Assembly (NCBI GenBank): GCA_963922205.1
Contig: CAWUHX010000035.1
Span: 1,426,001-1,490,000, forward strand
Origin: Romanomermis culicivorax
Lineage: Eukaryota; Nematoda; Enoplea; Mermithida; Mermithidae
DNA: 64,000 nt
Direction: 5' to 3'
The notes under the pieces are model-generated. The model was not told the origin of the DNA. It ran no database searches and worked only from the letters and a program-made list of their open reading frames with translations. The position numbers were made by a program, and so were the translations under genes. Shown here one piece after another: positions 1 to 64,000 of this stretch (within the stretch, counting starts at the first letter, position 1; the number at the start of each line of letters is the position of its first letter).

Positions 1-13
1 TGGCTTGACATGA

Positions 14-240
14 TTCAACCGTGTTCTCAATCATGACGTTCAAAGGCGCATGGGTGTGGCACCCATTATGGAAAAGATGCGAGAAGGAAGGTTATGGTGG
101 TATAGACATGTAATGAGAAGCATTGAGAACTCAGTGGCTGAGACGGCGAAGACATGCGAAAAGTGGGGACAGCCCTGGAAGACACCCAAGACGGGGCCAA
201 GTGGAGACGGGCATGCCAACAAGGGGACCCTGCCATTTAG
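14..240 (+). pseudogene. 3' end of an RTE-like LINE reverse transcriptase (remnant)
   Basis: The frame from base 14 reads NRVLNHDVQRRMGVAPI, then MEKMREGRLWWYRHVMR. This is the typical C-terminal signature of RTE-type non-LTR retrotransposon reverse transcriptases (pattern D.VR.RFGVAPI..KMRE.RLRWYGHV). The frame is open from the stop at 11-13, but after about base 160 the expected basic tail (GKRPRGRPK-like) is not in frame, so the copy is degenerate. It is cut by the window edge. It probably lies in an intron of, or beside, the ABC transporter gene whose last exon is at 1315. The family call is recalled from motif knowledge; clade is uncertain. Confidence 0.7.
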
Positions 241-506
241 TTGGACTAATGCTAGGAAGAAAAAAATTGTCATGGTGACAGTTAGCGTTGTTCTACAGTA
301 TAAAGTTTTCTACTCCATAAAAATTATGTATTGAATCGAACGTACTTTTTCAATTATTGCTGCATCTGTCATTTCAAAATAAATAGACCATAGACTTACT
401 TAAAACCGTATTGGTATGAATATCTCACATTGGAATCGTTGTGCAATAATCAGCTTTTTTCACAAGTGATATTATCAATGTAATGAATTCAGGAACTCAG
501 TTTGAC

Positions 507-906
507 CATACATGTAATTCGGGGGGAGTGCTATTGGAACCCTTCCCCCAGAAATCGTCGACCATATGGCTAGCCATTAGGCAGCCGCCCCCAGGATTTT
601 CCAATCCTATGGTAGCCCTAGGGAACCCCCATACTTTTCGTCGGAAAAATACTGAAATATGTCAATTTTTTGATGAAAAATGTCAATTTTTGAACAAAAA
701 ATGTTCAAGAATGTGAATTTTCCCGGCGCTTCGCGCCATGACTACATTTTTCAGTCTTTTTAGCAAAAAAAAATCCTTTTTCGTGAAAAAATCGAATTTT
801 TTTTCCTTCAGAGACCCCTCCCCAAAAATTTTTGGGAATTACTGACCCCCGGCCCCGAAAGAATTCGCCCGACCCCTCCAGACCTCGGAGCTCCATTACA
901 TGTATG
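507..906 (+). mobile_element. CATACATGTAA-family MITE, copy 1 (400 bp)
   Basis: The ends are inverted: CATACATGTAAT at the left and ATTACATGTATG at the right. The flanks carry an 8-bp duplication with one difference (agtttgac / agtttgat). Inside are G/C runs next to the ends, the phrase AGAAATCGTCGACCATATGG, and a short hairpin GGCGCTTCGCGCC at 725-737. There is no coding capacity. It matches the copy at 15457-15901 along its whole length. The 8-bp duplication suits a hAT-like or P-like mobiliser (inference). Confidence 0.85.
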
Positions 907-1314
907 AGTTTGATAGATTCACAACTCTTTACTAACGTGCTTGAAAAACAATGACGAAGTCCATCAGATCATTCATAAAATTAATCTGTTTATCACAATG
1001 TGAAAAAATTCTTTTGGTAAAGAGAAGTAATCTGTCAAAAAGTATTTCACAAGGTTCCCGAAACGGTTTATCTGAAGATTATACGGTATGCACAGACTAA
1101 GAGAAAAAAGGTCAGTTATAAGGCCTAACAGTATCTTATTCCCGGCGCATTCACTCATTGCATATATCTTCGCTACACTCTGAACAGTACTCCCATGTAA
1201 ACCGGTGCTCTTTGTAGTTTTTCAAATACCTATTTGGTGTTGAAGCGAATGCAACTAGATTAGGTCTGATCTGCACCATAGCACTTTTGGGGGCAAGCCG
1301 TTGCATTATTTCAG
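907..1314. other. No gene seen between MITE and ABC exon
   Basis: A/T-rich sequence with no recognised coding or repeat content. It most likely belongs to the last intron of the ABC transporter gene, ending in the acceptor ttatttcag at 1306-1314. Confidence 0.5.
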
Positions 1315-1558
1315 ATTATCGACTATTAGGAATGCCGACCAAATCGCCGTCTTACACGAGGGGAAAATAGTCGAAATAGGATCTTACTGGCAGCTGATGA
1401 GCGTTGAAGACGGTCATTTTAGGAAGCTGGTTCAAAAACAAATGATAACATTCAACGACGAGTCAAGATTCGCAAGTGAAGAAAACGACTCTGAGAATGG
1501 TGAAATAGAGGACGCTGCGAGGGGTAAAATTGGCAATGCAATCTCTAAGAACGAATAG
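1315..1558 (+). CDS. Last exon of an ABC subfamily-B half transporter (ABCB10/HAF-like), 5' part outside the window
   Basis: After the acceptor TTTCAG (ends 1314) the frame reads A|TTA TCG ACT ATT AGG, which with two bases from the previous exon gives the invariant H-R-L-S-T of the ABC H-loop. It continues LSTIRNADQIAVLHEGKIVE and then IGS..QLMS..DGHFRKLVQKQM, the typical C-terminus of B-type half transporters that export peptides or other substrates from mitochondria or lysosomes. A further acidic tail of about 35 residues (SEENDSENGEIED) ends at TAG. The Walker A, Q-loop, signature and Walker B exons must lie upstream of base 1. No AATAAA is seen soon after the stop. The class B call is firm; the ABCB10-like subgroup is inferred from the wording only. 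Confidence 0.8.
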
Positions 1559-1931
1559 TCGAGCGTGTTGTATTTCGTTATTTTTTTATTTTATATACTA
1601 TTGTTTTGATGTTTTATATCGAAAATTTTATGGTGTGATGTTTGCGGCCTTCTTATCCTGAGCAAGCCACTCTACAAAGCCTTTCGTATAATTTTGTATT
1701 TGACGTCGGTATACCTGAAAAATCAGCTGCGCATAATATCTGAAGTACTTGACGCACAAAATCCTATGTATGTCTCTGATACTTCATTGCCAAGTTGTCG
1801 CAAGGCTGCATTCAGGATCTGAAGCAAAGCCAACAGTAAAAAATGATCGAACCATTAAAAGCGCAAATAGTAAGCTTCATCGTGAGCTCTTTTATTTCTT
1901 ATTCACAGAAAACTGAATGAATATTATGAAT
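1559..1931. other. ABC gene 3' flank, nothing further recognised
   Basis: A/T-rich sequence downstream of the ABC stop codon. It presumably includes the 3' UTR. No canonical AATAAA and no other feature was seen. Confidence 0.4.
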
Positions 1932-1933
1932 TA

Positions 1934-2151
1934 TAGTCTTTTTTAGAAAACGTTTCCAGATATAAAAGTGACACAAATCACTACTGTCTTCAAAATCGTT
2001 TACATAGAGATCTTACCGTAAAATTTTGGAAGGTGAGGTAAGTATGCTCACAAATTTCCAGCCCCATACGATGTATTGTTTATCAGAAAATCTGAAATAC
2101 TACTTGCTTTTTACTTTCATTATTCAGAAGTATTTCTAGAAAAACAGACTA
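1934..2151 (-). mobile_element. TAGTCTG-family MITE, copy 1 (TA target)
   Basis: Ends read TAGTCTTTTTT at the left and AAAAACAGACTA at the right, flanked by TA on both sides. The interior (reversed relative to the copy at 50890) contains CACTACTGTCTTCAAAATCG and an AAGCAAGTAG-like stretch, matching the copy at 50890-51134 in inverse orientation. Non-coding. The TA duplication points to Tc1/mariner-type mobilisation. Confidence 0.8.
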
Positions 2152-2173
2152 TAGATTTTTCTCACTGGTCTTA

Positions 2174-3791
2174 GGCCCAAATTACAGAACGCGAGTAAAA
2201 TAAAGGTAAGGTAAAAGTAAAATCTCGGGTAATGTAACCCATGTTTAAGCCGCCTTTTACCTACTATTTTACCCGTGATTCTAACCACCTTTAACTCGAA
2301 GTTTTACTTGCGATTTTACCCATGAATTTACCCCTCTTTTACCAACGATTTTACTCATGTTTAACTCGGAAATTTACCCGACTTTTTCAGTTTTCGTATT
2401 ACAGAACGTAGGTAAGTGGCGGGTTACCCAACCCATCATTTTTATACATGTTTTTCATGGTGAGCTTGTTCTTAGTTATATTATGAGCAGAATATCCCAA
2501 AAGTAAAATGCCCATATCTCACAATGAAACATTTCTTACGGTTCAAAGCAATAGCTCTCATGACTATGCGCTACTTCTCCCATTATGTGAGCCATCCGCT
2601 CATGCTCCTGTAACTGTAGCTATCCTGAAATAATAATTATGCTTTACAGTATTGTGTGCAGGAATAAAATTCATGCAAGGGAATTTTCTGACAGGATTGC
2701 TGTGAGCGTAAAGGGTGTTGGTTTGCTTAATAATCACTATTTAGAATTCGCCATGCCCCAGAGTGATGAACTCATTGTGTTTTTTTATTGCAACTTCTAA
2801 TACTATAAGAAAAGCCATTTTATATTTTTCAGATTTCCTGCTTAGCAATATGTCATTTAAGAGTGAAAATTTGTAAAACTACAAGAATTTTTGAGTAAAA
2901 AATTCTTCAGCAAAGACTTAGTGCAAAAAATTTCAAAGACAGTGTTAATTTTTCGATTCCCAAGCATTCTAATAAAAACGTACGATAGTGCATTTCAGTT
3001 GTTATAGCATAGATTGTAATTGTTTATTAACTCAAAAACCGTAGGAGTCATTGTTTTTTGAGCCTGAGGAGAATTTTATGGAAGATTATTCAAGCTTCAA
3101 AGGTTTTCATCAAAAGCCACAATTTTCATCAGATTCACATATCAAAATGTTGATGTAAAAAACCTGTTGATTCATCTCAACGGAGTTTGAAAAGCAAAAG
3201 ATGTGTTTCAAAATTGTTGCACTATCGAATAATAGTGTAGCTCGAAAAAGTCCTCTTCCGACAATAACCCACTGGTATCACAATTTTATGCTGATACTGT
3301 TGTACCGAAATATGTGCAATGATTATCAATCTATTTCCGGAAAATCTGAATTTTCGGGCTCCTGGCCATTGCCATCACTAACATCAGATTCAGTTTAACC
3401 TGCAACACATCGACCGCATGCAAAGAACCAACCAAATCCGAATATAAACTTCTTGTCAATGTAACCCTGCTGCTAGCAGGAATCGCAGGTTATTTTCATA
3501 TCTTTTTCACCAACTTTTCTCTCAACTTTTACCTTACCAGCCTTCTGTAATCTCGGTATGGATAAAATCATGGGTTATTTTTTTCTACCGACGATTATAC
3601 CCGTCTTTAATCCATGATCGTACCTGCGATTGTACCCGATTTTTACCCAGCCTTAACCTACGATTCTACCCGAGATTTTACTCAACTTTTATTTACCTAC
3701 GATTTTACTCGACATTTCTTTACCTACGATTTAACCCGTCATTTTACTCTTACTCTTACCCACGTTTAACCCACTTTCTGTAATTTGGGCC
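2174..3791. mobile_element. Harbinger-like non-autonomous element with TTTTACCC-motif arrays (1.6 kb)
   Basis: Terminal inverted repeats GGCCCAAATTACAGAA / TTCTGTAATTTGGGCC, flanked by the 3-bp duplication TTA (2171-2173 and 3792-3794). TTA/TAA duplications are characteristic of PIF/Harbinger. Each end continues into about 200-300 bases of many short units related to CTACGATTTTACCCG, oppositely oriented at the two ends. The middle (about 2450-3400) is A/T-rich with no recognised protein. Confidence 0.8.
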
Positions 3792-5124
3792 TTAAGGGTC
3801 ATTTATAAGGCTTGTCCCCAAAGCGAGACTCAAAACAGCGTTTCTCAAAACAGCGAAATCTCAAAACAGTGATTCTCATTACAGCGAAGTCTCAATACAG
3901 TGATTCTCATTACAGCGAAGTCTCAATACAGCGATTCTCAATACAGTAAATACTAAAAATTTCTATGCATCAGAGTAAACACGCACAATATGCAAATTAG
4001 GTAAATTAAAATCGTTTTTCATGGTTTTGATAGTCTATTTTTAGATGCATTTGACCATTTAAAGTTCACATGCTTTTATGCTGCAGTTGGGGTAGGTATA
4101 CACGAACGGACTATTCCAAAATCACAAAAAATATGTCAAAAAACATTTTTGCAAAACTTTTGAAAAAAACAAAACTAAAAAATTATCGTACGGATTCTCT
4201 ATTAAATTTGTTTTGTAGGCAGCTTAATTGCATCACAAAAAAACTAAATTGATGAAATAATAAAATAAGATGAAATAAACAAATAAGATGAAATGAATAA
4301 AATAATTAAGCAGTAAAGGCAAAAAAACCGAATGATGAAGACATGAGAAGAAAAATAATCTAGTAAAAAGTAAGTAAAATATAGAACAAAAGTACAGAAC
4401 CTGAAAAAATTATAGAAAAGTAGCACAAAATAAAAATATTCAAAGAAAAAAATCGAAAAAAAGAAACAAGAAACATGCATGTGGATATGCAAATAATAAA
4501 CAAGCCAGAATAAAAAGCCGTAGTGTCGTGAAAACACATGCTATAAAGCCATGTCAGAAATCTGGGGATTGGTGCAAAAATGTGTGACAACCCGCATTCA
4601 CCAGATCGAAAAGTAGGACCAAATGGGCCATGTGCCAAAACGTCTACCCCCCGCCCAATTTCAATTTTTCCATTCTGAAGATAACTGTTTTGAAAATTCT
4701 TTATTTTGAGAATCTGTTCTGATATTTCGCTGTTTTGAGAATCGCTGTATTGAGACTTCGCTGAATTGAGAATCGCTGTTTTGAGACTTTGCTGTTTTGA
4801 GAATCACTGTATTGTGACTTCGCTGAATTGAGATTCGCTGTTTTGAGACTTCACTGTTTTGAGAAACACTGTATTGAGTTTTGCTGTTTTGAGATGTCAC
4901 GTGCTGATCAATTTTGCCCAACGTCACCTGATTTACAACATGTCGATACTTTATATTTTTCGTCACTTATTGTTTAACAGTTACTTACTCTTATTTTTTG
5001 TTTCGTTCATTATGTGTTACATGAATTTTTGTGTTTCATTTTTGTGTTTGCTTTTCCGTTTCGTTTTGGTTATTCCATTCCGCACGTAGACTACAGTACA
5101 GTCCAGATCACAATAAGTAACGTG

Positions 5125-5345
5125 TGTTTTTGCTTGTGGGTTACTTGTCACAAGCGTCAATTTGGCAAGCGCTTGGCAAGCAATCCACAAGCGAAGCACT
5201 TGTGGATTGCTTGTGGGTTGCTTGTCCAAGCGCTTGTGAGTCGCTTGTCCGAGTGCTTGTAGGTTGCTTGCCAAGTGTGACCTGCTTGCCAAGCGCTTGT
5301 GAATCGCTTGCCAAGTGCTTGTGAGTCGCTTGCCAAGCACTTGCA
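5125..5345. repeat. Left subterminal array of CTTGTGG/CTTGCCAAG motifs
   Basis: About 20 close-packed copies of a roughly 10-base motif (GCTTGTGGGTT, GCTTGCCAAGCG, CACAAGCG) in both orientations. The right end has the matching array at 10175-10395. By analogy with other DNA transposons these could be transposase-binding sites (inference). Confidence 0.85.
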
Positions 5346-6027
5346 GCTATAAAAGTGAATGTCAGTTGGAACATATTTATGAAGGCAATTATTTATTGGA
5401 AGTCTGTCGGGTACTTTGAGGAGGTCCATAACACGCGGCTTTTCAAAAGCAACAGCAGACGTTTTTTGTTTTCAACTTTTTTGAAAGAGAAAAATGTATC
5501 ATACCTTTTTCAAAATATGTATGCTGCTTGCTGTTTATGCATAAAAACGGAATAAAGTAAACTTTCTTAAAATTTTTTAAATAACTAATTACAGTGAGAA
5601 CCGCTAAAATAAATTGGACTAAAAATTTGTGAGTATGCCCAACTAGCCTGTAACTGTAAAAAACTCTACCAGACAAGCTCTGCCAAAAATTGTCATTTTT
5701 CCTGTTGTCATTTTTCATTTCCGATTTATAAGCATTTTATAAATGCTTTTTTTATAAATGCTGTTGTCATTTTTCCGATTTATAAGCATTTTATAAAAGC
5801 CTTACTGTAGCAGACCGATTGTTTTTCATATCATCAAATGGAGATGAGCTGTTAGGTAATAGAAATGCATGAGAGTAACATGTTCATTGCTGTATCAGGC
5901 CATACATGGATCGTTTGATAAATTTTCGATCATCATCTCATTCTCATTCTGTACAAAAGCGATTTACTCTATTACATTGTGTCAAAAATTCAGCAATATG
6001 TATAGTTTATTACAAAATTACAAAATA
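5346..6027. other. Non-coding left part of the Tc1/mariner element
   Basis: No recognised gene. At 5705-5800 a direct repeat built on TTTATAAGCATTTTATAAA occurs twice. On the minus strand the AATAAA of the BEN gene lies at 6011-6006. Confidence 0.5.
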
Positions 6028-6473
6028 CTAATTTTTACATTTTGTGTATTGTTTACGTAATTTTGTATCAATCAAGTTGCGGATTCTTGTCCATTCAGTG
6101 GTGGCATCTTTGATTGTAGCATCGATTGGAAACTTTAAAAATGTCAATTTGATTATCCAATGGACTCTATGCTTGTCCAACTGACGGAAACCATTGACTC
6201 CAGTAATAGTCGCACCATTGAGTTCTTCGTTTGTAAAAATTGTAAAAACAAGTTGAGTGGCAAAGTTTGCATGACTCTTGCTGACTTGGTACAGTAATTC
6301 GATTTCCGTGTTGGGTAAATGTGCTCCATAGGCAATTTTTTGGACACAAAATAATAGTGGATCTACTTTGCCTGAATTGTTCATGGAATTTTCCACCAAT
6401 GATCCAGAAGAAGCGTTTATTTCGTCTGGCTGGCTATTTAAAAGCACTTCTTCCTTTTGGGCAGCATCAGTTT
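6028..6473 (-). CDS. Last exon of the BEN gene: BEN domain
   Basis: Entered in phase 1 from GTAAGA at 7003-6998 to TTCCAG at 6479-6474. The frame starts ETDAAQKEEV and ends TKCKN-stop. The conserved BEN features run from about 6300 to 6055: a helix ending in a leucine/phenylalanine-rich stretch with FTNEEL, a G-containing loop (TGVNG), QLDKHRV, then KFP and a C-terminal W-T-R-I helix. Confidence 0.8.
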
Positions 6474-7941
6474 CTGGAAGAAAAGTCATATGAAAACTTT
6501 CACAAACTATAGCCAAATCAATTTAAAATGTTAGATGCTGAAAAACCGAAAAATACGCCCAATTTAATACACATTTTCACTTTGTAGAGAACTTTATACT
6601 GTAGAAATATGCTGAATATCTTCATGAGGTTGACTAGGTCAAATCAATGAAAAAACATCATGCTTGTTCAAATCGTATTTCACATAAGATGGAAAATCAA
6701 TGAGCCTATTCAATTAACACTTACCATTTTTTAGACATTTTACTTCATCTTTTCAAATGAAAAGTTCGTTTCATCTTTGAAAATGGCAGGTTAGTTAGCA
6801 TAACTTGAGACAAAACCAATAATTTTCGTGATTTTTCATGGATTTTTTGTGTTTATAAAGTTATTTTTACGGTAAGCACACATTATAGTTACCAAATATT
6901 GATGATTGCTTAATTTTTAAACACATGAAGTAAAAATTGACAACAAAAAGTTGTGGCTTACTATAGATGAGTATACTCGTGGTATACTGTAATAACATCT
7001 TACCTTTATTAGTCGTATTTCTGGGGATCAATTTCCGCTGTTGAATATTGGCGGCTCTCGAATTTTCGATTCTCTCCAAAATGGAAATTGCCACTGACAA
7101 AAAATTGGTCGCCATAGACGAAATTTTCAACAAGGTCGCATTCATCATTTTTAATTCTCATAAAATTTGGCTATTAATGGATGATCCGTTGTTATCTGCG
7201 GTTGAAAAATGAAACTATGAATGAAATGAATGCTTCCAAATCGAAAAATGACAAAAATCAGTACTACTGTCATCAAAATCGTTCACACAAAGCTTTTACA
7301 GTAAGATTTTCTTCTCAAAAAATGGCTAATGGTTAGTTGAGTTACTGCCACTAGTATTACCTGTACTAATTATTTCCACAGCTACTGTAGCTGGAGATGT
7401 TGGTGTTGATCGATGAGTAGGATGAGCGAAATCCACATCGATTTGCTCAAACTCGTTTACTGCTGTCGGACTGTTCATTTTAAAAATATTTGATGCCTCG
7501 ATGGCATTCCTGAGTGCTGCTGCTAACTCTTCCTTATGTTTCTGCTGTTGTTCCGAATTGGCGATCCTCGATTCTGGCGCCTTGCATACAGTCAAGGTGG
7601 ACGAGTCCACAAATGAATTCAAAATCGGTTTTTTACGTTTTGTAATTGGATCCAAATTTTTTGGTTTTTGAGCTTGTTGCTCTTTGTCATTGCAAGTAAT
7701 TGTCCGAAAAATATGAATCCTCACCATTGTTTTTTGTCTCCAGCAAATTCGCTTTACTGTTGCTCAAAGCCCATATGATGCTCGAAACATCACCTTTCCC
7801 AGGCCAACTTACTGTAATTTTTCCATTTTCAACGATCTTTCCGGCAATCTTTTTCGTTTCAACAATCTCATAGCCATCTTCAAAATCGACTAGGGCAAAC
7901 GTTTTGCATTTTTTCAATCACTTTGATCGCTCACTTGTCAT
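6028..7941 (-). pseudogene. BEN-domain protein gene of the Tc1/mariner element (spliced, one in-frame stop)
   Basis: Minus-strand gene, proposed exons 7941-7725, 7681-7361, 7156-7004 and 6473-6028, giving about 378 codons; phases agree at all junctions. Exon 1 begins MTSERSK, then TGA at codon 8 (a Trp codon is plausible ancestrally), then LKKCKTFALVDFEDGYEIVE, a small N-terminal domain like those heading other BEN-domain proteins. The middle is Ser/Thr/Lys-rich, with a short helical part. The last exon, after a clean acceptor TTTTCTTCCAG, encodes the BEN domain, with FATQLVFTIFTNEELNGATI, then QLDK, KFPID and a closing W..IRNLIDTKLR. BEN domains bind DNA or partner proteins in chromatin. AATAAA lies 17 bases past the stop. 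The 43-base first intron (GTGAGG...AAAG) is unconvincing; a frameshift is the alternative. Confidence 0.75.
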
Positions 7942-8662
7942 TATTAAATTAGTTTAAAAAAGTATAAACATACAGAATCTAAATAAAAACAGACATGGGA
8001 ACAAAACATACGTCGATTCACAGTAAAAAACGTCAAATGTTTACTGTAGGTATCAATTTAAGGACTTTATAGGTAAAAAGTTAAGATATTTAATGTTGTG
8101 TGGATTACAGTAATCCGAATATGGAGCCAAGATTCCAAGTAAATGAGCACAACATCCATCTTCCATAGCCACAAATCGTAAGTCTTATTATGCTCAACTA
8201 AAGCTATGGTATCCAGGTCGTATGTTTTGTTTTCACAGAAGGAGATTAATTAAATGATGGTCATAAATTAGAATGGCGGCCCACAAAGTCTATTTTGGGT
8301 GGTCCAATTGTTATTGAAAATATGAGGAAAATTCAAGTCAAAAATAACATCGTATTGATTGTGATACATTTCTTTGTTGTCTGGGGAGACTGCACTTTAT
8401 TTTTCTTGTAGTTTCCATGTTTTTCGAGCAGACAATACAGCTCAAAAATATCGATTGTTTTTAACCTTGATTTTTCCCTCCACTCTATGATTTTTTCACA
8501 TTTTTGCAACATGTTCCATTTTTCATAAGAATTTATTCTTTTTATTCTTGCATAATTGATCTTTTTTAGTTATTCATCATCAATTCGAAAAAAATTGCAG
8601 TTTTACGTTCCTGGGCTGTGGTGATGTGATTTTTCATTTGTTTTTTCTGATCATATAGAAGC
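7942..8662. promoter_or_regulatory. Divergent intergenic region between BEN gene and transposase
   Basis: About 720 A/T-rich bases separate the two head-to-head start codons, so any promoters for both genes should lie here. I see no clear TATA box or operator to single out. Confidence 0.4.
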
Positions 8663-9711
8663 ATGGAAAATAAACGCAAGTTTAAACATTATAATTCATA
8701 TCTACGTGGGCGCATAATTTGTTTGCACCAGGCACAGTTGGATGCATCAGCAATTGTTTTGGCATTAAAACATGAACGTATTTTGGTGCATCGACAGGGG
8801 TCTCAAATTTGATCCAGCGATATATCCTTCATCGTAATCTAGACGATGCGCCAAAGAAAGGTCGCCCTAATTCTGTTAAACTCGAAATTAAAAAATTTAT
8901 CGAATCACAATTGCAAAATAACAATGAACTGACTGGATCTCAGCTTACGAGCGTGATTTATCAACATTTTACTGTACATATTTCCTCGTCTACTGTTAAC
9001 CGAATTCAAAAGGAACTAGGATGGCGACCAGCACATCCAAAATATTGCCAAATCGTGCGAGATACAAACAAAGTGAAACGGTTAAATTTCTGCGCTTTTC
9101 TAATTAAAGACATTGGAATTCTTCAGAAAATTATTTTCGCTGATGAAAGTTGCATTCAGTTGGAACGTCACAAGAGAATTATATGGAAAAAAAGTAATGA
9201 TAAGTACATTTTGCTGAGATCGCGAGCAAAGCACCCAGTCAAAGTACATATCTGGGCAGGTATAAGTTGGTCCAGTGCTACTGACGTCGTCATGATGCCA
9301 GAATCGACACGGATAAACAGTAAAGTTTACCAAGAAATCTTAAGAAAATCGTTCATTCCATTTGTTCGACAAAATTTTCCAATGGACGATTATATTTTTC
9401 AAGCAGATAGTGCACCATCTCATAAGAGCGAGGATACAATGATGTTTATTAAAAACAATAATTTGAACTATGGCCCATTGTTTTGGCCGCCAGAATCGCC
9501 AGACTTGAATGCTATCGAAAATTTGTGGCACGAATTGAAGGACTTTCTTCATGGCTCTGTGAAGCCTAGTAATTTAGAAGAACTAAAAGCAGGAATTTGC
9601 ACTTTTTGGAAAACGCGTGTTAGTGTAGAAAAATGTCAAAAGTATATTGCTCATGTAGTGAGGATTATTCCTCAAGTTATAGAAAATAAGGGTGGTCCTA
9701 CATTGGGATAA
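8663..9711 (+). pseudogene. Tc1/mariner transposase, DD36E type, one frameshift
   Basis: Cut-and-paste transposase. ATG at 8663 opens MENKRKFKHYNSYLRGRIIC, a helix-turn-helix start, but this frame stops at 8810. From 8778 the body continues in another frame: TYFGASTGVSNLIQRY (second HTH), KKGRP linker, then the catalytic core. The triad is D in FADES, D in QADSAPSHKS, and E in SPDLNAIENLW. I count 36 residues between the second D and E, hence DD36E. After NLW come WHELKDF and a short helical tail ending at TAA. AATAAA follows at 9723-9728. Around 8770-8780 one base has been gained or lost, so this copy should be inactive. Total length of about 349 residues is normal for the family. Confidence 0.88.
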
Positions 9712-9722
9712 CAACTTTTTTG

Positions 9723-9728
9723 AATAAA
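9723..9728 (+). promoter_or_regulatory. AATAAA polyadenylation signal of the transposase gene
   Basis: AATAAA lies 11 bases past the transposase stop codon; its counterpart for the BEN gene is at 6011-6006 on the minus strand. Confidence 0.6.
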
Positions 9729-10174
9729 ACTTCATGTTTTTGTGGCGATGATAAGTACAGACTCCTCGAAGTGGTTTAATCTCACCCTAATGGGTTCAAA
9801 AACAATTTAAAATTCAGTATCAGCAGAAATAGAAATATGGATGGTGCTTGATTAAGAATAAGTGGCATCGCCGCAGACTTTCTTACTTTCTTAGCCTTCG
9901 ATGTAATGGCTTTATTTTAGTTAAGAAAAAATTGTTTAGATCTTTGCAGTGGCATCTTCAAAATTAGTGAACTATTAGCTTTTCCAGATGAAACTTTATT
10001 AGTGGGCAAAAAAGTTATTTATTGTAATCCATAGATCATCAACGTCACAACAAATAAAACATATTTCACGTCTACACTGATCCATTTCGATATAATCTCT
10101 TCTGAGGAATTCTTTTGTCGGCAAAGACAAAGGCGTCCCTAAATGTGAAGAACAAGGTCGTAAAAAAGTGTCTT

Positions 10175-10395
10175 TTGTGCATCGCTTGTGGACTGCTTGT
10201 GAAAGGCTTGTGGATTGCTTGTGGAACGCTTGTGGAGTGCTTGTAGAACGCTTGTGAAATGCTTGTGGATCGCTTGCACAAGCGCTTGTGGGTTGCTTGG
10301 CAAGTGCTTGTGAGTTGCTTGTGGCAAGCAATAAAATGACAAGCAATCCACAAGCACTTGGCAAGCATGTCACTTGCCAAGCGCTTGTGGACATG
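10175..10395. repeat. Right subterminal array of CTTGTGG motifs
   Basis: Dense copies of GCTTGTGGA/GCTTGTGAA and, nearest the end, CTTGGCAAGC and CTTGCCAAGCG. It is the mirror image of the left array at 5125-5345. Confidence 0.85.
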
Positions 10396-11666
10396 CCACG
10401 TTACTTGTGATCTGGACTGTATGTAACCCGTTAGTTAGAATTTCCGCCAGATAAGCTCTACGAGCTCATGGCCATACTTGGAGCATTACGTGCACCTCTT
10501 GTCAGTAAAAACTAGCGACGTTTTGCAACCCAAAACGACTAGTTTGGAAATTCTCACTAAAAGATGTTCATATGTTAAGCATGGAGAGTGAAACTCGCCC
10601 CAATGCTTAAGGTATTCGAACTGGAAAATGTCTATGTGACCATAGGCATCTTCTGCACCGATTTCTGCTCTACAGAAGTTAGCTTGGGCGTTATTAGCTC
10701 CGCCCAGGGCATACCATAGGTCTACAAGGTCCTTAAAAGGGCCTTTTTCATTAATTTTGTACTCATTTTTGGGCCTACCAAGTTTCCTTTGGGTTTTTAG
10801 CTCTGCATCTGCATCTGTCAAACTTTATATATATATTTTTATATTGTATTGCGTTGGCCGCCTACAGTTACCAATAAATTTGCATATGTTTATTGTGCCC
10901 ACTGCATCCGCTGCTGGACTCTCACCTAGGAATATACCCGTCGCCCCTTGCATCTAGTTTTCTCCCGCTGCTCTACATGTGGATCGTTTGTGTCACCCCT
11001 TGACCTATTCATCGCCCTCAGTGCTGAACGTAACCGGATCCCCATCACCCTCCGTTCTTGCTGTCCAGGACCCATAAACCCCTGAACCCATGGATCAACA
11101 GGGACCCGTCGTCCTACACGGAATCGTATTTGAGAAAAGGACCAGGTAAGTCTTCAAAGGGGATTATTGCTGTTGAGGGTGCATTGTAGGGAACCCTTTC
11201 CTAAGTCAGTTTTCCCTTGAGAGTCCCCTTAGTTAGAGTACCTCTTGTACCTCCTGGGTTAGGACGAAAAAGGAGATTTAGGTTTACAATCAGGTCCCCT
11301 ACATTAGGCCATTCCACAAATGGCCTTGTCCTTCATTCTCAGTGAATGGGACCAGGGATTGCCACCCCTGACCTGGTGGCATTGTCCATTACTCTACAGC
11401 AGAACCCAAGGACAGCACATAGTACCCTATAGGCCCCCCTATAGCCAGTACTAGCTGGGTCAGGTTCCCGAAAGGAATATAAACGAGCCACCCAATGGGG
11501 TCACAGTGTGTTCCTCACAGTGACATGGCGGTATTTTCATCAATATGGCATGGGTTTCTTCCCATCAATGTGATTGGCCACAATTTTACTTAATGTGACA
11601 TGGCTCCAATTTCGTTTAATGTGGCAGAGAATCGCTGTTGTGTGTTTCGCTGAATAGGGGTGAAAC

Positions 11667-12260
11667 CATTTATACTTGCCTTTTCTTGAAACACTTTCGA
11701 TTGGAAAGAAGAACTGCAATTTTGGGAAGAATCACTGATGGTAACCTCCAACTGAACCAAGACGACAATATCCCCTTCGTCCGGTTATGTTCTGTCGATT
11801 TCATTCCGTTCCGCTTAAATAGGCAAGTATAAATGGGTCTTGAAGGATTTCCGTTCGGTTCTGTGAAGATGCACAAATGGATGCCACGTGCATTTTCCTC
11901 TGAACCCGTAGTCTTGATGCTGCACATCCAAGTCACGGGCCCCAGACTTGGATCTTTCTGAGGGGCACTACTGCGGTCACAACAGGCGATGCGCGGCTGT
12001 GCAGTCAGTTGCAGAGAAGCTACCGCCCAGTGTGCGAGGTCGGTTACAGGTTGGACGTTACCGCTGGTCGTTTTCCGCAAAATTGCATTTGTCCTTTCTA
12101 ACCGAAGGTCAATTCTCAGGCTGAACGTTTCAAGCTGTTGACGACTCGTTCCATTTGTCGGAAAAAGCAAGTATAGATGAAAGTGGGGATTTGAGTAATC
12201 CAGTGACGTCCGTTTTGATGTTTTGCAAAGCAAGTTCTAAAACTTACAAGAAAGTTCCAA
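11667..12260. repeat. Inverted-repeat cluster of TATACTTGCC units
   Basis: Related units occur in both orientations. On + at 11668-11750 the order is ATTTATACTTGCCTTTTC, GATTGGAAAGAAGAACTGC, then CAATTTTGGGAAG and GGTAACCTCCAACTGAACC. On the minus strand at about 12180-12040 the same order recurs: ATACTTGCTTTTTCC, GGTTAGAAAGGACAAATGC, CAATTTTGCGGAA, GGTAACGTCCAACCTGTAACC. A third, shorter minus unit at 11838-11810 reads CCCATTTATACTTGCC then TATTTAAG. The longest frame here (187 codons, minus) resembles no protein I know. Function unknown. Confidence 0.55.
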
Positions 12261-12889
12261 CGGCAAAATGCAATTACTGTTATTTCGAAAACATGGCGCT
12301 TTGGTTCAGTTGAATCCACATCCATTGTCGAACGAACTCCAATTTAATTCCGCCAACGAGTCCAGAAATCCAGACCAAGTAGCGGGTAGAGTTTGTCAGT
12401 CGCTCCATCCAATAGCTCCATTAGTTGAAATCCATGATCCGGCTTGCGTCAGTAATCATATGTGGCTGTGGAAATTGTCAAATTATGATTAACATCATCA
12501 CGCAGAGTAGAGATTGGAGGTAACGGAACATCGTTTTCCCTCGACGATATTTTCCACACGAGAACAATAACTTGAATACTTTTCCTCATTTTCCAAAAAT
12601 TTTCAACATTTTTAAAGACGTTTATGATGTGGCCACGACGAATGCTTTTTTCTGCGTTTTAGGAGCTATCCAGACATTCTGATGTTTTGGGAGTCAACCT
12701 CCACTGTTCTTTTCTCGTCAAATCGGTGTTTATGGCGAAAAAAATCTACAAGTGTGAAATAAATTTTGGGCTCCTTCGTCAAATTGTGAAAAAATTATGG
12801 GATTTTTAAGTCGGAAAGGTGTATTTTGAAGGCCAAAACCCGAAACTTCGTATGATTTGCTGAATATGGACTTAAAGATTTATGTTTAG
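12261..12889. other. No recognised gene; relatively G+C-rich stretch
   Basis: 12268-12492 holds an open frame of 74 codons without recognisable similarity. The rest is ordinary A/T-rich sequence. Confidence 0.4.
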
Positions 12890-13269
12890 CGTACATGTAA
12901 AATTGTCAAAAATGGGGTAAAATTCACGCGCCCAACTGGGGAGTAGTGGTACACGCATTAAGTCCATAGGCTGGTGGACCAGGTTGATTCTTGATGTAGG
13001 TCGGATTTTTCTGTAGGGGTCATTCCGCGCTTTGAAAATGTGCTGGTTAGCTTTCTCAAGTGTCAAAACACTAGAAAAAGTCCAATTTGAGAAAATTTGA
13101 GAGTTTCAGCTAAAATATACTCGTTCCCAAAAATGTCACAACATATTTTTACGGTATTTTTGACAAATTTTACCATTTTTGACTCGTTTTCGGCCTTTTG
13201 GGTGAAAAATGAATTCTGAGCTTTGGCCTGACCCCTGCTCCCCAACTTCGTAGCTCTGTTACATGTATA
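12890..13269 (+). mobile_element. CATACATGTAA-family MITE, diverged copy
   Basis: Ends CGTACATGTAA and TTACATGTATA; near the right end CTTCGTAGCTCTGTTACATG matches the family 3' end (CTCGGAGCTCCGTTACATG). The interior is strongly diverged and no clear target duplication is left. Confidence 0.6.
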
Positions 13270-14828
13270 AGGCGTTGTTGGGAAGTTACAAAATTTTTAA
13301 CGTTTATAATCCGATCGAAAATTATGCTATCTCGCTAAAAACGGTGTTTTTGAGCGTATCTCGACTTTCCCGGCTTACGTTACAAATAATTAAGCAAATC
13401 AAGTCTCCGAGAAATTTTGGCATTTTACTTTTAGGGCATCGAAATCTGTTTGATTTTGATCCAGACGTAATCTTTCAACAGTTATTGTGGGCTTATTTGC
13501 GCCGTAAAATTTGAGTATTTGAAATTCTAAGGGTACCAAAATATGCCTTTTTTGGTCTCATTCTTTCGGGGAATTTCCTCTCTACCTCGCATCGCCACTT
13601 TTTTCATGCAAATGTTTTGCTCAAAAATACCCACAGACGCTTTGTTTATATGTTTTTGTGTATGACTAAACAATTCGAGGTATCTGGGTTCACTATTCAT
13701 GAAATCTGAGACAAAAAATGTCAAACTACATGCTAAAGTCTAAAATTAGCGAAAACGACCTCAAACGAACCATCTCAAAATATTCATAGAATCAGATTTG
13801 TAAAAAGGAACAAGAGTTTGCTGCGAGCTTAAACAAGTTTAAAAAATTAAGGTCTATCATCCTGGCGCGAAGTTCCGGAAAATTTCCGAATGCATAATGT
13901 TGGAAAATATATTCTTGAGATAATTTTTACTCTTATTTGCGTGAATTTTGAGCTTAAACATAGTGATACTGTTTAAGTTAAGTGATTAAAGAAACGGAGA
14001 AAAAATCACGATTTCATTTTTTTCTGAGCAACTCGATCATTAAACTTTTATTTGCACTATATTTCCCAACTAGTTCACTCTGATATGAAATGAGTCATAG
14101 CAAAAGGATGAAAGCTGTCAATGATAACTGAGAAATGAAAGTAGACTTCCTTATTTCTGCATTTAGGCTTAATTGTATGAAATATTGAACATTGTTAACG
14201 ATTGCTTCTAAGCAGAGGGCTAAGTTTTCCTAAATTTCTAGTGCAGAGCCCCAGAAGCACCGAAAAAAATTTCCAGTCCGGCCAGTTACTGAAGCTGCTT
14301 CATGTATGTTTGTATTCTCGACCCGTTCATATTTCAGTCTAAAACTTATCCGCGAATAATTTCTATTTCCTACTTGATCTTTCTGTTCATCATTAGATCA
14401 TTGAAGCTTCTGCGTTTTTGATGAATTATGTAACGTTCATTGTATGTTTTCGAATGCATTGTGTAAATCATCATCATCATTAGTAGCCTCCACTTCATAT
14501 CCTGTTTATCAGGAGAAAGGCGTGCGCATAAAAAATGATCCTTTGAACAAGTAGACACCAGTTTTCTGTAACTTTTCAGGTGCCGAGTAGGTGTTTTCAT
14601 CATACACATAGACTTAACTCCTATCTATACTATAGCATCGACATTCAATTTCTGTATGTTTTGAACGCCGAAATGGCTGGTGCATTTTCGTCATTTGCGT
14701 CACATCAATTGTCATCATAACTACAAAAAGGACTTTACGGAAACTTTAGAAGAAAAATATTTCATGCGAAATTCGTACTATTTACGAATACATAGCCTTT
14801 TATGGAACCACTTCATTTAATATTTCAG
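13270..14828. other. Upstream flank of the kinase gene, nothing else recognised
   Basis: A/T-rich sequence with no supported gene. It ends in a good splice acceptor, tttaatatttcag (14816-14828), directly upstream of the kinase leader; see the separate entry. Confidence 0.4.
14816..14828 (+). promoter_or_regulatory. Possible trans-splice acceptor of the kinase mRNA
   Basis: TTTAATATTTCAG is followed by 56 bases of leader and the ATG at 14885. I find no upstream coding exon. The site could accept a spliced leader, as in nematodes, or end a 5' UTR intron. Confidence 0.4.
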
Positions 14829-14884
14829 AGATATTTCGAGGAGACAAATTACACAAGATGACTATTAACTACTGAAGCTACGAT

Positions 14885-15043
14885 ATGAAATGCAAAACGC
14901 CGCACTGCTATCTATTGGTAATATTATGTTCCGATTTGACTTATTCAATTACCTTGTACCGCCCAGACGTAGATTTCCCTTACAAAGGTGCGGGATCGTG
15001 TTACGTGCGATGTATGGCGCAATGTTTTAAAAAGACAAAACAG
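14885..15043 (+). CDS. Kinase gene exon 1: start and signal peptide
   Basis: ATG AAA TGC..., 53 codons, ending CAG before GTACGT (phase 0). It encodes a short hydrophobic stretch ([15 protein letters not shown]) suited to a signal peptide, then a segment with cysteines spaced C-x3-C-x3-C ([10 protein letters not shown]). Confidence 0.8.
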
Positions 15044-18000
15044 GTACGTCAGTAATTTGAATTACTTTTCGCCTGGATGATTTGAGGGAAAAATTTTGCG
15101 TGCAAAAGTGAGGACTCAAAAGATAGAATGCTTTGTGATTTCTAAAATATCTTTCTAAAATGTTGCCCGCTGATACATTGAATGTATAAATAAGCGTTAT
15201 TTGAAATTAGAAAAATAAGTATCATTTTAGCAAGTAAACTAATTTCATATCGATGATCAGATCGCAAATGTATAAATCTGTTCAGTGAAAAATGTTGAAT
15301 AAGATTACTATGCGAAGCTAAGCAAGAATGTAACAAAACATTATAGGGTTTTTATTGATCTGATGAAAAATAGTTCATGGTTTGACGTTTGGTTTTTACA
15401 CCATCTCCTCTATTGTATGTGCATCATACAGGCACATAGGAAGGGGTAGGGAAGACCATACATGTAATTGGGGGGGAAGTGCTATGGGAACCCCCCCCCC
15501 CAGAAATCGTCGACCATATGGCTAGCCATTGGGCGACCCCCCCCCCCAGGATTTTCCAATCCTATGGCTAGCCATATGGTAGCCCTAGGGACCCCCATAG
15601 TTTTAGTCGGAAAAATACTAAAAAATGTCATTTTTTCCATGAAAAATGTCAGTTTTTGAACAAAAAATGGTCAAAAACGTCAATTTTCTCGGCGCTTCGC
15701 GCCATAAGTACATATTTTATCATTTTTTAGACAAAAATTACTACTTTTTAAACCGTTTTTCGAACATTTTTCATGGAAAAATCGATTTTTTTTCCTTCAG
15801 GAACCCCTCCCCCCAAATTTTTGGGAATTACTAACCCCCGGCCCCAAAAAAGTGCTCCAACCCCCACCCCACTCAGACCTCGGAGCTCCGTTACATGTAT
15901 GGGGAAGACCCTCCTTCCTAAAACCCTAGACATCCCTGTCTGGCCCGAAAAATGCTCAAAGACTTCTCCCTGAACTCGAACATTTTTTTATCTTTACGCA
16001 TATTATGTATAATAAATATTTTTTTGGTTTTTTTGTGTCTTTTTGCACACTCACCCTCTTCAAAGAAAAGTCCGAGGACCCTCCCCTCAGAAAATTCTTT
16101 CCGTGCATGTCTGATGTGCATTACTAAGTACAAAATAGGGAAAAAAGGATTTATGTAACGGAATTTTGATGAACTCAACCTTTATGCAGCTTATTTGACG
16201 AAAAGGACTAGTCGGTTAAGAATATGATTAATTAAAAACATACTTAATTTTGATAAAACTGACCTCTAGACTGTCAATTTAAATTTTTTACTTTTTTACT
16301 TGTAAAAAATGGAACGGAAAATTTTTTCACAACGGAAATGTGTTTTTTTTGTGTATACTTGCAGCGAAATTCGCTCACTTCTTGCGTCAATTTCGTTCAA
16401 ATACTCATTTAGCTGTACTTGGTTAGTAAAAAAGCCTGAGAAAATTTTCAAAGATTCCTGAAACTATCTTTGCACGATACCTGAAATGTTTATATCGTAT
16501 AAAAAATTAAACTCTGGTTCTCTATTTACTACCTTTCAGAAAGAGTTGTGTTCACTTTCACCCTATTTAGCGCTTGACCTTATTGATGTATGGCCGCGGC
16601 CGAAGCAAAGCAACCATAAAATTAATATTCCACAACTCGGTATTTAGTCATCACAAACCTTGTTTCTGAACTTTTAATTTTTCGAATTAATAAGTCCTGA
16701 CTTGACTGAAGCAGTAAAAAACACGAATGTCACTTATAAACAGAATATAATTTGAGACTTTGTGTACGTGGCACGACAGCATAACCGCGGAAATAATCAT
16801 CAAAGCCTCTCTAAGCTCCTGGTTGACTAATACATTATAATATACTTTCACTGCATATACTCAATATTCGGGATGAGCCTAAAAAGGCGACTGGTGCTGA
16901 CCATATCTTTGGAAGAAGCTTATTAATGCGGTGTCGTCGATAGATGATACATCTGGCATAAAAGCCGAAAAGTTTCGGTCAGATTGCTCAAATATTGACT
17001 GAAAATGAAAAATACTAAACTTCGATTTTTTTGCAAATAGTCTTTTTATGATTTGCCTAAATTTTTTCCATATTGAAACAAGAAACTGATGAATTTAAAT
17101 TACGTTTAGATTACAAATATGGGTGATTTTTAAAGTATTCTCAGAATAGGATATCTTTTACTTTGATTTCTCAACTCTTACTTTTTGGAAAACGACCACT
17201 TTTACGAAATTTCTGTTTATGTCAAAACCATAAAGGCTTGGAGCATAAAACTTGGTCCTTACAGCAAATACAAATATGGGATTCTAATGCAGCAATCCGC
17301 ATGGAAAGATTCATTCATTCGAAAGTTGTGAAAGTCAGAATTTTTGGCTCACTCTGTATGAAGGCTTTCAAATAGTTTCTTCTAGATATTGTACGAGGAC
17401 TCCTTCTGAATCATTTTCTGATCAGAGTACAATATTTGAACCTTAGTTCACTATTTCGATTTGAAACAATTCAAATTTTTTTATCAACACAGAATAAAAG
17501 TAAATTATCTTATTCATCGATCTACTTTTGCTTCAGGTTAAAGCGATTTTTAATGTTTATTCATTGCTGTGTGACTGACTATTTAATGTAATAACTGCAA
17601 ACGGAATACTGTAAAGGCAAAATAGTAAACGCTCCTCTAGCGAGGTGTTAAATAGGATAAAGAAGATAAATGTTACAAAAGAGTTTTTACGCATGTTTTT
17701 ACCATGAAGGACGTTTCTGGGCTATTAGTCGATGGATGATTTCGAGATACTTCCTCAAATTTTGTGTCCGCATTTTCAGTTTTTCATTTAACCGCTGAAC
17801 TTTTTATTATTTAGGGATTATCCGAGTGCGATTCATACTGCCAGCCGTCGCAAATTAATATCACTTGTGTAAGTATAAACTGGTTCTACTAAACGTTTCG
17901 GTTAACCGGCACTTGTTTTACACACCGAAAACCATTTTTCTTCTTTTGACTTCTCCGGTTTTGAGCATCTCACTTTTGCAAGTATATTAAAAGAACTGCT

Positions 18001-21000
18001 ACGTTTATTCGACATATAACACAGGATTTTCCGATTTTAAAATTTAAATGTTCAGTTAACACTTTTGAATATTTTTGTTAGAAAATTTTATGACTCTCTC
18101 CCTTAAGAATCGCTTTTCAACCAACTGTTCAGTTAGTTAACTCACTACTATTTTATGTTCGTGTAAGTGTTTCCAGCTTCATTCAGTGTTCTTAGCAGAG
18201 TAGAGTGAAAATGTTCAACACGTATATCATAGCTGGTATTTTCAAGATTGCCATTAGTTACCTTCTTTGTAGTAGGAGTAGGACTGAAATTTTGTGAATT
18301 CGTGATAGACAAAACCTTTTTTGTAGTTAGCAATGACATGGCAGTAGGGCTTATAGGGAAGGGAATAGTTGAACACATCAGTTGTAGCATTGGGGTGTAG
18401 TCGACAGTCGTATCTTAGGTGGGTTTCCTCCACTTTTATTAAATTTGCACATCATGAACAGAAGCATTCTATGTTTCAAGAATGGGAAATGTCAAAAAGC
18501 TTTTTGATGTTTAATCGGAAAGATGTAGTGATCAGTTCGATATTAATTAGATGGAGCTAGACCAAACATATGGTCTTCATCGTAGTTAACACTATAATTA
18601 TTATGTGAACTTATATTATATTATTCTGAACACTAGCATTTTATTTTTGACTCCAACATCATTTATGAGTCTCGAGGTTGGAGAATTACAAAAAATGGCG
18701 TTTCAAACCAGGAATGGTCCTTCGGTAATTTTTTCTACGTGTAAAGGATGCTTCAAAAGTATTTGAAACTTGAAATTATATCGTAAAAAATCGAGAAAAA
18801 CTACTGCTTCATAGGGCAAGGCTGTTTAGCACGAACGATCTGACCTTAAAAAATTTATGAGTACGGCAGAACTTCTTGAATTGCCAGAAATGCGGCAAGA
18901 AATTTGAAAGAATGAAAGGGAAATAAAACTTTTATAGACAAATGCAATTCCAATGAAGCTTTGCCAAAGTTCTATGATTATAGTTTTCATTCAATAAGTT
19001 TTGAGCCTTCTTTCATAACTCTTACGTTAAAAACTTGATCTGGTTATCTGCTATGACGACTGTTTTTGACTAAGTGACAGCCCGTATAAAAAGATGTTTC
19101 TCGTCGTTAATTGAGTATTGACTAAAAATAGTTAGAAATGTCAATTTTCTCGGCGCTTCGCGCCATGAATACATTTTTTACGGGTTTTCAAGTCAAAAAT
19201 TACTGCTTTTAAACCCGTTACGTGTATGACTGCCTCCTTCAGACGCTTTTTTTCTATTGAAGGAAGCAGGGCCGTGTACAAGAGGAGCGGGGGGCGGCCG
19301 CCCCCCTCCCCCATTGAGGCAGCATGCAAACAGTGTATCGCGTAAAATCAACATTTTCTGGGGCCATTCAGTGAAAAAAATGTAGTCCGCCCCGCCCCCC
19401 CCCCCATGAAAAAATGTGCACGGCCCTGAAAGGAAGCTATATATATGAACGTTTTGCTTTCGTGATTGTTAAACCGAAACTGTGATTTAAAGGACAGTAA
19501 GACCGAAACCCACAAATGCAAAACGTGAATCGAAGAAGTAAACCGAGGTTATTCCGGACACCGGGGCTATTCCGGACAAACTTACCAGTTTTTCTTCGAA
19601 TGTATTGCTTTTGAGATTATATGGTGCTTCAAAGAAGTTAGCCAAGCTGTTCCATAGGTTACTGTCACCTACCTACACGATGTTACTTTTTTAGCGAAAT
19701 TTCATTGCTTGCAAACTTGCTCCAGTATTCATGACTGGTTAAAGCTTTATTGTTCTAATTTTTCACTTAGATAGCTTAATATCTTTATTTTATCGTCTAC
19801 TAGTCGATTTATCCATTCAACTGCTGATAAAAAAATTGCTGGTCGTCGAAATGTAAAATGTCATTTTTTGAAAATCGTTTGGATATTTCGGACACATTTC
19901 TGGAGGCATTTTGACTAAAATGTCAAAACCACCTGTGCCTGCTTCGATTCGTTTGTGGAACGTGGAATGTGGATCTGAAATGTTTGAAGCTCATCCAAGG
20001 CTTGTTTTTGAAGAAATAAGACATTGGTTTGTGCGGCTCAACACCACAACTCAAGTGCATATTTGCAGATTTATTTTACTTTTTCGGATAATGCGCGTAC
20101 AATTTTGATTCGTTTCTTTCGCACATGGGTGCCTATCATCGCAATATTCCGCATTTGTGGTTGAGCTATGATTCTCCTTTTCACTTTGATTCTCATCGTT
20201 TATACCGGTATTCCCAGTTGTGCCTTGATCTCGTTTATTTGGATAGGATTTGATGTGCCTTCTAATCACAAACTCATACAATGTCTGGAATAATCCCATT
20301 GAATAGGTATTTCCATTTTGACGGCGTTTAACAAGCAATTTTCCGAAATTTACACAGTGTCCGGAATAGCCAGCTAGCCGGGGTAAATCCGGATACCAAG
20401 GTTTAAAAAAAGCATAAATGTACTGTAGGTACATTTATATTTTTTATATCTTTTTTTATTTTTTAGTACGTTTCTAAGTTAGATAGAGACCAGAATTTTG
20501 AAAAAATATTTAAGTGTTTAGCCATTACAAAGATACAGCACTTCAAAGCTGAAAAGTGTCCGGAATAACCCCGGTTTACGGAACCCGAAAATGTGAAACC
20601 GGAACATCTGTACTGATTCTACCAATCTATTATCCGTATGTTGATTGTTGATGACGTTTTCTATAAACTGCTTCAAGAAAAATCAGTTTGCCCCTTTATA
20701 GTAGTGTTACATGCATAAATCTAATTTCTTAAATACACGCAGCTAATTGGGGGAGTGTAAGAGGATCTCCCGATAAATTGTTGGTAAGGAAAAAATTTTC
20801 CTTATCAAAAATAAGCAAAAACACCCGAAATCTACATATTTTGTAGGTGTGCTTAAAGTCGAGTTCTATCGGTAAATTTATTTTTAAATTCGTATCATGT
20901 TACTCTGCATGAGGCGATAGTAACCCAGACTTTGAGTTAAAACTTCCCACTGTATTGTACTCGTGATTTGTTTAATTTACGAATAAGAGCTAATCATATG

Positions 21001-24000
21001 CTAAAAAGATATGGCAGGATCCACGGACCTGGTTTCCTCCACCGATTGTGACGCACTTTAGCGCCCGTCTCAACTTGGCGCCCATCTTAACTTGGCGTCC
21101 GTCTTAACTTGGCGTCCGTATTACCTTGGCGCCTTGTCTTACTTTGGCGCCCAAGCAGTGTCTTGACTTGGCGCCCGTCTTACCTTGGCGCCCGGCTTAC
21201 TTTGGCGTCCGTATGTTGACCTTGCGCCCATCTCACTATTTTTCCTGATTTTTCTTTATCTTTTGTTTTGCTCTTATATCCTTTTTCTTTCATTCTTTTT
21301 TTACATTTTTCTTTAACAAGACTGCCTTTTTTGAGTAACATTCTCGTACATCACTCCGTAATATACGAGTAATATGATTTCCGTGTCGAAGTTTCGTTGC
21401 GTGGAAAAATTTAAAAGAAAAAAAATAAAAACGCATTAATACGTACCAAAGAAGGCCAACCTTCATTTAAATAATTTCGAAAAACTCTATAAATAGCTCA
21501 ATGAGTAGAGCGGCCACCCTGCAACAGTGTGAAAGGCCAAGACAACGAGAAGCCCGATACGTCCAGGTTGATGCAAATATGTCCCGTGCAAAAGTTAATT
21601 TTATTCAACGCAGGGCTGCTGCAGGAAATGCCGAAAATTTTGCTGTATTGTTGTTAGAAATTGAGCCATATATGCGCCACGTTAGGTACCTGTTAGGTCA
21701 GTAACCAACCAAATTGGTGGGTTCATTATAATGATGATTGATAAATAAACAGGAAAAAATTGTCTAGTGGATTGACTTTGAAGAGCATCTTCTAGGAGGT
21801 TAAAAAACCAACAAACAAAACCAGACGCCGAACGGGCGCCAAATTAAGACGGGCGCCAAGTTAAGATGGACGCCAAGTTAATACATGTTGAAAAGGATTA
21901 GGCAAATCAATGGGCGCCAAGTTAAGATAGGCGCCAAGGTAAGACGGGCGCCAAGTTTAGACAAATATCTCATGTTGGCGCCTATAACATTGGGCGCCAA
22001 GTTAAGATGGACGCCAAAGTAAGAAGGGCGCCAAGTTAAGACGGACGCCAAAGTAGGACTGTACCTCCTCCACCACTCGAGTCCTGTCATTAAAGCTTTC
22101 GGAACCATATATCACGCGGCTAATAATTTGACGTGCTCAAATTTCTACTGTAACACCAACATTATATTGGTAAAATTATGTATATTCTCATCTCACTGCC
22201 GACCGAGTGGCAACAGCGAAGGTTGGACGCATTGCCCTCTACAAGGCATTGTGTGGTACCTCATGTCTCTGAAATTTTACCGATGAAATTCGGCCCCACG
22301 CACACCTGAAATATATTTAGATTTTGGGCCCAACAGTTTTTGAGACCCCAATAAGTGTTGTCTATTTTTACATGTTATTTCAAATTTGCAGAAATCCAGT
22401 TGATTTTAAGGCCCTAGTTCGTATACTCATACCGCTATTTTCGATTGGGGGTCAAAAGCGCGGTTACTTCAAAAGCGCAGCCAGTTGTTTCAATAGCGCA
22501 GGAGCATCAAAAGCGCAGCCAAAAGTTTCTAAAGCGCAGTTAGTTATTTCAAAAGCACAGTCAAATGTTTCGTTAGCATAAACGTTGCTTCGGAACTTGC
22601 TAATTGCAGATATAATGCTTAATTTTGCTTTTCAGCGACATGTGTATGTATAATTTGCAGCTTTATAGTTCTGTCATCAAAGTCGATTTCAAATTTGTAA
22701 AGTTGATTCGAATTTAAAGGATTTGCATACGAAAGAATCTTGGTTTTCAGAGAATGATTTAACACGTAGCTCGCTCCACCGAAATTCATTGGAATGGTAC
22801 AATTCGGAGCAAATTGACAAGAACGATTTTACAAACGATGGAACAACAGTCGAAAATGTGAACTTAGCACCATGTTACAAGTTGCCTATTTTTGGAAACA
22901 CTCAAAAAGAGACCAAAAAACGACGCTTTTTCTTAATAAGATGCATTTTTTAAGTATTATTGTCGTGTAGCATGCCCACTCAGTTTTCGAAAAATTTATA
23001 TCTATTTTTAGGTGAAATTTTGTCTGTAGCTAACTGTTGCCTGCGCTTTTGACCCTTTAAACTATTGTGGAATAGTTTATCACTGACTGCGCTTTTGAAC
23101 CCATTTGCATTGACTGCGCTTTTGAACATCTGGCTGCGCTTTTGAACCGACTTGACCCTTTAAACTATTGTGGAATAGTTTATCACTGACTGCGCTTTTG
23201 AACCCATTTGCATTGACTGCGCTTTTGAACATTTGGCTGCGCTTTTGAACCGACTGCGCTAATGATTCCTACCCCTCTTTTCAGGGTACTCAACATCTTT
23301 GGTACAGTTCACTTTGCGGTAGAATCATAATTTTCCTCAAATTATGGCACCTCCTATGTGCATGTGTGATGGTGACCTCCACAAAGCCTGCCAATCATAT
23401 GGCAGAAATGAGCTAGTCATATTAACCCCGTACTTTGGTCGGAAAAAACTGAAAAATGTCAATTTTTTGATGGAAAATGATCATTTTTGAACAACAGGTG
23501 GTCAATAATGTCAATTTTTCGGACCTCATGCCATAAATACATATTGCTATGATTTTGTGGACAAAAATTAATATTTTTTGGATCGATTTTCAGAATCTTT
23601 AGGCGGAAAAATCAAAATTTTTTCCCTCAATTATCTCCCCCAAAAAATGGGAAATCGGGTACCTCACTCATAAAAGAAAGGCGCGTGAATCCCCTCAGAC
23701 CTAGGAGTCCGTTACATGTATGCTTAGATAGGAGTGTTAACAACTTTGAGAGATCTAAGGAAAAAGGATCCTGTGATATGACCCAAATTGAACGATTGAC
23801 ATCCAATGATATTTAACTTGATGTTCGAAAAGAAATTTTTCACCCCAAAGTTACCCAAACGAATGTATCATGAGTGACGCTTATTTTACTTTCTGCGTGT
23901 AAAATTCAAGCGTAATGTAACGCTATTGTGAATTAACGTGTACTATACTCTGAATTCATGTATACGTTGTTTGCCGACGCTGAATTTTGATTTCAGAAAA

Positions 24001-27000
24001 GCGAAGATTGTTGGCATACATGCAATAAAACGACGAATGTCAATTCATCCGGTACGTATATTTTAATTTAGCTGATCAGAAAATTATTTCAGGTTCAATG
24101 TGATACGGTAGAAATTTTTTTAAATGCTGAACATCCCGCCACGAGTGTCTAATTTTTTATGTCAGTCAATTGCTATATTTTCTTTAATCCTCAGATTTTG
24201 TAAATCGTATCTCAAATAGCATCGAGTTTCTTTTGATTAAATCATTTTTACCTGAGAGCAGGAAACTTGATTTTGAGAAAATTAATTTTTTGGTTCAAAT
24301 TCACTAATTCTTCCAGATTTCGCTTACGTTTGTTGAGCTTATTCAGTACACTAATTTTCAAGTAAATTTCCATCCCAGATCCATTATTCTATCTTAAAGT
24401 CTTGACCCAACAAATAGCAAACTTCAATGTTAGTTACGACACGTCGACCATTGAACCGGACCCGTGGAATGCTCATTTATCGTGGGACGGCGTGCAAGGG
24501 GCTGTTCTCTATCTCATACGTTATAGGGCTTCGGATTACGACGGAAAGTTTGGCCACGAGTCTCCTAAATCTAATCGCAGTTATCCATATGTGGTAAAGC
24601 AATAATTTGTACCATTATGATGATGTACAGCAAATAATGTTCCTGGCGACTTAGAAGTATGGAAAAATTGATTTTTTACGGACTATTGTTCGACGTCAAA
24701 CAGCTTTCGAAACTTGTTTTTCTTAGTCAAGCAAATTTAGTCATCGTACAAACTTATAATTTTATCCTCGCTCATCGGAGAAATAATACTTTTTTCAATG
24801 AGTACTGTGTATTCAAAAATGAGGCTACTTTTGTTTGCTGAGGCTACTCTTGTTTGCTGTATCTAATTTCAGAAACATTGGCATGTATTGCCAAATTTGA
24901 ACTGTAATTTAGTCTTTACATTTAAGATAACTAATCAGACCGACTACGTAATTCGCAAGAAACATTTATGTCCTCTCTATGAATTCAGTGTCGCGGCTTT
25001 CAATGAAGCTTATATCGGCTCATTCTCAGAAGTTCGTATCCTTCCCAGTAAGTCTGGTATCGTATTAGTAATTTAGAATCTAGAAAATATGACTTTCAAA
25101 AGTTGCCGCCTTAAAAGGCTCAGCCGTTTTATGAAACTGACTTTTCGTGCATTTAAGTTGTGAAGAAAATAAATTTCGATCACCACTCTCAACCCTGGTT
25201 TATGGGAAAATGGCATTAATGCGAAAAACTGTAAATTCTTTTACAATATGCTTATAGAACCCGTGCCAGTAATCGGGAACGCTAACGTTAGCGTTATCGA
25301 AAGCCGTTATTTGCGTCGCCGAGTTTATCAAAATCGCCACGGAAACATCGCGTCGAATAATACAGTACGCCTCACTATCGGTTATAGAATCCCGAATGGT
25401 TGGAGTTTAGAAGATTACGGAGTGCAAGCAATTTTTACGAAAACGCTGTTATTAGGCGACCAGAGTGGTATCAGCATTTGGGGTTTAGAAACACCATATC
25501 CTATTTTAGAAGTAAGTTTCAATATTGTGGATAAAAACTTATTAATGCTTAGATAGTTATAAAATGTGCTTAAAGGTTTTTTCTTCATCGCAGTGATCGT
25601 AAATCTTCATTTCTACATTGTTTACCTGCAGAAACTACATTTTTGTGCAAGCTTATCGGTTGTTCTTAATCTCAGAAGCTTAATCGCTTTTGTGTAAATT
25701 CGGTCTAAACGTAGAGATTTGCATCGAAACCTGAAACTGATATTTGTCTATCTATTACTATTATTATAGACCGATGTTCACAAACCACCAATGGTTTATT
25801 ATTATTTACCTGGCGAAGTTATCGATACCAGATTAAAGATTTTCACTATGGTATGTCGGTGCATCCGTTAAAACATAAAAAAGACATGACTTCTCGATCT
25901 CTCAGCTCTACATACGTGTGGGCAGGGATCGACCGGAACAGAGACAAGGTTGCCAGAATCGGGACAAACGCATACTAAAATTTAAGAATTTAAATACGTT
26001 AGTCTGGAACGTGCTAGGCATTGGCTGAGTCGACATTTTGGCGCTGGTCATTTCACCGCCCACGCAAACAGTGGGAAATGCAATCATGTGCACTGTAAAA
26101 GGGAACTCTGGAAATGTGCAATCAAAAGTTATATTTTTCACGGAAACATCATGCAATTAGGAACAAGCTACATAGTCAGAGTCAGTTTGATGATGGGGTT
26201 TAATTTTCCGACTTATTCCTCAACATTTCGCTGCTTGATAAGTCCGATCTCAGCATCCAAATCCAGAACAAACAGTATAGACCTCTTACATGCTCTACTA
26301 TCAGGTCAGAAGCAACTCTGAGCCCATATATATCTCTGATACGATGCTGATGTAGTCTTTCGATATCCACGTATTTTTCAAAAACACGTCAATTTGAACG
26401 AAAACTTCTTAAGGACTCTTCAGCCGACTAATATTTTAGCTAAATTTTCAGCTGTTATGGACTGTATGCCCCTGACCTAAAATTTCAGCAATCTTGAAAA
26501 ATCAAGAAAAAGACAATTCAAATCGAAATTGTCGTATCTCATATCAAGCGTAAGATCAGAAGATTTCAATTCATGTAAAAGGTTTGAAAAGACAAATCCT
26601 AGTATATTTGTCAATAACAATAGAATTTTTGGTCTATTCATGCTAAAAAATCTTCAATTTTTTCTGTCTGCCACTGCACATGGATTCTTGTCATATATAT
26701 TAACTAGGTCGGATAGCCAAAGGGGTAAATGATTTTTTTCCGAAATAGTTACACAATCGGTAATTTTGCTGAAATTTGCGAGTTTTTTTAAAACTATTTT
26801 CAAGATACAAGATAGGAATAAAACATCTATTTTCCTCTTCCTATATTATTGTATGGTTCTCGTAGCTTCCTGGCAGACATAAAACGGTTCCAAAATATTG
26901 GTGGGGCAGTAATCGGGTCCTAGGACTAGTCAATGGCAAAAAAAACGTCCTCCCTCGGGTGTAGGTGAGAGGGATATTTGAAGCAGCTGTAACTGAGTTT

Positions 27001-30000
27001 TTTAAATTTTCTCTCCACAAGCCAATTGGCTTCTAGGGTCAAAATTTTACAGACCAATCCGAATTTCAACCAACCAAAATGAAAAGTTTGTAAACGAAGG
27101 TGGTAGTAAAAAACAATGTTTTTCAACAAATTTATTCAAAACACTCTTAAAAATCCAAGTAGGAGCAGTGAGCACAGATAACAGATCATTCATTTTGAAT
27201 ACGCTCTCAATCACACACAGAATAATAAGGCTCAAATCTTAGATCGGTCATTATTCAGTCATTTCGTTTCTTTGCCAGACCACCCATTCTATATCGAGTC
27301 TTCGCCGTTCAATGTACTCAAAGCCCAATATACTTTGTCTAAGATACTTAAAGCTCTCATTGTTGTGTAATTATTATTTCATGCAATACGTCTCCTATAC
27401 ACAACTACAGCATCACAGAATAATATTTACTATTAAAACCACTATTAAAAGCCACTAAAAACGTCAAAAAGTTTGCGTTCCGTGCGGAAAACTCTTCACA
27501 AATTTTCCGCACAGCCCCCGAAAAAATCCGCACTGTGCGGAAGAAACCCTGATATACAGATGAATTCCGCGAAGCGGCGATATTTTTTTTAAATCGATGC
27601 GGAAAATAATTCCAAATTACATTAAAATTCCTAAATTTTCACATGCCACTTCGGCTTATACCGCTAAATTTTTAAGAGCTAATTGGAAATTTTAGGAGCC
27701 ACGGCTCCTAATTGCCCTAAAAAACCCTTGCTGGAACTTGAGTGGTGGGTATCCCCCACTCCCACTTTCTGCAAGCCAAGTTTTTGGATGTTGTGATTAG
27801 GAGAAATCGTAGCAGAGGTCCCCAAGGTCCAAAATTTAGGTAGGGGTAAAATCGTAAATTTTAAAGGTAGTACTTGAATTATGCTGCGTCATGCCGTGAC
27901 TTTTGTTTTTGCTCTCGACTTTTCTGCGGAGGGGGGTGGTGTACTACTTTCAACACAAAGCAACTCTCACTTACAACTTACAAACATGAATAATGCCCCT
28001 ACTTTACGCTTTTTACGGTCAAAGACCATTTACTATTTCAACTCCCTTTTTCCAACTCCCAATCATGCAACTAGAATGTACTAATTATACGCAGAGAATA
28101 GTAAAACTTTGAAGATTGTCAGGTCAACTGATTCCTGCACATTTCAAGAATCGGGCACAACATACTTTTGGAAACATTATTTGAACCAGCATCTTCAGGA
28201 GTATGAGCTTATACCATCACTGATAAGGGTTGTAACAGTGCTTCCAATTGAAAGTGTTGCTGTCGAATGTGGATCCCATTAGATTATGAACCACGAGCTT
28301 GAAGCTAGGTACCACTCCTGATCCGCGTCAACGGACCTCGCATGCCTCAACTCATAGCAGGAAAGTATGCCACAGCTTGGGTGGAGAAATATAACCATAT
28401 GCGCACAGAAGACCAAACGCAGAAGCGTGAAAAAGGAAAGGAGAGCATGAAGAGGAAGAATTTTAAGAACAAAATGTTTTTCTTCTCAAGGGGCGATTTT
28501 TTCATAAATTACATATACATAACTCATTATTTGATCTCCCAATTATATATATTATGATTTCGTACAAGTACTATATATTAATGTGCTGATATCCTTTCTT
28601 AAAAATCGCTATATGGCACAGAAGTTGCATATTTTACCATTATCATCTGCTCAGTAAATGTATCAAAAAGACCTGTGAATAACTCCTCTGAAGCACACAT
28701 TGTGCAATTTTCCTCGAATTACTATAACCTACTGAGGAGAGGATGAGATTTACCAAAATTTTTTGCTATAGCGAGCTGTTTTTATGGGGGTAGTAAATGA
28801 ATTTCCAAATCTAAGACCGGGGTAATACCCCCCCCCATGGGGTGCTCTGAATCGTAGTCTCCAACTTTTGTAGGGTCAATATTTAAAAGAAACATTCATA
28901 AATTCTACAATATTTCAAACTTACCCGTGAATGTTTGATGGATCAGAGAATTTACTATGCAGATAACAGAGCGTTTTCTAGAAATATCTGGACACTAGCT
29001 ATTTGTTCCCTATTTTTCAGCTCGATCGTCTAGTGTCCAAGTGCGGCACATCTTTTGAGCTCATCGATAGTTGTAATCGTTCCGTTGATTACAGCTTTTC
29101 GTGTTCAACCACGGTTGACGCCGTATGTTCTCAATCATTCGAACGTAAGTAATCCCACTTTATTAATAACAAAAGTCAATTTGTCAATCTAGTTTCACAA
29201 AAAATGTAGAGCGGTACAAAAAACAATAGATCGTATATAGACAGCTAGCTGTCCGATGAAAGAAGAATTTACATTATATCAGAAAACTGTAGATTTTACT
29301 GAAAATGTTAGTTTTCCCCAAGTATAGAAATAAATGATTACAGTTCAGAGATTAGAGGTTTACCGCTTAGTTCGTTTAATTTTCACTAATGCTGGTTGCT
29401 AAAGGCAGTGGATTGCTTAATCTTTTCAAGTAAAAGTATAAAATTGGCCCCCAAAAAGGCAGTTGTCTACTGTGAATGTACTGTAGGTGTGTGCATGATG
29501 TTTGGAAACGAAAAACTACGGCTGAGATAGAGCTATTTAATCGGCGTCTCTCCACTACCCCGGGAAATGTTTTTTATTCGAGATCATCGATGGGATCTCA
29601 ACATTTTTTGATTCGAATACACATGTTTTGAAGTTCTCAAGTTTTTCTCTTCTAGCGGTCAACTGCGGCTTAGCATACACAAATTATACGGTCGAAGATC
29701 CTCCTGGTTCCGGAAATATATCGCTTACCGTCATTACCAACCAAAGTAGCATCGAGAAAGACAGTCAAAAATCCCCATTACCATGTTATGCGTTGAGTAT
29801 TAGCGAGTATACGGGGACCAAATGGTCGATTCCTATGCAGCCCGACGCCGGAATCGTACTTTTAGACGTCAAAACTTACTGCACAGGGGATATGGTAATC
29901 TTTCTACTGTTTGGGTCAGTCAAAACTCAAAGAAGTTTTTCATTTCTGACTCAGGCCATCTGGCGCATAAGCCAAAATTTCACCAAGTCAAAAGTTCACA

Positions 30001-33000
30001 AGCCAAGGTGAATTACATAGGGTAGCCTGAATCGATTGATAAGTATAAGATATTACCAAACTTTAAGGCCCGTATGACAGAAGGTGGACTAGAATACTCG
30101 AGGGAGTAGTCTATTCCCAGGAGTAGCCACTCCCCGGAGTAAGCTAATCCACCGACTAGCTACTCCTCAGATTAGGCTACTCCATGAATTTTCTTTTTTG
30201 GCATTCCAGAAAGTGGAGTGGTGGCGGACTTCGTAACCCGTGGATTAAACAGTGGAGTAGTGGCAAAAAGACAAGAAAAAAGTTGTCACATTTTTCACAA
30301 TGGATTTCTGCTGTTCATCATGGGTTTATCGATTTTGTTACGTTTCTCTACAACACCACTTTATCGACCTTTTCTCTGCAAGGCCACCCTTTGTCAAATT
30401 TATCGGTTTTTTCTGCATTCATTGCATTGCTTTCTGCTAATCCACATAAGTTGAGACTTGTGAAATGAGCAACAAAAGACGAGGTGATAATTTTTCGGAG
30501 CTTGAAATTAATTTTCTAATCAAATACGTCAAAAGTCGAAAGAATGTTATCGAAAATAAAGGGACGGACAGTTCGGATAATAGGACAAAAAAGTCGGCAT
30601 GCCTCGGCATTGAGAAAGAATTCCGAGAAAATCCAGAATTTCGAATTGTTGAATTTGAAATTTTTGAATTTTCTAGTTCATTATGCAAATTTCTATTAAT
30701 TCACGTACTGTTGCTTTATTGAATCGATATCTTAGTTGGAAGTCAAAATTACTATACATTTCGAATTGATCTGATCTTCGAAAAAAACTCGTGAAATTTT
30801 GTTTGCATGTTCGTTTTCCTCGTCCGAATTTTCCCAAAAAAATTGATGAAATCAACAACTTCCATACTTATAGCACTATAAATCAGTCTTACTCCACCGA
30901 ATACACCTGGCCAGTGCAGGTTTAGAAAAGGACAAGAAAAAAAGATTTTTTAGTCCAGTGTTTGCTCTACTCTTCTTTCTGGCATACCGAAAAAAAGATG
31001 ATCCACTGACCACTCCGCCTTTTAATCCGTGAATTAGCCTACTTCGCTTTCTGGCATACCGATTTATTCTACTCTACTCATCTCTTTACTCCTCTTTGTG
31101 GAATGCCAACTGGAGATAATCCACGAAATAATCCACCGTTTACTCTGCGGAGTAGGCTACTCCACCTTATGGCATACAGGCCTAAGATAGTACCGCACTT
31201 GTTAATTTTCATCGGATGAATCTGTTTACAGCTTTTTCATCAGTCAGACAAGTTTAAAATTTCTGACATTTGATGTTTATAAAACACCGAAACTCGAAGA
31301 ATCTTTTTTTTGATACATGCTTGATTGGAATCATTCAAAGTGCACTGTGAGCCTGAGCAGGAATGTACGTATTATAAAACTTTTGTTGTTGTTTATGGTA
31401 CACAAAATGGTGCAACAATCATGTTTTTGAATGGGAAAGCCATGAAAATTGGCAGATCTCATTTAATTTTGGTGAAAATTCAATTCAAAGGCAATGCGGC
31501 ATTCGTACATCAGACTCAGATCTTTTTCTGATATCTTTGTCTATTGTTGTGTGAAATCAGGTGCGAAGCCCTGGGTAAGCCGAGGTTTCCTTTTACAAGT
31601 ACCTACATTAAAGTCGTCTGTGGTGCAAATTTCTCGCCGACAAAATTTCCAATAAATTTAAACAGACTATTTTGCAAGGATATTGGGAGTATTCTTTAAA
31701 TTTGTTAATCTGTAAAAAGGCATATCTTCTCGAACGGAAACTTCATATCATGGCAATCTTATAAAATTTCAATTAGATTTCCATGAAAGAGTATTGATAG
31801 CGTTGTCATCATCTCGTGATAGGAAAAATTCATCATCCTATTCTGAGCGAATTCTTATCGTCTCAAAGTAGCAAAAATTCCTGTATGATTCAATACAAGA
31901 GACGTGAATTTTAGTGTCAAAAAAAGACAACTTTCGTCATGTTCTTTATTAGCATTATCATTACGACTTGAACTATTTTCTCTTATCCGGCAAACCCATT
32001 GGAAACCCCACAACTACGGTTACTAGGAAATATTTTTCCAAGTTTACTATACTGTTACCTACAAGGAAATATTTTTCCTGTTTAGAACATTTAATTGATA
32101 AATAATAAATATTTAAATACACGGGACAGAGGACCAGAAAATACTCTGCCTTGTTGTTCCACAACTTTTGTCCTAGTCTACATGACTTTGATGAAAATTT
32201 TAATTGACAAAAAGCCACCAAATGAAAAAAAACTTTTATAGAACTATGTCATTTTAAGACAACTTTTAGGTTCATCTTTATCTATAGTAAGTGAAAAATT
32301 GTTTATACCTAAAAATCAGATATTTCAAACAATTTTATAAGCTAAATGTCACAGTGACATTCTGGCCGGTAACTGGAGGGGGGATGGGGAAATTCCCTCT
32401 TGAAACAGAATCGGAAAAAATTTTTTAGCTTACCGAGTTGCACATTGCAACCTGGCCTGTGCAAAAAACCCTGATGAGTGAGTAGTCTAAGTGTAAATTA
32501 TCTGTTTTGACGATCCATTTTCAAAGATTTCTTGAACTTAAAGTAGCTAAAAATCTATCTTTTCTGAAGCTTTACCCCAGACCCCCCCAGGAGGTGCCTA
32601 GGCGTGCCATTCTGAACGTCTCATCCCGACATTCGATAGATACGCGAGCTCACCAGGTCGAATTTCGTTTATGTCAAAAAATTTTGGAATTCCACCTCCT
32701 GAAAAAAATTACTGGGTACGTGCCGATAACATTCATTCCGCATGGAAATCAAACTTCGCGTAGTTACAGTAACCCAAAATCTGAAATTTTCATTGTCTTA
32801 GCACGGGATTGATGATATCTCAACCCTGGAACGGGAGGAAATTAATTTTCAGTTGAATTTTTATTGTGTTCTGGGGCCAGTTATAATATCTAAACATGCG
32901 GTTTAACTCGATCTCGGTCTTCACTTTTATCGTTAGCAAAAAAGATCTCCAACTCGATTCCAGCTAAACCTCAGGCTTATGTCCGAGCTCGTTCTTAATC

Positions 33001-36000
33001 GAGAAAAATAGAGAAAACGCATTCGTTTCCTGTCATGCAAGAGTCGATATTTGACCGGCCATTGCCCTTCCACGCTGTGAGCCATATCTAACCATTTTGA
33101 AGCCCTATTGTAACAGTTTTTCTGAAAAAAATGGAGAGAATCGGTTACGGAAATTTAAGAATATTGAGTCCTGCTGTTATTGCAGCTGCTTAACTTGAGC
33201 TCGAGTTTAATTAAGTGCTAGTATTAAACTCGAGTGCGAGTTTAACTAGCGATATTCCAACCGGCACACCTGGACAAACCTTATTAGTTCATCTAACACC
33301 AGCCAGCTCAAAAAGTCGGTTGGTTCCCTAATCGTTTTGGTGGTTGCCATGCCAAACTAGGATAAGGAACGAGATGCATAGTACATTTATCTTATAGAAA
33401 ATGGATAGAATGCAATCAAAGTTGATTTTCAAGCTTATTTCTGAATCTGCACACTTTTTAGAACATATCAGTGTATTCAGTGGTAAACCTGGAAAGTTAA
33501 AAGAAAAGATTATGCCCGAGAAGTTTGGAAAACTCTGAGAACTTGAAAAAGCGCATTCTAGTGCGTTTTATAAAGTCAAAATCTTATAATTTTTCGGTGC
33601 ATCGCATTCATTCATTCGCTGATTGGTTGGTTGATTTTCTGATATGTTGATCGATTTCCTAATTGTTTGCGTGATTTCCGATTAGATGGTTGATTCTCTG
33701 GTTATATTGGATCGTTGGTTGATTTTCTGGTCGGTTGATTCCCTGATTGGCTGGTTCGTTAATTGATTTCCTGATACGTTGATTAATTTCCTGGTTAGTT
33801 GATTCCCTGTTTGGCTAGTTTATTCTCTGATTCCTTGATTGGTTGGTTGGTTCATTGATTCCCCGATTCGTCAGTTGATTTCTTGATTGATTGATTGAAT
33901 CCCATCTCCGATTGGTTGGTTGATTGTTTCCCTGTTTGGCGGATTCCCTGATCGTTTGGTTGATTTCCTGGTTGGTGGGTTGATTCCCTGCTTGGATTAT
34001 ATTATGGATTGATTTCTCGGTTGGTTGGTTCATTGATTCTGATTTGTTTTTTGATTTCCTGAATTCCCTGATTGGTAGGTTGATTCTTTGATTTAATGGT
34101 TGGTTCTTTGATTTAATAGTTAGTGATTGATTCCCTTGTTGTTAATTTCGTTGATTCACTTATAGTTGGTTGACTTGCTGAGTCCCTGATTGATGGATTG
34201 ATTTCCTGATTGGTTAGTTAATTCTCAGTTCGGTTAGTTGATTCCCACTTTGATTGTCTGACGCCAGATTCAATGGTTGGTTGGCTGATTGATTGGTTAA
34301 TTACCTGATTAGTGGTTGGTTGGTTCATCGATTTTTTTGTTTGGTTGATTCCCTAATAAGTTGGCTGGTTGGTTGGTCTAATTCTGGCTGGTCGACAATA
34401 TAGTTTTTAGTGGTTGATGGTCTATATGTAAATCTTCGATCCTGTTTTCACGGTTAAAATCGGTTCACATACAAAACATGATCTAGTGCTAAGAATCGAG
34501 TCGTCTGATACCGAAGTCACCTCATTTGGCACCGAGTTGCATGTAGTCGGACATATTGTCCAGGTATGCCGGCCGGCCCCTAGAAGATCCATGCTCCTCA
34601 ATTTATCTAACAACTTTTGTTGAAATGAGACTTGGGTTGAGTTAGAGAAATATAATAAATAGATTAGAATCAAAAATAGACCTTATCAGTCACTCGCTAA
34701 TTCACCTAATCAGGCCGAAACCTTAGGTAGAATAAGTCTGCAATAGTTCGGTCAGTCTCAAGTTCAACAAAAGATCACCTGCTTTCGTTCCGAGGAACTG
34801 CAGAAGATCAATAACACTCTGAGCTCAAGTAACTTTAAATCGGGCACAAACCGGGAAATCAGGCTGAGAATTGAGTTGCAAATGTAGACTTGCACGCTGG
34901 GTGGTTCTCCTGAGATCCGGGGTCTAACCTGTGTTACATCCGCCGCAAGGTCGATAACAAATGTCCGAACGGGGGACGTTGTAATTGGGCGGATAACTCC
35001 ACAAAATATAATATAAATCAATATAAATAATGGCCGGTCTGGCCGCGGATTTTACTTTATAAAAATAAACACAATAATCACCAAAAACATAAACAACCGG
35101 CCCTTCTATGCACGGTGTCTATGCAAATCGGCGTCGACACGAATTGCGTCGACTCTGGCTATTTCTTTGCAACCTGGAGATAGACTATGTCCATCCCCGA
35201 CACTTTCCATGATCATGCATTGTACACTTTCCAAGAAACTGTAAGGTATAAAAAACGAGACGATGAAATGTCCAAAAAGTCAATTAAGGTGCTCACTAGG
35301 CATCCAATAATGTGCCGTAGAATTTTTTCTCCTGTTCTCTATTTTGATCTATTAGATTACATGTAATTGAAGGCAATGCCATAAGAACCCCTCCTTCAGA
35401 AATTGTCGGCTATATAGCTGGCCATATGGTGACATCCGTCAAGATTTGTCAATCATATGGCTGAAATGGACTTGCCATAGAACCTCCCATACATTCGGGA
35501 AAAAACTCGAAAACGTCAATCTTTTGATATAAAAATGTCATTTTTACATGTTTTCCTGTTTTTTAGCTAAAAAGGACTATTTTGTGAGCCACTTTTCGGG
35601 CGAAAAATATGTTTTTTTCTCCGGAGACCCTCTAAAATTTTGTGTTCCGCCTCAAAAAAGTCGCTTTACACTCCTATACGTCATAGTTCTATTACAGGCA
35701 TGCTTTAGTCCAACATATTATACTTAAATTTCGATCAGATTTTCGTACCCTTTGGAATTGGAATTTGGATATATGTACCACCTATGAAATGCTAGGAACA
35801 CTTAATGCATCCCAACAAGACAAATATCAAGAAAAGATGCGAGTTGCAGAACTCAAAAAATCTCACTAGTCTAGCCGCAATGGTTCCTGAACGTGGCACC
35901 TCAAATGATCATAAAAAAACTTGAATTGTCCAAATCGCTAAAATTCAATAATACTTCGGCTTTTATTTATGAGAAAACGACAAGAAATGCCCTTTTCTGC

Positions 36001-39000
36001 TCCGAAATCAGTCAGCAGCCTACTATAATTTCATGAATTTCTTTTTTATTTCAATTGATTTAATGTAAAACAGGGTGCTTTCAATCGTAACTAAACAGCT
36101 TGTAAAACAGGAGGCATCCAAGCGGCAAGCTGATAATGTGTAGCATTGAATTTGCAGTTTCGCTTTTGCTTAATTTTGGTAATTAAGGAAAAAAATTTCG
36201 TGTCTTTTCATCTGTGATATTTTGTTCGGTATATATTGGACTTGAAATAATGAACTTTTACTAGCGTTCCGGTAAGCATCTCTGCTTCTCCGATTACTAT
36301 AGTTTCCTCGTTCATTGTCATCACTGCTCACTGATTTCAAATTTACTGACACTTAATAAAATTACGATAGATAAAAACTCCTCCAAGCCCCTAAAGTGTA
36401 GCGAGTCGCCTTCAAATCTGAACAGGATACATTTGACTGGAGCAGCTGCTGAAATGAAGAAAAAAATTATGCGGCTTCCCAAGGGAAGTCGCCCCAAGGA
36501 TCTCCTACACTTCAAAATTCTGAAACATAAGTGTAAAATGCGTGACACGAGAAGCTTAATTATTCTAAATTACAGAGTATTACCTTCTGCAGATATTGAA
36601 GATTTGACCATTGGCTTGTCTCCTCCCTACGCTGAAATGTCTTGGATGTCATTAACACACCGAAAAACGTTGAAAAGTTTAAAATTGCAGTTTCGAGTAT
36701 TGTAGCTATGTGAATTTTTCATGCAATAGTATCGTCGTATTATTCAACGTATGAAACTGATTAATATATCTCATTTTCAGGCATGTTTAATTTTTAATTT
36801 ATTTTTTTATTTAATTTTCAATTATAGATCAGCGCAGGGTCGCACTTTTCATAGAGCGTGTCTTAAATGATGATTCCAGCGCTATTTTATGAAGTGCCCA
36901 TACTGAGATAGAGGTCAATCATTTCTTCGCTTTTCCAACTATACTCCATCTATTTTGAAAAGATAGATAGTCGAAGATATAGCAAGTGCAGTCCTACTGA
37001 AGATCATAAAATTAATTGTTGTAGTCTTAGAATTTTTGGAAAGAAATAATTGTCGGGAAATCTGCTTCATTAAGAAGAAATTTATTTGATTTCGCTGCTA
37101 CGTTCAAGTTTTTTAGCTTAGAATAATAATTATTCGGTGCAGAATTTTGAGAAGAATGTGGTGCAAAAACCACATCGGTAGAACTGAAGTTACCGAGGAA
37201 AATTCAGAGTACTCGGTCTCTGCGAAATGTCCTCTATATCCGGAAAGATTCACTACGATGTGACATTTTAAGCTTGATTTATAAGGTCAACCAATTTTTC
37301 TTATATATCACAATGCTAGAAAAGTATTGCTAATTCAGTTGTCCAACAACGTGGTGGCTGCAAATTTAGAGCTTGAGCTGAGCTCGATCTCAGCAATATC
37401 ATAAGTTTATCCTTCTACGCACTATGGCATATGAAAAATTTTATGCTCAAACTCACTTGGAACTTGAGAATAGCTCTAGGATATTCGTTGGCCACTTTGA
37501 CCATACTCGTACCTGCTTTTCTATGTGTGAATTTTTCTATTCCAATTTTTTCAGTTTCTTTTATAATTGTTTAGGAATTTTAAATTGGTACATTCCCTGC
37601 TGTTAATGTCCCATATCCTGTTATGTACACAATATTTATCTCAAAAACTAATTCAATATCAGGGTTTAAATGAAACTATCCGCGGATTACTACAAATTGG
37701 CCATTATTATTCTTTCAAAGTTTGCGCCGTCACATCGTCGTCGTACGATATAAATTGGGACTTAGCACTTTCGCACTCTATCGATCTTACGACTTACGAA
37801 ACGTCGTCTTCGGCTGTTACGGCAGACGACAGCATGGTAACCCTGCCTCCTCCCCGCTCTGCTAACGTATCCTTGACTCGAAAACACACTCTAACGATTG
37901 TTGGTATAACGGCTATCGCTTTATTAACATTTTTGATGATTATTGCTTTGATCGTCTTCTTCTGTTATAAACGCACGACAATATGCCGTCGAGGCAGAAA
38001 TTCGTCTTCCGTCGGCGAATCGAAAATTTCCAATGGGAATGGTAGAAATAGCAAAACGTCGATCGTCGATGACGATCTGTGGGAAATTGATCGTACAAAG
38101 CTGATTATAAACGAAGATCAAAAATTAGGCGCTGGTGCCTTTGGATCAGTTTACAGAGGTAATCTTACATGCACGTGGAGGTTTGGGGTGTATTGACCCA
38201 TAGCGAATTTTGATTGACCCTCAGCCAGTGTTTTTTTTCTGCCGGAGGCAAATGAAAATTTTTGGGGGAAAACGAAATTGAGGTAGTCATTTGTACATGT
38301 ACAAACGGCTCTTTCCCCATTTGGGGAAGAAAATTTTGGGGATAATGTACAGAAAACATGCATTTTGGGAGTTCATAACCTCAAAATTTTACAGCGTTTC
38401 GCGCCGGATATAATTTTAATAATCATTAATATGTATTACCTAGCTTAGACGCGGCTTTCAGAATGTCTACCTTCACCCATTCATGTAATTTACATTAGTT
38501 TTCATCATCTCAAACGTATTATCTCATGTTTTAAGTAGTAATCTTCAATATTTGATCTTGATATTTAATGAAGATTCATAGTTTTTCCTTGAAACATTTT
38601 TTGAAAAACCTTAAGTCTCTAAACTTTTTGAAGCAATTATTCCTTTCTTAACGTAAGATCAATTCGGAAGCTTCGTGGAAGTAGTTTTCAGAAATTTCTA
38701 CTCTTCCACTCATATCTTTTCGGCTTAGTTCGTGAGAGTTAACGAATAAATTACTGGTTTTAAAATTTTTCAAATAATAAAATTCTAAAAATTACGACTT
38801 TTGAACACAAAATTCGAATCTAATTCTTGAAATAAATGTTTGGAAAATTGATTTTCCAGCGTCGCCGAATGTCTATACACAAAAAAATTTTCCGGCGCTT
38901 CGCACCGGAAACATTTACATATTTTTTGCACTTTCACTTGTCATCATAAAAGACTTAACCATCGATTTATCTTCTAATGCAAATTCATTATGCTATTGGA

Positions 39001-42000
39001 TAGTTTTCTAGAAAATTTGTTCCACAATGCTAGTAAATTCGACTTGAAACTCGAAAATTTCAATTTTTTGCTGAATTATAGTGAAATTTTTTCGTAGTTA
39101 TAAATAAAATTTGAAAATTGCACTGATTTGGTTATTAGTCTTTGGCCATGATGTAGAGGAACACAAGTTACTTATTTATATCTATTCTTGCTATGTACAA
39201 ATTGTACAAATAAAATATTGGCCGCCGTTTGTACATGCGCAAGTGGGTCATGTACAAAAAAACCCTGCCCCCAGCAGATTCTTGCTTACCCCCCAGTAGA
39301 TTTGACCCCCCAGCAATGATTGAGAAGTCGAAACAGGAAAGTGAGCAAGAAAGAAGAGAAAGTCGTCATAAAAATGAAAATGATGCTGTAGCTTAACAGT
39401 TTTTCAAGGCAAGGCATGATTCCAAAGAAGTAACATTAAAACTTTAAAAAGTGCTATCCAGGCAAATAAGTTCCGCTGCTTGGATGTTAGAACATGTTTA
39501 TTCTTGTTATCAACGACGAAAAAAAAATTCATTCTCACCCCCTGTCCTGGCTGACCCACAGCAGAATTTCTATGCTGTGCATGTGTGGAGGTTATGACTA
39601 CGTCAAGACATACGTAAATTGGGGGAAATGTCATTGGAATCCACCTGAAGTTTACGGCCACTTGGCTAGCCACATGATGATTGAAATGGTGAATCTACAG
39701 TTTTTTCAATTATATAGCTCAAGTGGGCCAGCCATAGGAACCCAATCCTTTTGAATGAAAAATTTAAAAAATCCAATTTTCGCTAGATAATTTTATTTTT
39801 TAACAAAAAACGTTCAAAAATGTCAATTTCTTTTACACTTCGCACTATAAACACATTTGTGTATTATTTGGGCAGAAATTACTGTTTTTGTAACCGTTTT
39901 CAGTCTTTTTGCGCGAAAATCGATTTTTTCCTTCAATGAACCTTCAGCTGAAGACAAAACATGTAAACAGGGTGTCCAGTAACCTGGAAAACCTGGGAAA
40001 GTCAGCAAAAATTCTATGTCTGGAAAATCTGGAAATGTCAGAAGTTTTGATTAGGATTGTTATGATGTAGTCGTTTTTTAAAACATAAGCTCGAATTATT
40101 AAGATTAGCCACATTTGCTTTTTGAAAGTTCAAAATCTCTAAATTTTCCGGTGTTTCGCGTCGGATTTTGGCTAAAGTGCCGTTTTTAGAAAGTTTAGTA
40201 CTATTATTCAATTAACATTTGATTGTTTTAGTGCATCTGTAATATTCTATTTCGTCTGTAACGATTAATATTTAATTTTTTTGAAGGATAATAGAATTCA
40301 AACTTTTCTGCTGATATTTTTATGTTTGCCAGATTGATTATTGTTGTAACGTTATCATTGATGAACATCAAGAAACAATTTAAAAGCATACTATCAAAAT
40401 CACAAGGTCCAGATACTGAGAGCCAGTTATGCAGTGATTTATTATTCTGATGGAATGATTTATTGTTCTGATCGAAGAACAGCTAAGGCATAATACTCTT
40501 ATGAGACATGTTTGTGTAACATTTATTTATTTGTACATGTCGAAATTAGGACGAATTTCAGAAAATTTCGTTGTCTTTGGTTTTGAAAATTGTCCATGTG
40601 AGTAACAGTGCACTTAAAAAGTGCGTTCAATAATAATAGTAATAATAATAATAATAACAATAATAATAATAATAATAATTGCAATAGCATTACAAAAGAG
40701 AAAACAAAGAACATTAGTAAAAGACATGAAGCCAATAGTGAGCGGTTTACAAATGAATCAGAAACTTTAAATATCATACCAGAATTTCATAGTTTTCATA
40801 GTGGTGCATGGTTAAAGAGGCGAATGAGTTTATATTTTTCCAAATTCAAATTTTTCTGACAGAGCATCAAATACCCCAGTACTACTGCCGAAAACTATAT
40901 GCTGAGAGTATTGGTTCCAAATGTTGACTGTTCTAATCACAAGAATTTATCGGTGCCACTTTTAGGGCCCTGTCATAGTCCGCGGTGCCGCGCGACGCCG
41001 CTTTTTCTATTCATACTATGTATAAAGCGGCACCACGCGGTAAGAAACCGTAGGAGTAAGAAATTGTGAATACATAAGTTTCATATGAAAAAATAATGTG
41101 ACCAAAACCAATCCCTGCCGATGGAATACTTCAGCCACAATTCTCGGATATGTATTAGGACACCCTGTTACACGTCTCCCTTTTTCGAGAATGTCTTGAG
41201 ATATGATGATCGTTAATGGTCGAAACTTGTTCAGGAATGAGAAGCAAAGAATTCTCTACAGGTACTGAGAATTTTAGACATCAAGTGCAATTAGTAGCTT
41301 CAAAAACGGTAAAAAATAAGAGTATAAGCAAATTTTTCCAGAGAGCAAAATCCAAAAGTCAAAAAGCGGCAGCGTTTTGCCGCTTTTTGTATGAATAAGT
41401 TTTGTGTATGCATAGAGGTGCATCTTTATTAGTATTAATAGAAAATACTGTGAGCACTTTGCGCTGAAGTATGACAGGACCTTCAGTTTCAAGTTGTTCC
41501 GTGATCTGATGTCAACGGTACTTGATGGCACGGAAGTCTTCCAACTTCAAATCAGTTTTTTGATAAGATATTTTATATAACGTGACAATATCGTTTAGGA
41601 TTCTCCTTTTTCAAAGGTGTCTAGCTACAGAATAGTGAGTCTTTCAAAATGACACCCTTTGAGAAATATTTTTGTACTTTTTCAAAAGTTTTAATATTAG
41701 CAAGTGAGTGAAATGACCATACAGTTTTAGTGTATCCAAGTAAGAGTCTCACATAAAGTTTGCATGCTTTGGTTCAGTAGGAGAAGTATAGAATAAACAT
41801 TTTTTACTATTTTACTGATATTTCATAAAATTTTCCATTTTCCGATAACATTACTCTCCAATCTTTGATTCTATTGTCCGTTTTGAGCAGAAGTCCATTA
41901 ATTCTGTATCCATATTTCAGATTATTACTGCCGAAATGCACTTGATGACAGACTCAGTTGGAATTCTGCAGACTATTAGCCACTAGTTGTAGATATTATC

Positions 42001-45000
42001 AGCAAAGATAAACATTTCAATATATGAGAAATGTAATTTATTAGTAGAAATAAAATAGGTCCTAAAACCCTTCTTGAGGAACTTATGAGTACATCACTCA
42101 AAATGCTAATGTCAATATAATAAGTATTCGTTACTGTAACTTGCACAAAAAGAGAATACTAGCTTTTTTGAACAGGAACGTGTTTTAAGTTAACCTTTCT
42201 TATTTGGGAATAAAATTAAGGTGATTTACACAATTGTGAAAAAAAGGTCGTGTAGAAAAAAACCATTTTCGGCACAAAAAGTTGAAAAATTATTTAAAGA
42301 AAAATAGACAGCTACTGAGACGAAAAAAATGTGACAGCTCAACTTAAATTGTCGAAGGATTAGCACTGTAATACTAAAGAAAATTTATTTTTAGGAAAAA
42401 ATAGTTGAGCTTACAGATCGCAGGATCAAAAGAATGTGAAAACATTTTAAAGTCAATTTATTAGAATTTTTTATCATGTCTGATTTATAGTGTTATACTT
42501 ATTTACAGCATCTGGTCAATACTGGGCAATGACAAGTTCTTGATGCTTCAAGGATCTAAATTTTTGGCTGGTTGCCTGATTTTTGAATTTTACTTGCCTT
42601 ATTCAGTCCAAAACTGATCTTATTTCTGTTGTTTTGGCCTAATTTATTGAAAATGGTTGATTTATCGCTGATATTTTTGGTTTTAGTTTGTTGGCGGCAC
42701 TATCTAGCTGATTGAAAACATCAACACATTGTCGAGTTTCTAAATTTGATGTAGGAATTATTGATTTTTGTGCCAAAAAACCTGGAAAATTCTATAAAAA
42801 TGACCTTCAAAACCTGGAAAAGTCAGGGAATTTGATTTTGGAAAGCCGCTGGACACTTATCATAAAGAGTTCGCGTTATTCGCTCAGATCACCAGAGATG
42901 TATCGGGGACCGGGACTCGAATTTACCCGACCATTTTGTTGGACCCTGACCCGATATTCTTAAAATTTTGGACCCGAACCCGATATTTTCAAAATTTTGA
43001 ACCTGTTGTAGTGGTGCATCCGGTTGTTCATTACGCGGCATGCCCTGCACTCACCGCCACCACTGCAACCATAATTTCCGAACCATTCGCGTGGCTCGGT
43101 TAGCGCAGTTGGACAGCGCGTCTGCCTTGAATGCAGAAAGTCGAGGGTTCGAGCCCCTCACCGAGCGTTATTTTTCTGACGCACCAGCCACGTGGATTTC
43201 GGCATACGACAAACCCGATACATCTCTAGTTTTTATTGTGTGAAGATATACATAAAAGTAAAAGTATGTCACACAGATTAGCGTTTTGAAAAATATAATG
43301 GACCCGGACCCGGAATTACCCGACTATTTTGCCGGATCCGGACCCAATATTCTTGGAATTTTAGACTCGGGCTCGAACTTGATATTTTCGAAATTTTGGA
43401 TCCAATACATCTCTACAGATTATGGAGCTGCGTTACATGTGTGCAGATAGGGGTAATCTAAAACCCCTTCAAACTCATTTTTAGGTATCAGGTCTATGCC
43501 TTGCATGCTTGGATGCACCGGAGCTCCTAAGTCTGGGGCATCAAACGACTTTTTGCTGGCGAAGAACCGCCGATTGCCAAAAATTTTGGTCGTTTTTCGC
43601 CTAAAAAGGCGAAAAATGGTCCAAAAATAGTAATTTCTGTTCAAAATCTGTAATAAATGAATGGCGCGAAGCGCCGAGTGACATTTTTTACCCTTTTTGT
43701 TCAAAAATAATATTTTTCCCAAAAAAATTGACATTTCTTAGTTTTTTCCCGACCAAAAGTATGTATGTCTTTATAGCTAGCTATAGGATTGACAAATCTT
43801 AAGGTGGGTCAACCTATCACTACCCATATGACCGACGATTTCTGAGGGGGTTATTATGGCACTCGCCCAAATTATGTGTATGGTGTGTGGTTTATGCGCA
43901 TATTTTCTTTTTTTCTGCTCATTTAAACACTTTTGAAATACAAGTTAAAGAAAGGTTATCTTTTTCGACTGAATGACGAAGTTATTTCGGTCCTTCTGAA
44001 AATGATTTTTGTAAAATCAATTTGATGCCTAACAGAAATACGAAAAACATTTGTGTGTATTAAATTTAAGGTTATTCGAAAAAATTGAATCAATTTCCAT
44101 TCTCAGATAATTTTTTCTAGCGTAGTTTTTTCATCAAAAATTCACGGTTGAAGTCGTTAGTTTCTTCATTTTTCATACAGAAAACATGCTTGTAAACCGA
44201 CAAGCGGCAAAAATTAGCACAGTCATCAAAATCGCTTACACGAAAACTTTGTCTGTTGTTAAAATCAGATTTTCTTTAAAAAATCAAAAATTTTCAATTC
44301 TATTTGAGGTGAAAAATTTTTATTTTCAGGTCTTTTGATCTCCTCTCGGAAAACGAATTGCGTTTATCCGAAGAACGAAAACCAAGACGGCGATAACAAT
44401 GGCAATTTCGATGCGACAAATGAAGTTGCGGTAAAAATGCTTCCAGGTAGTGTGAAGTATGCTATAAAATCGCGAATCTTATTTTTTTAAGAAAATCTAA
44501 GTTTTTATAGAATATGCTGACGATTTCTCCAAGTCAGAATTCCGGAAAGAAATTAATTTGATGAAAAATTTGGGTCACAATGAACGATTGGTTAACATGC
44601 TCGGTTGCGTAACCAAACTAGAGCCGCTTTGTTTGATTGTAGAATATTGTTCAGAGGGTGATTTACTACATTACCTCCGCGAAAAGCGTTCCTACATGAT
44701 TCAAGTAAAAGTTGCTTGGTTACGAAAATTAAGGCTGGTCAGTTTTTGCAGGACTTTTTAGAAAAGTGTAGTTTTTTCGGAAAATTTCATTTTTTTGACA
44801 TTCATATGACTCAATCATTTTTTAATTTTTTAGCTTGAAAGTTCAGGCGTCGATCTCTGTGATCCGAATCTAAATTGGAGTTCAATCGAGATAGACATGG
44901 TTTTGTGTCTTAGAGATTTGATATCTTTTGCATGGCAAGTCAGTATAGGCTTGGTGAGCTCTACGTGTATAAACCAATCCTTGAATTGTTGCATTGAAAC

Positions 45001-47482
45001 TTCGCTTTTTAGGAGTATTTATGGCTCCACGGCTTCATACACAGAGATGTAGCTGCGCGAAATATTCTCATGGACAAAGGTAGAAAAGCGAAAGTAAGAA
45101 GGCTTACTCCCCTGTTTCTGTATTGACATCCATATCATTGTCAAATTTAATTTGTATCTTCTCATTTGTTGTATTACTCTCAGCTTCTATCCGATATTTT
45201 CTTTCAGATTGGGGACTTTGGTTTGTGCAGATATTCCAGCCACGATCCCGTTTATATTGGCCGTGGTGGAAAGTTACCCATCAAATGGATGGCCTTAGAA
45301 GCGATAAAAAATTACGAATTCACCACATATTCAGACGTGTAAGCTTTCTATAGGTTCAAATTTTTCTACTAATGACCCAAAAAGCTGAGAATCTTCGAGA
45401 TTTTCTTGTGTCAAGTTCACCAAATTTAGTTTTTTTTCTGCGATTCACGTTTGTCATCCTCCCACTCCAGGTGGTCATTCGGAATATTACTTTTTGAATT
45501 GATTACGTTAGGCGGGTCACCTTATCCGGGCATTCAGCCCAGCGATATGGAAAACTATTTAGAATCGGGACGAAGGATGGAACAACCGGACAATTGCCCT
45601 GACGAATTGTAAGTTTATGTACCTGATAGTTTTTTTACTGTTTGAATAATGAAAGCTGGTTTCCTAATCGACACTTAATGAAATCATTTTACGTGGAAAA
45701 ATTAAAATTGTTTAATTTTTTTTAAACGTAGCCGCCGTGACTTTCATAACTAACAGCAAAACCAATAGTTTTGCATCGTTATATAGAACTCGGATAATCA
45801 AGCATGATTTTGTGAGCATTTTACTGTGAAATCCGTCGACGGTGCATATTGGAACAAACTATGGACGAAAACTTGTTCTCTAGCTGTCTGTTGTCGTCCA
45901 TTTTGATTATCAACAGTCAAATATTACTGAAGTGGAGCGAAAAATCACTTTCATGCAAAATTATTGACACGGCTTTCTTTATAGAAAGAAACTGACTAAT
46001 ATATGTCTTTTCAGGCGTCTTTTGTGATTAGGATAGGCAACTTCGTTGAGATTTTGCTTGCTCGCATTTACAGACACCCTGTTGCAAGGCAGTTCATTCT
46101 GTGGGGGGTCAGTGCTTCGCCTAGTCACGTCAGTTTTCTTATAGTTTGCTACCTTACTGGCTGTACAATTTGAATTGATATGTCATAAATAATACGTTTT
46201 TGTCATGAGAAACCCTAGAATAACTGCAGTTTTTTTCAATTTTTGAATATCATATAGTATCGGTTTTTCGTAATTGTTTGATATAATGTGCCATTTTGAT
46301 AGTAGTACGTATTATAGAAATCTTTCTTGTTACTTCTCAGGATTGACACAGAGCTGACGAATTTTAGTGTAAATTGGTGAATCATCTGACTACTACACTG
46401 GACAAAACTAGACAAAATCTACTAGACAAAAATTCATAAAGCTATTAATTCTCACAATAAGCTGTAGCGCATCGAATTTATACTTTCACGCAAAATAAAC
46501 GCCAATATTCGTTCTATCCCACATATCTATTTTTGAGGTACGTTTTTTAAACATATCACAACTCACCATTACAGAAGCTAAATTTTCTCAGACGTTGTGT
46601 CTTAACTGGATTAATGAATTGATATTAAATTATGGAATAGAAATTAACAGTCGAGCAGTTGTAAATCCCTTGGGGTATTAGAAATTCCGAATTTTATTGG
46701 GTTGATTTCTTTCTCGCAGGTATTCACAAATGCTTCAAACTTGGTCGTTGGAACCTCAAAAACGACCGAATTTCACCCAGCTTCGCCAAAATCTTCGTCG
46801 CATGCTCGAAGAATTAACCGAAGATTATTTATACCTAAAATTGGACTGTTCTCGAGACTATTACAACGTTCATCAAGATTATCCGTCGGGTCAAGGTTTT
46901 AGTACGACGGCTAGCGCCACGGATGGGCCGTTGATCGTCGAATCTCCTAGTCGGAAAAAAACGTCGAACAATAATTTTCGGACACCCATGATTCTTACAC
47001 CCAGAGTCAAATCGCCCAATCGCAACAAGCTGGACCGTTTACAGGGATTTTTGAACAGTGGTTTAAATTTGAACGATGAGACACCATCTGCGTTGGATGT
47101 AAGAAGTACAGATTTAGGCGTAACGAATCGAAATTACGAGCAATATTGCCAAACGACGGCCAATCAAAAACTATCGCCGGCTCCAATTGGTCGGCTTAAA
47201 ACCCGAATAAACGAATCATCTTCGTCACCACTTTCGAAGAACACTTTCGAAATTAGCGACGATGAAACTAATGGGACGGCAATTTCACGTGTTTTTGTCG
47301 AAGAGTCAGACGATTCGGAAAAACCGTTTAAGGAGGAAAATGACCAAAATTCAGACGATAATTCGAAAATGGTCGTTTCTTCGGCGACCGATTATAGCGA
47401 GCAAAATTCGCCAGTTTCCAATTGTCCTACTACGCCCAGATTATCGTCGACGAGCGAACAAATGCTGATTAAGAAACATTAA
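14885..47482 (+). CDS. Receptor tyrosine kinase with cysteine-rich and FN3-like ectodomain (whole gene)
   Basis: Cell-surface receptor that should autophosphorylate on ligand binding. Exons: 14885-15043, 17815-17868, 23997-24051, 24379-24593, 24873-25047, 25258-25511, 25770-25850, 29021-29144, 29656-29894 (or to 30007), 36576-36696, 37663-38158, 44330-44446, 44511-44704, 44834-44953, 45013-45093, 45208-45338, 45471-45608, 46720-47482. Without the 36576 exon this gives 1131 residues. Order: signal peptide, C-x3-C repeats, FN3-like domains, transmembrane helix, kinase ([27 protein letters not shown]-equivalent ALE), Ser/Asn-rich tail. The hinge phrase [17 protein letters not shown] resembles PDGFR/VEGFR/FGFR-class kinases. 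The C-x3-C plus FN3 ectodomain recalls anosmin-type proteins. Which nematode or invertebrate subfamily it belongs to I cannot say. All catalytic residues are present, so the gene looks functional. Confidence 0.88.
15457..15901 (+). mobile_element. CATACATGTAA-family MITE, copy with perfect 8-bp TSD
   Basis: CATACATGTAATTGGGGGGG at the left and CGGAGCTCCGTTACATGTATG-type right end, flanked by gggaagac on both sides. It lies in intron 1 of the kinase gene. The GGCGCTTCGCGCC hairpin is at 15691-15703. It serves as the family reference in this window. Confidence 0.92.
15902..17814. other. Rest of intron 1 of the kinase gene
   Basis: A/T-rich, no supported feature. Confidence 0.45.
17815..17868 (+). 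CDS. Kinase gene exon 2: cysteine-rich
   Basis: Acceptor TTATTTAG, donor GTAAGT, phase 0 to 0, 18 codons: [18 protein letters not shown]. It continues the C-x3-C spacing of exon 1. The frame and cysteine pattern are the evidence for this small exon. Confidence 0.72.
19140..19240 (+). mobile_element. Fragment of a CATACATGTAA-family MITE
   Basis: GTCAATTTTCTCGGCGCTTC followed by GCGCCATGAATACATTTTTT matches the middle of the family, and CGTTACGTGTATG at about 19216 its right end. The left half is missing. Confidence 0.6.
19267..19428. mobile_element. Short hAT-like MITE, CAGGGCCGTGTACA ends
   Basis: CAGGGCCGTGTACA and TGTGCACGGCCCTG, flanked by gaaggaag / aaaggaag (7 of 8 match). Only 162 bases, with G- and C-runs inside. 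It lies in intron 2 of the kinase gene. The CAGGG ends and 8-bp duplication are hAT marks. Confidence 0.82.
19538..20579. mobile_element. Array-ended element, TTATTCCGGACAC motif (1.04 kb)
   Basis: Inverted ends GTAAACCGAGGTTATTCC / GGAATAACCCCGGTTTAC. Each end repeats GGCTATTCCGGACA and variants (19556-19580; 20340-20395). The interior has no protein I recognise; a 127-codon minus frame spans the right-hand motifs. No clear target duplication. Confidence 0.72.
21044..22065. mobile_element. MULE-like element with GGCGCCAAGTTAAGACG arrays (1.02 kb)
   Basis: A perfect 9-bp duplication tcctccacc (21035-21043, 22066-22074), the length usual for Mutator-like elements. The left end holds about nine units of CTTGGCGCCCGTCTTA (21060-21235), the right about ten inverse units GGGCGCCAAGTTAAGAC (21830-22060). 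The outermost bases pair weakly. Between them lies a 67-codon frame (21501-21704, [20 protein letters not shown]) with no known relative. It lies in intron 2 of the kinase gene. Confidence 0.82.
22446..23275. mobile_element. Array-ended element, CAAAAGCGCAG motif (0.83 kb)
   Basis: Left end: TCAAAAGCGCGGTTAC, TCAAAAGCGCAGCC and variants (22450-22565). Right end: inverse CTGCGCTTTTGA units (23040-23260), with a 103-base direct duplication from 23051 and 23154. Each half of it contains a hairpin AAACTATTGTGGAATAGTTT. An unrecognised 76-codon frame lies between. Target duplication not found. Confidence 0.72.
23357..23722 (+). mobile_element. CATACATGTAA-family MITE, 5'-degraded copy
   Basis: GCATGTGTGATGGTGACCTCC at the left and GGAGTCCGTTACATGTATG at the right. 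The middle keeps TTTGGTCGGAAAAAACTG. The internal hairpin is decayed (GGACCTCATGCC). Left end approximate. Confidence 0.65.
23997..24051 (+). CDS. Kinase gene exon 3: cysteine-rich
   Basis: Acceptor GATTTCAG, donor GTACGT, 18 codons plus one base: [18 protein letters not shown]. It contains another C-x3-C and an N-glycosylation motif (NKT). Confidence 0.75.
24379..24593 (+). CDS. Kinase gene exon 4: first half of FN3-like domain 1
   Basis: Acceptor CATCCCAG, donor GTAAAG, phase 1 to 0. It reads [20 protein letters not shown] and then [20 protein letters not shown], with the tryptophan and IRYR strand typical of the B and C strands of fibronectin III. Confidence 0.85.
24873..25047 (+). CDS. 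Kinase gene exon 5: second half of FN3-like domain 1
   Basis: Acceptor TAATTTCAG, donor GTAAGT, phase 0 to 1. It ends with [20 protein letters not shown], the classical FN3 pattern L.P...Y.F.V.A.N..G....S, followed by the domain boundary at ILP. Confidence 0.88.
25258..25511 (+). CDS. Kinase gene exon 6: ectodomain
   Basis: Acceptor GCTTATAG, donor GTAAGT, phase 1 to 0, 84 complete codons plus two bases. It starts [15 protein letters not shown] and includes a basic patch ([12 protein letters not shown]), then [20 protein letters not shown]. It resembles a divergent beta-sandwich domain, not a clear family member. Confidence 0.82.
25770..25850 (+). CDS. Kinase gene exon 7: ectodomain
   Basis: Acceptor ATTATTATAG, donor GTATGT, phase 0 to 0, 27 codons: [20 protein letters not shown] and RLKIFTM. 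Confidence 0.72.
25851..29020. other. Intron between exons 7 and 8 of the kinase gene
   Basis: Mostly featureless A/T-rich sequence. 25986-26321 holds an open frame with a strand-like phrase ([15 protein letters not shown]), but it breaks the reading frame (see rejected list). 27480-27870 shares a phrase (GGTCCCCAAGGTC, then TAGGTAGGGGTAAAA) with 62745-62810, and more loosely with 58205-58270, in the opposite orientation, so it holds part of a dispersed repeat. Confidence 0.5.
29021..29144 (+). CDS. Kinase gene exon 8: ectodomain, cysteine-containing
   Basis: Acceptor TATTTTTCAG, donor GTAAGT, phase 0 to 1. [20 protein letters not shown] and then [20 protein letters not shown]: four cysteines and an N-glycosylation motif (NRS). 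Confidence 0.85.
29656..29894 (+). CDS. Kinase gene exon 9: ectodomain
   Basis: Acceptor TCTTCTAG, phase 1. It reads [20 protein letters not shown], then [12 protein letters not shown], ending VKTYCTGDM before GTAATC (phase 0). An alternative end at 30007 (before GTGAAT) keeps the frame open for 37 more codons and leaves phase 2, which fits the next exon at 36576. The sequence alone does not decide between them. Confidence 0.8.
30067..31182 (+). mobile_element. Harbinger-like element with GTGGAGTAG arrays and a Myb-like gene remnant (1.1 kb)
   Basis: Inverted ends GGCCCGTATGACAGAAGGTG / CACCTTATGGCATACAGGCC, flanked by TAA on both sides (30064-30066, 31183-31185). Each end continues into short motifs around GGAGTAG and CTACTCC. 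The interior has a Myb/SANT-like open frame. TSD, terminal GGCC and a Myb-like gene are the three marks of PIF/Harbinger. Confidence 0.82.
30465..30722 (+). pseudogene. Myb/SANT-like DNA-binding protein remnant of the Harbinger-like element
   Basis: ATG at 30465 reads [20 protein letters not shown], then [20 protein letters not shown] and [13 protein letters not shown]. This matches the trihelix/Myb-like domain (F...E...L...V....VIENK.TD...N..K...W..I..EF) found as the accessory protein of PIF/Harbinger transposons; the usual tryptophan before the last helix is replaced (ACLGI). After that the frame runs into low-complexity sequence. No DDE transposase is seen in the element. Confidence 0.72.
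31186..33610. other. Kinase gene intron sequence, no recognised feature
   Basis: A/T-rich intronic sequence. An open frame at 32507-32812 (101 codons) has no recognisable similarity. Confidence 0.4.
33613..34380 (+). repeat. Degenerate minisatellite of GATTGGTTGGTTGATTCCCTG-like units
   Basis: About 770 bases of loosely repeated units of 16-24 bases built from TTGATT, GGTTGGTT and TTCCCTGATT. The minus strand is an open frame of Asn-Gln-Pro-Thr repeats (NQPTNQ), which reflects the repeat and not a gene. Confidence 0.85.
34381..36575. other. Kinase gene intron with coding-like fragments
   Basis: 34431-34569 on + ([20 protein letters not shown] ... [10 protein letters not shown] before GTATGC) and 35021-34764 on minus ([20 protein letters not shown]) both read like protein but have no matching neighbours. 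GGCCGG motifs lie at 34570 and 35031. Possibly remains of a retroelement. The rest is A/T-rich. Confidence 0.35.
35356..35702 (+). mobile_element. CATACATGTAA-family MITE, diverged copy
   Basis: Begins TTACATGTAATTGAAGGCAAT, shares AGAAATTGTCGGCTATATAGC with the family, and ends TATTACAGGCATG. Ends are mutated and no clear target duplication is left. Confidence 0.65.
36576..36696 (+). CDS. Kinase gene exon 10 (probable): FN3-like domain, first half
   Basis: After the acceptor AAATTACAG the frame reads [20 protein letters not shown] and then [20 protein letters not shown] before GTATTG. The L...W spacing and the L.L.FR strand fit FN3 strands B and C. Entry needs two bases from the previous exon, which agrees only with the longer end (30007) of exon 9 or with an exon I have not found. 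Confidence 0.6.
37663..38158 (+). CDS. Kinase gene exon 11: end of last FN3, transmembrane helix, start of kinase
   Basis: Acceptor CAATATCAG, donor GTAATC, exit phase 1. It starts [20 protein letters not shown], the F-G strands of FN3, then a Ser/Thr stalk. The transmembrane segment is [20 protein letters not shown] plus VFF (37894-37962), followed by the stop-transfer basics ([10 protein letters not shown]). The juxtamembrane part leads to [14 protein letters not shown] and the nucleotide-binding loop [11 protein letters not shown] at the end of the exon. Confidence 0.92.
38159..39608. other. Kinase gene intron; copy of a long dispersed repeat
   Basis: About 38380-38930 matches, in inverse orientation, 52360-52610 and more loosely 55615-55830 (phrases such as CTTGAAATAAATGTT, TTACGTTAGGAAAGGAAT). 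It carries variants of the CGGCGCTTCGCGCCGG hairpin near 38393 and 38892. Confidence 0.5.
39609..39967 (+). mobile_element. CATACATGTAA-family MITE, diverged copy
   Basis: Begins CATACGTAAATTGGGGG, keeps GGCCACTTGGCTAGCCA and the CACTTCGCACTATAAACACAT equivalent of the internal hairpin, and ends near ACATGTAAA. Diverged; no target duplication seen. Confidence 0.6.
39968..41167. mobile_element. Possible hAT-like element, CAGGGTGTCC ends
   Basis: CAGGGTGTCC at 39968 and GGACACCCTG at 41158-41167 form a 10-base inverted pair. Non-coding between. Flanking 8-mers do not match, so the pairing is uncertain; the right partner could instead lie near 42850 (CTGGACAC). Confidence 0.35.
40629..40679 (+). 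repeat. AAT-trinucleotide microsatellite
   Basis: About 17 AAT units with two interruptions (AGT, AAC). It lies in an intron of the kinase gene. Confidence 0.9.
41168..42893. other. Kinase gene intron, no recognised gene
   Basis: A/T-rich sequence. At 42780-42858 the phrase CCTGGAAAAGTCAGGGAATT recurs from 39985 and 48735, so part is dispersed repeat. Confidence 0.4.
42894..43227 (+). mobile_element. AGAGATGTATCGGG element carrying a tRNA-like gene (334 bp)
   Basis: A perfect 14-base inverted pair, AGAGATGTATCGGG (42894-42907) and CCCGATACATCTCT (43214-43227). Near the left end are GGACCC..ACCCGATATT phrases that recur right of the element (43280-43412, ending CCAATACATCTCT), so a second, partial copy adjoins. 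The tRNA-like gene is in the middle. Confidence 0.65.
43094..43167 (+). tRNA. tRNA-like gene, anticodon TGA (Ser) on a short-variable-arm body
   Basis: It folds as a complete 74-base cloverleaf. Acceptor GCTCGGT/ACCGAGC, D stem GCGC/GCGC, anticodon stem TCTGC/GCAGA with loop CTTGAAT (anticodon TGA at 43128-43130, T33 present), variable loop AAGTC, T stem GAGGG/CCCTC with loop TTCGAGC. A box TAGCGCAGTTGG and B box GGTTCGAGCCC fit Pol III promoters; TTTTT at 43171-43175 would terminate. TGA reads serine UCA, yet serine tRNAs have a long variable arm and this has five bases. It may be a functional odd tRNA, or a tRNA-derived repeat. Confidence 0.75.
43425..43895 (-). mobile_element. CATACATGTAA-family MITE, inverse copy next to a 3'-end fragment
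   Basis: On the minus strand it starts near 43890 (CATACACATAATTTGGGCG) and contains AGAAATCGTCGGTCATATGG and the GGCGCTTCGCGCC hairpin (43666-43678). At 43425-43442 GGAGCTGCGTTACATGTGTG is a 3' end in the opposite orientation, so two pieces have been joined or the right end was converted. Confidence 0.6.
44330..44446 (+). CDS. Kinase gene exon 12: kinase lysine
   Basis: Acceptor TATTTTCAG, donor GTAGTG, phase 1 to 1. [12 protein letters not shown], an Asn/Asp-rich insert ([12 protein letters not shown]), then NEVAVKMLP, where VAVK gives the ATP-binding lysine of strand beta-3. Confidence 0.92.
44511..44704 (+). CDS. Kinase gene exon 13: alpha-C helix and hinge
   Basis: Acceptor TTTTTATAG, donor GTAAAA, phase 1 to 0. 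[20 protein letters not shown] supplies the alpha-C glutamate; [20 protein letters not shown] is the hinge and helix D, worded as in PDGFR/KIT/VEGFR-type receptors. Confidence 0.95.
44834..44953 (+). CDS. Kinase gene exon 14: kinase insert and helix E
   Basis: Acceptor TTTTTTAG, donor GTGAGC, phase 0 to 0. A short insert ([20 protein letters not shown]) precedes [15 protein letters not shown], helix E. Confidence 0.92.
45013..45093 (+). CDS. Kinase gene exon 15: catalytic loop
   Basis: Acceptor GCTTTTTTAG, donor GTAAGA, phase 0. [23 protein letters not shown] with catalytic aspartate and the AARN of tyrosine kinases. Confidence 0.95.
45208..45338 (+). CDS. Kinase gene exon 16: DFG and activation segment
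   Basis: Acceptor TTTCTTTCAG, donor GTAAGC, exit phase 2. [20 protein letters not shown], then [20 protein letters not shown] and YSDV. The [11 protein letters not shown] stretch is diagnostic of receptor tyrosine kinases; the tyrosines in the loop are candidate autophosphorylation sites. Confidence 0.95.
45471..45608 (+). CDS. Kinase gene exon 17: C-lobe
   Basis: Acceptor CCACTCCAG, donor GTAAGT, phase 2 to 2. [20 protein letters not shown], then [20 protein letters not shown] and DNCPDEL. Confidence 0.95.
45609..46719. other. Last intron of the kinase gene
   Basis: About 1.1 kb of A/T-rich sequence. GACACCCTGTTGCAAGG at 46073 resembles phrases at 41157 and 48655, perhaps ends of one repeat family. 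No gene. Confidence 0.45.
46720..47482 (+). CDS. Kinase gene last exon: end of kinase domain and C-terminal tail
   Basis: Acceptor TTTCTCGCAG, entered in phase 2. [20 protein letters not shown], then [11 protein letters not shown], ends the kinase with the conserved W...[13 protein letters not shown] and NYEQY offer phosphotyrosine sites for adaptor docking. The remaining tail of about 200 residues is rich in Ser, Thr, Asn and acidic residues and ends [13 protein letters not shown] candidate AATAAA is far downstream (48203-48208). Confidence 0.95.
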
Positions 47483-48708
47483 AATATTGAACGATAACTT
47501 GAGATTATTCTATAATGAAATGCGTGACACTGGATCATCCGCTCATATTTTTTGGCAAAATGCTCTTGTCTGATTTTGATTGACTTTTGGCCTTTTCTGG
47601 ACGTTTTTTGTGACAGCGGATATTCAGGAATATTTAAATTGTTCTAATACAGCCGGTAGGTTCCAGAAGAGAAGTCTGGCGTCGAAATCTCTTCTGTAAG
47701 TTTCATGGTCACAGAATATACTTGTGGTTTTCAACGGTACACAAACCTTGAAAAAAGCATGGATAGATCCTGCATCCAATGTACAGAAAATCCAAATTTC
47801 AGTCGAAAAAAATCCTGAAGTTGATTTGGTCGTAGCGGAAGTTTCTGCGACCGGGGCCAGGTTACCATGGATAATTAAGACGATTTCCGAGAGATTCTAC
47901 CTTCTGTTATATTGACCTAATGATAAGTTAGAAACTAACAATATCAGTAAAAGAAATATCTTGAGGAGTTCTAAATGCTGAGTATCGTGGCAGCATGCAT
48001 TCCTCATAATAATCAAAATTCGTACAGCTACAGTACTCTAAACTTTGGAATTTTTACATTTTCTGGCCTTTTTCGGTCTGCGAATTTGTATCGAAATATC
48101 ACTTCATTACATACAGAAGACCATGCTCTCAGGTATGAAAACATTTTCTAATTCTTTACTTTACACGTTTCATTCCATTTAAAGTGTCAAAGAGGAAGTC
48201 AAAATAAACCAAAGAAGTCCTTCGCGGCCTTTTTTAGGTACCATACCACATGATGCCCCGCAGAATTTTTTTCTCGATTTCTGTAGCCACTAAAGTCTGC
48301 CATAATGTGCTAAAATTTCAATCAAATTAATGTACCGCTTCGGGAGCTGTGTGTGGCCGCTTGATACAAAAATTTTAATTCAATGTCACTACGCTGTTAA
48401 CAGGATGCAGGAAACATTGAAAAAACTCGGATTAGACGAATAAAAAGAAACGAAGTGAGTCGAATCACTGGTAAAATTTTACCGATAAATTTACAATGGT
48501 GCGCAACAGGATGCCTGAGAAGAGGTGCAACAAAAATTTCTGTATAATTTGACCGGAAAAAATACGCAGCTGCAAGTTTAATATTACAAAATAAATGTCG
48601 GCTGACCGACTCCGGCCTATGTTATAAGCTGTGAGAATGCGCTCTACAGTTGCAGGCACCCTGTTTCACGCTGTGCGATGTTAGCCCGACGAAAATAGAT
48701 CAAATGAT
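47483..48708. other. 3' flank of the kinase gene
   Basis: Presumed 3' UTR and intergenic sequence. AATAAA at 48203-48208 is the first clear candidate signal. No other gene seen. Confidence 0.4.
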
Positions 48709-49758
48709 CAGGGTGACCAACAGACTTGGAAAATTTAGGAAAACCTGGAAAAGTCAGGAAATTTCTGTGAAAAAATGAAACACCTGATAAAAAAAAACTG
48801 TTTCTACTTCAAATCGTCAAAAGGATTAATGTACTTTGTAAAGATGATTTTGAATAAATTTTTCTTGTTGTTAATCATTTTTCGTGTAGTATAACTATAG
48901 TCTGTTTTTTTTGAAATGCTTATAACCTAAAAAGATGGAATGCAGTATGCATTGCTTGTTCAATTACCGCGCGTGCGCACATTATACTGTATTACATTAA
49001 AAAATGCGGTAATTGAAGTTATTGACGGAATTGAAGGCTATTTGTTGGTAAAAAAGTTGGATATTGGATATTAATATTAGATATTAAAGTTGGATATTAA
49101 TAAAAAAAATTCAGGAATCAAGATCGTGATACAGTTGGTGTGCTTTTGAAAGTTGAAATCTCAAAATCCGGCGCGCCGCGCCACAGCGCTGGTCATTTGC
49201 TTAGCTTTTTCTGCATAGAGTAGCGAATATTTTTTTCAGCCGTGCGAGATTTTTTTGGACATTTCTCGCGTCGGACGTAAAGTATTTTTAAAAGAGTTAT
49301 CGAGTTGAGTTGAAAGTTTAGTCATAGTTTACAGCCGCCGGTTGATCGATTCCTAACATACAGTCAACAACGATATAGTCTTGACACCAAATTCTGCATG
49401 CGTACTTACTTTCAGCATTTTTGCGTTACAAGCATTTGAAAAAAAACAGACTATAGATGATGTTTTCATTCGTTTACATTTATGAAATAACTATGTGTAC
49501 AAAATGCGCGAGTTAGACGTGGTGGCAAAAGCAGAAAAAGCATCTATTGATATTTAAATGGCCGAGTTGAAAAAATTGATGTAACAGTAAATTGTATTTG
49601 AAATAAATTTTTTGTGCGTGTTACCTATGGCCTTGCCAATTCATAAAAATGCCATGTAAACTGCATTTTTTGCTTTAAAATATTGTTCAAATGGAAAATT
49701 CACATAAGTGAACCATGGGAAAGCCGGAATTTTTTTTCTGAAAGTGTTGGTCACTCTG
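48709..49758. mobile_element. hAT-like element, CAGGGTGACCAACA ends, with a nested TAGTCTG MITE
   Basis: CAGGGTGACCAACA at 48709 and TGTTGGTCACTCTG at 49745-49758 form an inverted pair with one mismatch; CAGGG-type ends are typical of hAT. Flanking 8-mers (caaatgat / aattatag) do not match. It encloses the element 48898-49453. Non-coding. Confidence 0.6.
48898..49453 (+). mobile_element. TAGTCTG-family element, copy 2 (long form, 556 bp)
   Basis: Ends TAGTCTGTTTTTTTT and AAAAAAAACAGACTA, each flanked by TA. Longer than the copies at 1934 and 50890. It contains a GGCGCGCCGCGCC hairpin near 49170. Confidence 0.78.
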
Positions 49759-50535
49759 AATTATAGTAGATTGAAATGCCTTTCCAATGCCGTGAGTAGA
49801 ATCCGAATAACTCATGTCATTTTCCTGTAAATGGATTTCAAACAATCACTCAATTTCTGAAATTTAATGAAAATTTTCGAAGTTTTCGATTCTTCATTTG
49901 AAGCACTTTGCTTAGAAACCATCGAACCTAGATCAATGAAAATTTACCAGGACTTTAAGCAACATTTTTTCTCGTAATATACTGGGTTGGGACGCGTCCT
50001 GTGTTCCCAGAACTTTATTGATGGAACATTTATCCAGATTAGCTCCCCAAACGGTACAAAAATTTTGATGAAAATTTTACCAATACAGTAAGAATGCATT
50101 AGCTATAAAATAAAAAAATAAAATTCAGCTTAAAATAAAAACAAAATAAAAATAAAATCCTGTGTTCCCAAAAACACATTCGAATAACAGTGAAATGTGT
50201 GCAAATCTCTGCAGTTGTCAAAACGGTGCGCGATGATGAGATGCTACTTTTGCAGCTACAGAGATGTATGAAGTAAAGAATCAATATATAAGATTCCTCG
50301 GCATCATAATTGAAGGTGCTCAGGAGTGCCCATGAGCAGCATTTTTCTTTTTTTGCTCCTCATTTTCAACAGTACTTTTTTGCAGTGAATAATGTTCGTT
50401 TGTGGAACAACTATGTGCATAAAACGATAGTCTGTTAGTTATTAGATAATTCTATTGTACAGATAATAAACGTACCATATATGATAGACAAGGTCCACCA
50501 AGAAAATGCACTGACTTCTGAGTGATTTTCATGAG
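49759..50535. other. No gene recognised
   Basis: A/T-rich intergenic sequence with no supported feature. Confidence 0.4.
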
Positions 50536-51580
50536 TGTCACGTGCCGACGAATTTCGTCCAGCGTCACGTGATCCACATCATATTTTTTCCGTTATGTTT
50601 TTCGCCACGTTTTGTTTTTACAGTAACTTACATTAATTTTACGTTTCGTTTTTATAACTTTTACATGCAATTTCTGGGTGTATTTTTTATGTTTTGTTTC
50701 TGTTTCATTCTCGAATTTTATTTCCATTTCGATTTATTATTTTCTGTTGCACACGTAGACTACGGTATGTAACCCGCTAGTCAGAATTTCTGTTAAAGAT
50801 AAGCTCTCCGAGCTCATCGCTGTAATTGGAGCACAACATGCACCTCTTATCAGTAAAAACTAGCGACGTTTCGCAACGTGAAACGCCTATAGTCTGTTTT
50901 TCTTAATATGCTTCTAAATAATGAAAGTGGAAAGCAAGTAGTATTTCAGATTTTTGCTATTTTCTGATGAACAAAATAACATGTAGGACTGGAAATTTGT
51001 GAGCATACTGACCCGAGCTTTAGCAATTTTTAGAGTAAAAAATCTTACAAAAAGAACTTTATGTAAACGATTTTGACGACAGTACTGATTCGTGTCACTT
51101 TTCTATTTGGAAGCATTTTATAAAAAACAGACTATAGTTGGAAATTCTCACTAGATGACGTTCCTATGCTAAGCATGGAGAGTGAAAACTCGCCCCAATG
51201 CTTAATGTAGTGAACTGGAAAATGTCTGTGTGATCATAGGCATCTTCTGCAGCGATTTCTGTTGCAGAAGTTAGCTTGGGGGAGTGTTAACTCTGCCCAA
51301 GGCATACTGTAGATTATGGGGCTCTTTAAAAGGGCTTGTTTCGTTGATTTGTCACTCATTTTTGGGCCTAATCATCTTGTTGCGTTTTACAGCCTGCGTT
51401 TCGCGTTTGCCTGCGTCATCTTATTATAATTTACATATTGTACCTGCATCCGCCACCTGTTCAATAAATTTGCATATTCGTCTTCGGCCTCCCTTGCGTT
51501 GCCAGTTACGGTAACCAACCGTAGGAGTCTACCCACCCCCGTCGCAGCTGATCAAGAACCCCCGTCGCCTCACTGAGGAA
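50536..51580 (+). mobile_element. LTR-type element, second copy, interrupted by a TAGTCTG MITE
   Basis: Begins TGTCACGTGCCGACG as the copy at 4895 does (TGTCACGTGCTGATC). It follows that copy through GTAGACTACGGTATGTAACC, the block AAACTAGCGACGTTTCGCAA, TTTGGGCCTAAT and AATAAATTTGCATAT. A TA-MITE of 245 bases sits at 50890-51134. The two copies part after about 51580. The right end and target duplication could not be fixed. Confidence 0.65.
50890..51134 (+). mobile_element. TAGTCTG-family MITE, copy 3, with an empty site at 10532
   Basis: TAGTCTGTTTTTC...AAAACAGACTA with TA on both sides. The homologous LTR copy reads ACGACTAGTTTGGAAATTC around 10530 with no insertion, giving the pre-insertion site: one TA there against two here. 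Confidence 0.88.
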
Positions 51581-52644
51581 ACATTTTGACACCGTCGCCC
51601 GCGGACCTACATTCGCTTACCCTCCACGCCGAATCGCTTTCGGATTATTGAACCCGTTCCACGGCGTTTTCAGTCTGCCATTCGGCGTCACGTGACTGCC
51701 TTCCTCAAAAATCAATAGTTCTCGGGTACTTTTGGTACTTCTGAATCTTTTTTGCGATATACTGTAGTCAAAAAATCGGAAAATTGTCACAGAGTAGTGT
51801 TTTTTGAATTTGAAGTTAGTGTGCCGATAAAATTTGAAATATTTCTTCAGAGTTTTGCGCGATAATTTTTTTGCAACGTGGTTTTAATTATTCTTTCGCA
51901 TATCATCAGAATCCGAAAAATTGTGGGCTTGTGTCGTGCTTTTATTTTGTGTTTTTTCTTGGATTTTGAATTTCTTAGTTTGCTTTCATTTTTTTTCTCT
52001 GGGCCTTTTCCTTCTTTATACAGGATCAAAATTTTTTGCCCGATTTTCCCGAAGCCGTTTTTTCGCTTAAAAATGCTTGTGTTTCTGAGTGTTTTCAAGG
52101 TTTTTCAAACCTTCCGGTGTTTTTAGAGTTTTTAGAGCCGTTATTAACTCATCAAAATTGAGGAAAAAATTGAAATTTCTGAGTTTGAGGTTTAATCTAC
52201 AAGCATTGCAGAACAAATTTTCAAGCAAACTATCCAAGAGCATAATGACTTTGAATTACATGAGAAATCGGCGGTTAAATCCTCTATGACGACAAATGAG
52301 GAGAGCACAAAAATGGTGTATTTTTTGGATATTGACATTGTGTGACGCTTGGAAATCAATTTTCTGAACGTTTATTTCAAGAATTAGATGCAAATTTTGT
52401 GTTCAAAAATCGTAATTTCTACGATTTTATTATTTTGAAAATTTTTAAACCAGTAACTCTCATGAACTTGGCCGAAAAGATATGAGTAAGAAGAGTAGAA
52501 GTTTCTGAAAACTACTTCCATAAAACTTTAGAATTGATTTTACGTTAGGAAAGGAATAATCGCTTCAAAAAGCTTCGAGACTTGACGAATTGACCTTTCT
52601 CAAAAACTGTGTCAAGGAAAAAATTCGAATCTTCATTAAATATC
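51581..52644 (+). repeat. Copy A of a long duplicated repeat
   Basis: About 52020-52200 matches 54230-54430 (CCCGATTTTCC, TTTTTTCGCTTAA, AAAATTGAGGAAAAAATTG). About 52360-52600 matches 55615-55830, and 38640-38850 in inverse orientation. Non-coding as far as seen. Confidence 0.55.
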
Positions 52645-52882
52645 CATACCTGTACTTGGGGGGGTCCGGGGGGGGACCCCCCCCCAACTTGGCCAACCCA
52701 GTACCCAAAATCATTCCCCCAACCCCCCTCCCCCCCCCAGTTGGGAAAAAATTAAAAAAATTTGCCAAAAAGTGTATGTTTTTTGGCCTTTTTTGGGAAA
52801 AATTTCCACTTTTTCCTACCCCTCCCCCCAAAATTTCGGATTTACCCCCCCCCCCCAACTGGTCGGAGGTCTTACAGGTATG
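52645..52882 (+). mobile_element. CATACCTGTA-family MITE, copy A
   Basis: CATACCTGTACTTGGGGGG at the left and GGTCTTACAGGTATG at the right, with a perfect 8-bp duplication taaatatc on both sides. It has long G and C runs and no coding capacity. The perfect duplication suggests a recent insertion. Confidence 0.88.
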
Positions 52883-53049
52883 TAAATATCATGGTAAAAT
52901 ATTGAAGATTACCAATTAAAACATGACATAATACTTTTAAGATGATGAAAAGTATCATAACTTAAGTGATAAAGTGAAGGTATGTTGAGAGTGGCCAAAG
53001 CAGCCACCTCAACTGCGAATTGTTGCAAAAAGAGAGCGCCTTTCCCGCT

Positions 53050-53123
53050 GCTCGGTTGGCTCAGTTGGTTAGAGTGTGCGGACGGTAGCCGCAAGGTCCT
53101 GGGTTCAAGTCCCAGACCGAGCC
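53050..53123 (+). tRNA. tRNA-like unit 1 (anticodon GGT, C33)
   Basis: Acceptor GCTCGGT/ACCGAGC, D stem GCTC/GAGT, anticodon stem TGCGG/CCGCA with loop ACGGTAG, variable AGGTC, T stem CTGGG/CCCAG with loop TTCAAGT. A box TGGCTCAGTTGG and B box GGTTCAAGTCC are intact; TTTT follows at 53128. By position the anticodon is GGT (Thr), but base 33 is C where nearly all tRNAs have U. It may be a tRNA-derived repeat. Confidence 0.65.
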
Positions 53124-53278
53124 TAACTTTTACTGAAGCCCTGAGTGGCGGGAAAAGGTTGCCTCAACACTGGTGGCCCTTGACGGTCCATCAAACTCGA
53201 CGGCGGAGGGATGTTGAGAGTGGCCAAAGCAGCCACCTCAACTACGAATTGTTGCAAAAAGAGAGCGCCTTTCCCGCT

Positions 53279-53352
53279 GCTCAGTTGGCTCAGTTGGTTA
53301 GAGCGTGCGGACGGTAGCCGCAAGGTCCTGGGTTCAAGTCCCAGACCGAGCC
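53279..53352 (+). tRNA. tRNA-like unit 2 (acceptor mismatch)
   Basis: Same fold as unit 1. The acceptor 5' strand is GCTCAGT, giving one A-C mismatch; the D stem is restored to GCTC/GAGC. Confidence 0.6.
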
Positions 53353-53507
53353 TAACTTTTACTGAAGCCCCGAGTGGCGGGAAAAGGTTGCCTCAACACT
53401 GGTGGCCCTTGACGGTCCGTCAAACTCGACGGCGGAGGGATGTTGAGAGTGGCCAAAGCAGCCACCTCAACTACGAATTGTTGCAAAAAGAGAGCGCCTT
53501 TCCCGCT

Positions 53508-53581
53508 GCTCGGTTGGCTCAGTTGGTTAGAGCATGCGGACGGTAGCCGCAAGGTCCTGGGTTCAAGTCCCAGACTGAGCC
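53508..53581 (+). tRNA. tRNA-like unit 3
   Basis: Same fold. The 3' acceptor strand is ACTGAGC, giving a G-T pair; the D stem is GCTC/GAGC. Confidence 0.6.
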
Positions 53582-53758
53582 TAACTTTTACTGAAGCTCC
53601 GAGTGGCGGGAAGAGGTTGCCTCAACAGGTAGACATGCTAAAAGCCCGCCTGAACTAGATAAGACATAATAATGATTATTAAAGTTAAAATTGGCGCGAA
53701 GCGCCGAAAAACTTTGAGATTATGACGTTCTAAAATGCATCTAAATACATCTTTTCTG

Positions 53759-53986
53759 CATACCTGTAAGACCTCCGACCAGTTGGGGAAGGGGCAAATC
53801 CGAAATTTGGGGGGAGGGGGTCGAAAAAAGTCGAAATTTTTCCCAAAAAAGGCCAAAAGACATACACTTTTCTGCAAATTTTTTTAATTTTTTTCAAGCT
53901 GGGGGAGGGGTTGGGTGATGTTGGGTACATGTTTGGCCAAGTTGGTGGGGGAGGGTTCCCCCTCAACCCCCCCAAGTACAGATATG
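53759..53986 (-). mobile_element. CATACCTGTA-family MITE, copy B (inverted)
   Basis: Inverse of copy A, with ends CATACCTGTAAGACC and GGGGGGTTGAGG-type tracts before GTACAGATATG. A perfect 8-bp duplication, cttttctg, flanks it (53751-53758, 53987-53994). With copy A it brackets the tRNA-like array. Confidence 0.88.
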
Positions 53987-56179
53987 CTTTTCTGTATCTG
54001 ATCTCCAAAATTTTTGTTCTCCAAATAGGCAAAGATCCCTAATTTTTTTTCAATTTTCCGAATTTTTTCCCAAAAAGCACGATTTGGGGGAAGAACAGTG
54101 TTAGCGTTTATTATCTCACTCACTACACCTAGAACAGTCAAGAACTCGAAGCTTGACGTATAAGATTCTTTTTATAATTTGTGAATAGGGAAATATTGTC
54201 CTGTGCTGTTCTCCAGGGGGAAACACTGTTTTTCCGCCAATGTTCTCGAACCGAAAGTCTATTTCCCAATTTTCCGCAAGTCATTTTTTCGCTTAATAAG
54301 GCTGAGATGCTTTATTCACGTGTTTTTGAACTTAGTCAAGCATTGTGGCAATTTTAATGTCGTTAATTCTTTAAAATTTGAGGAAAAAAGTTAACATTTT
54401 CGGGTTTGATTGAATTCAAATATGATGTTTTTTTGCACACAGCAAACAAATTTCGGGCTGTGCAGCCGAATTTTTCCTGCAAGTTTCACAGTGCAACCGA
54501 GAGTCTGACGGCTCTTTTCGTTACGTTTATAGGGTTTCCTGTCCGGTGATGGATTTTCATGCGTTTTACAACAGAATCTTCTGGCAATTTGCACCTGATT
54601 CCAAAACATATATGTTGTATGATTCTTATTATTTCTCTTGTGCAGTTAGAAAATTTCATCCTAGCCTATGCTTATGTCTTTTATACATCTGCCCAGCATG
54701 ATAAGGATTAATGTTTAATCTTGTTTTTTGATGTATTTGATGAAAATCAAGATTTTTCTTGATTATCTTTGCATAATGGTTTTGTAGATCTGTTGAATTT
54801 TCAGCTTCTGTGAGCATAAACTGCATTTCAAAAGTGATTTAAACATTATCAGCATTGGACCATAGCAGATGTTTTCGTTGGCTGAAAAATTCAAATTCTT
54901 GGTTGCTTGGATAAATTTTCGAATTTTAGCCTGCCCACCTGAAAACTCATTGAACTCAATGAAAAGTTAGACTTTCATCTAGGAAATAGAAACTGAAAAA
55001 TTCAGTTTCCAGCATTATAGAATATAAAACTGCAACATTTTTCCAGTTGAGGGAATAACTTGACCGATATTCAAGTCGAGGTTAAAATACCTATCGCACT
55101 TTTTTATGCTTTAGATCATTTGAAAACAATCTCTTTTGATAAACAACTAATAATTGGTGATCGAAAATGGAGAAAAATGTTCGACCTATTTTCTCAATCA
55201 AATGGTCGAAAGATCATAATCGAAATTGATCGTCGATAGTTGCACAAAAATGTTCTGAAAAATGAGTTTTCTGATGTTTCAGAAGTCTCGAAATCAAAAT
55301 TTGTTCGTGCTAGGTGCCGAACTAGTTACTTTTGCCAGCCTTTTCCTTTTCCTCCAAAATTCAGTAGATGCGAATGAAATACAAGCGAAGCAGCTTTTAA
55401 TTTTTTTCTGATAAAATTTGGCGAATTTATCAACTTTAGAGTGAGCAACTAAAAACTTGGGGGAAAAATTTGGTTACACAGACTAGTTTTTTGCAAAAGA
55501 ACCCTGCGTTGAATTGCATGATAAATTTACCACCAAGGTCTGCATCATCACAAGTGAGAGCCCAAGAAAGGGATTAATCTTGCACCAGAATTTTTTTTTT
55601 GTATCTATTAAATAAAATCAATCAAACATTTATTTCAAGAATTGGGTTCGAATTTTCTTCTCAAAAATTGAGCATTCTTTAAATTTATTTTCAAATTTTC
55701 AAAATATTATTCATTCATGAGCTCCCATTACATTTGATTGAAAAGGTGCGAATAAGTAGAGCAGAAATTTCTGAAAAATTCTCTCAAGAAGCTTTTGAAT
55801 TCAATTTATGTTAAGAAAGGAACTGTCGTTTTGGGAAGTTGGAAAGCTTGAGATGTAAATATATCCTGAGGAATGTGTCTGGAAGAATCTCAAAGTAACA
55901 ACTAAAAAATGAGATAATACGTTTAAAGTGCTGTAAATTATTGAAGATTAATTGAATAGTAAATGTAGACATGCTAAAAGCCGTGCCTGAGCTGAATAAT
56001 AAACAATGAAACTCGTAACTGGTGTAAAGTGCCCCAAAATTTTGACATTTAGACTTTCTAAAATGCATCTGTTAAACCACGAGAATTTTCTTCTCACATG
56101 GGGAAACAGTCAAAATTTTTATAATTTTTTTGGTTTTTTCCCCAAAAAGCAAAATTCGTGAGAAAAAAATAGTAAGCAT
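53987..56179 (+). repeat. Copy B of the long duplicated repeat, otherwise no gene
   Basis: 54230-54430 parallels 52020-52200, and 55615-55830 parallels 52360-52600. At 55950-56070 the text (GTAGACATGCTAAAAGCC, CTAAAATGCATCT) matches the flank of the tRNA array at 53627-53745. 54600-55600 is unremarkable A/T-rich sequence. Confidence 0.5.
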
Positions 56180-56556
56180 CCTACATGTTAACGAAGCCCT
56201 GGAGTCTAGTGGGGTCGATCAATTTTTGGGGGCGGGGTCACTCATTCCCCAAAATTTTAGGGGATGGGTGTACGAGGGGAAAAAAATTCGATTTTAATTC
56301 GATTTTTTTACACCAAAAATGTCGGAAAATGGTTCGAAAAATAGTGAAAAATGTAAACATGAAAAAATTGATATTTTTGACCATTTTTTGCTAGAAAATT
56401 GACATTTTCAGTATTTTTCTGAACAAAAGTATAGGGGTTAGATATTGTTAGCCATAGGATTAGAAAATCTGGGGGGTGGGTTGCCCAATGGCTAGAAATA
56501 TGGCCAACGATTTCTGGGGGGAGGTACCTATAGCACACCCCCCAATTACATGTATG
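56180..56556 (-). mobile_element. CATACATGTAA-family MITE, inverse copy
   Basis: On the minus strand it starts CATACATGTAATTGGGGGG and ends CGTTAACATGTAGG. The flanking 8-mers gtaagcat / gtgagcat are a near-perfect duplication. AGAAATCGTTGGCCATAT and G-tracts match the family. Confidence 0.8.
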
Positions 56557-59500
56557 GTGAGCATCAGTTGTATCTTTAAAAAATCAAAAACGTTTTTCCA
56601 TCCAAATCTGTATTTTTGGCAAAAAACCAGAAATGTGAAAAAAATATTGGGCTCATTTATTAGTCAATTCCAAAACGATTCAGGCGTTCAAAGTAGGTGC
56701 ATTTTCTATGGTTCAAACTTTGGCATTTTACTATACTTCGTGCTCTAAACGATCATAATAATCATTGATTGCACTGTGATCTAGCTCCGACGACACAACT
56801 ACTTCATTCACTAGTCAGCATTTAATAATTGTTATTAATTTCGTTATTAGATCAGAATGTGTTTTCGATCACAGAATTTGAATCAGGTTTTTGAATGACA
56901 GTTGAAAATTCAACTTTCAGTATTTTAAAATATGTCCATTTTACTGCATTTACTCTGATTCGATATTAAGCATTTATCGAGATTCAATTTTAAGCTGAAA
57001 ATTTTCGTTTTTCACTGATTTTTGAGGAAGTAGCGGCTATGAAGATCTGAAAAGTTGTTGAGTTAAGCATCGAAGCACATTGGGGAAAATGCGGAGAAAA
57101 TTTTTGATCTCATACTCCAGCTGGCAAAATGTATATCCTATGATGATGTGCATTTTGCTAATTATTTAGTAAAATAGTTTGAATTGAAACTCAAATTCTT
57201 AGATATTCAGACTTAATCTTGATTGATATAGGTGATCTGAATTCAGGCATTGCCTTCAGTCCAGCATTTTGTTGTAATTTACGTCTTATTGGATTATTTG
57301 TGATTAATTTTGGGTTCTATGTAACTATGCACACATTTTGTTGCTGTTATTCATTTGGTTCAGCGATTTTTTGTGTTCTGGTTATCAAGACCTATATGAC
57401 TTCTCCGAGATATTGTATTATATATGTTGCTTTATAATTCATGTGAAATTCATGTTATGCCACATTTGTATATTATGTTTAATGTGTCTCCCCAGTTTAC
57501 TCTGAGAAAATCGTCGTAGAAAAACGTCATTTTTGGTTTGACGTAGGCGTTAAAGTTATATTTTAGAAAATCTGCTGTTTTTTTTCTGATTCGAATTTGA
57601 CACAACAATCTAATAAATTTTTTCGATCAGTGAACTGATCATTTGATGCAAACAGGAGCAACTTTTTGCTCCTGAAACGATTTTGAGATATTATGTTTAC
57701 ATTGGTACGGACAATACGTCTATAGTGTCCACACTTTTTAAATCCTACATAATCGATCTTGATTTTTGAAATTGGAAAAATTGACAGCTGCAGAGCACTA
57801 CTATTCTGTAAGAGACAAACAGTTTTGGCTCAATAGAAAGATTTTTTTGTATCTGTTACAATCTGGAAAGACATTTTGTTGTGAAAATGGTTCTCAAGGC
57901 CCTAAAATCAAAAAATACTGAAAAGTGTTGTTGTGTCCCTCACCAGATTCTATTTCCTAATTCAGATTGGGAAATCCACTGGTTTTTCTGAAATTGTGCT
58001 TTTTTGGGTGGAAAAAATGTTTGCAAAAGTGGGAAAATGTTGTGGATGTGGCGTGAAAGAACATTATTGTGGTGCTTTTTTTGTAAGGTAAACATGGGAC
58101 ATTGGCTGTTTTTGGATAATAAGTGATTTGTAACCTATTGTGTTGACGGAACCACGGAAATATAACCCCTTCTGTCTTGACACAACGAGCGAAAAAAGTC
58201 ACTGTGCGGGAGTAAGTGCTACCCTCACCATTTAGAATTTTACCCCTACATAGATTTCCAACCTTGGCAACATGAGGTGCCAAAGATTCGTTTTTGACCT
58301 TTGCGCTGGGTTTTACCTTACGGAAAGTTTTTTGAGCATTTTTGATGCTAATGGATTGAGAAGTTGCAGATGTTCTAGGTGTTATTACCTAAGGAGCAAT
58401 GAAAAGATAATTTTTCAATGTTATAGAAACCAGAATTTTCTGGCTTTGGGCGTTATTTGGCTTAGAATGTGCTTTCTGGATACCACTTCCAGTCGTCAAG
58501 TTTGCTCCTTTGCTCGAGGTCTTTTTTCTTTGATAAAATTGCTTAGAGCCCCTTATATAGGGGAAATTTCGAATAGACTCAAGTTAATTTTTTTCATGTA
58601 TCGTAAAATAATGTGAATATATTTTTTTACTGTTTTAATCTTGATGAGCTAATTTGAATGATGGGTAAATCTGATTTTTATTGTAAAATTTGTCGAACCA
58701 CGTTGCACGAGACGAAAATAGGTTTTCATGGATTAATGATCAGTTTTGTCAGTCACTAATTAAAACTGAGTTCATTCTGCTCAAAGTGGAAACAAACATT
58801 CTGATGAAGTCAACAATTTCGCACGTGGTTACTACTTCCAGATCAAAATATGTAGTCTAATTTTAATTTTATTGTTGAATTCTGTCTGACATCAGTCATT
58901 TTTAGCTCATTTTTGGTCTCAACATGATTCTTTATCAGTCAGGTCAAATCGTAAACATTGTTGGTTCAAAATTTTTTAAGAAAAAAGTTATACATATTCG
59001 TTTTCGTTTTTTTCTGATTCTGTTTGCTGCCAATTCACGTTCACCTTAAAAAGTATTCAAGTGAAATATCATGAATAACTAAAAAAGCAATGGAGCAAAA
59101 AATGGCACAGATAAATGAAAAACTAAAATTGCTGAACAAAACAATAAAATAGACGAAGAAATAGAGCTAGTGAAAAAATCGATAATGCTACATGATAAAC
59201 CCAAGGGAAAATAAAACAAGCGATAAGTAGACAGGGAATAGTCAGAATAATTTTAAACACTAAACATCTTCAAAATAAAACTGAGGAATAGCAAACCGAG
59301 ACAAATAAACTGGTGAAAAAGTTGATAAACTTTAAATGTGAATGCAACGGAGAAATAGCTGGCGCACAATATGATAGGTACGAAAAAAATCAATAAACGT
59401 ATAATGAAGGGGCAATGTCATAAATAAAACTAAAAGATAACAGACCGATTAGTCTTTTTGCACAGTCCAAATTTTTTTCACCAGCAATGGAGGATGGTGA

Positions 59501-61559
59501 AATAATGGCCACGGAAAAGTGGTGGAAACATACTGAGAGATAGTGAACAAGCTGATGAGAAAAGTCCACAACCTAATGCGTGGGAAAACAGATGGAAGTG
59601 GCCTACTAAATAATGGTTGGAAAAAAAACGTGAAAAAGGCCCGGTGAAAAAATCCATAAACTTGAAAGGAGAATGCGCAGAGAAAATTGGCGTAAGAAGT
59701 GGAGAGTATAATGGACGCAAAAAATGAATAAACATGGAAAAAATGTGCGTATTGATTCAAACAACAGAGCCCTAGAAAAAAAAACGATTTTTTACACAGC
59801 ACCTAGAAAATTATGCTTTTGAAAAACATGAAGTTTATAGCTTTCTTTTTTGTTCAAATTCCTTTTGAAACTGCCAACATCAAGCATGATTTCACAGATC
59901 AATAATACAATAAGTTATTAGAATTGACAAGCTCATACATTAGTTTCAGACCAAAGAGGTATCATTTGTCAAGTGTGCTAACAGTGCTAATGAAATATTT
60001 TTTTATTAGCACGGGCGATAATGGCACTTGTGCTAAAAACCCTGTCTGCATGCATGGCAGCATTAGGATACCTGGAAAAAATTATCTGAAGACATTATCT
60101 TGATTCTGCCAAGAACTGTAAAATCATTTCCCAAAAACTTAGTTGCTTCTGTTTGTGACATCATACTAGTGGAAGGACAAATATGCCATTATGAATCCAC
60201 AGTTCATTTACTTTTGATGACAGATGCAATGGAGATAGGCTCCACAAATGCAGACTTTCGAGATTTAACGATGCCATGAGCCTGCTGAAAAAAACATCCT
60301 CGAAGATGCCAGACACGGGGAATGGGTTGCAGCAGAGCCCCAGGGTATGGAGGGAGGTTAAGCCACTTTTCTGAGATCGGGGGCCACTTCTCAAAATTTT
60401 TGTCTAAAAAGCCTTAAACCTTAAAGGGAAGCAAAAAAATCGATATTTTGGAAAACAGGCGTGGGCGTGTAAGGAAAAAACGATGGGGACAAAAAAGAAT
60501 GTATTTTCACACAAGACTTGTTAACGGATTTGTTAAGAGGTTAAGAAGGAAGACGTGTTTTTAGCCTGTTGCCAGTCAAAAACCCATTAAATGAATGTTT
60601 TACCAATAGTAAATTTTTAACTATCGTTCGAATTTCGAAATTTGTGTAGTACTATTTAGAAAACTGGAAAATTATTCATTTCCAACAAATAATGATTTGC
60701 TCTTGTGACATTAAAAGATATAATACATAATTTTCACACAAAGACTTACCTTCACTTACTTAGTCGGGCATGAAACTAATAAGGAATACCATACTAATCA
60801 ATATTACTTGAGTAATGTTACAATTACGGATTGCACAAACAAAATGAAGAAAGAGGAGGCACAAGAGGTGACAAACACAAATTGACTGAATGATTCCCAG
60901 GCATATTTAAATGCAAAAGAGCCATTGAGTGTTCGTGACCACACTTGCCATCACTCTGCCAAAAATCGGATTTGAGTGAAAATCGCAATACAATAGAATT
61001 CCTAGAAATTTAAACAAACATCATTTACATTTACATCTTGTAAGATGTAATAATGAACGTGGGGCTAAGGTTCATGAGACTTTAGGCCAGAAATTATGCA
61101 AATAACAAGTAAACAATGACTACAATGATTATATACAACAACAAAAAACGACGAGACATAATTGAGTTAACATTGCACATTTGTTTGGCACAAATCGTTG
61201 AGTTATCACAAGAAAACTTTTGAAACATAGTTTGAAAATTTGAGTTTCAGAATTTTTATTCAAAATACAGCACCAGGAATCTCTGGCACAAGTAGGCTGA
61301 AAAAGAAACTGAATATATGGCACACGAACATATAATATTGCACAACAACACACATGAAAAGATAATCTTTTTCGGTTAACTATATTCTCAAGAAACTGAG
61401 ATTCATGAAAAGAACCACTAAAATACTCTACAAGCGAGGAGATTGTTTTTTGATTATTATAATTGGTATATTCAGAGAAAATAATATTAAAATACCGTAC
61501 AGGTGAGGAAAAAATTATTTACATTGGTAACACTTTTTGATCAGATCACAAACTAATCC
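56557..61559. other. 5 kb without a supported gene
   Basis: A/T-rich. 57957-58283 (minus) and 58272-58616 (plus) have open frames of 108 and 114 codons with no recognisable similarity; part of 58200-58270 is shared with 27830-27860 and 62745-62790. 59040-59780 is strikingly purine-rich on the + strand (AAATAAA, GTGGAAAC, GAAAAAAT) without clear periodicity. Confidence 0.4.
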
Positions 61560-62280
61560 GAGTTCGAGAAAAATCGAAAATTTTCATTTTTTGGTTTTTC
61601 AATTATCAATTTCTAGCCTAAAATCGCCAATTTTCATAGATCTGAGTCGTAAATTCGAATCTCTACAAGAAAAAATTGCACCATCAAATTCGGACATGTC
61701 GAATTCGGTTTTTTCAGTTAATTTAGAGTCCGAAAAAAATCAGAAATTTTCATTTTTTTCTTTTTTGAAATACGATCAATTTTTAGCCAAAAATCGTCAA
61801 TTTTCACAGATCTGAGTCGGAAATTCAAATTCCTACAAGAAAAAATTGCACCATTAGATTCAGACAGGTCGAATTGAGCTATTCAAGTTACTTCAGAGTC
61901 CGAGAAAAACCGAAAATTTACATTTTTAAATTACGATCAATTTCTAGCCAAAAATCGTCAATTTCCACAGATCTGAGTCGGAAATTAAAATTCCTACAAG
62001 AAAAAAATTGCACCATCAGATTCCGACAGGTCGCATTGAGCTATTTAAATTACTTCGGAGTCCGAAAAAAATCGAAAACTTTCATTTTTGAATTATGATC
62101 AATTTTTAGCCAAAAAATTGCAAATTTTTACAGATCTCAATTGGAAATTGAAATTTATACAAGAGAAAAATTGCACCATTAAATTCGGACATGTCGAATT
62201 CAGCTTTTTGAGTTAGTTTGGAGTCCGAGAAAGATGGATAATTTCCATTTTTTTCGGGTTTGAATTATGATCAATTTTTT
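61560..62280 (+). repeat. Tandem minisatellite, about 165-bp unit, 4.4 copies
   Basis: Units begin GAGTCCGAGAAAAATCG at about 61560, 61726, 61896, 62058 and 62221 (spacing 162-170). Shared marks: TACGATCAATTTTTAGCC, CACAGATCTGAGTCGG, CTACAAGAAAAAATTGCACC. Diverged by 10-20 per cent, non-coding. Confidence 0.88.
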
Positions 62281-64000
62281 TTGTGCCAAAACATAGTTCT
62301 CGACACAAAACAATTTGGAATGACACAGAAAATTTTGAGCGTTTGTGCCACTTGGCACAAATTTTTTCGCTGGGCGAGGGCTAAATTTTCTTGAGTTTAG
62401 TGACTTTAGGGGCTGAGCGCTTTGCGCCAAGACAATGAGTATTACAATGAGACTACTTTTATTTGCCTCGAACAGGAGTGAATCACCAATGATTAGTCAC
62501 CGCAGCAAGCTTATAGCTTGTCAACGGCAATTGTGAACTTCCTCTGTTTATTCAGTGATCGTACTTGGAACATTTATTTTTGGTGGTTGATGATTCGAAC
62601 AGAAAAATTGACATTGTTGGCACAATTTTTGGACCAGACTACCCCATGGGGAGGGGTATGAGGGGGGTATTACCCCTGCCTAAAGTCCTAAAAATTGATC
62701 ACTAGTTGCCTAACAAAATGTGTTTAGTGGACATTTATAGCTACACTGCCTCCGCGAATTTCCAACTTTACCCCCACCTGAAAAATCTGACCTTGGGGAC
62801 CTCTGTTTTGGACTAATGATTTATGAAACTTTTGACCAGTTTCCTTCAGGAGAAAGCAATTGTAGACATCTTCAGGTTAATCTTGATATATTGTTGTTAG
62901 GAAGATAGTCGAAAATTAAAGAAAAACATAAATTTCCCAACGAAATATCATAATTCTCCCACAATTCGATTTCTTTTCGAATCGTATAATTCGTTTTCTC
63001 GATCAGTTTTTCTTATCTCACTCATGTGGTGGTGAGATAAAATAGGGTAGGCACGACTTTTATGCAAATTAGTGCAGTAAAAGAATCTTTAGTTAATATT
63101 TCATCAAACTTTTGGCATAAAGCTTTTTAAAGGTTTTCAGTATATGTTTTTGGGGTGAAAATTTTGTTTGGCCCTTCTGTGCCAATTGGCACCAGGCTTT
63201 TTTATTTTTGCACTGGACTTGCAATGTGCAACTTGCGATAAAAATTCGGCTGCACCAAAAAACTTCTTGTTTGCTCGACTCTAAAATCGATAAATTCAAC
63301 AAATCTTATCCAAAAAATGATACGAAGCTAGTTTTTTGTATTGCATTAAATTCGCGTCAGTTCTAAACTTTTAAGAATGAATTTCCTAAGCTTTACAGAA
63401 AAAATGAAAAGAAAGGCCATAGTAACTTGTTCCGTGCAGCGTGCTAAAAAAATCTTGATTTCGAGACTTTTAAAAGTTTGGAAAATTCATTTTTTCATCT
63501 TATTATTTGTCCACAGCTATCGAACATTGCTCGTGGTCTTTTCACCATTAGGCATAGAGGTCAAACATATTATAAAGGAACAAAAATTTTATAAATGATA
63601 TAAAATATAAAAAACGCGGCATTTTTTCTCAGATTCCAAAGTAAGTAATTCCGGCGCACAGGCGTCATAAAACATTCATATTTTAAATCTGTAGAATGAA
63701 TCTTTTCGGAATTTACTCTCTGAAAGATCTGATTCTTCGGTGATTCAATGAATTTTTAGTTGTGTAATGAACTGAAATTCAAAAATTAGACAGGCAACAA
63801 AAAATTTGAATTCTTCATTCTTCAACCAGCAAGAGCTTCGGTCAATGTCTTCTAGTGTGGGGACATTGGCCTTTTTCCAACCACAGACTTTACAAAAGCC
63901 AAACTTGTTAAGGAATAAGGACCTCTAAAAAAGATTTCGTAAACAGTAGATTTTTATGTCGAATATAATTTTAAAAAACAGTACCGCCAAGCAGGATTTT
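62281..64000. other. No supported gene to the window end
   Basis: A/T-rich sequence. 62640-62810 belongs to the dispersed repeat also seen at 27700-27870 (ACCTTGGGGACCTCTG). An open frame at 63377-63598 is unrecognised. Confidence 0.4.

What the first reader, a model, noticed from the sequence alone, without database searches (positions are those of the whole stretch)
5099..10419. A 5.3-kb Tc1/mariner element with two genes: DD36E transposase plus a divergent BEN-domain gene
Seen: 15-base inverted ends, TA duplication, a transposase with 36 residues between the second D and E, and head-to-head with it a multi-exon minus-strand frame ending in a BEN domain, both genes with AATAAA within 20 bases of the stop. 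Known: Tc1/mariner elements are usually 1-2.5 kb with one gene; BEN domains act in chromatin and DNA binding and occur in some viral proteins. Inference: the BEN protein is cargo that helps target or regulate the element, or shields it from silencing. I know of no described Tc1/mariner element with a BEN partner.
Basis: partly seen in the sequence, partly recalled or inferred. Interest (0 to 1): 0.9.

Follow-up and report, generated by a model that had tools for sequence, protein, structure and literature searches.

The report
Two-gene Tc1/mariner transposon with BEN partner
In a mosquito-killing roundworm, a jumping gene of a very common, normally one-gene kind carries a second gene for a probable DNA-binding protein, and the pair recurs together in many copies, which suggests that the second protein works for the element.

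Summary
Confirmed, and not an accident of one copy. The window lies in an assembly whose size and contig number match Romanomermis culicivorax v2. The 5,321-bp element (5099-10419) has TA flanks, 15-bp exact ends, 11-bp-phased arrays inside both ends, a DD36E transposase and, head-to-head, a gene ending in a BEN domain. Full-length copies with both genes recur in the genome: C342, C189 and a decayed C339 of this family; C31, C10, C203, C207 of a second DD36E family. Of 33 BEN places, 20 have a related transposase within 12 kb, all 20 head-to-head; chance predicts about 1%. Two of the 20 stand beside more distant transposases. Both genes show constraint in most pairs. About 30 short copies keep only ends and arrays. 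The window copy is broken in both genes; an open copy (C342) exists. Best reading: BEN is an element-encoded DNA-binding helper or regulator, probably acting on the arrays (inferred). Ciliate Tc1/mariner elements with extra genes are known; none with BEN turned up in my paper searches.

The parts
5097..5098 (.). TA target-site duplication, left
   Evidence: sequence; TA also at both ends of C342 and C189 and of 7 of 7 short copies read
5099..5124 (+). left terminal inverted repeat (15 bp exact, 23 bp with a 3-base gap)
   Evidence: 23 bp without gap at both ends of C342 and C189
5130..5345 (.). left subterminal array of GCTTG/CAAGC half-sites, mostly 11 bp apart, with CAAGNNCTTG palindromes
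6006..6011 (-). AATAAA polyadenylation signal of the BEN gene
6028..6473 (-). BEN gene exon 3 (BEN domain, stop at 6028-6030)
   Evidence: Pfam PF10523; start of exon agrees with P0121 and with C342
7004..7195 (-). BEN gene exon 2; in-frame stop at 7158-7160 in this copy
   Evidence: acceptor and stop read by eye
7361..7941 (-). BEN gene exon 1 (conserved N-terminal domain, ATG at 7941); stop at 7918-7920 and frame change near 7700 in this copy
8663..9711 (+). DD36E transposase gene (frame change near 8800 in this copy; open frame 8776-9711)
   Evidence: open 349-aa counterpart in C342
9142..9519 (+). catalytic D (9142-9144), D (9406-9408), E (9517-9519)
   Evidence: positions
9723..9728 (+). 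AATAAA polyadenylation signal of the transposase gene
10176..10392 (.). right subterminal array, same motif
10397..10419 (-). right terminal inverted repeat
10420..10421 (.). TA target-site duplication, right
   Evidence: sequence

Best explanation
A group of two-gene Tc1/mariner DNA transposons in R. culicivorax. Gene 1 is a DD36E transposase that cuts and pastes at TA (inferred from its family). Gene 2, transcribed the other way from the shared middle, makes a protein with a conserved N-terminal domain and a C-terminal BEN domain. Shown by sequence: the pair, its order, the ends and the arrays recur in many copies and in two DD36E families. Inferred: the BEN protein binds the 11-bp-phased palindromic arrays inside both ends and so helps to pair the ends, or controls expression and chromatin of the element, much as TnpA of En/Spm or the Myb-like protein of Harbinger do for theirs (both recalled). 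I put about 0.95 on the two-gene family and about 0.4 on array binding.
For: Copies with both genes and matching ends: C342, C189, decayed C339; second family with TIR CAGTCCGACGCACAAACAACG and TA: C31, C10, C203, C207. 19 of 29 BEN places have a transposase within 12 kb, 19 of 19 head-to-head; chance about 0.9% (transposase places typed); C222 adds one. C489: BEN Pfam E 5.3e-10 beside a 46-47%-identical transposase. The N-terminal domain also stands beside decayed transposases at C491 and C5:1970k. BEN confirmed in family 2 (E 2.6e-6) and by a PDB profile search, 8 of 8 hits BEN domains. dN/dS of the BEN exon 0.29-0.81 in 10 of 10 family 1 pairs; transposase C35-C342 0.32; between families silent sites saturated, dN 0.32-0.37 (transposase) and 0.61-0.72 (BEN). 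Arrays at both ends of both families, 11-bp units GCTTGTGGATT and GTTTGTGGATT; 9 of 10 CAAGNNCTTG of the window lie in the two arrays; half-site columns slightly better kept in 10 copies (p 0.014, 0.005).
Against: No expression, binding or transposition data. The transposase itself could bind the arrays. Some copies lack BEN (C104 with an open transposase; none found in the stretches read at C5:1457k, C74, C249), so BEN may be dispensable or supplied by other copies. One close pair exceeds 1 in dN/dS for both genes (C31-C203: 1.35, 1.44). The half-site test took motif positions from one copy and used related copies, so it is weak. Five BEN places (C207:340k, C4:545k, C4:559k, C4:755k, C9:2454k) have no listed transposase nearby. 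The genome-wide Pfam search listed 8 places over the cut-off, of which only C31 belongs to the two families; the window's copy was not listed.
Confidence: 0.72

Rival explanations
1. Same two-gene element, but the BEN protein acts on host chromatin: it keeps the element from being silenced, or steers insertion, and the arrays are bound by the transposase.
For: BEN proteins act as repressors and boundary or insulator factors (starts of abstracts). R. culicivorax has DNA methylation machinery, and the related Trichinella spiralis methylates transposons (passages). CpG is depleted in the arrays (observed/expected 0.62 and 0.47 against 0.96 for the window), as methylation would cause.
Against: No direct data; arrays are kept in gene-less copies, which fits a role of the arrays in mobility, whoever binds them; the CpG figures rest on about 430 bases of one repeated motif.
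Confidence: 0.3
2. The BEN gene is a passenger captured once and carried along, with no function for the element.
For: Copies that lost BEN exist (C104); the window copy's BEN gene is broken.
Against: Same gene order in two DD36E families about 60% identical in transposase, and beside 46-47% (C489) and 40-42% (C222) transposases; an unneeded gene would hardly stay readable that long. BEN dN/dS below 1 in 10 of 10 family 1 and 9 of 10 family 2 pairs.
Confidence: 0.08
3. The BEN gene is a host gene and the transposase copies landed beside it.
For: Five BEN loci have no listed transposase nearby, so the worm may have BEN genes of its own.
Against: BEN lies between matching ends with TA flanks at C35, C342, C189, C31, C10, C203; C10, C203 and C207 each align to C31 as one continuous stretch of about 4.7 kb from end to end.
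Confidence: 0.02

Closest known systems
Incomer (DD36E/IC) Tc1/mariner family (PMC6875036; passages)
   Same: DD36E motif, TA duplication, short TIRs, Tc1-type transposase of about 346 aa
   Different: Incomer is about 1.2 kb with a single ORF, mainly in vertebrates, with some insects and arachnids; ours is 4.7-5.9 kb with a second gene and subterminal arrays. Whether the two DD36E groups share descent was not tested
TBE elements of Oxytricha (PMC4724952; passages)
   Same: Tc1/mariner transposons with two extra genes of unknown function (22 kD; [quoted passage not shown]
   Different: ciliates; no BEN mentioned in the passages; telomere-bearing ends
Sardine, Thon and Anchois of Paramecium, Tec of Euplotes (PMC3464196; passages)
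   Same: Tc1/mariner elements of several kb with accessory genes (tyrosine recombinase or hypothetical ORFs)
   Different: ciliates; no BEN mentioned in the passages
En/Spm (TnpA/TnpD) and PIF/Harbinger (recalled, not looked up)
   Same: two-protein systems in which one protein is the nuclease and the other binds DNA, for TnpA in subterminal repeat arrays
   Different: other transposase superfamilies, other DNA-binding domains
Sleeping Beauty (PDB 5cr4, E 2.3e-15)
   Same: catalytic domain
   Different: DD34E and one gene (recalled)
BEN domains of BEND3 and BANP (PDB; PMC10206803 passages)
   Same: BEN domain; BANP BEN binds a palindromic TCTCGCGAGA context
   Different: host transcription factors, not mobile
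Bracovirus Ben genes found in Lepidoptera (PMC4574769; passages)
   Same: BEN domain at the end of the third of three exons; carried by a mobile agent
   Different: polydnavirus circles, no transposase partner in the passages; N-terminal domain PHA02737, not compared with ours

Membership tests
Tc1/mariner superfamily | DDE_3 catalytic domain with a DDE/D triad of short spacing | tested here: met
   PF13358 E 1.3e-17; DD36E; family 2 also 36
Tc1/mariner superfamily | TA target-site duplication and terminal inverted repeats | tested here: met
Tc1/mariner superfamily | helix-turn-helix DNA-binding region before the catalytic domain | tested here: met
   HTH_33 E 1.7e-6, 27.9 bits, cut-off 25
Tc1/mariner superfamily | usually a single gene, about 1-2.5 kb (usual, not defining) | tested here: not met
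   two genes, 4.7-5.9 kb
Incomer (DD36E/IC) | DD36E spacing | tested here: met
Incomer (DD36E/IC) | about 1.2 kb with a single ORF | tested here: not met
Incomer (DD36E/IC) | groups with Incomer transposases in a tree | not tested
   no Incomer sequence was at hand; in a tree of the window and 41 of the 120 listed homologs it groups with P0001-P0005, the only DD36E rows, support 100/98
BEN domain proteins | match to PF10523 above its cut-off | tested here: met
   window exon 24.3 bits, family 2 28.0, C489 39.8, cut-off 23.2. Just under it: the C342 exon 21.8 and the mis-spliced window protein 22.5
BEN domain proteins | BEN fold | tested here: inconclusive
   AlphaFold model mean pLDDT 44, not searched; a profile search of PDB sequences gave 8 of 8 BEN chains, best E 0.0011

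The most novel reading that the evidence does not exclude
An old animal lineage of Tc1/mariner transposons (the DD36E families and more distant cousins at C489 and C222) is a two-protein system: a BEN-domain protein with its own N-terminal domain recognises 11-bp-phased palindromic arrays at both ends, and array sequence and BEN protein have changed together between families. The BEN sequences of this nematode may all trace to such elements, which would explain BEN in a phylum said to lack it.
Probability: 0.35. Interest if true: 0.85.

Novelty: new variant of a known kind. Interest (0 to 1): 0.76.

Why it matters
Tc1/mariner transposases are thought to need little but themselves (recalled), which is why they are used as tools in many hosts. 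A lineage that keeps a second, probably DNA-binding protein would show how such an element gains regulation or end recognition through a partner, and offers a testable link between BEN chromatin factors and transposons. A paper passage (PMC10206803) says that BEN is missing in nematodes; here is a nematode assembly with 33 BEN places found, 20 of them next to such transposases.

Tried and rejected
Led nowhere: viral-contig scans with the transposase and with alignment A2 and a genome-contig scan found no relatives; plasmids none. The protein search with a spliced BEN query found nothing at E <= 1, but that query left out 43 bases as an intron, later shown to be coding, so it is a weak negative. 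AlphaFold models of the BEN exon (pLDDT 44) and the N-terminal domain (56) were too poor to search.

Rejected: a 43-bp intron in BEN exon 1 (C342 and P0121 read through it; the median intron of this worm is 405 bp, passage); an acceptor at 7157 for exon 2 (C342 is open from the CAG at 7196). My first stitching of loci assumed reversed orientation and was wrong; redone after with 0 conflicts. The identity table put two gene borders one base off.

Not finished: genome-wide counts of the terminal repeats and a search with the more distant (C249) transposase did not complete. The transposase list scored 127 of 305 candidates and the DNA list scored 40 of 2,510, so both are lower bounds; the five unpaired BEN genes may have partners that were not listed.
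Full report
What is in the window. Positions 5099-10419 hold a 5,321-bp element. The 15-bp ends are exact inverted copies, extend to 23 bp if one 3-base gap is allowed, and are flanked by TA. No TA-flanked exact inverted pair of 15 bp, 0.8-8 kb apart, arose in 40 first-order simulated windows. Inside each end lies an array of about 216 bp with 20 GCTTG/CAAGC half-sites, mostly 11 bp apart; 9 of the 10 CAAGNNCTTG palindromes of the window are there. The plus-strand gene is a Tc1-type transposase: DDE_3 E 1.3e-17, HTH_33 E 1.7e-6, 36 residues between the second D and E, best solved relative Sleeping Beauty, E 2.3e-15. Among the 120 listed homologs aligned, 5 (P0001-P0005) are also DD36E, 109 are DD34E, 6 are other. 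The minus-strand gene ends in a BEN domain, PF10523 E 3.6e-5.

This copy is decayed. Homologs match the transposase in two frames that change near 8800. Compared with the open copy C342, the BEN gene has stops at 7918-7920 and 7158-7160 and a 2-base frame change near 7700.

Host. The assembly behind the window has 359,112,060 bases in 595 contigs, the size and scaffold number published for R. culicivorax v2 (359.1 Mb, 595; PMC10879605, passages). A UniRef protein of R. culicivorax, P0121, is 80% identical over 93 residues to the BEN exon, and its first residues match the C3 copy. GC 36.7% fits the published 36% (PMC3890508, passages).

Other copies, same family. A DNA search with the whole element (40 of 2,510 candidates scored) found C342:178083-183945 and C189:122573-128444 with both genes and 23-bp gap-free ends with TA at both sides, C339:225909-231273 (76-83%, TA at one end only), C3 in pieces with about 3.3 kb of other DNA between, and partial C5:1138k, C365 and C23. 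C342 has an open transposase of 349 aa and an open BEN gene (start of exon 2 read by eye). C189 has about 0.55 kb inserted within the transposase. By my count one search lists 31 further places with roughly positions 1-651, 30 of them also with 4960-5321 or part of it. I read the 7 that were cut out: 7 of 7 are 1,074-1,144 bp with TA and the TIR, sometimes with a few mismatches, at both ends. They have lost both genes but keep both arrays.

A second family. Transposases about 60% identical lie in elements bounded by CAGTCCGACGCACAAACAACG and TA. C10, C203 and C207 align to C31 end to end as one piece of about 4.7 kb at 97.7, 97.5 and 92.7%. They carry the same head-to-head pair: a DD36E transposase and a BEN gene whose BEN exon scores 28.0 bits, E 2.6e-6. 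C31 is open in the three parts read (transposase, first exon, BEN exon); C10 has one stop in the first exon; C203 has one stop in the BEN exon and a changed start; C207 and the other copies in the table are broken, C104 apart in its transposase and C63 in its BEN exon. Some copies lost one gene: C104 keeps an open transposase but only scraps of BEN; C63 and C1:3190k keep the BEN exon but no transposase. The arrays exist here too, with unit GTTTGTGGATT in place of GCTTGTGGATT, also 11 bp.

How general the pairing is. I merged the BEN-exon matches into 29 places. 19 have a transposase within 12 kb, 19 of 19 head-to-head; with 128 transposase matches in 359 Mb chance would give 0.9% (positions typed from the three lists). 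The Pfam BEN search adds C222, C9:2454k, C4:559k and C4:755k, so 33 places; C222 has transposase matches 4.0-4.7 kb away, head-to-head, making 20 of 33. Of the 13 unpaired, 8 are fragments or deletion derivatives of the two families by DNA match and 5 (C207:340k, C4:545k, C4:559k, C4:755k, C9:2454k) are unexplained; one search scored 127 of 305 candidates, so a partner could have been missed. C489 is notable: its transposase is 46-47% identical and its BEN domain scores E 5.3e-10. The N-terminal domain also stands head-to-head beside decayed transposases at C491 and C5:1970k. Against generality: no convincing BEN match (best E 0.4) in the stretches read at C74:361000-367000, C249:29000-35600 and C5:1456324-1462900, and no Pfam BEN on C74 or C249; the C74 transposase has 35 residues by my own count of the letters. 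Of the 8 places only C31 belongs to the two families; the window's own weaker domain was not listed. The 14 control genomes of that call had none; they were not named to me.

Selection. Nei-Gojobori dN/dS of the BEN exon among 5 family 1 copies is 0.29-0.81 (10 pairs); transposase C35-C342 0.32. Within family 2, 20 of 21 transposase pairs are 0.20-0.74 and 9 of 10 BEN pairs 0.17-0.83; C31-C203 is 1.35 and 1.44 on very few changes. Between families silent sites are saturated (dS above 2 or not computable) while dN is 0.32-0.37 (transposase) and 0.61-0.72 (BEN). This fits both proteins having been kept since the families split. Many copies are pseudogenes, which raises the ratios.

Is it really BEN? 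Beyond Pfam, a profile of five BEN exons from two families (A3) against PDB sequences gave 8 hits at E <= 10, all BEN domains: BEND3 (best E 0.0011) and BANP. The single window exon alone had given BEND3 at E 0.43 and one unrelated ribosomal protein. The AlphaFold model was too poor to use.

Mechanism. Shown: pairing, order, ends, arrays. Inferred: the BEN protein binds the arrays. In favour: BEN domains bind DNA, BANP in a palindromic context (PMC10206803, passages); arrays are palindromic and helically phased; half-site columns are a little better kept than the rest in 10 copies (0.980 against 0.960, p 0.014; 0.983 against 0.946, p 0.005; motif positions taken from one copy, related copies, so weak); array motif and BEN protein both differ between families. 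Not excluded: the transposase binds the arrays and BEN acts on chromatin. CpG is depleted in the arrays (0.62, 0.47; window 0.96), T. spiralis methylates transposons and R. culicivorax has the machinery (PMC4323106, passages), so silencing and escape are a fair rival.

What is known. Tc1/mariner elements with extra genes are known in ciliates: TBE (PMC4724952, passages), Sardine, Thon, Anchois, Tec (PMC3464196, passages). DD36E Incomer elements are 1.2 kb with one ORF (PMC6875036, passages). Searches of the held library for BEN domain with transposon and mariner (3 papers), with transposable element and nematode, with transposase and with Repbase listed no paper that, by title and start of abstract, describes such an element; of these I looked into one (PMC4574769, passages). 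Most subscription papers are not in the library and Repbase itself was not searched. A passage in PMC10206803 says BEN is missing in nematodes.

Verdict. Real, multi-copy, and a new variant of a known kind: Tc1/mariner with a recurrent BEN partner gene. The mechanism is open.

Noticed in passing
window 3822-3946 and 4704-4894: Two arrays of a 31-bp unit (CTGTTTTGAGAATCGCTGTATTGAGACTTCG-like and its complement) in opposite orientation about 0.8 kb apart, looking like the subterminal arrays of another small element, directly left of the studied one.
   Followed up: no
window 2171-3793: Stretch bounded by inverted GGCCCAAATTACAGAA-like ends, perhaps another non-autonomous element (seen by eye).
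   Followed up: no
window 7229-7329 and 6522-6627: Stretches in the BEN introns resemble short repeats elsewhere in the window (51020-51117, 1954-2027, 44186-44250; 270-378), 73-81% identical.
   Followed up: no
G000 C207:340002, C4:545322, C4:559257, C4:755230, C9:2454504: Five BEN domains without a listed transposase of this kind nearby, in a nematode: host genes or partners of more distant elements.
   Followed up: partly
window 52978-53627: Three tRNA genes in a 229-bp tandem repeat, 97% matches.
   Followed up: no
window 37567-47482: Open frames that may be exons of a receptor tyrosine kinase (Pfam matches below the cut-offs).
   Followed up: no
L071 (C74:361000-367000): A 682-residue proline-rich open frame beside a DD35E-type transposase that is split in the DNA.
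   Followed up: no
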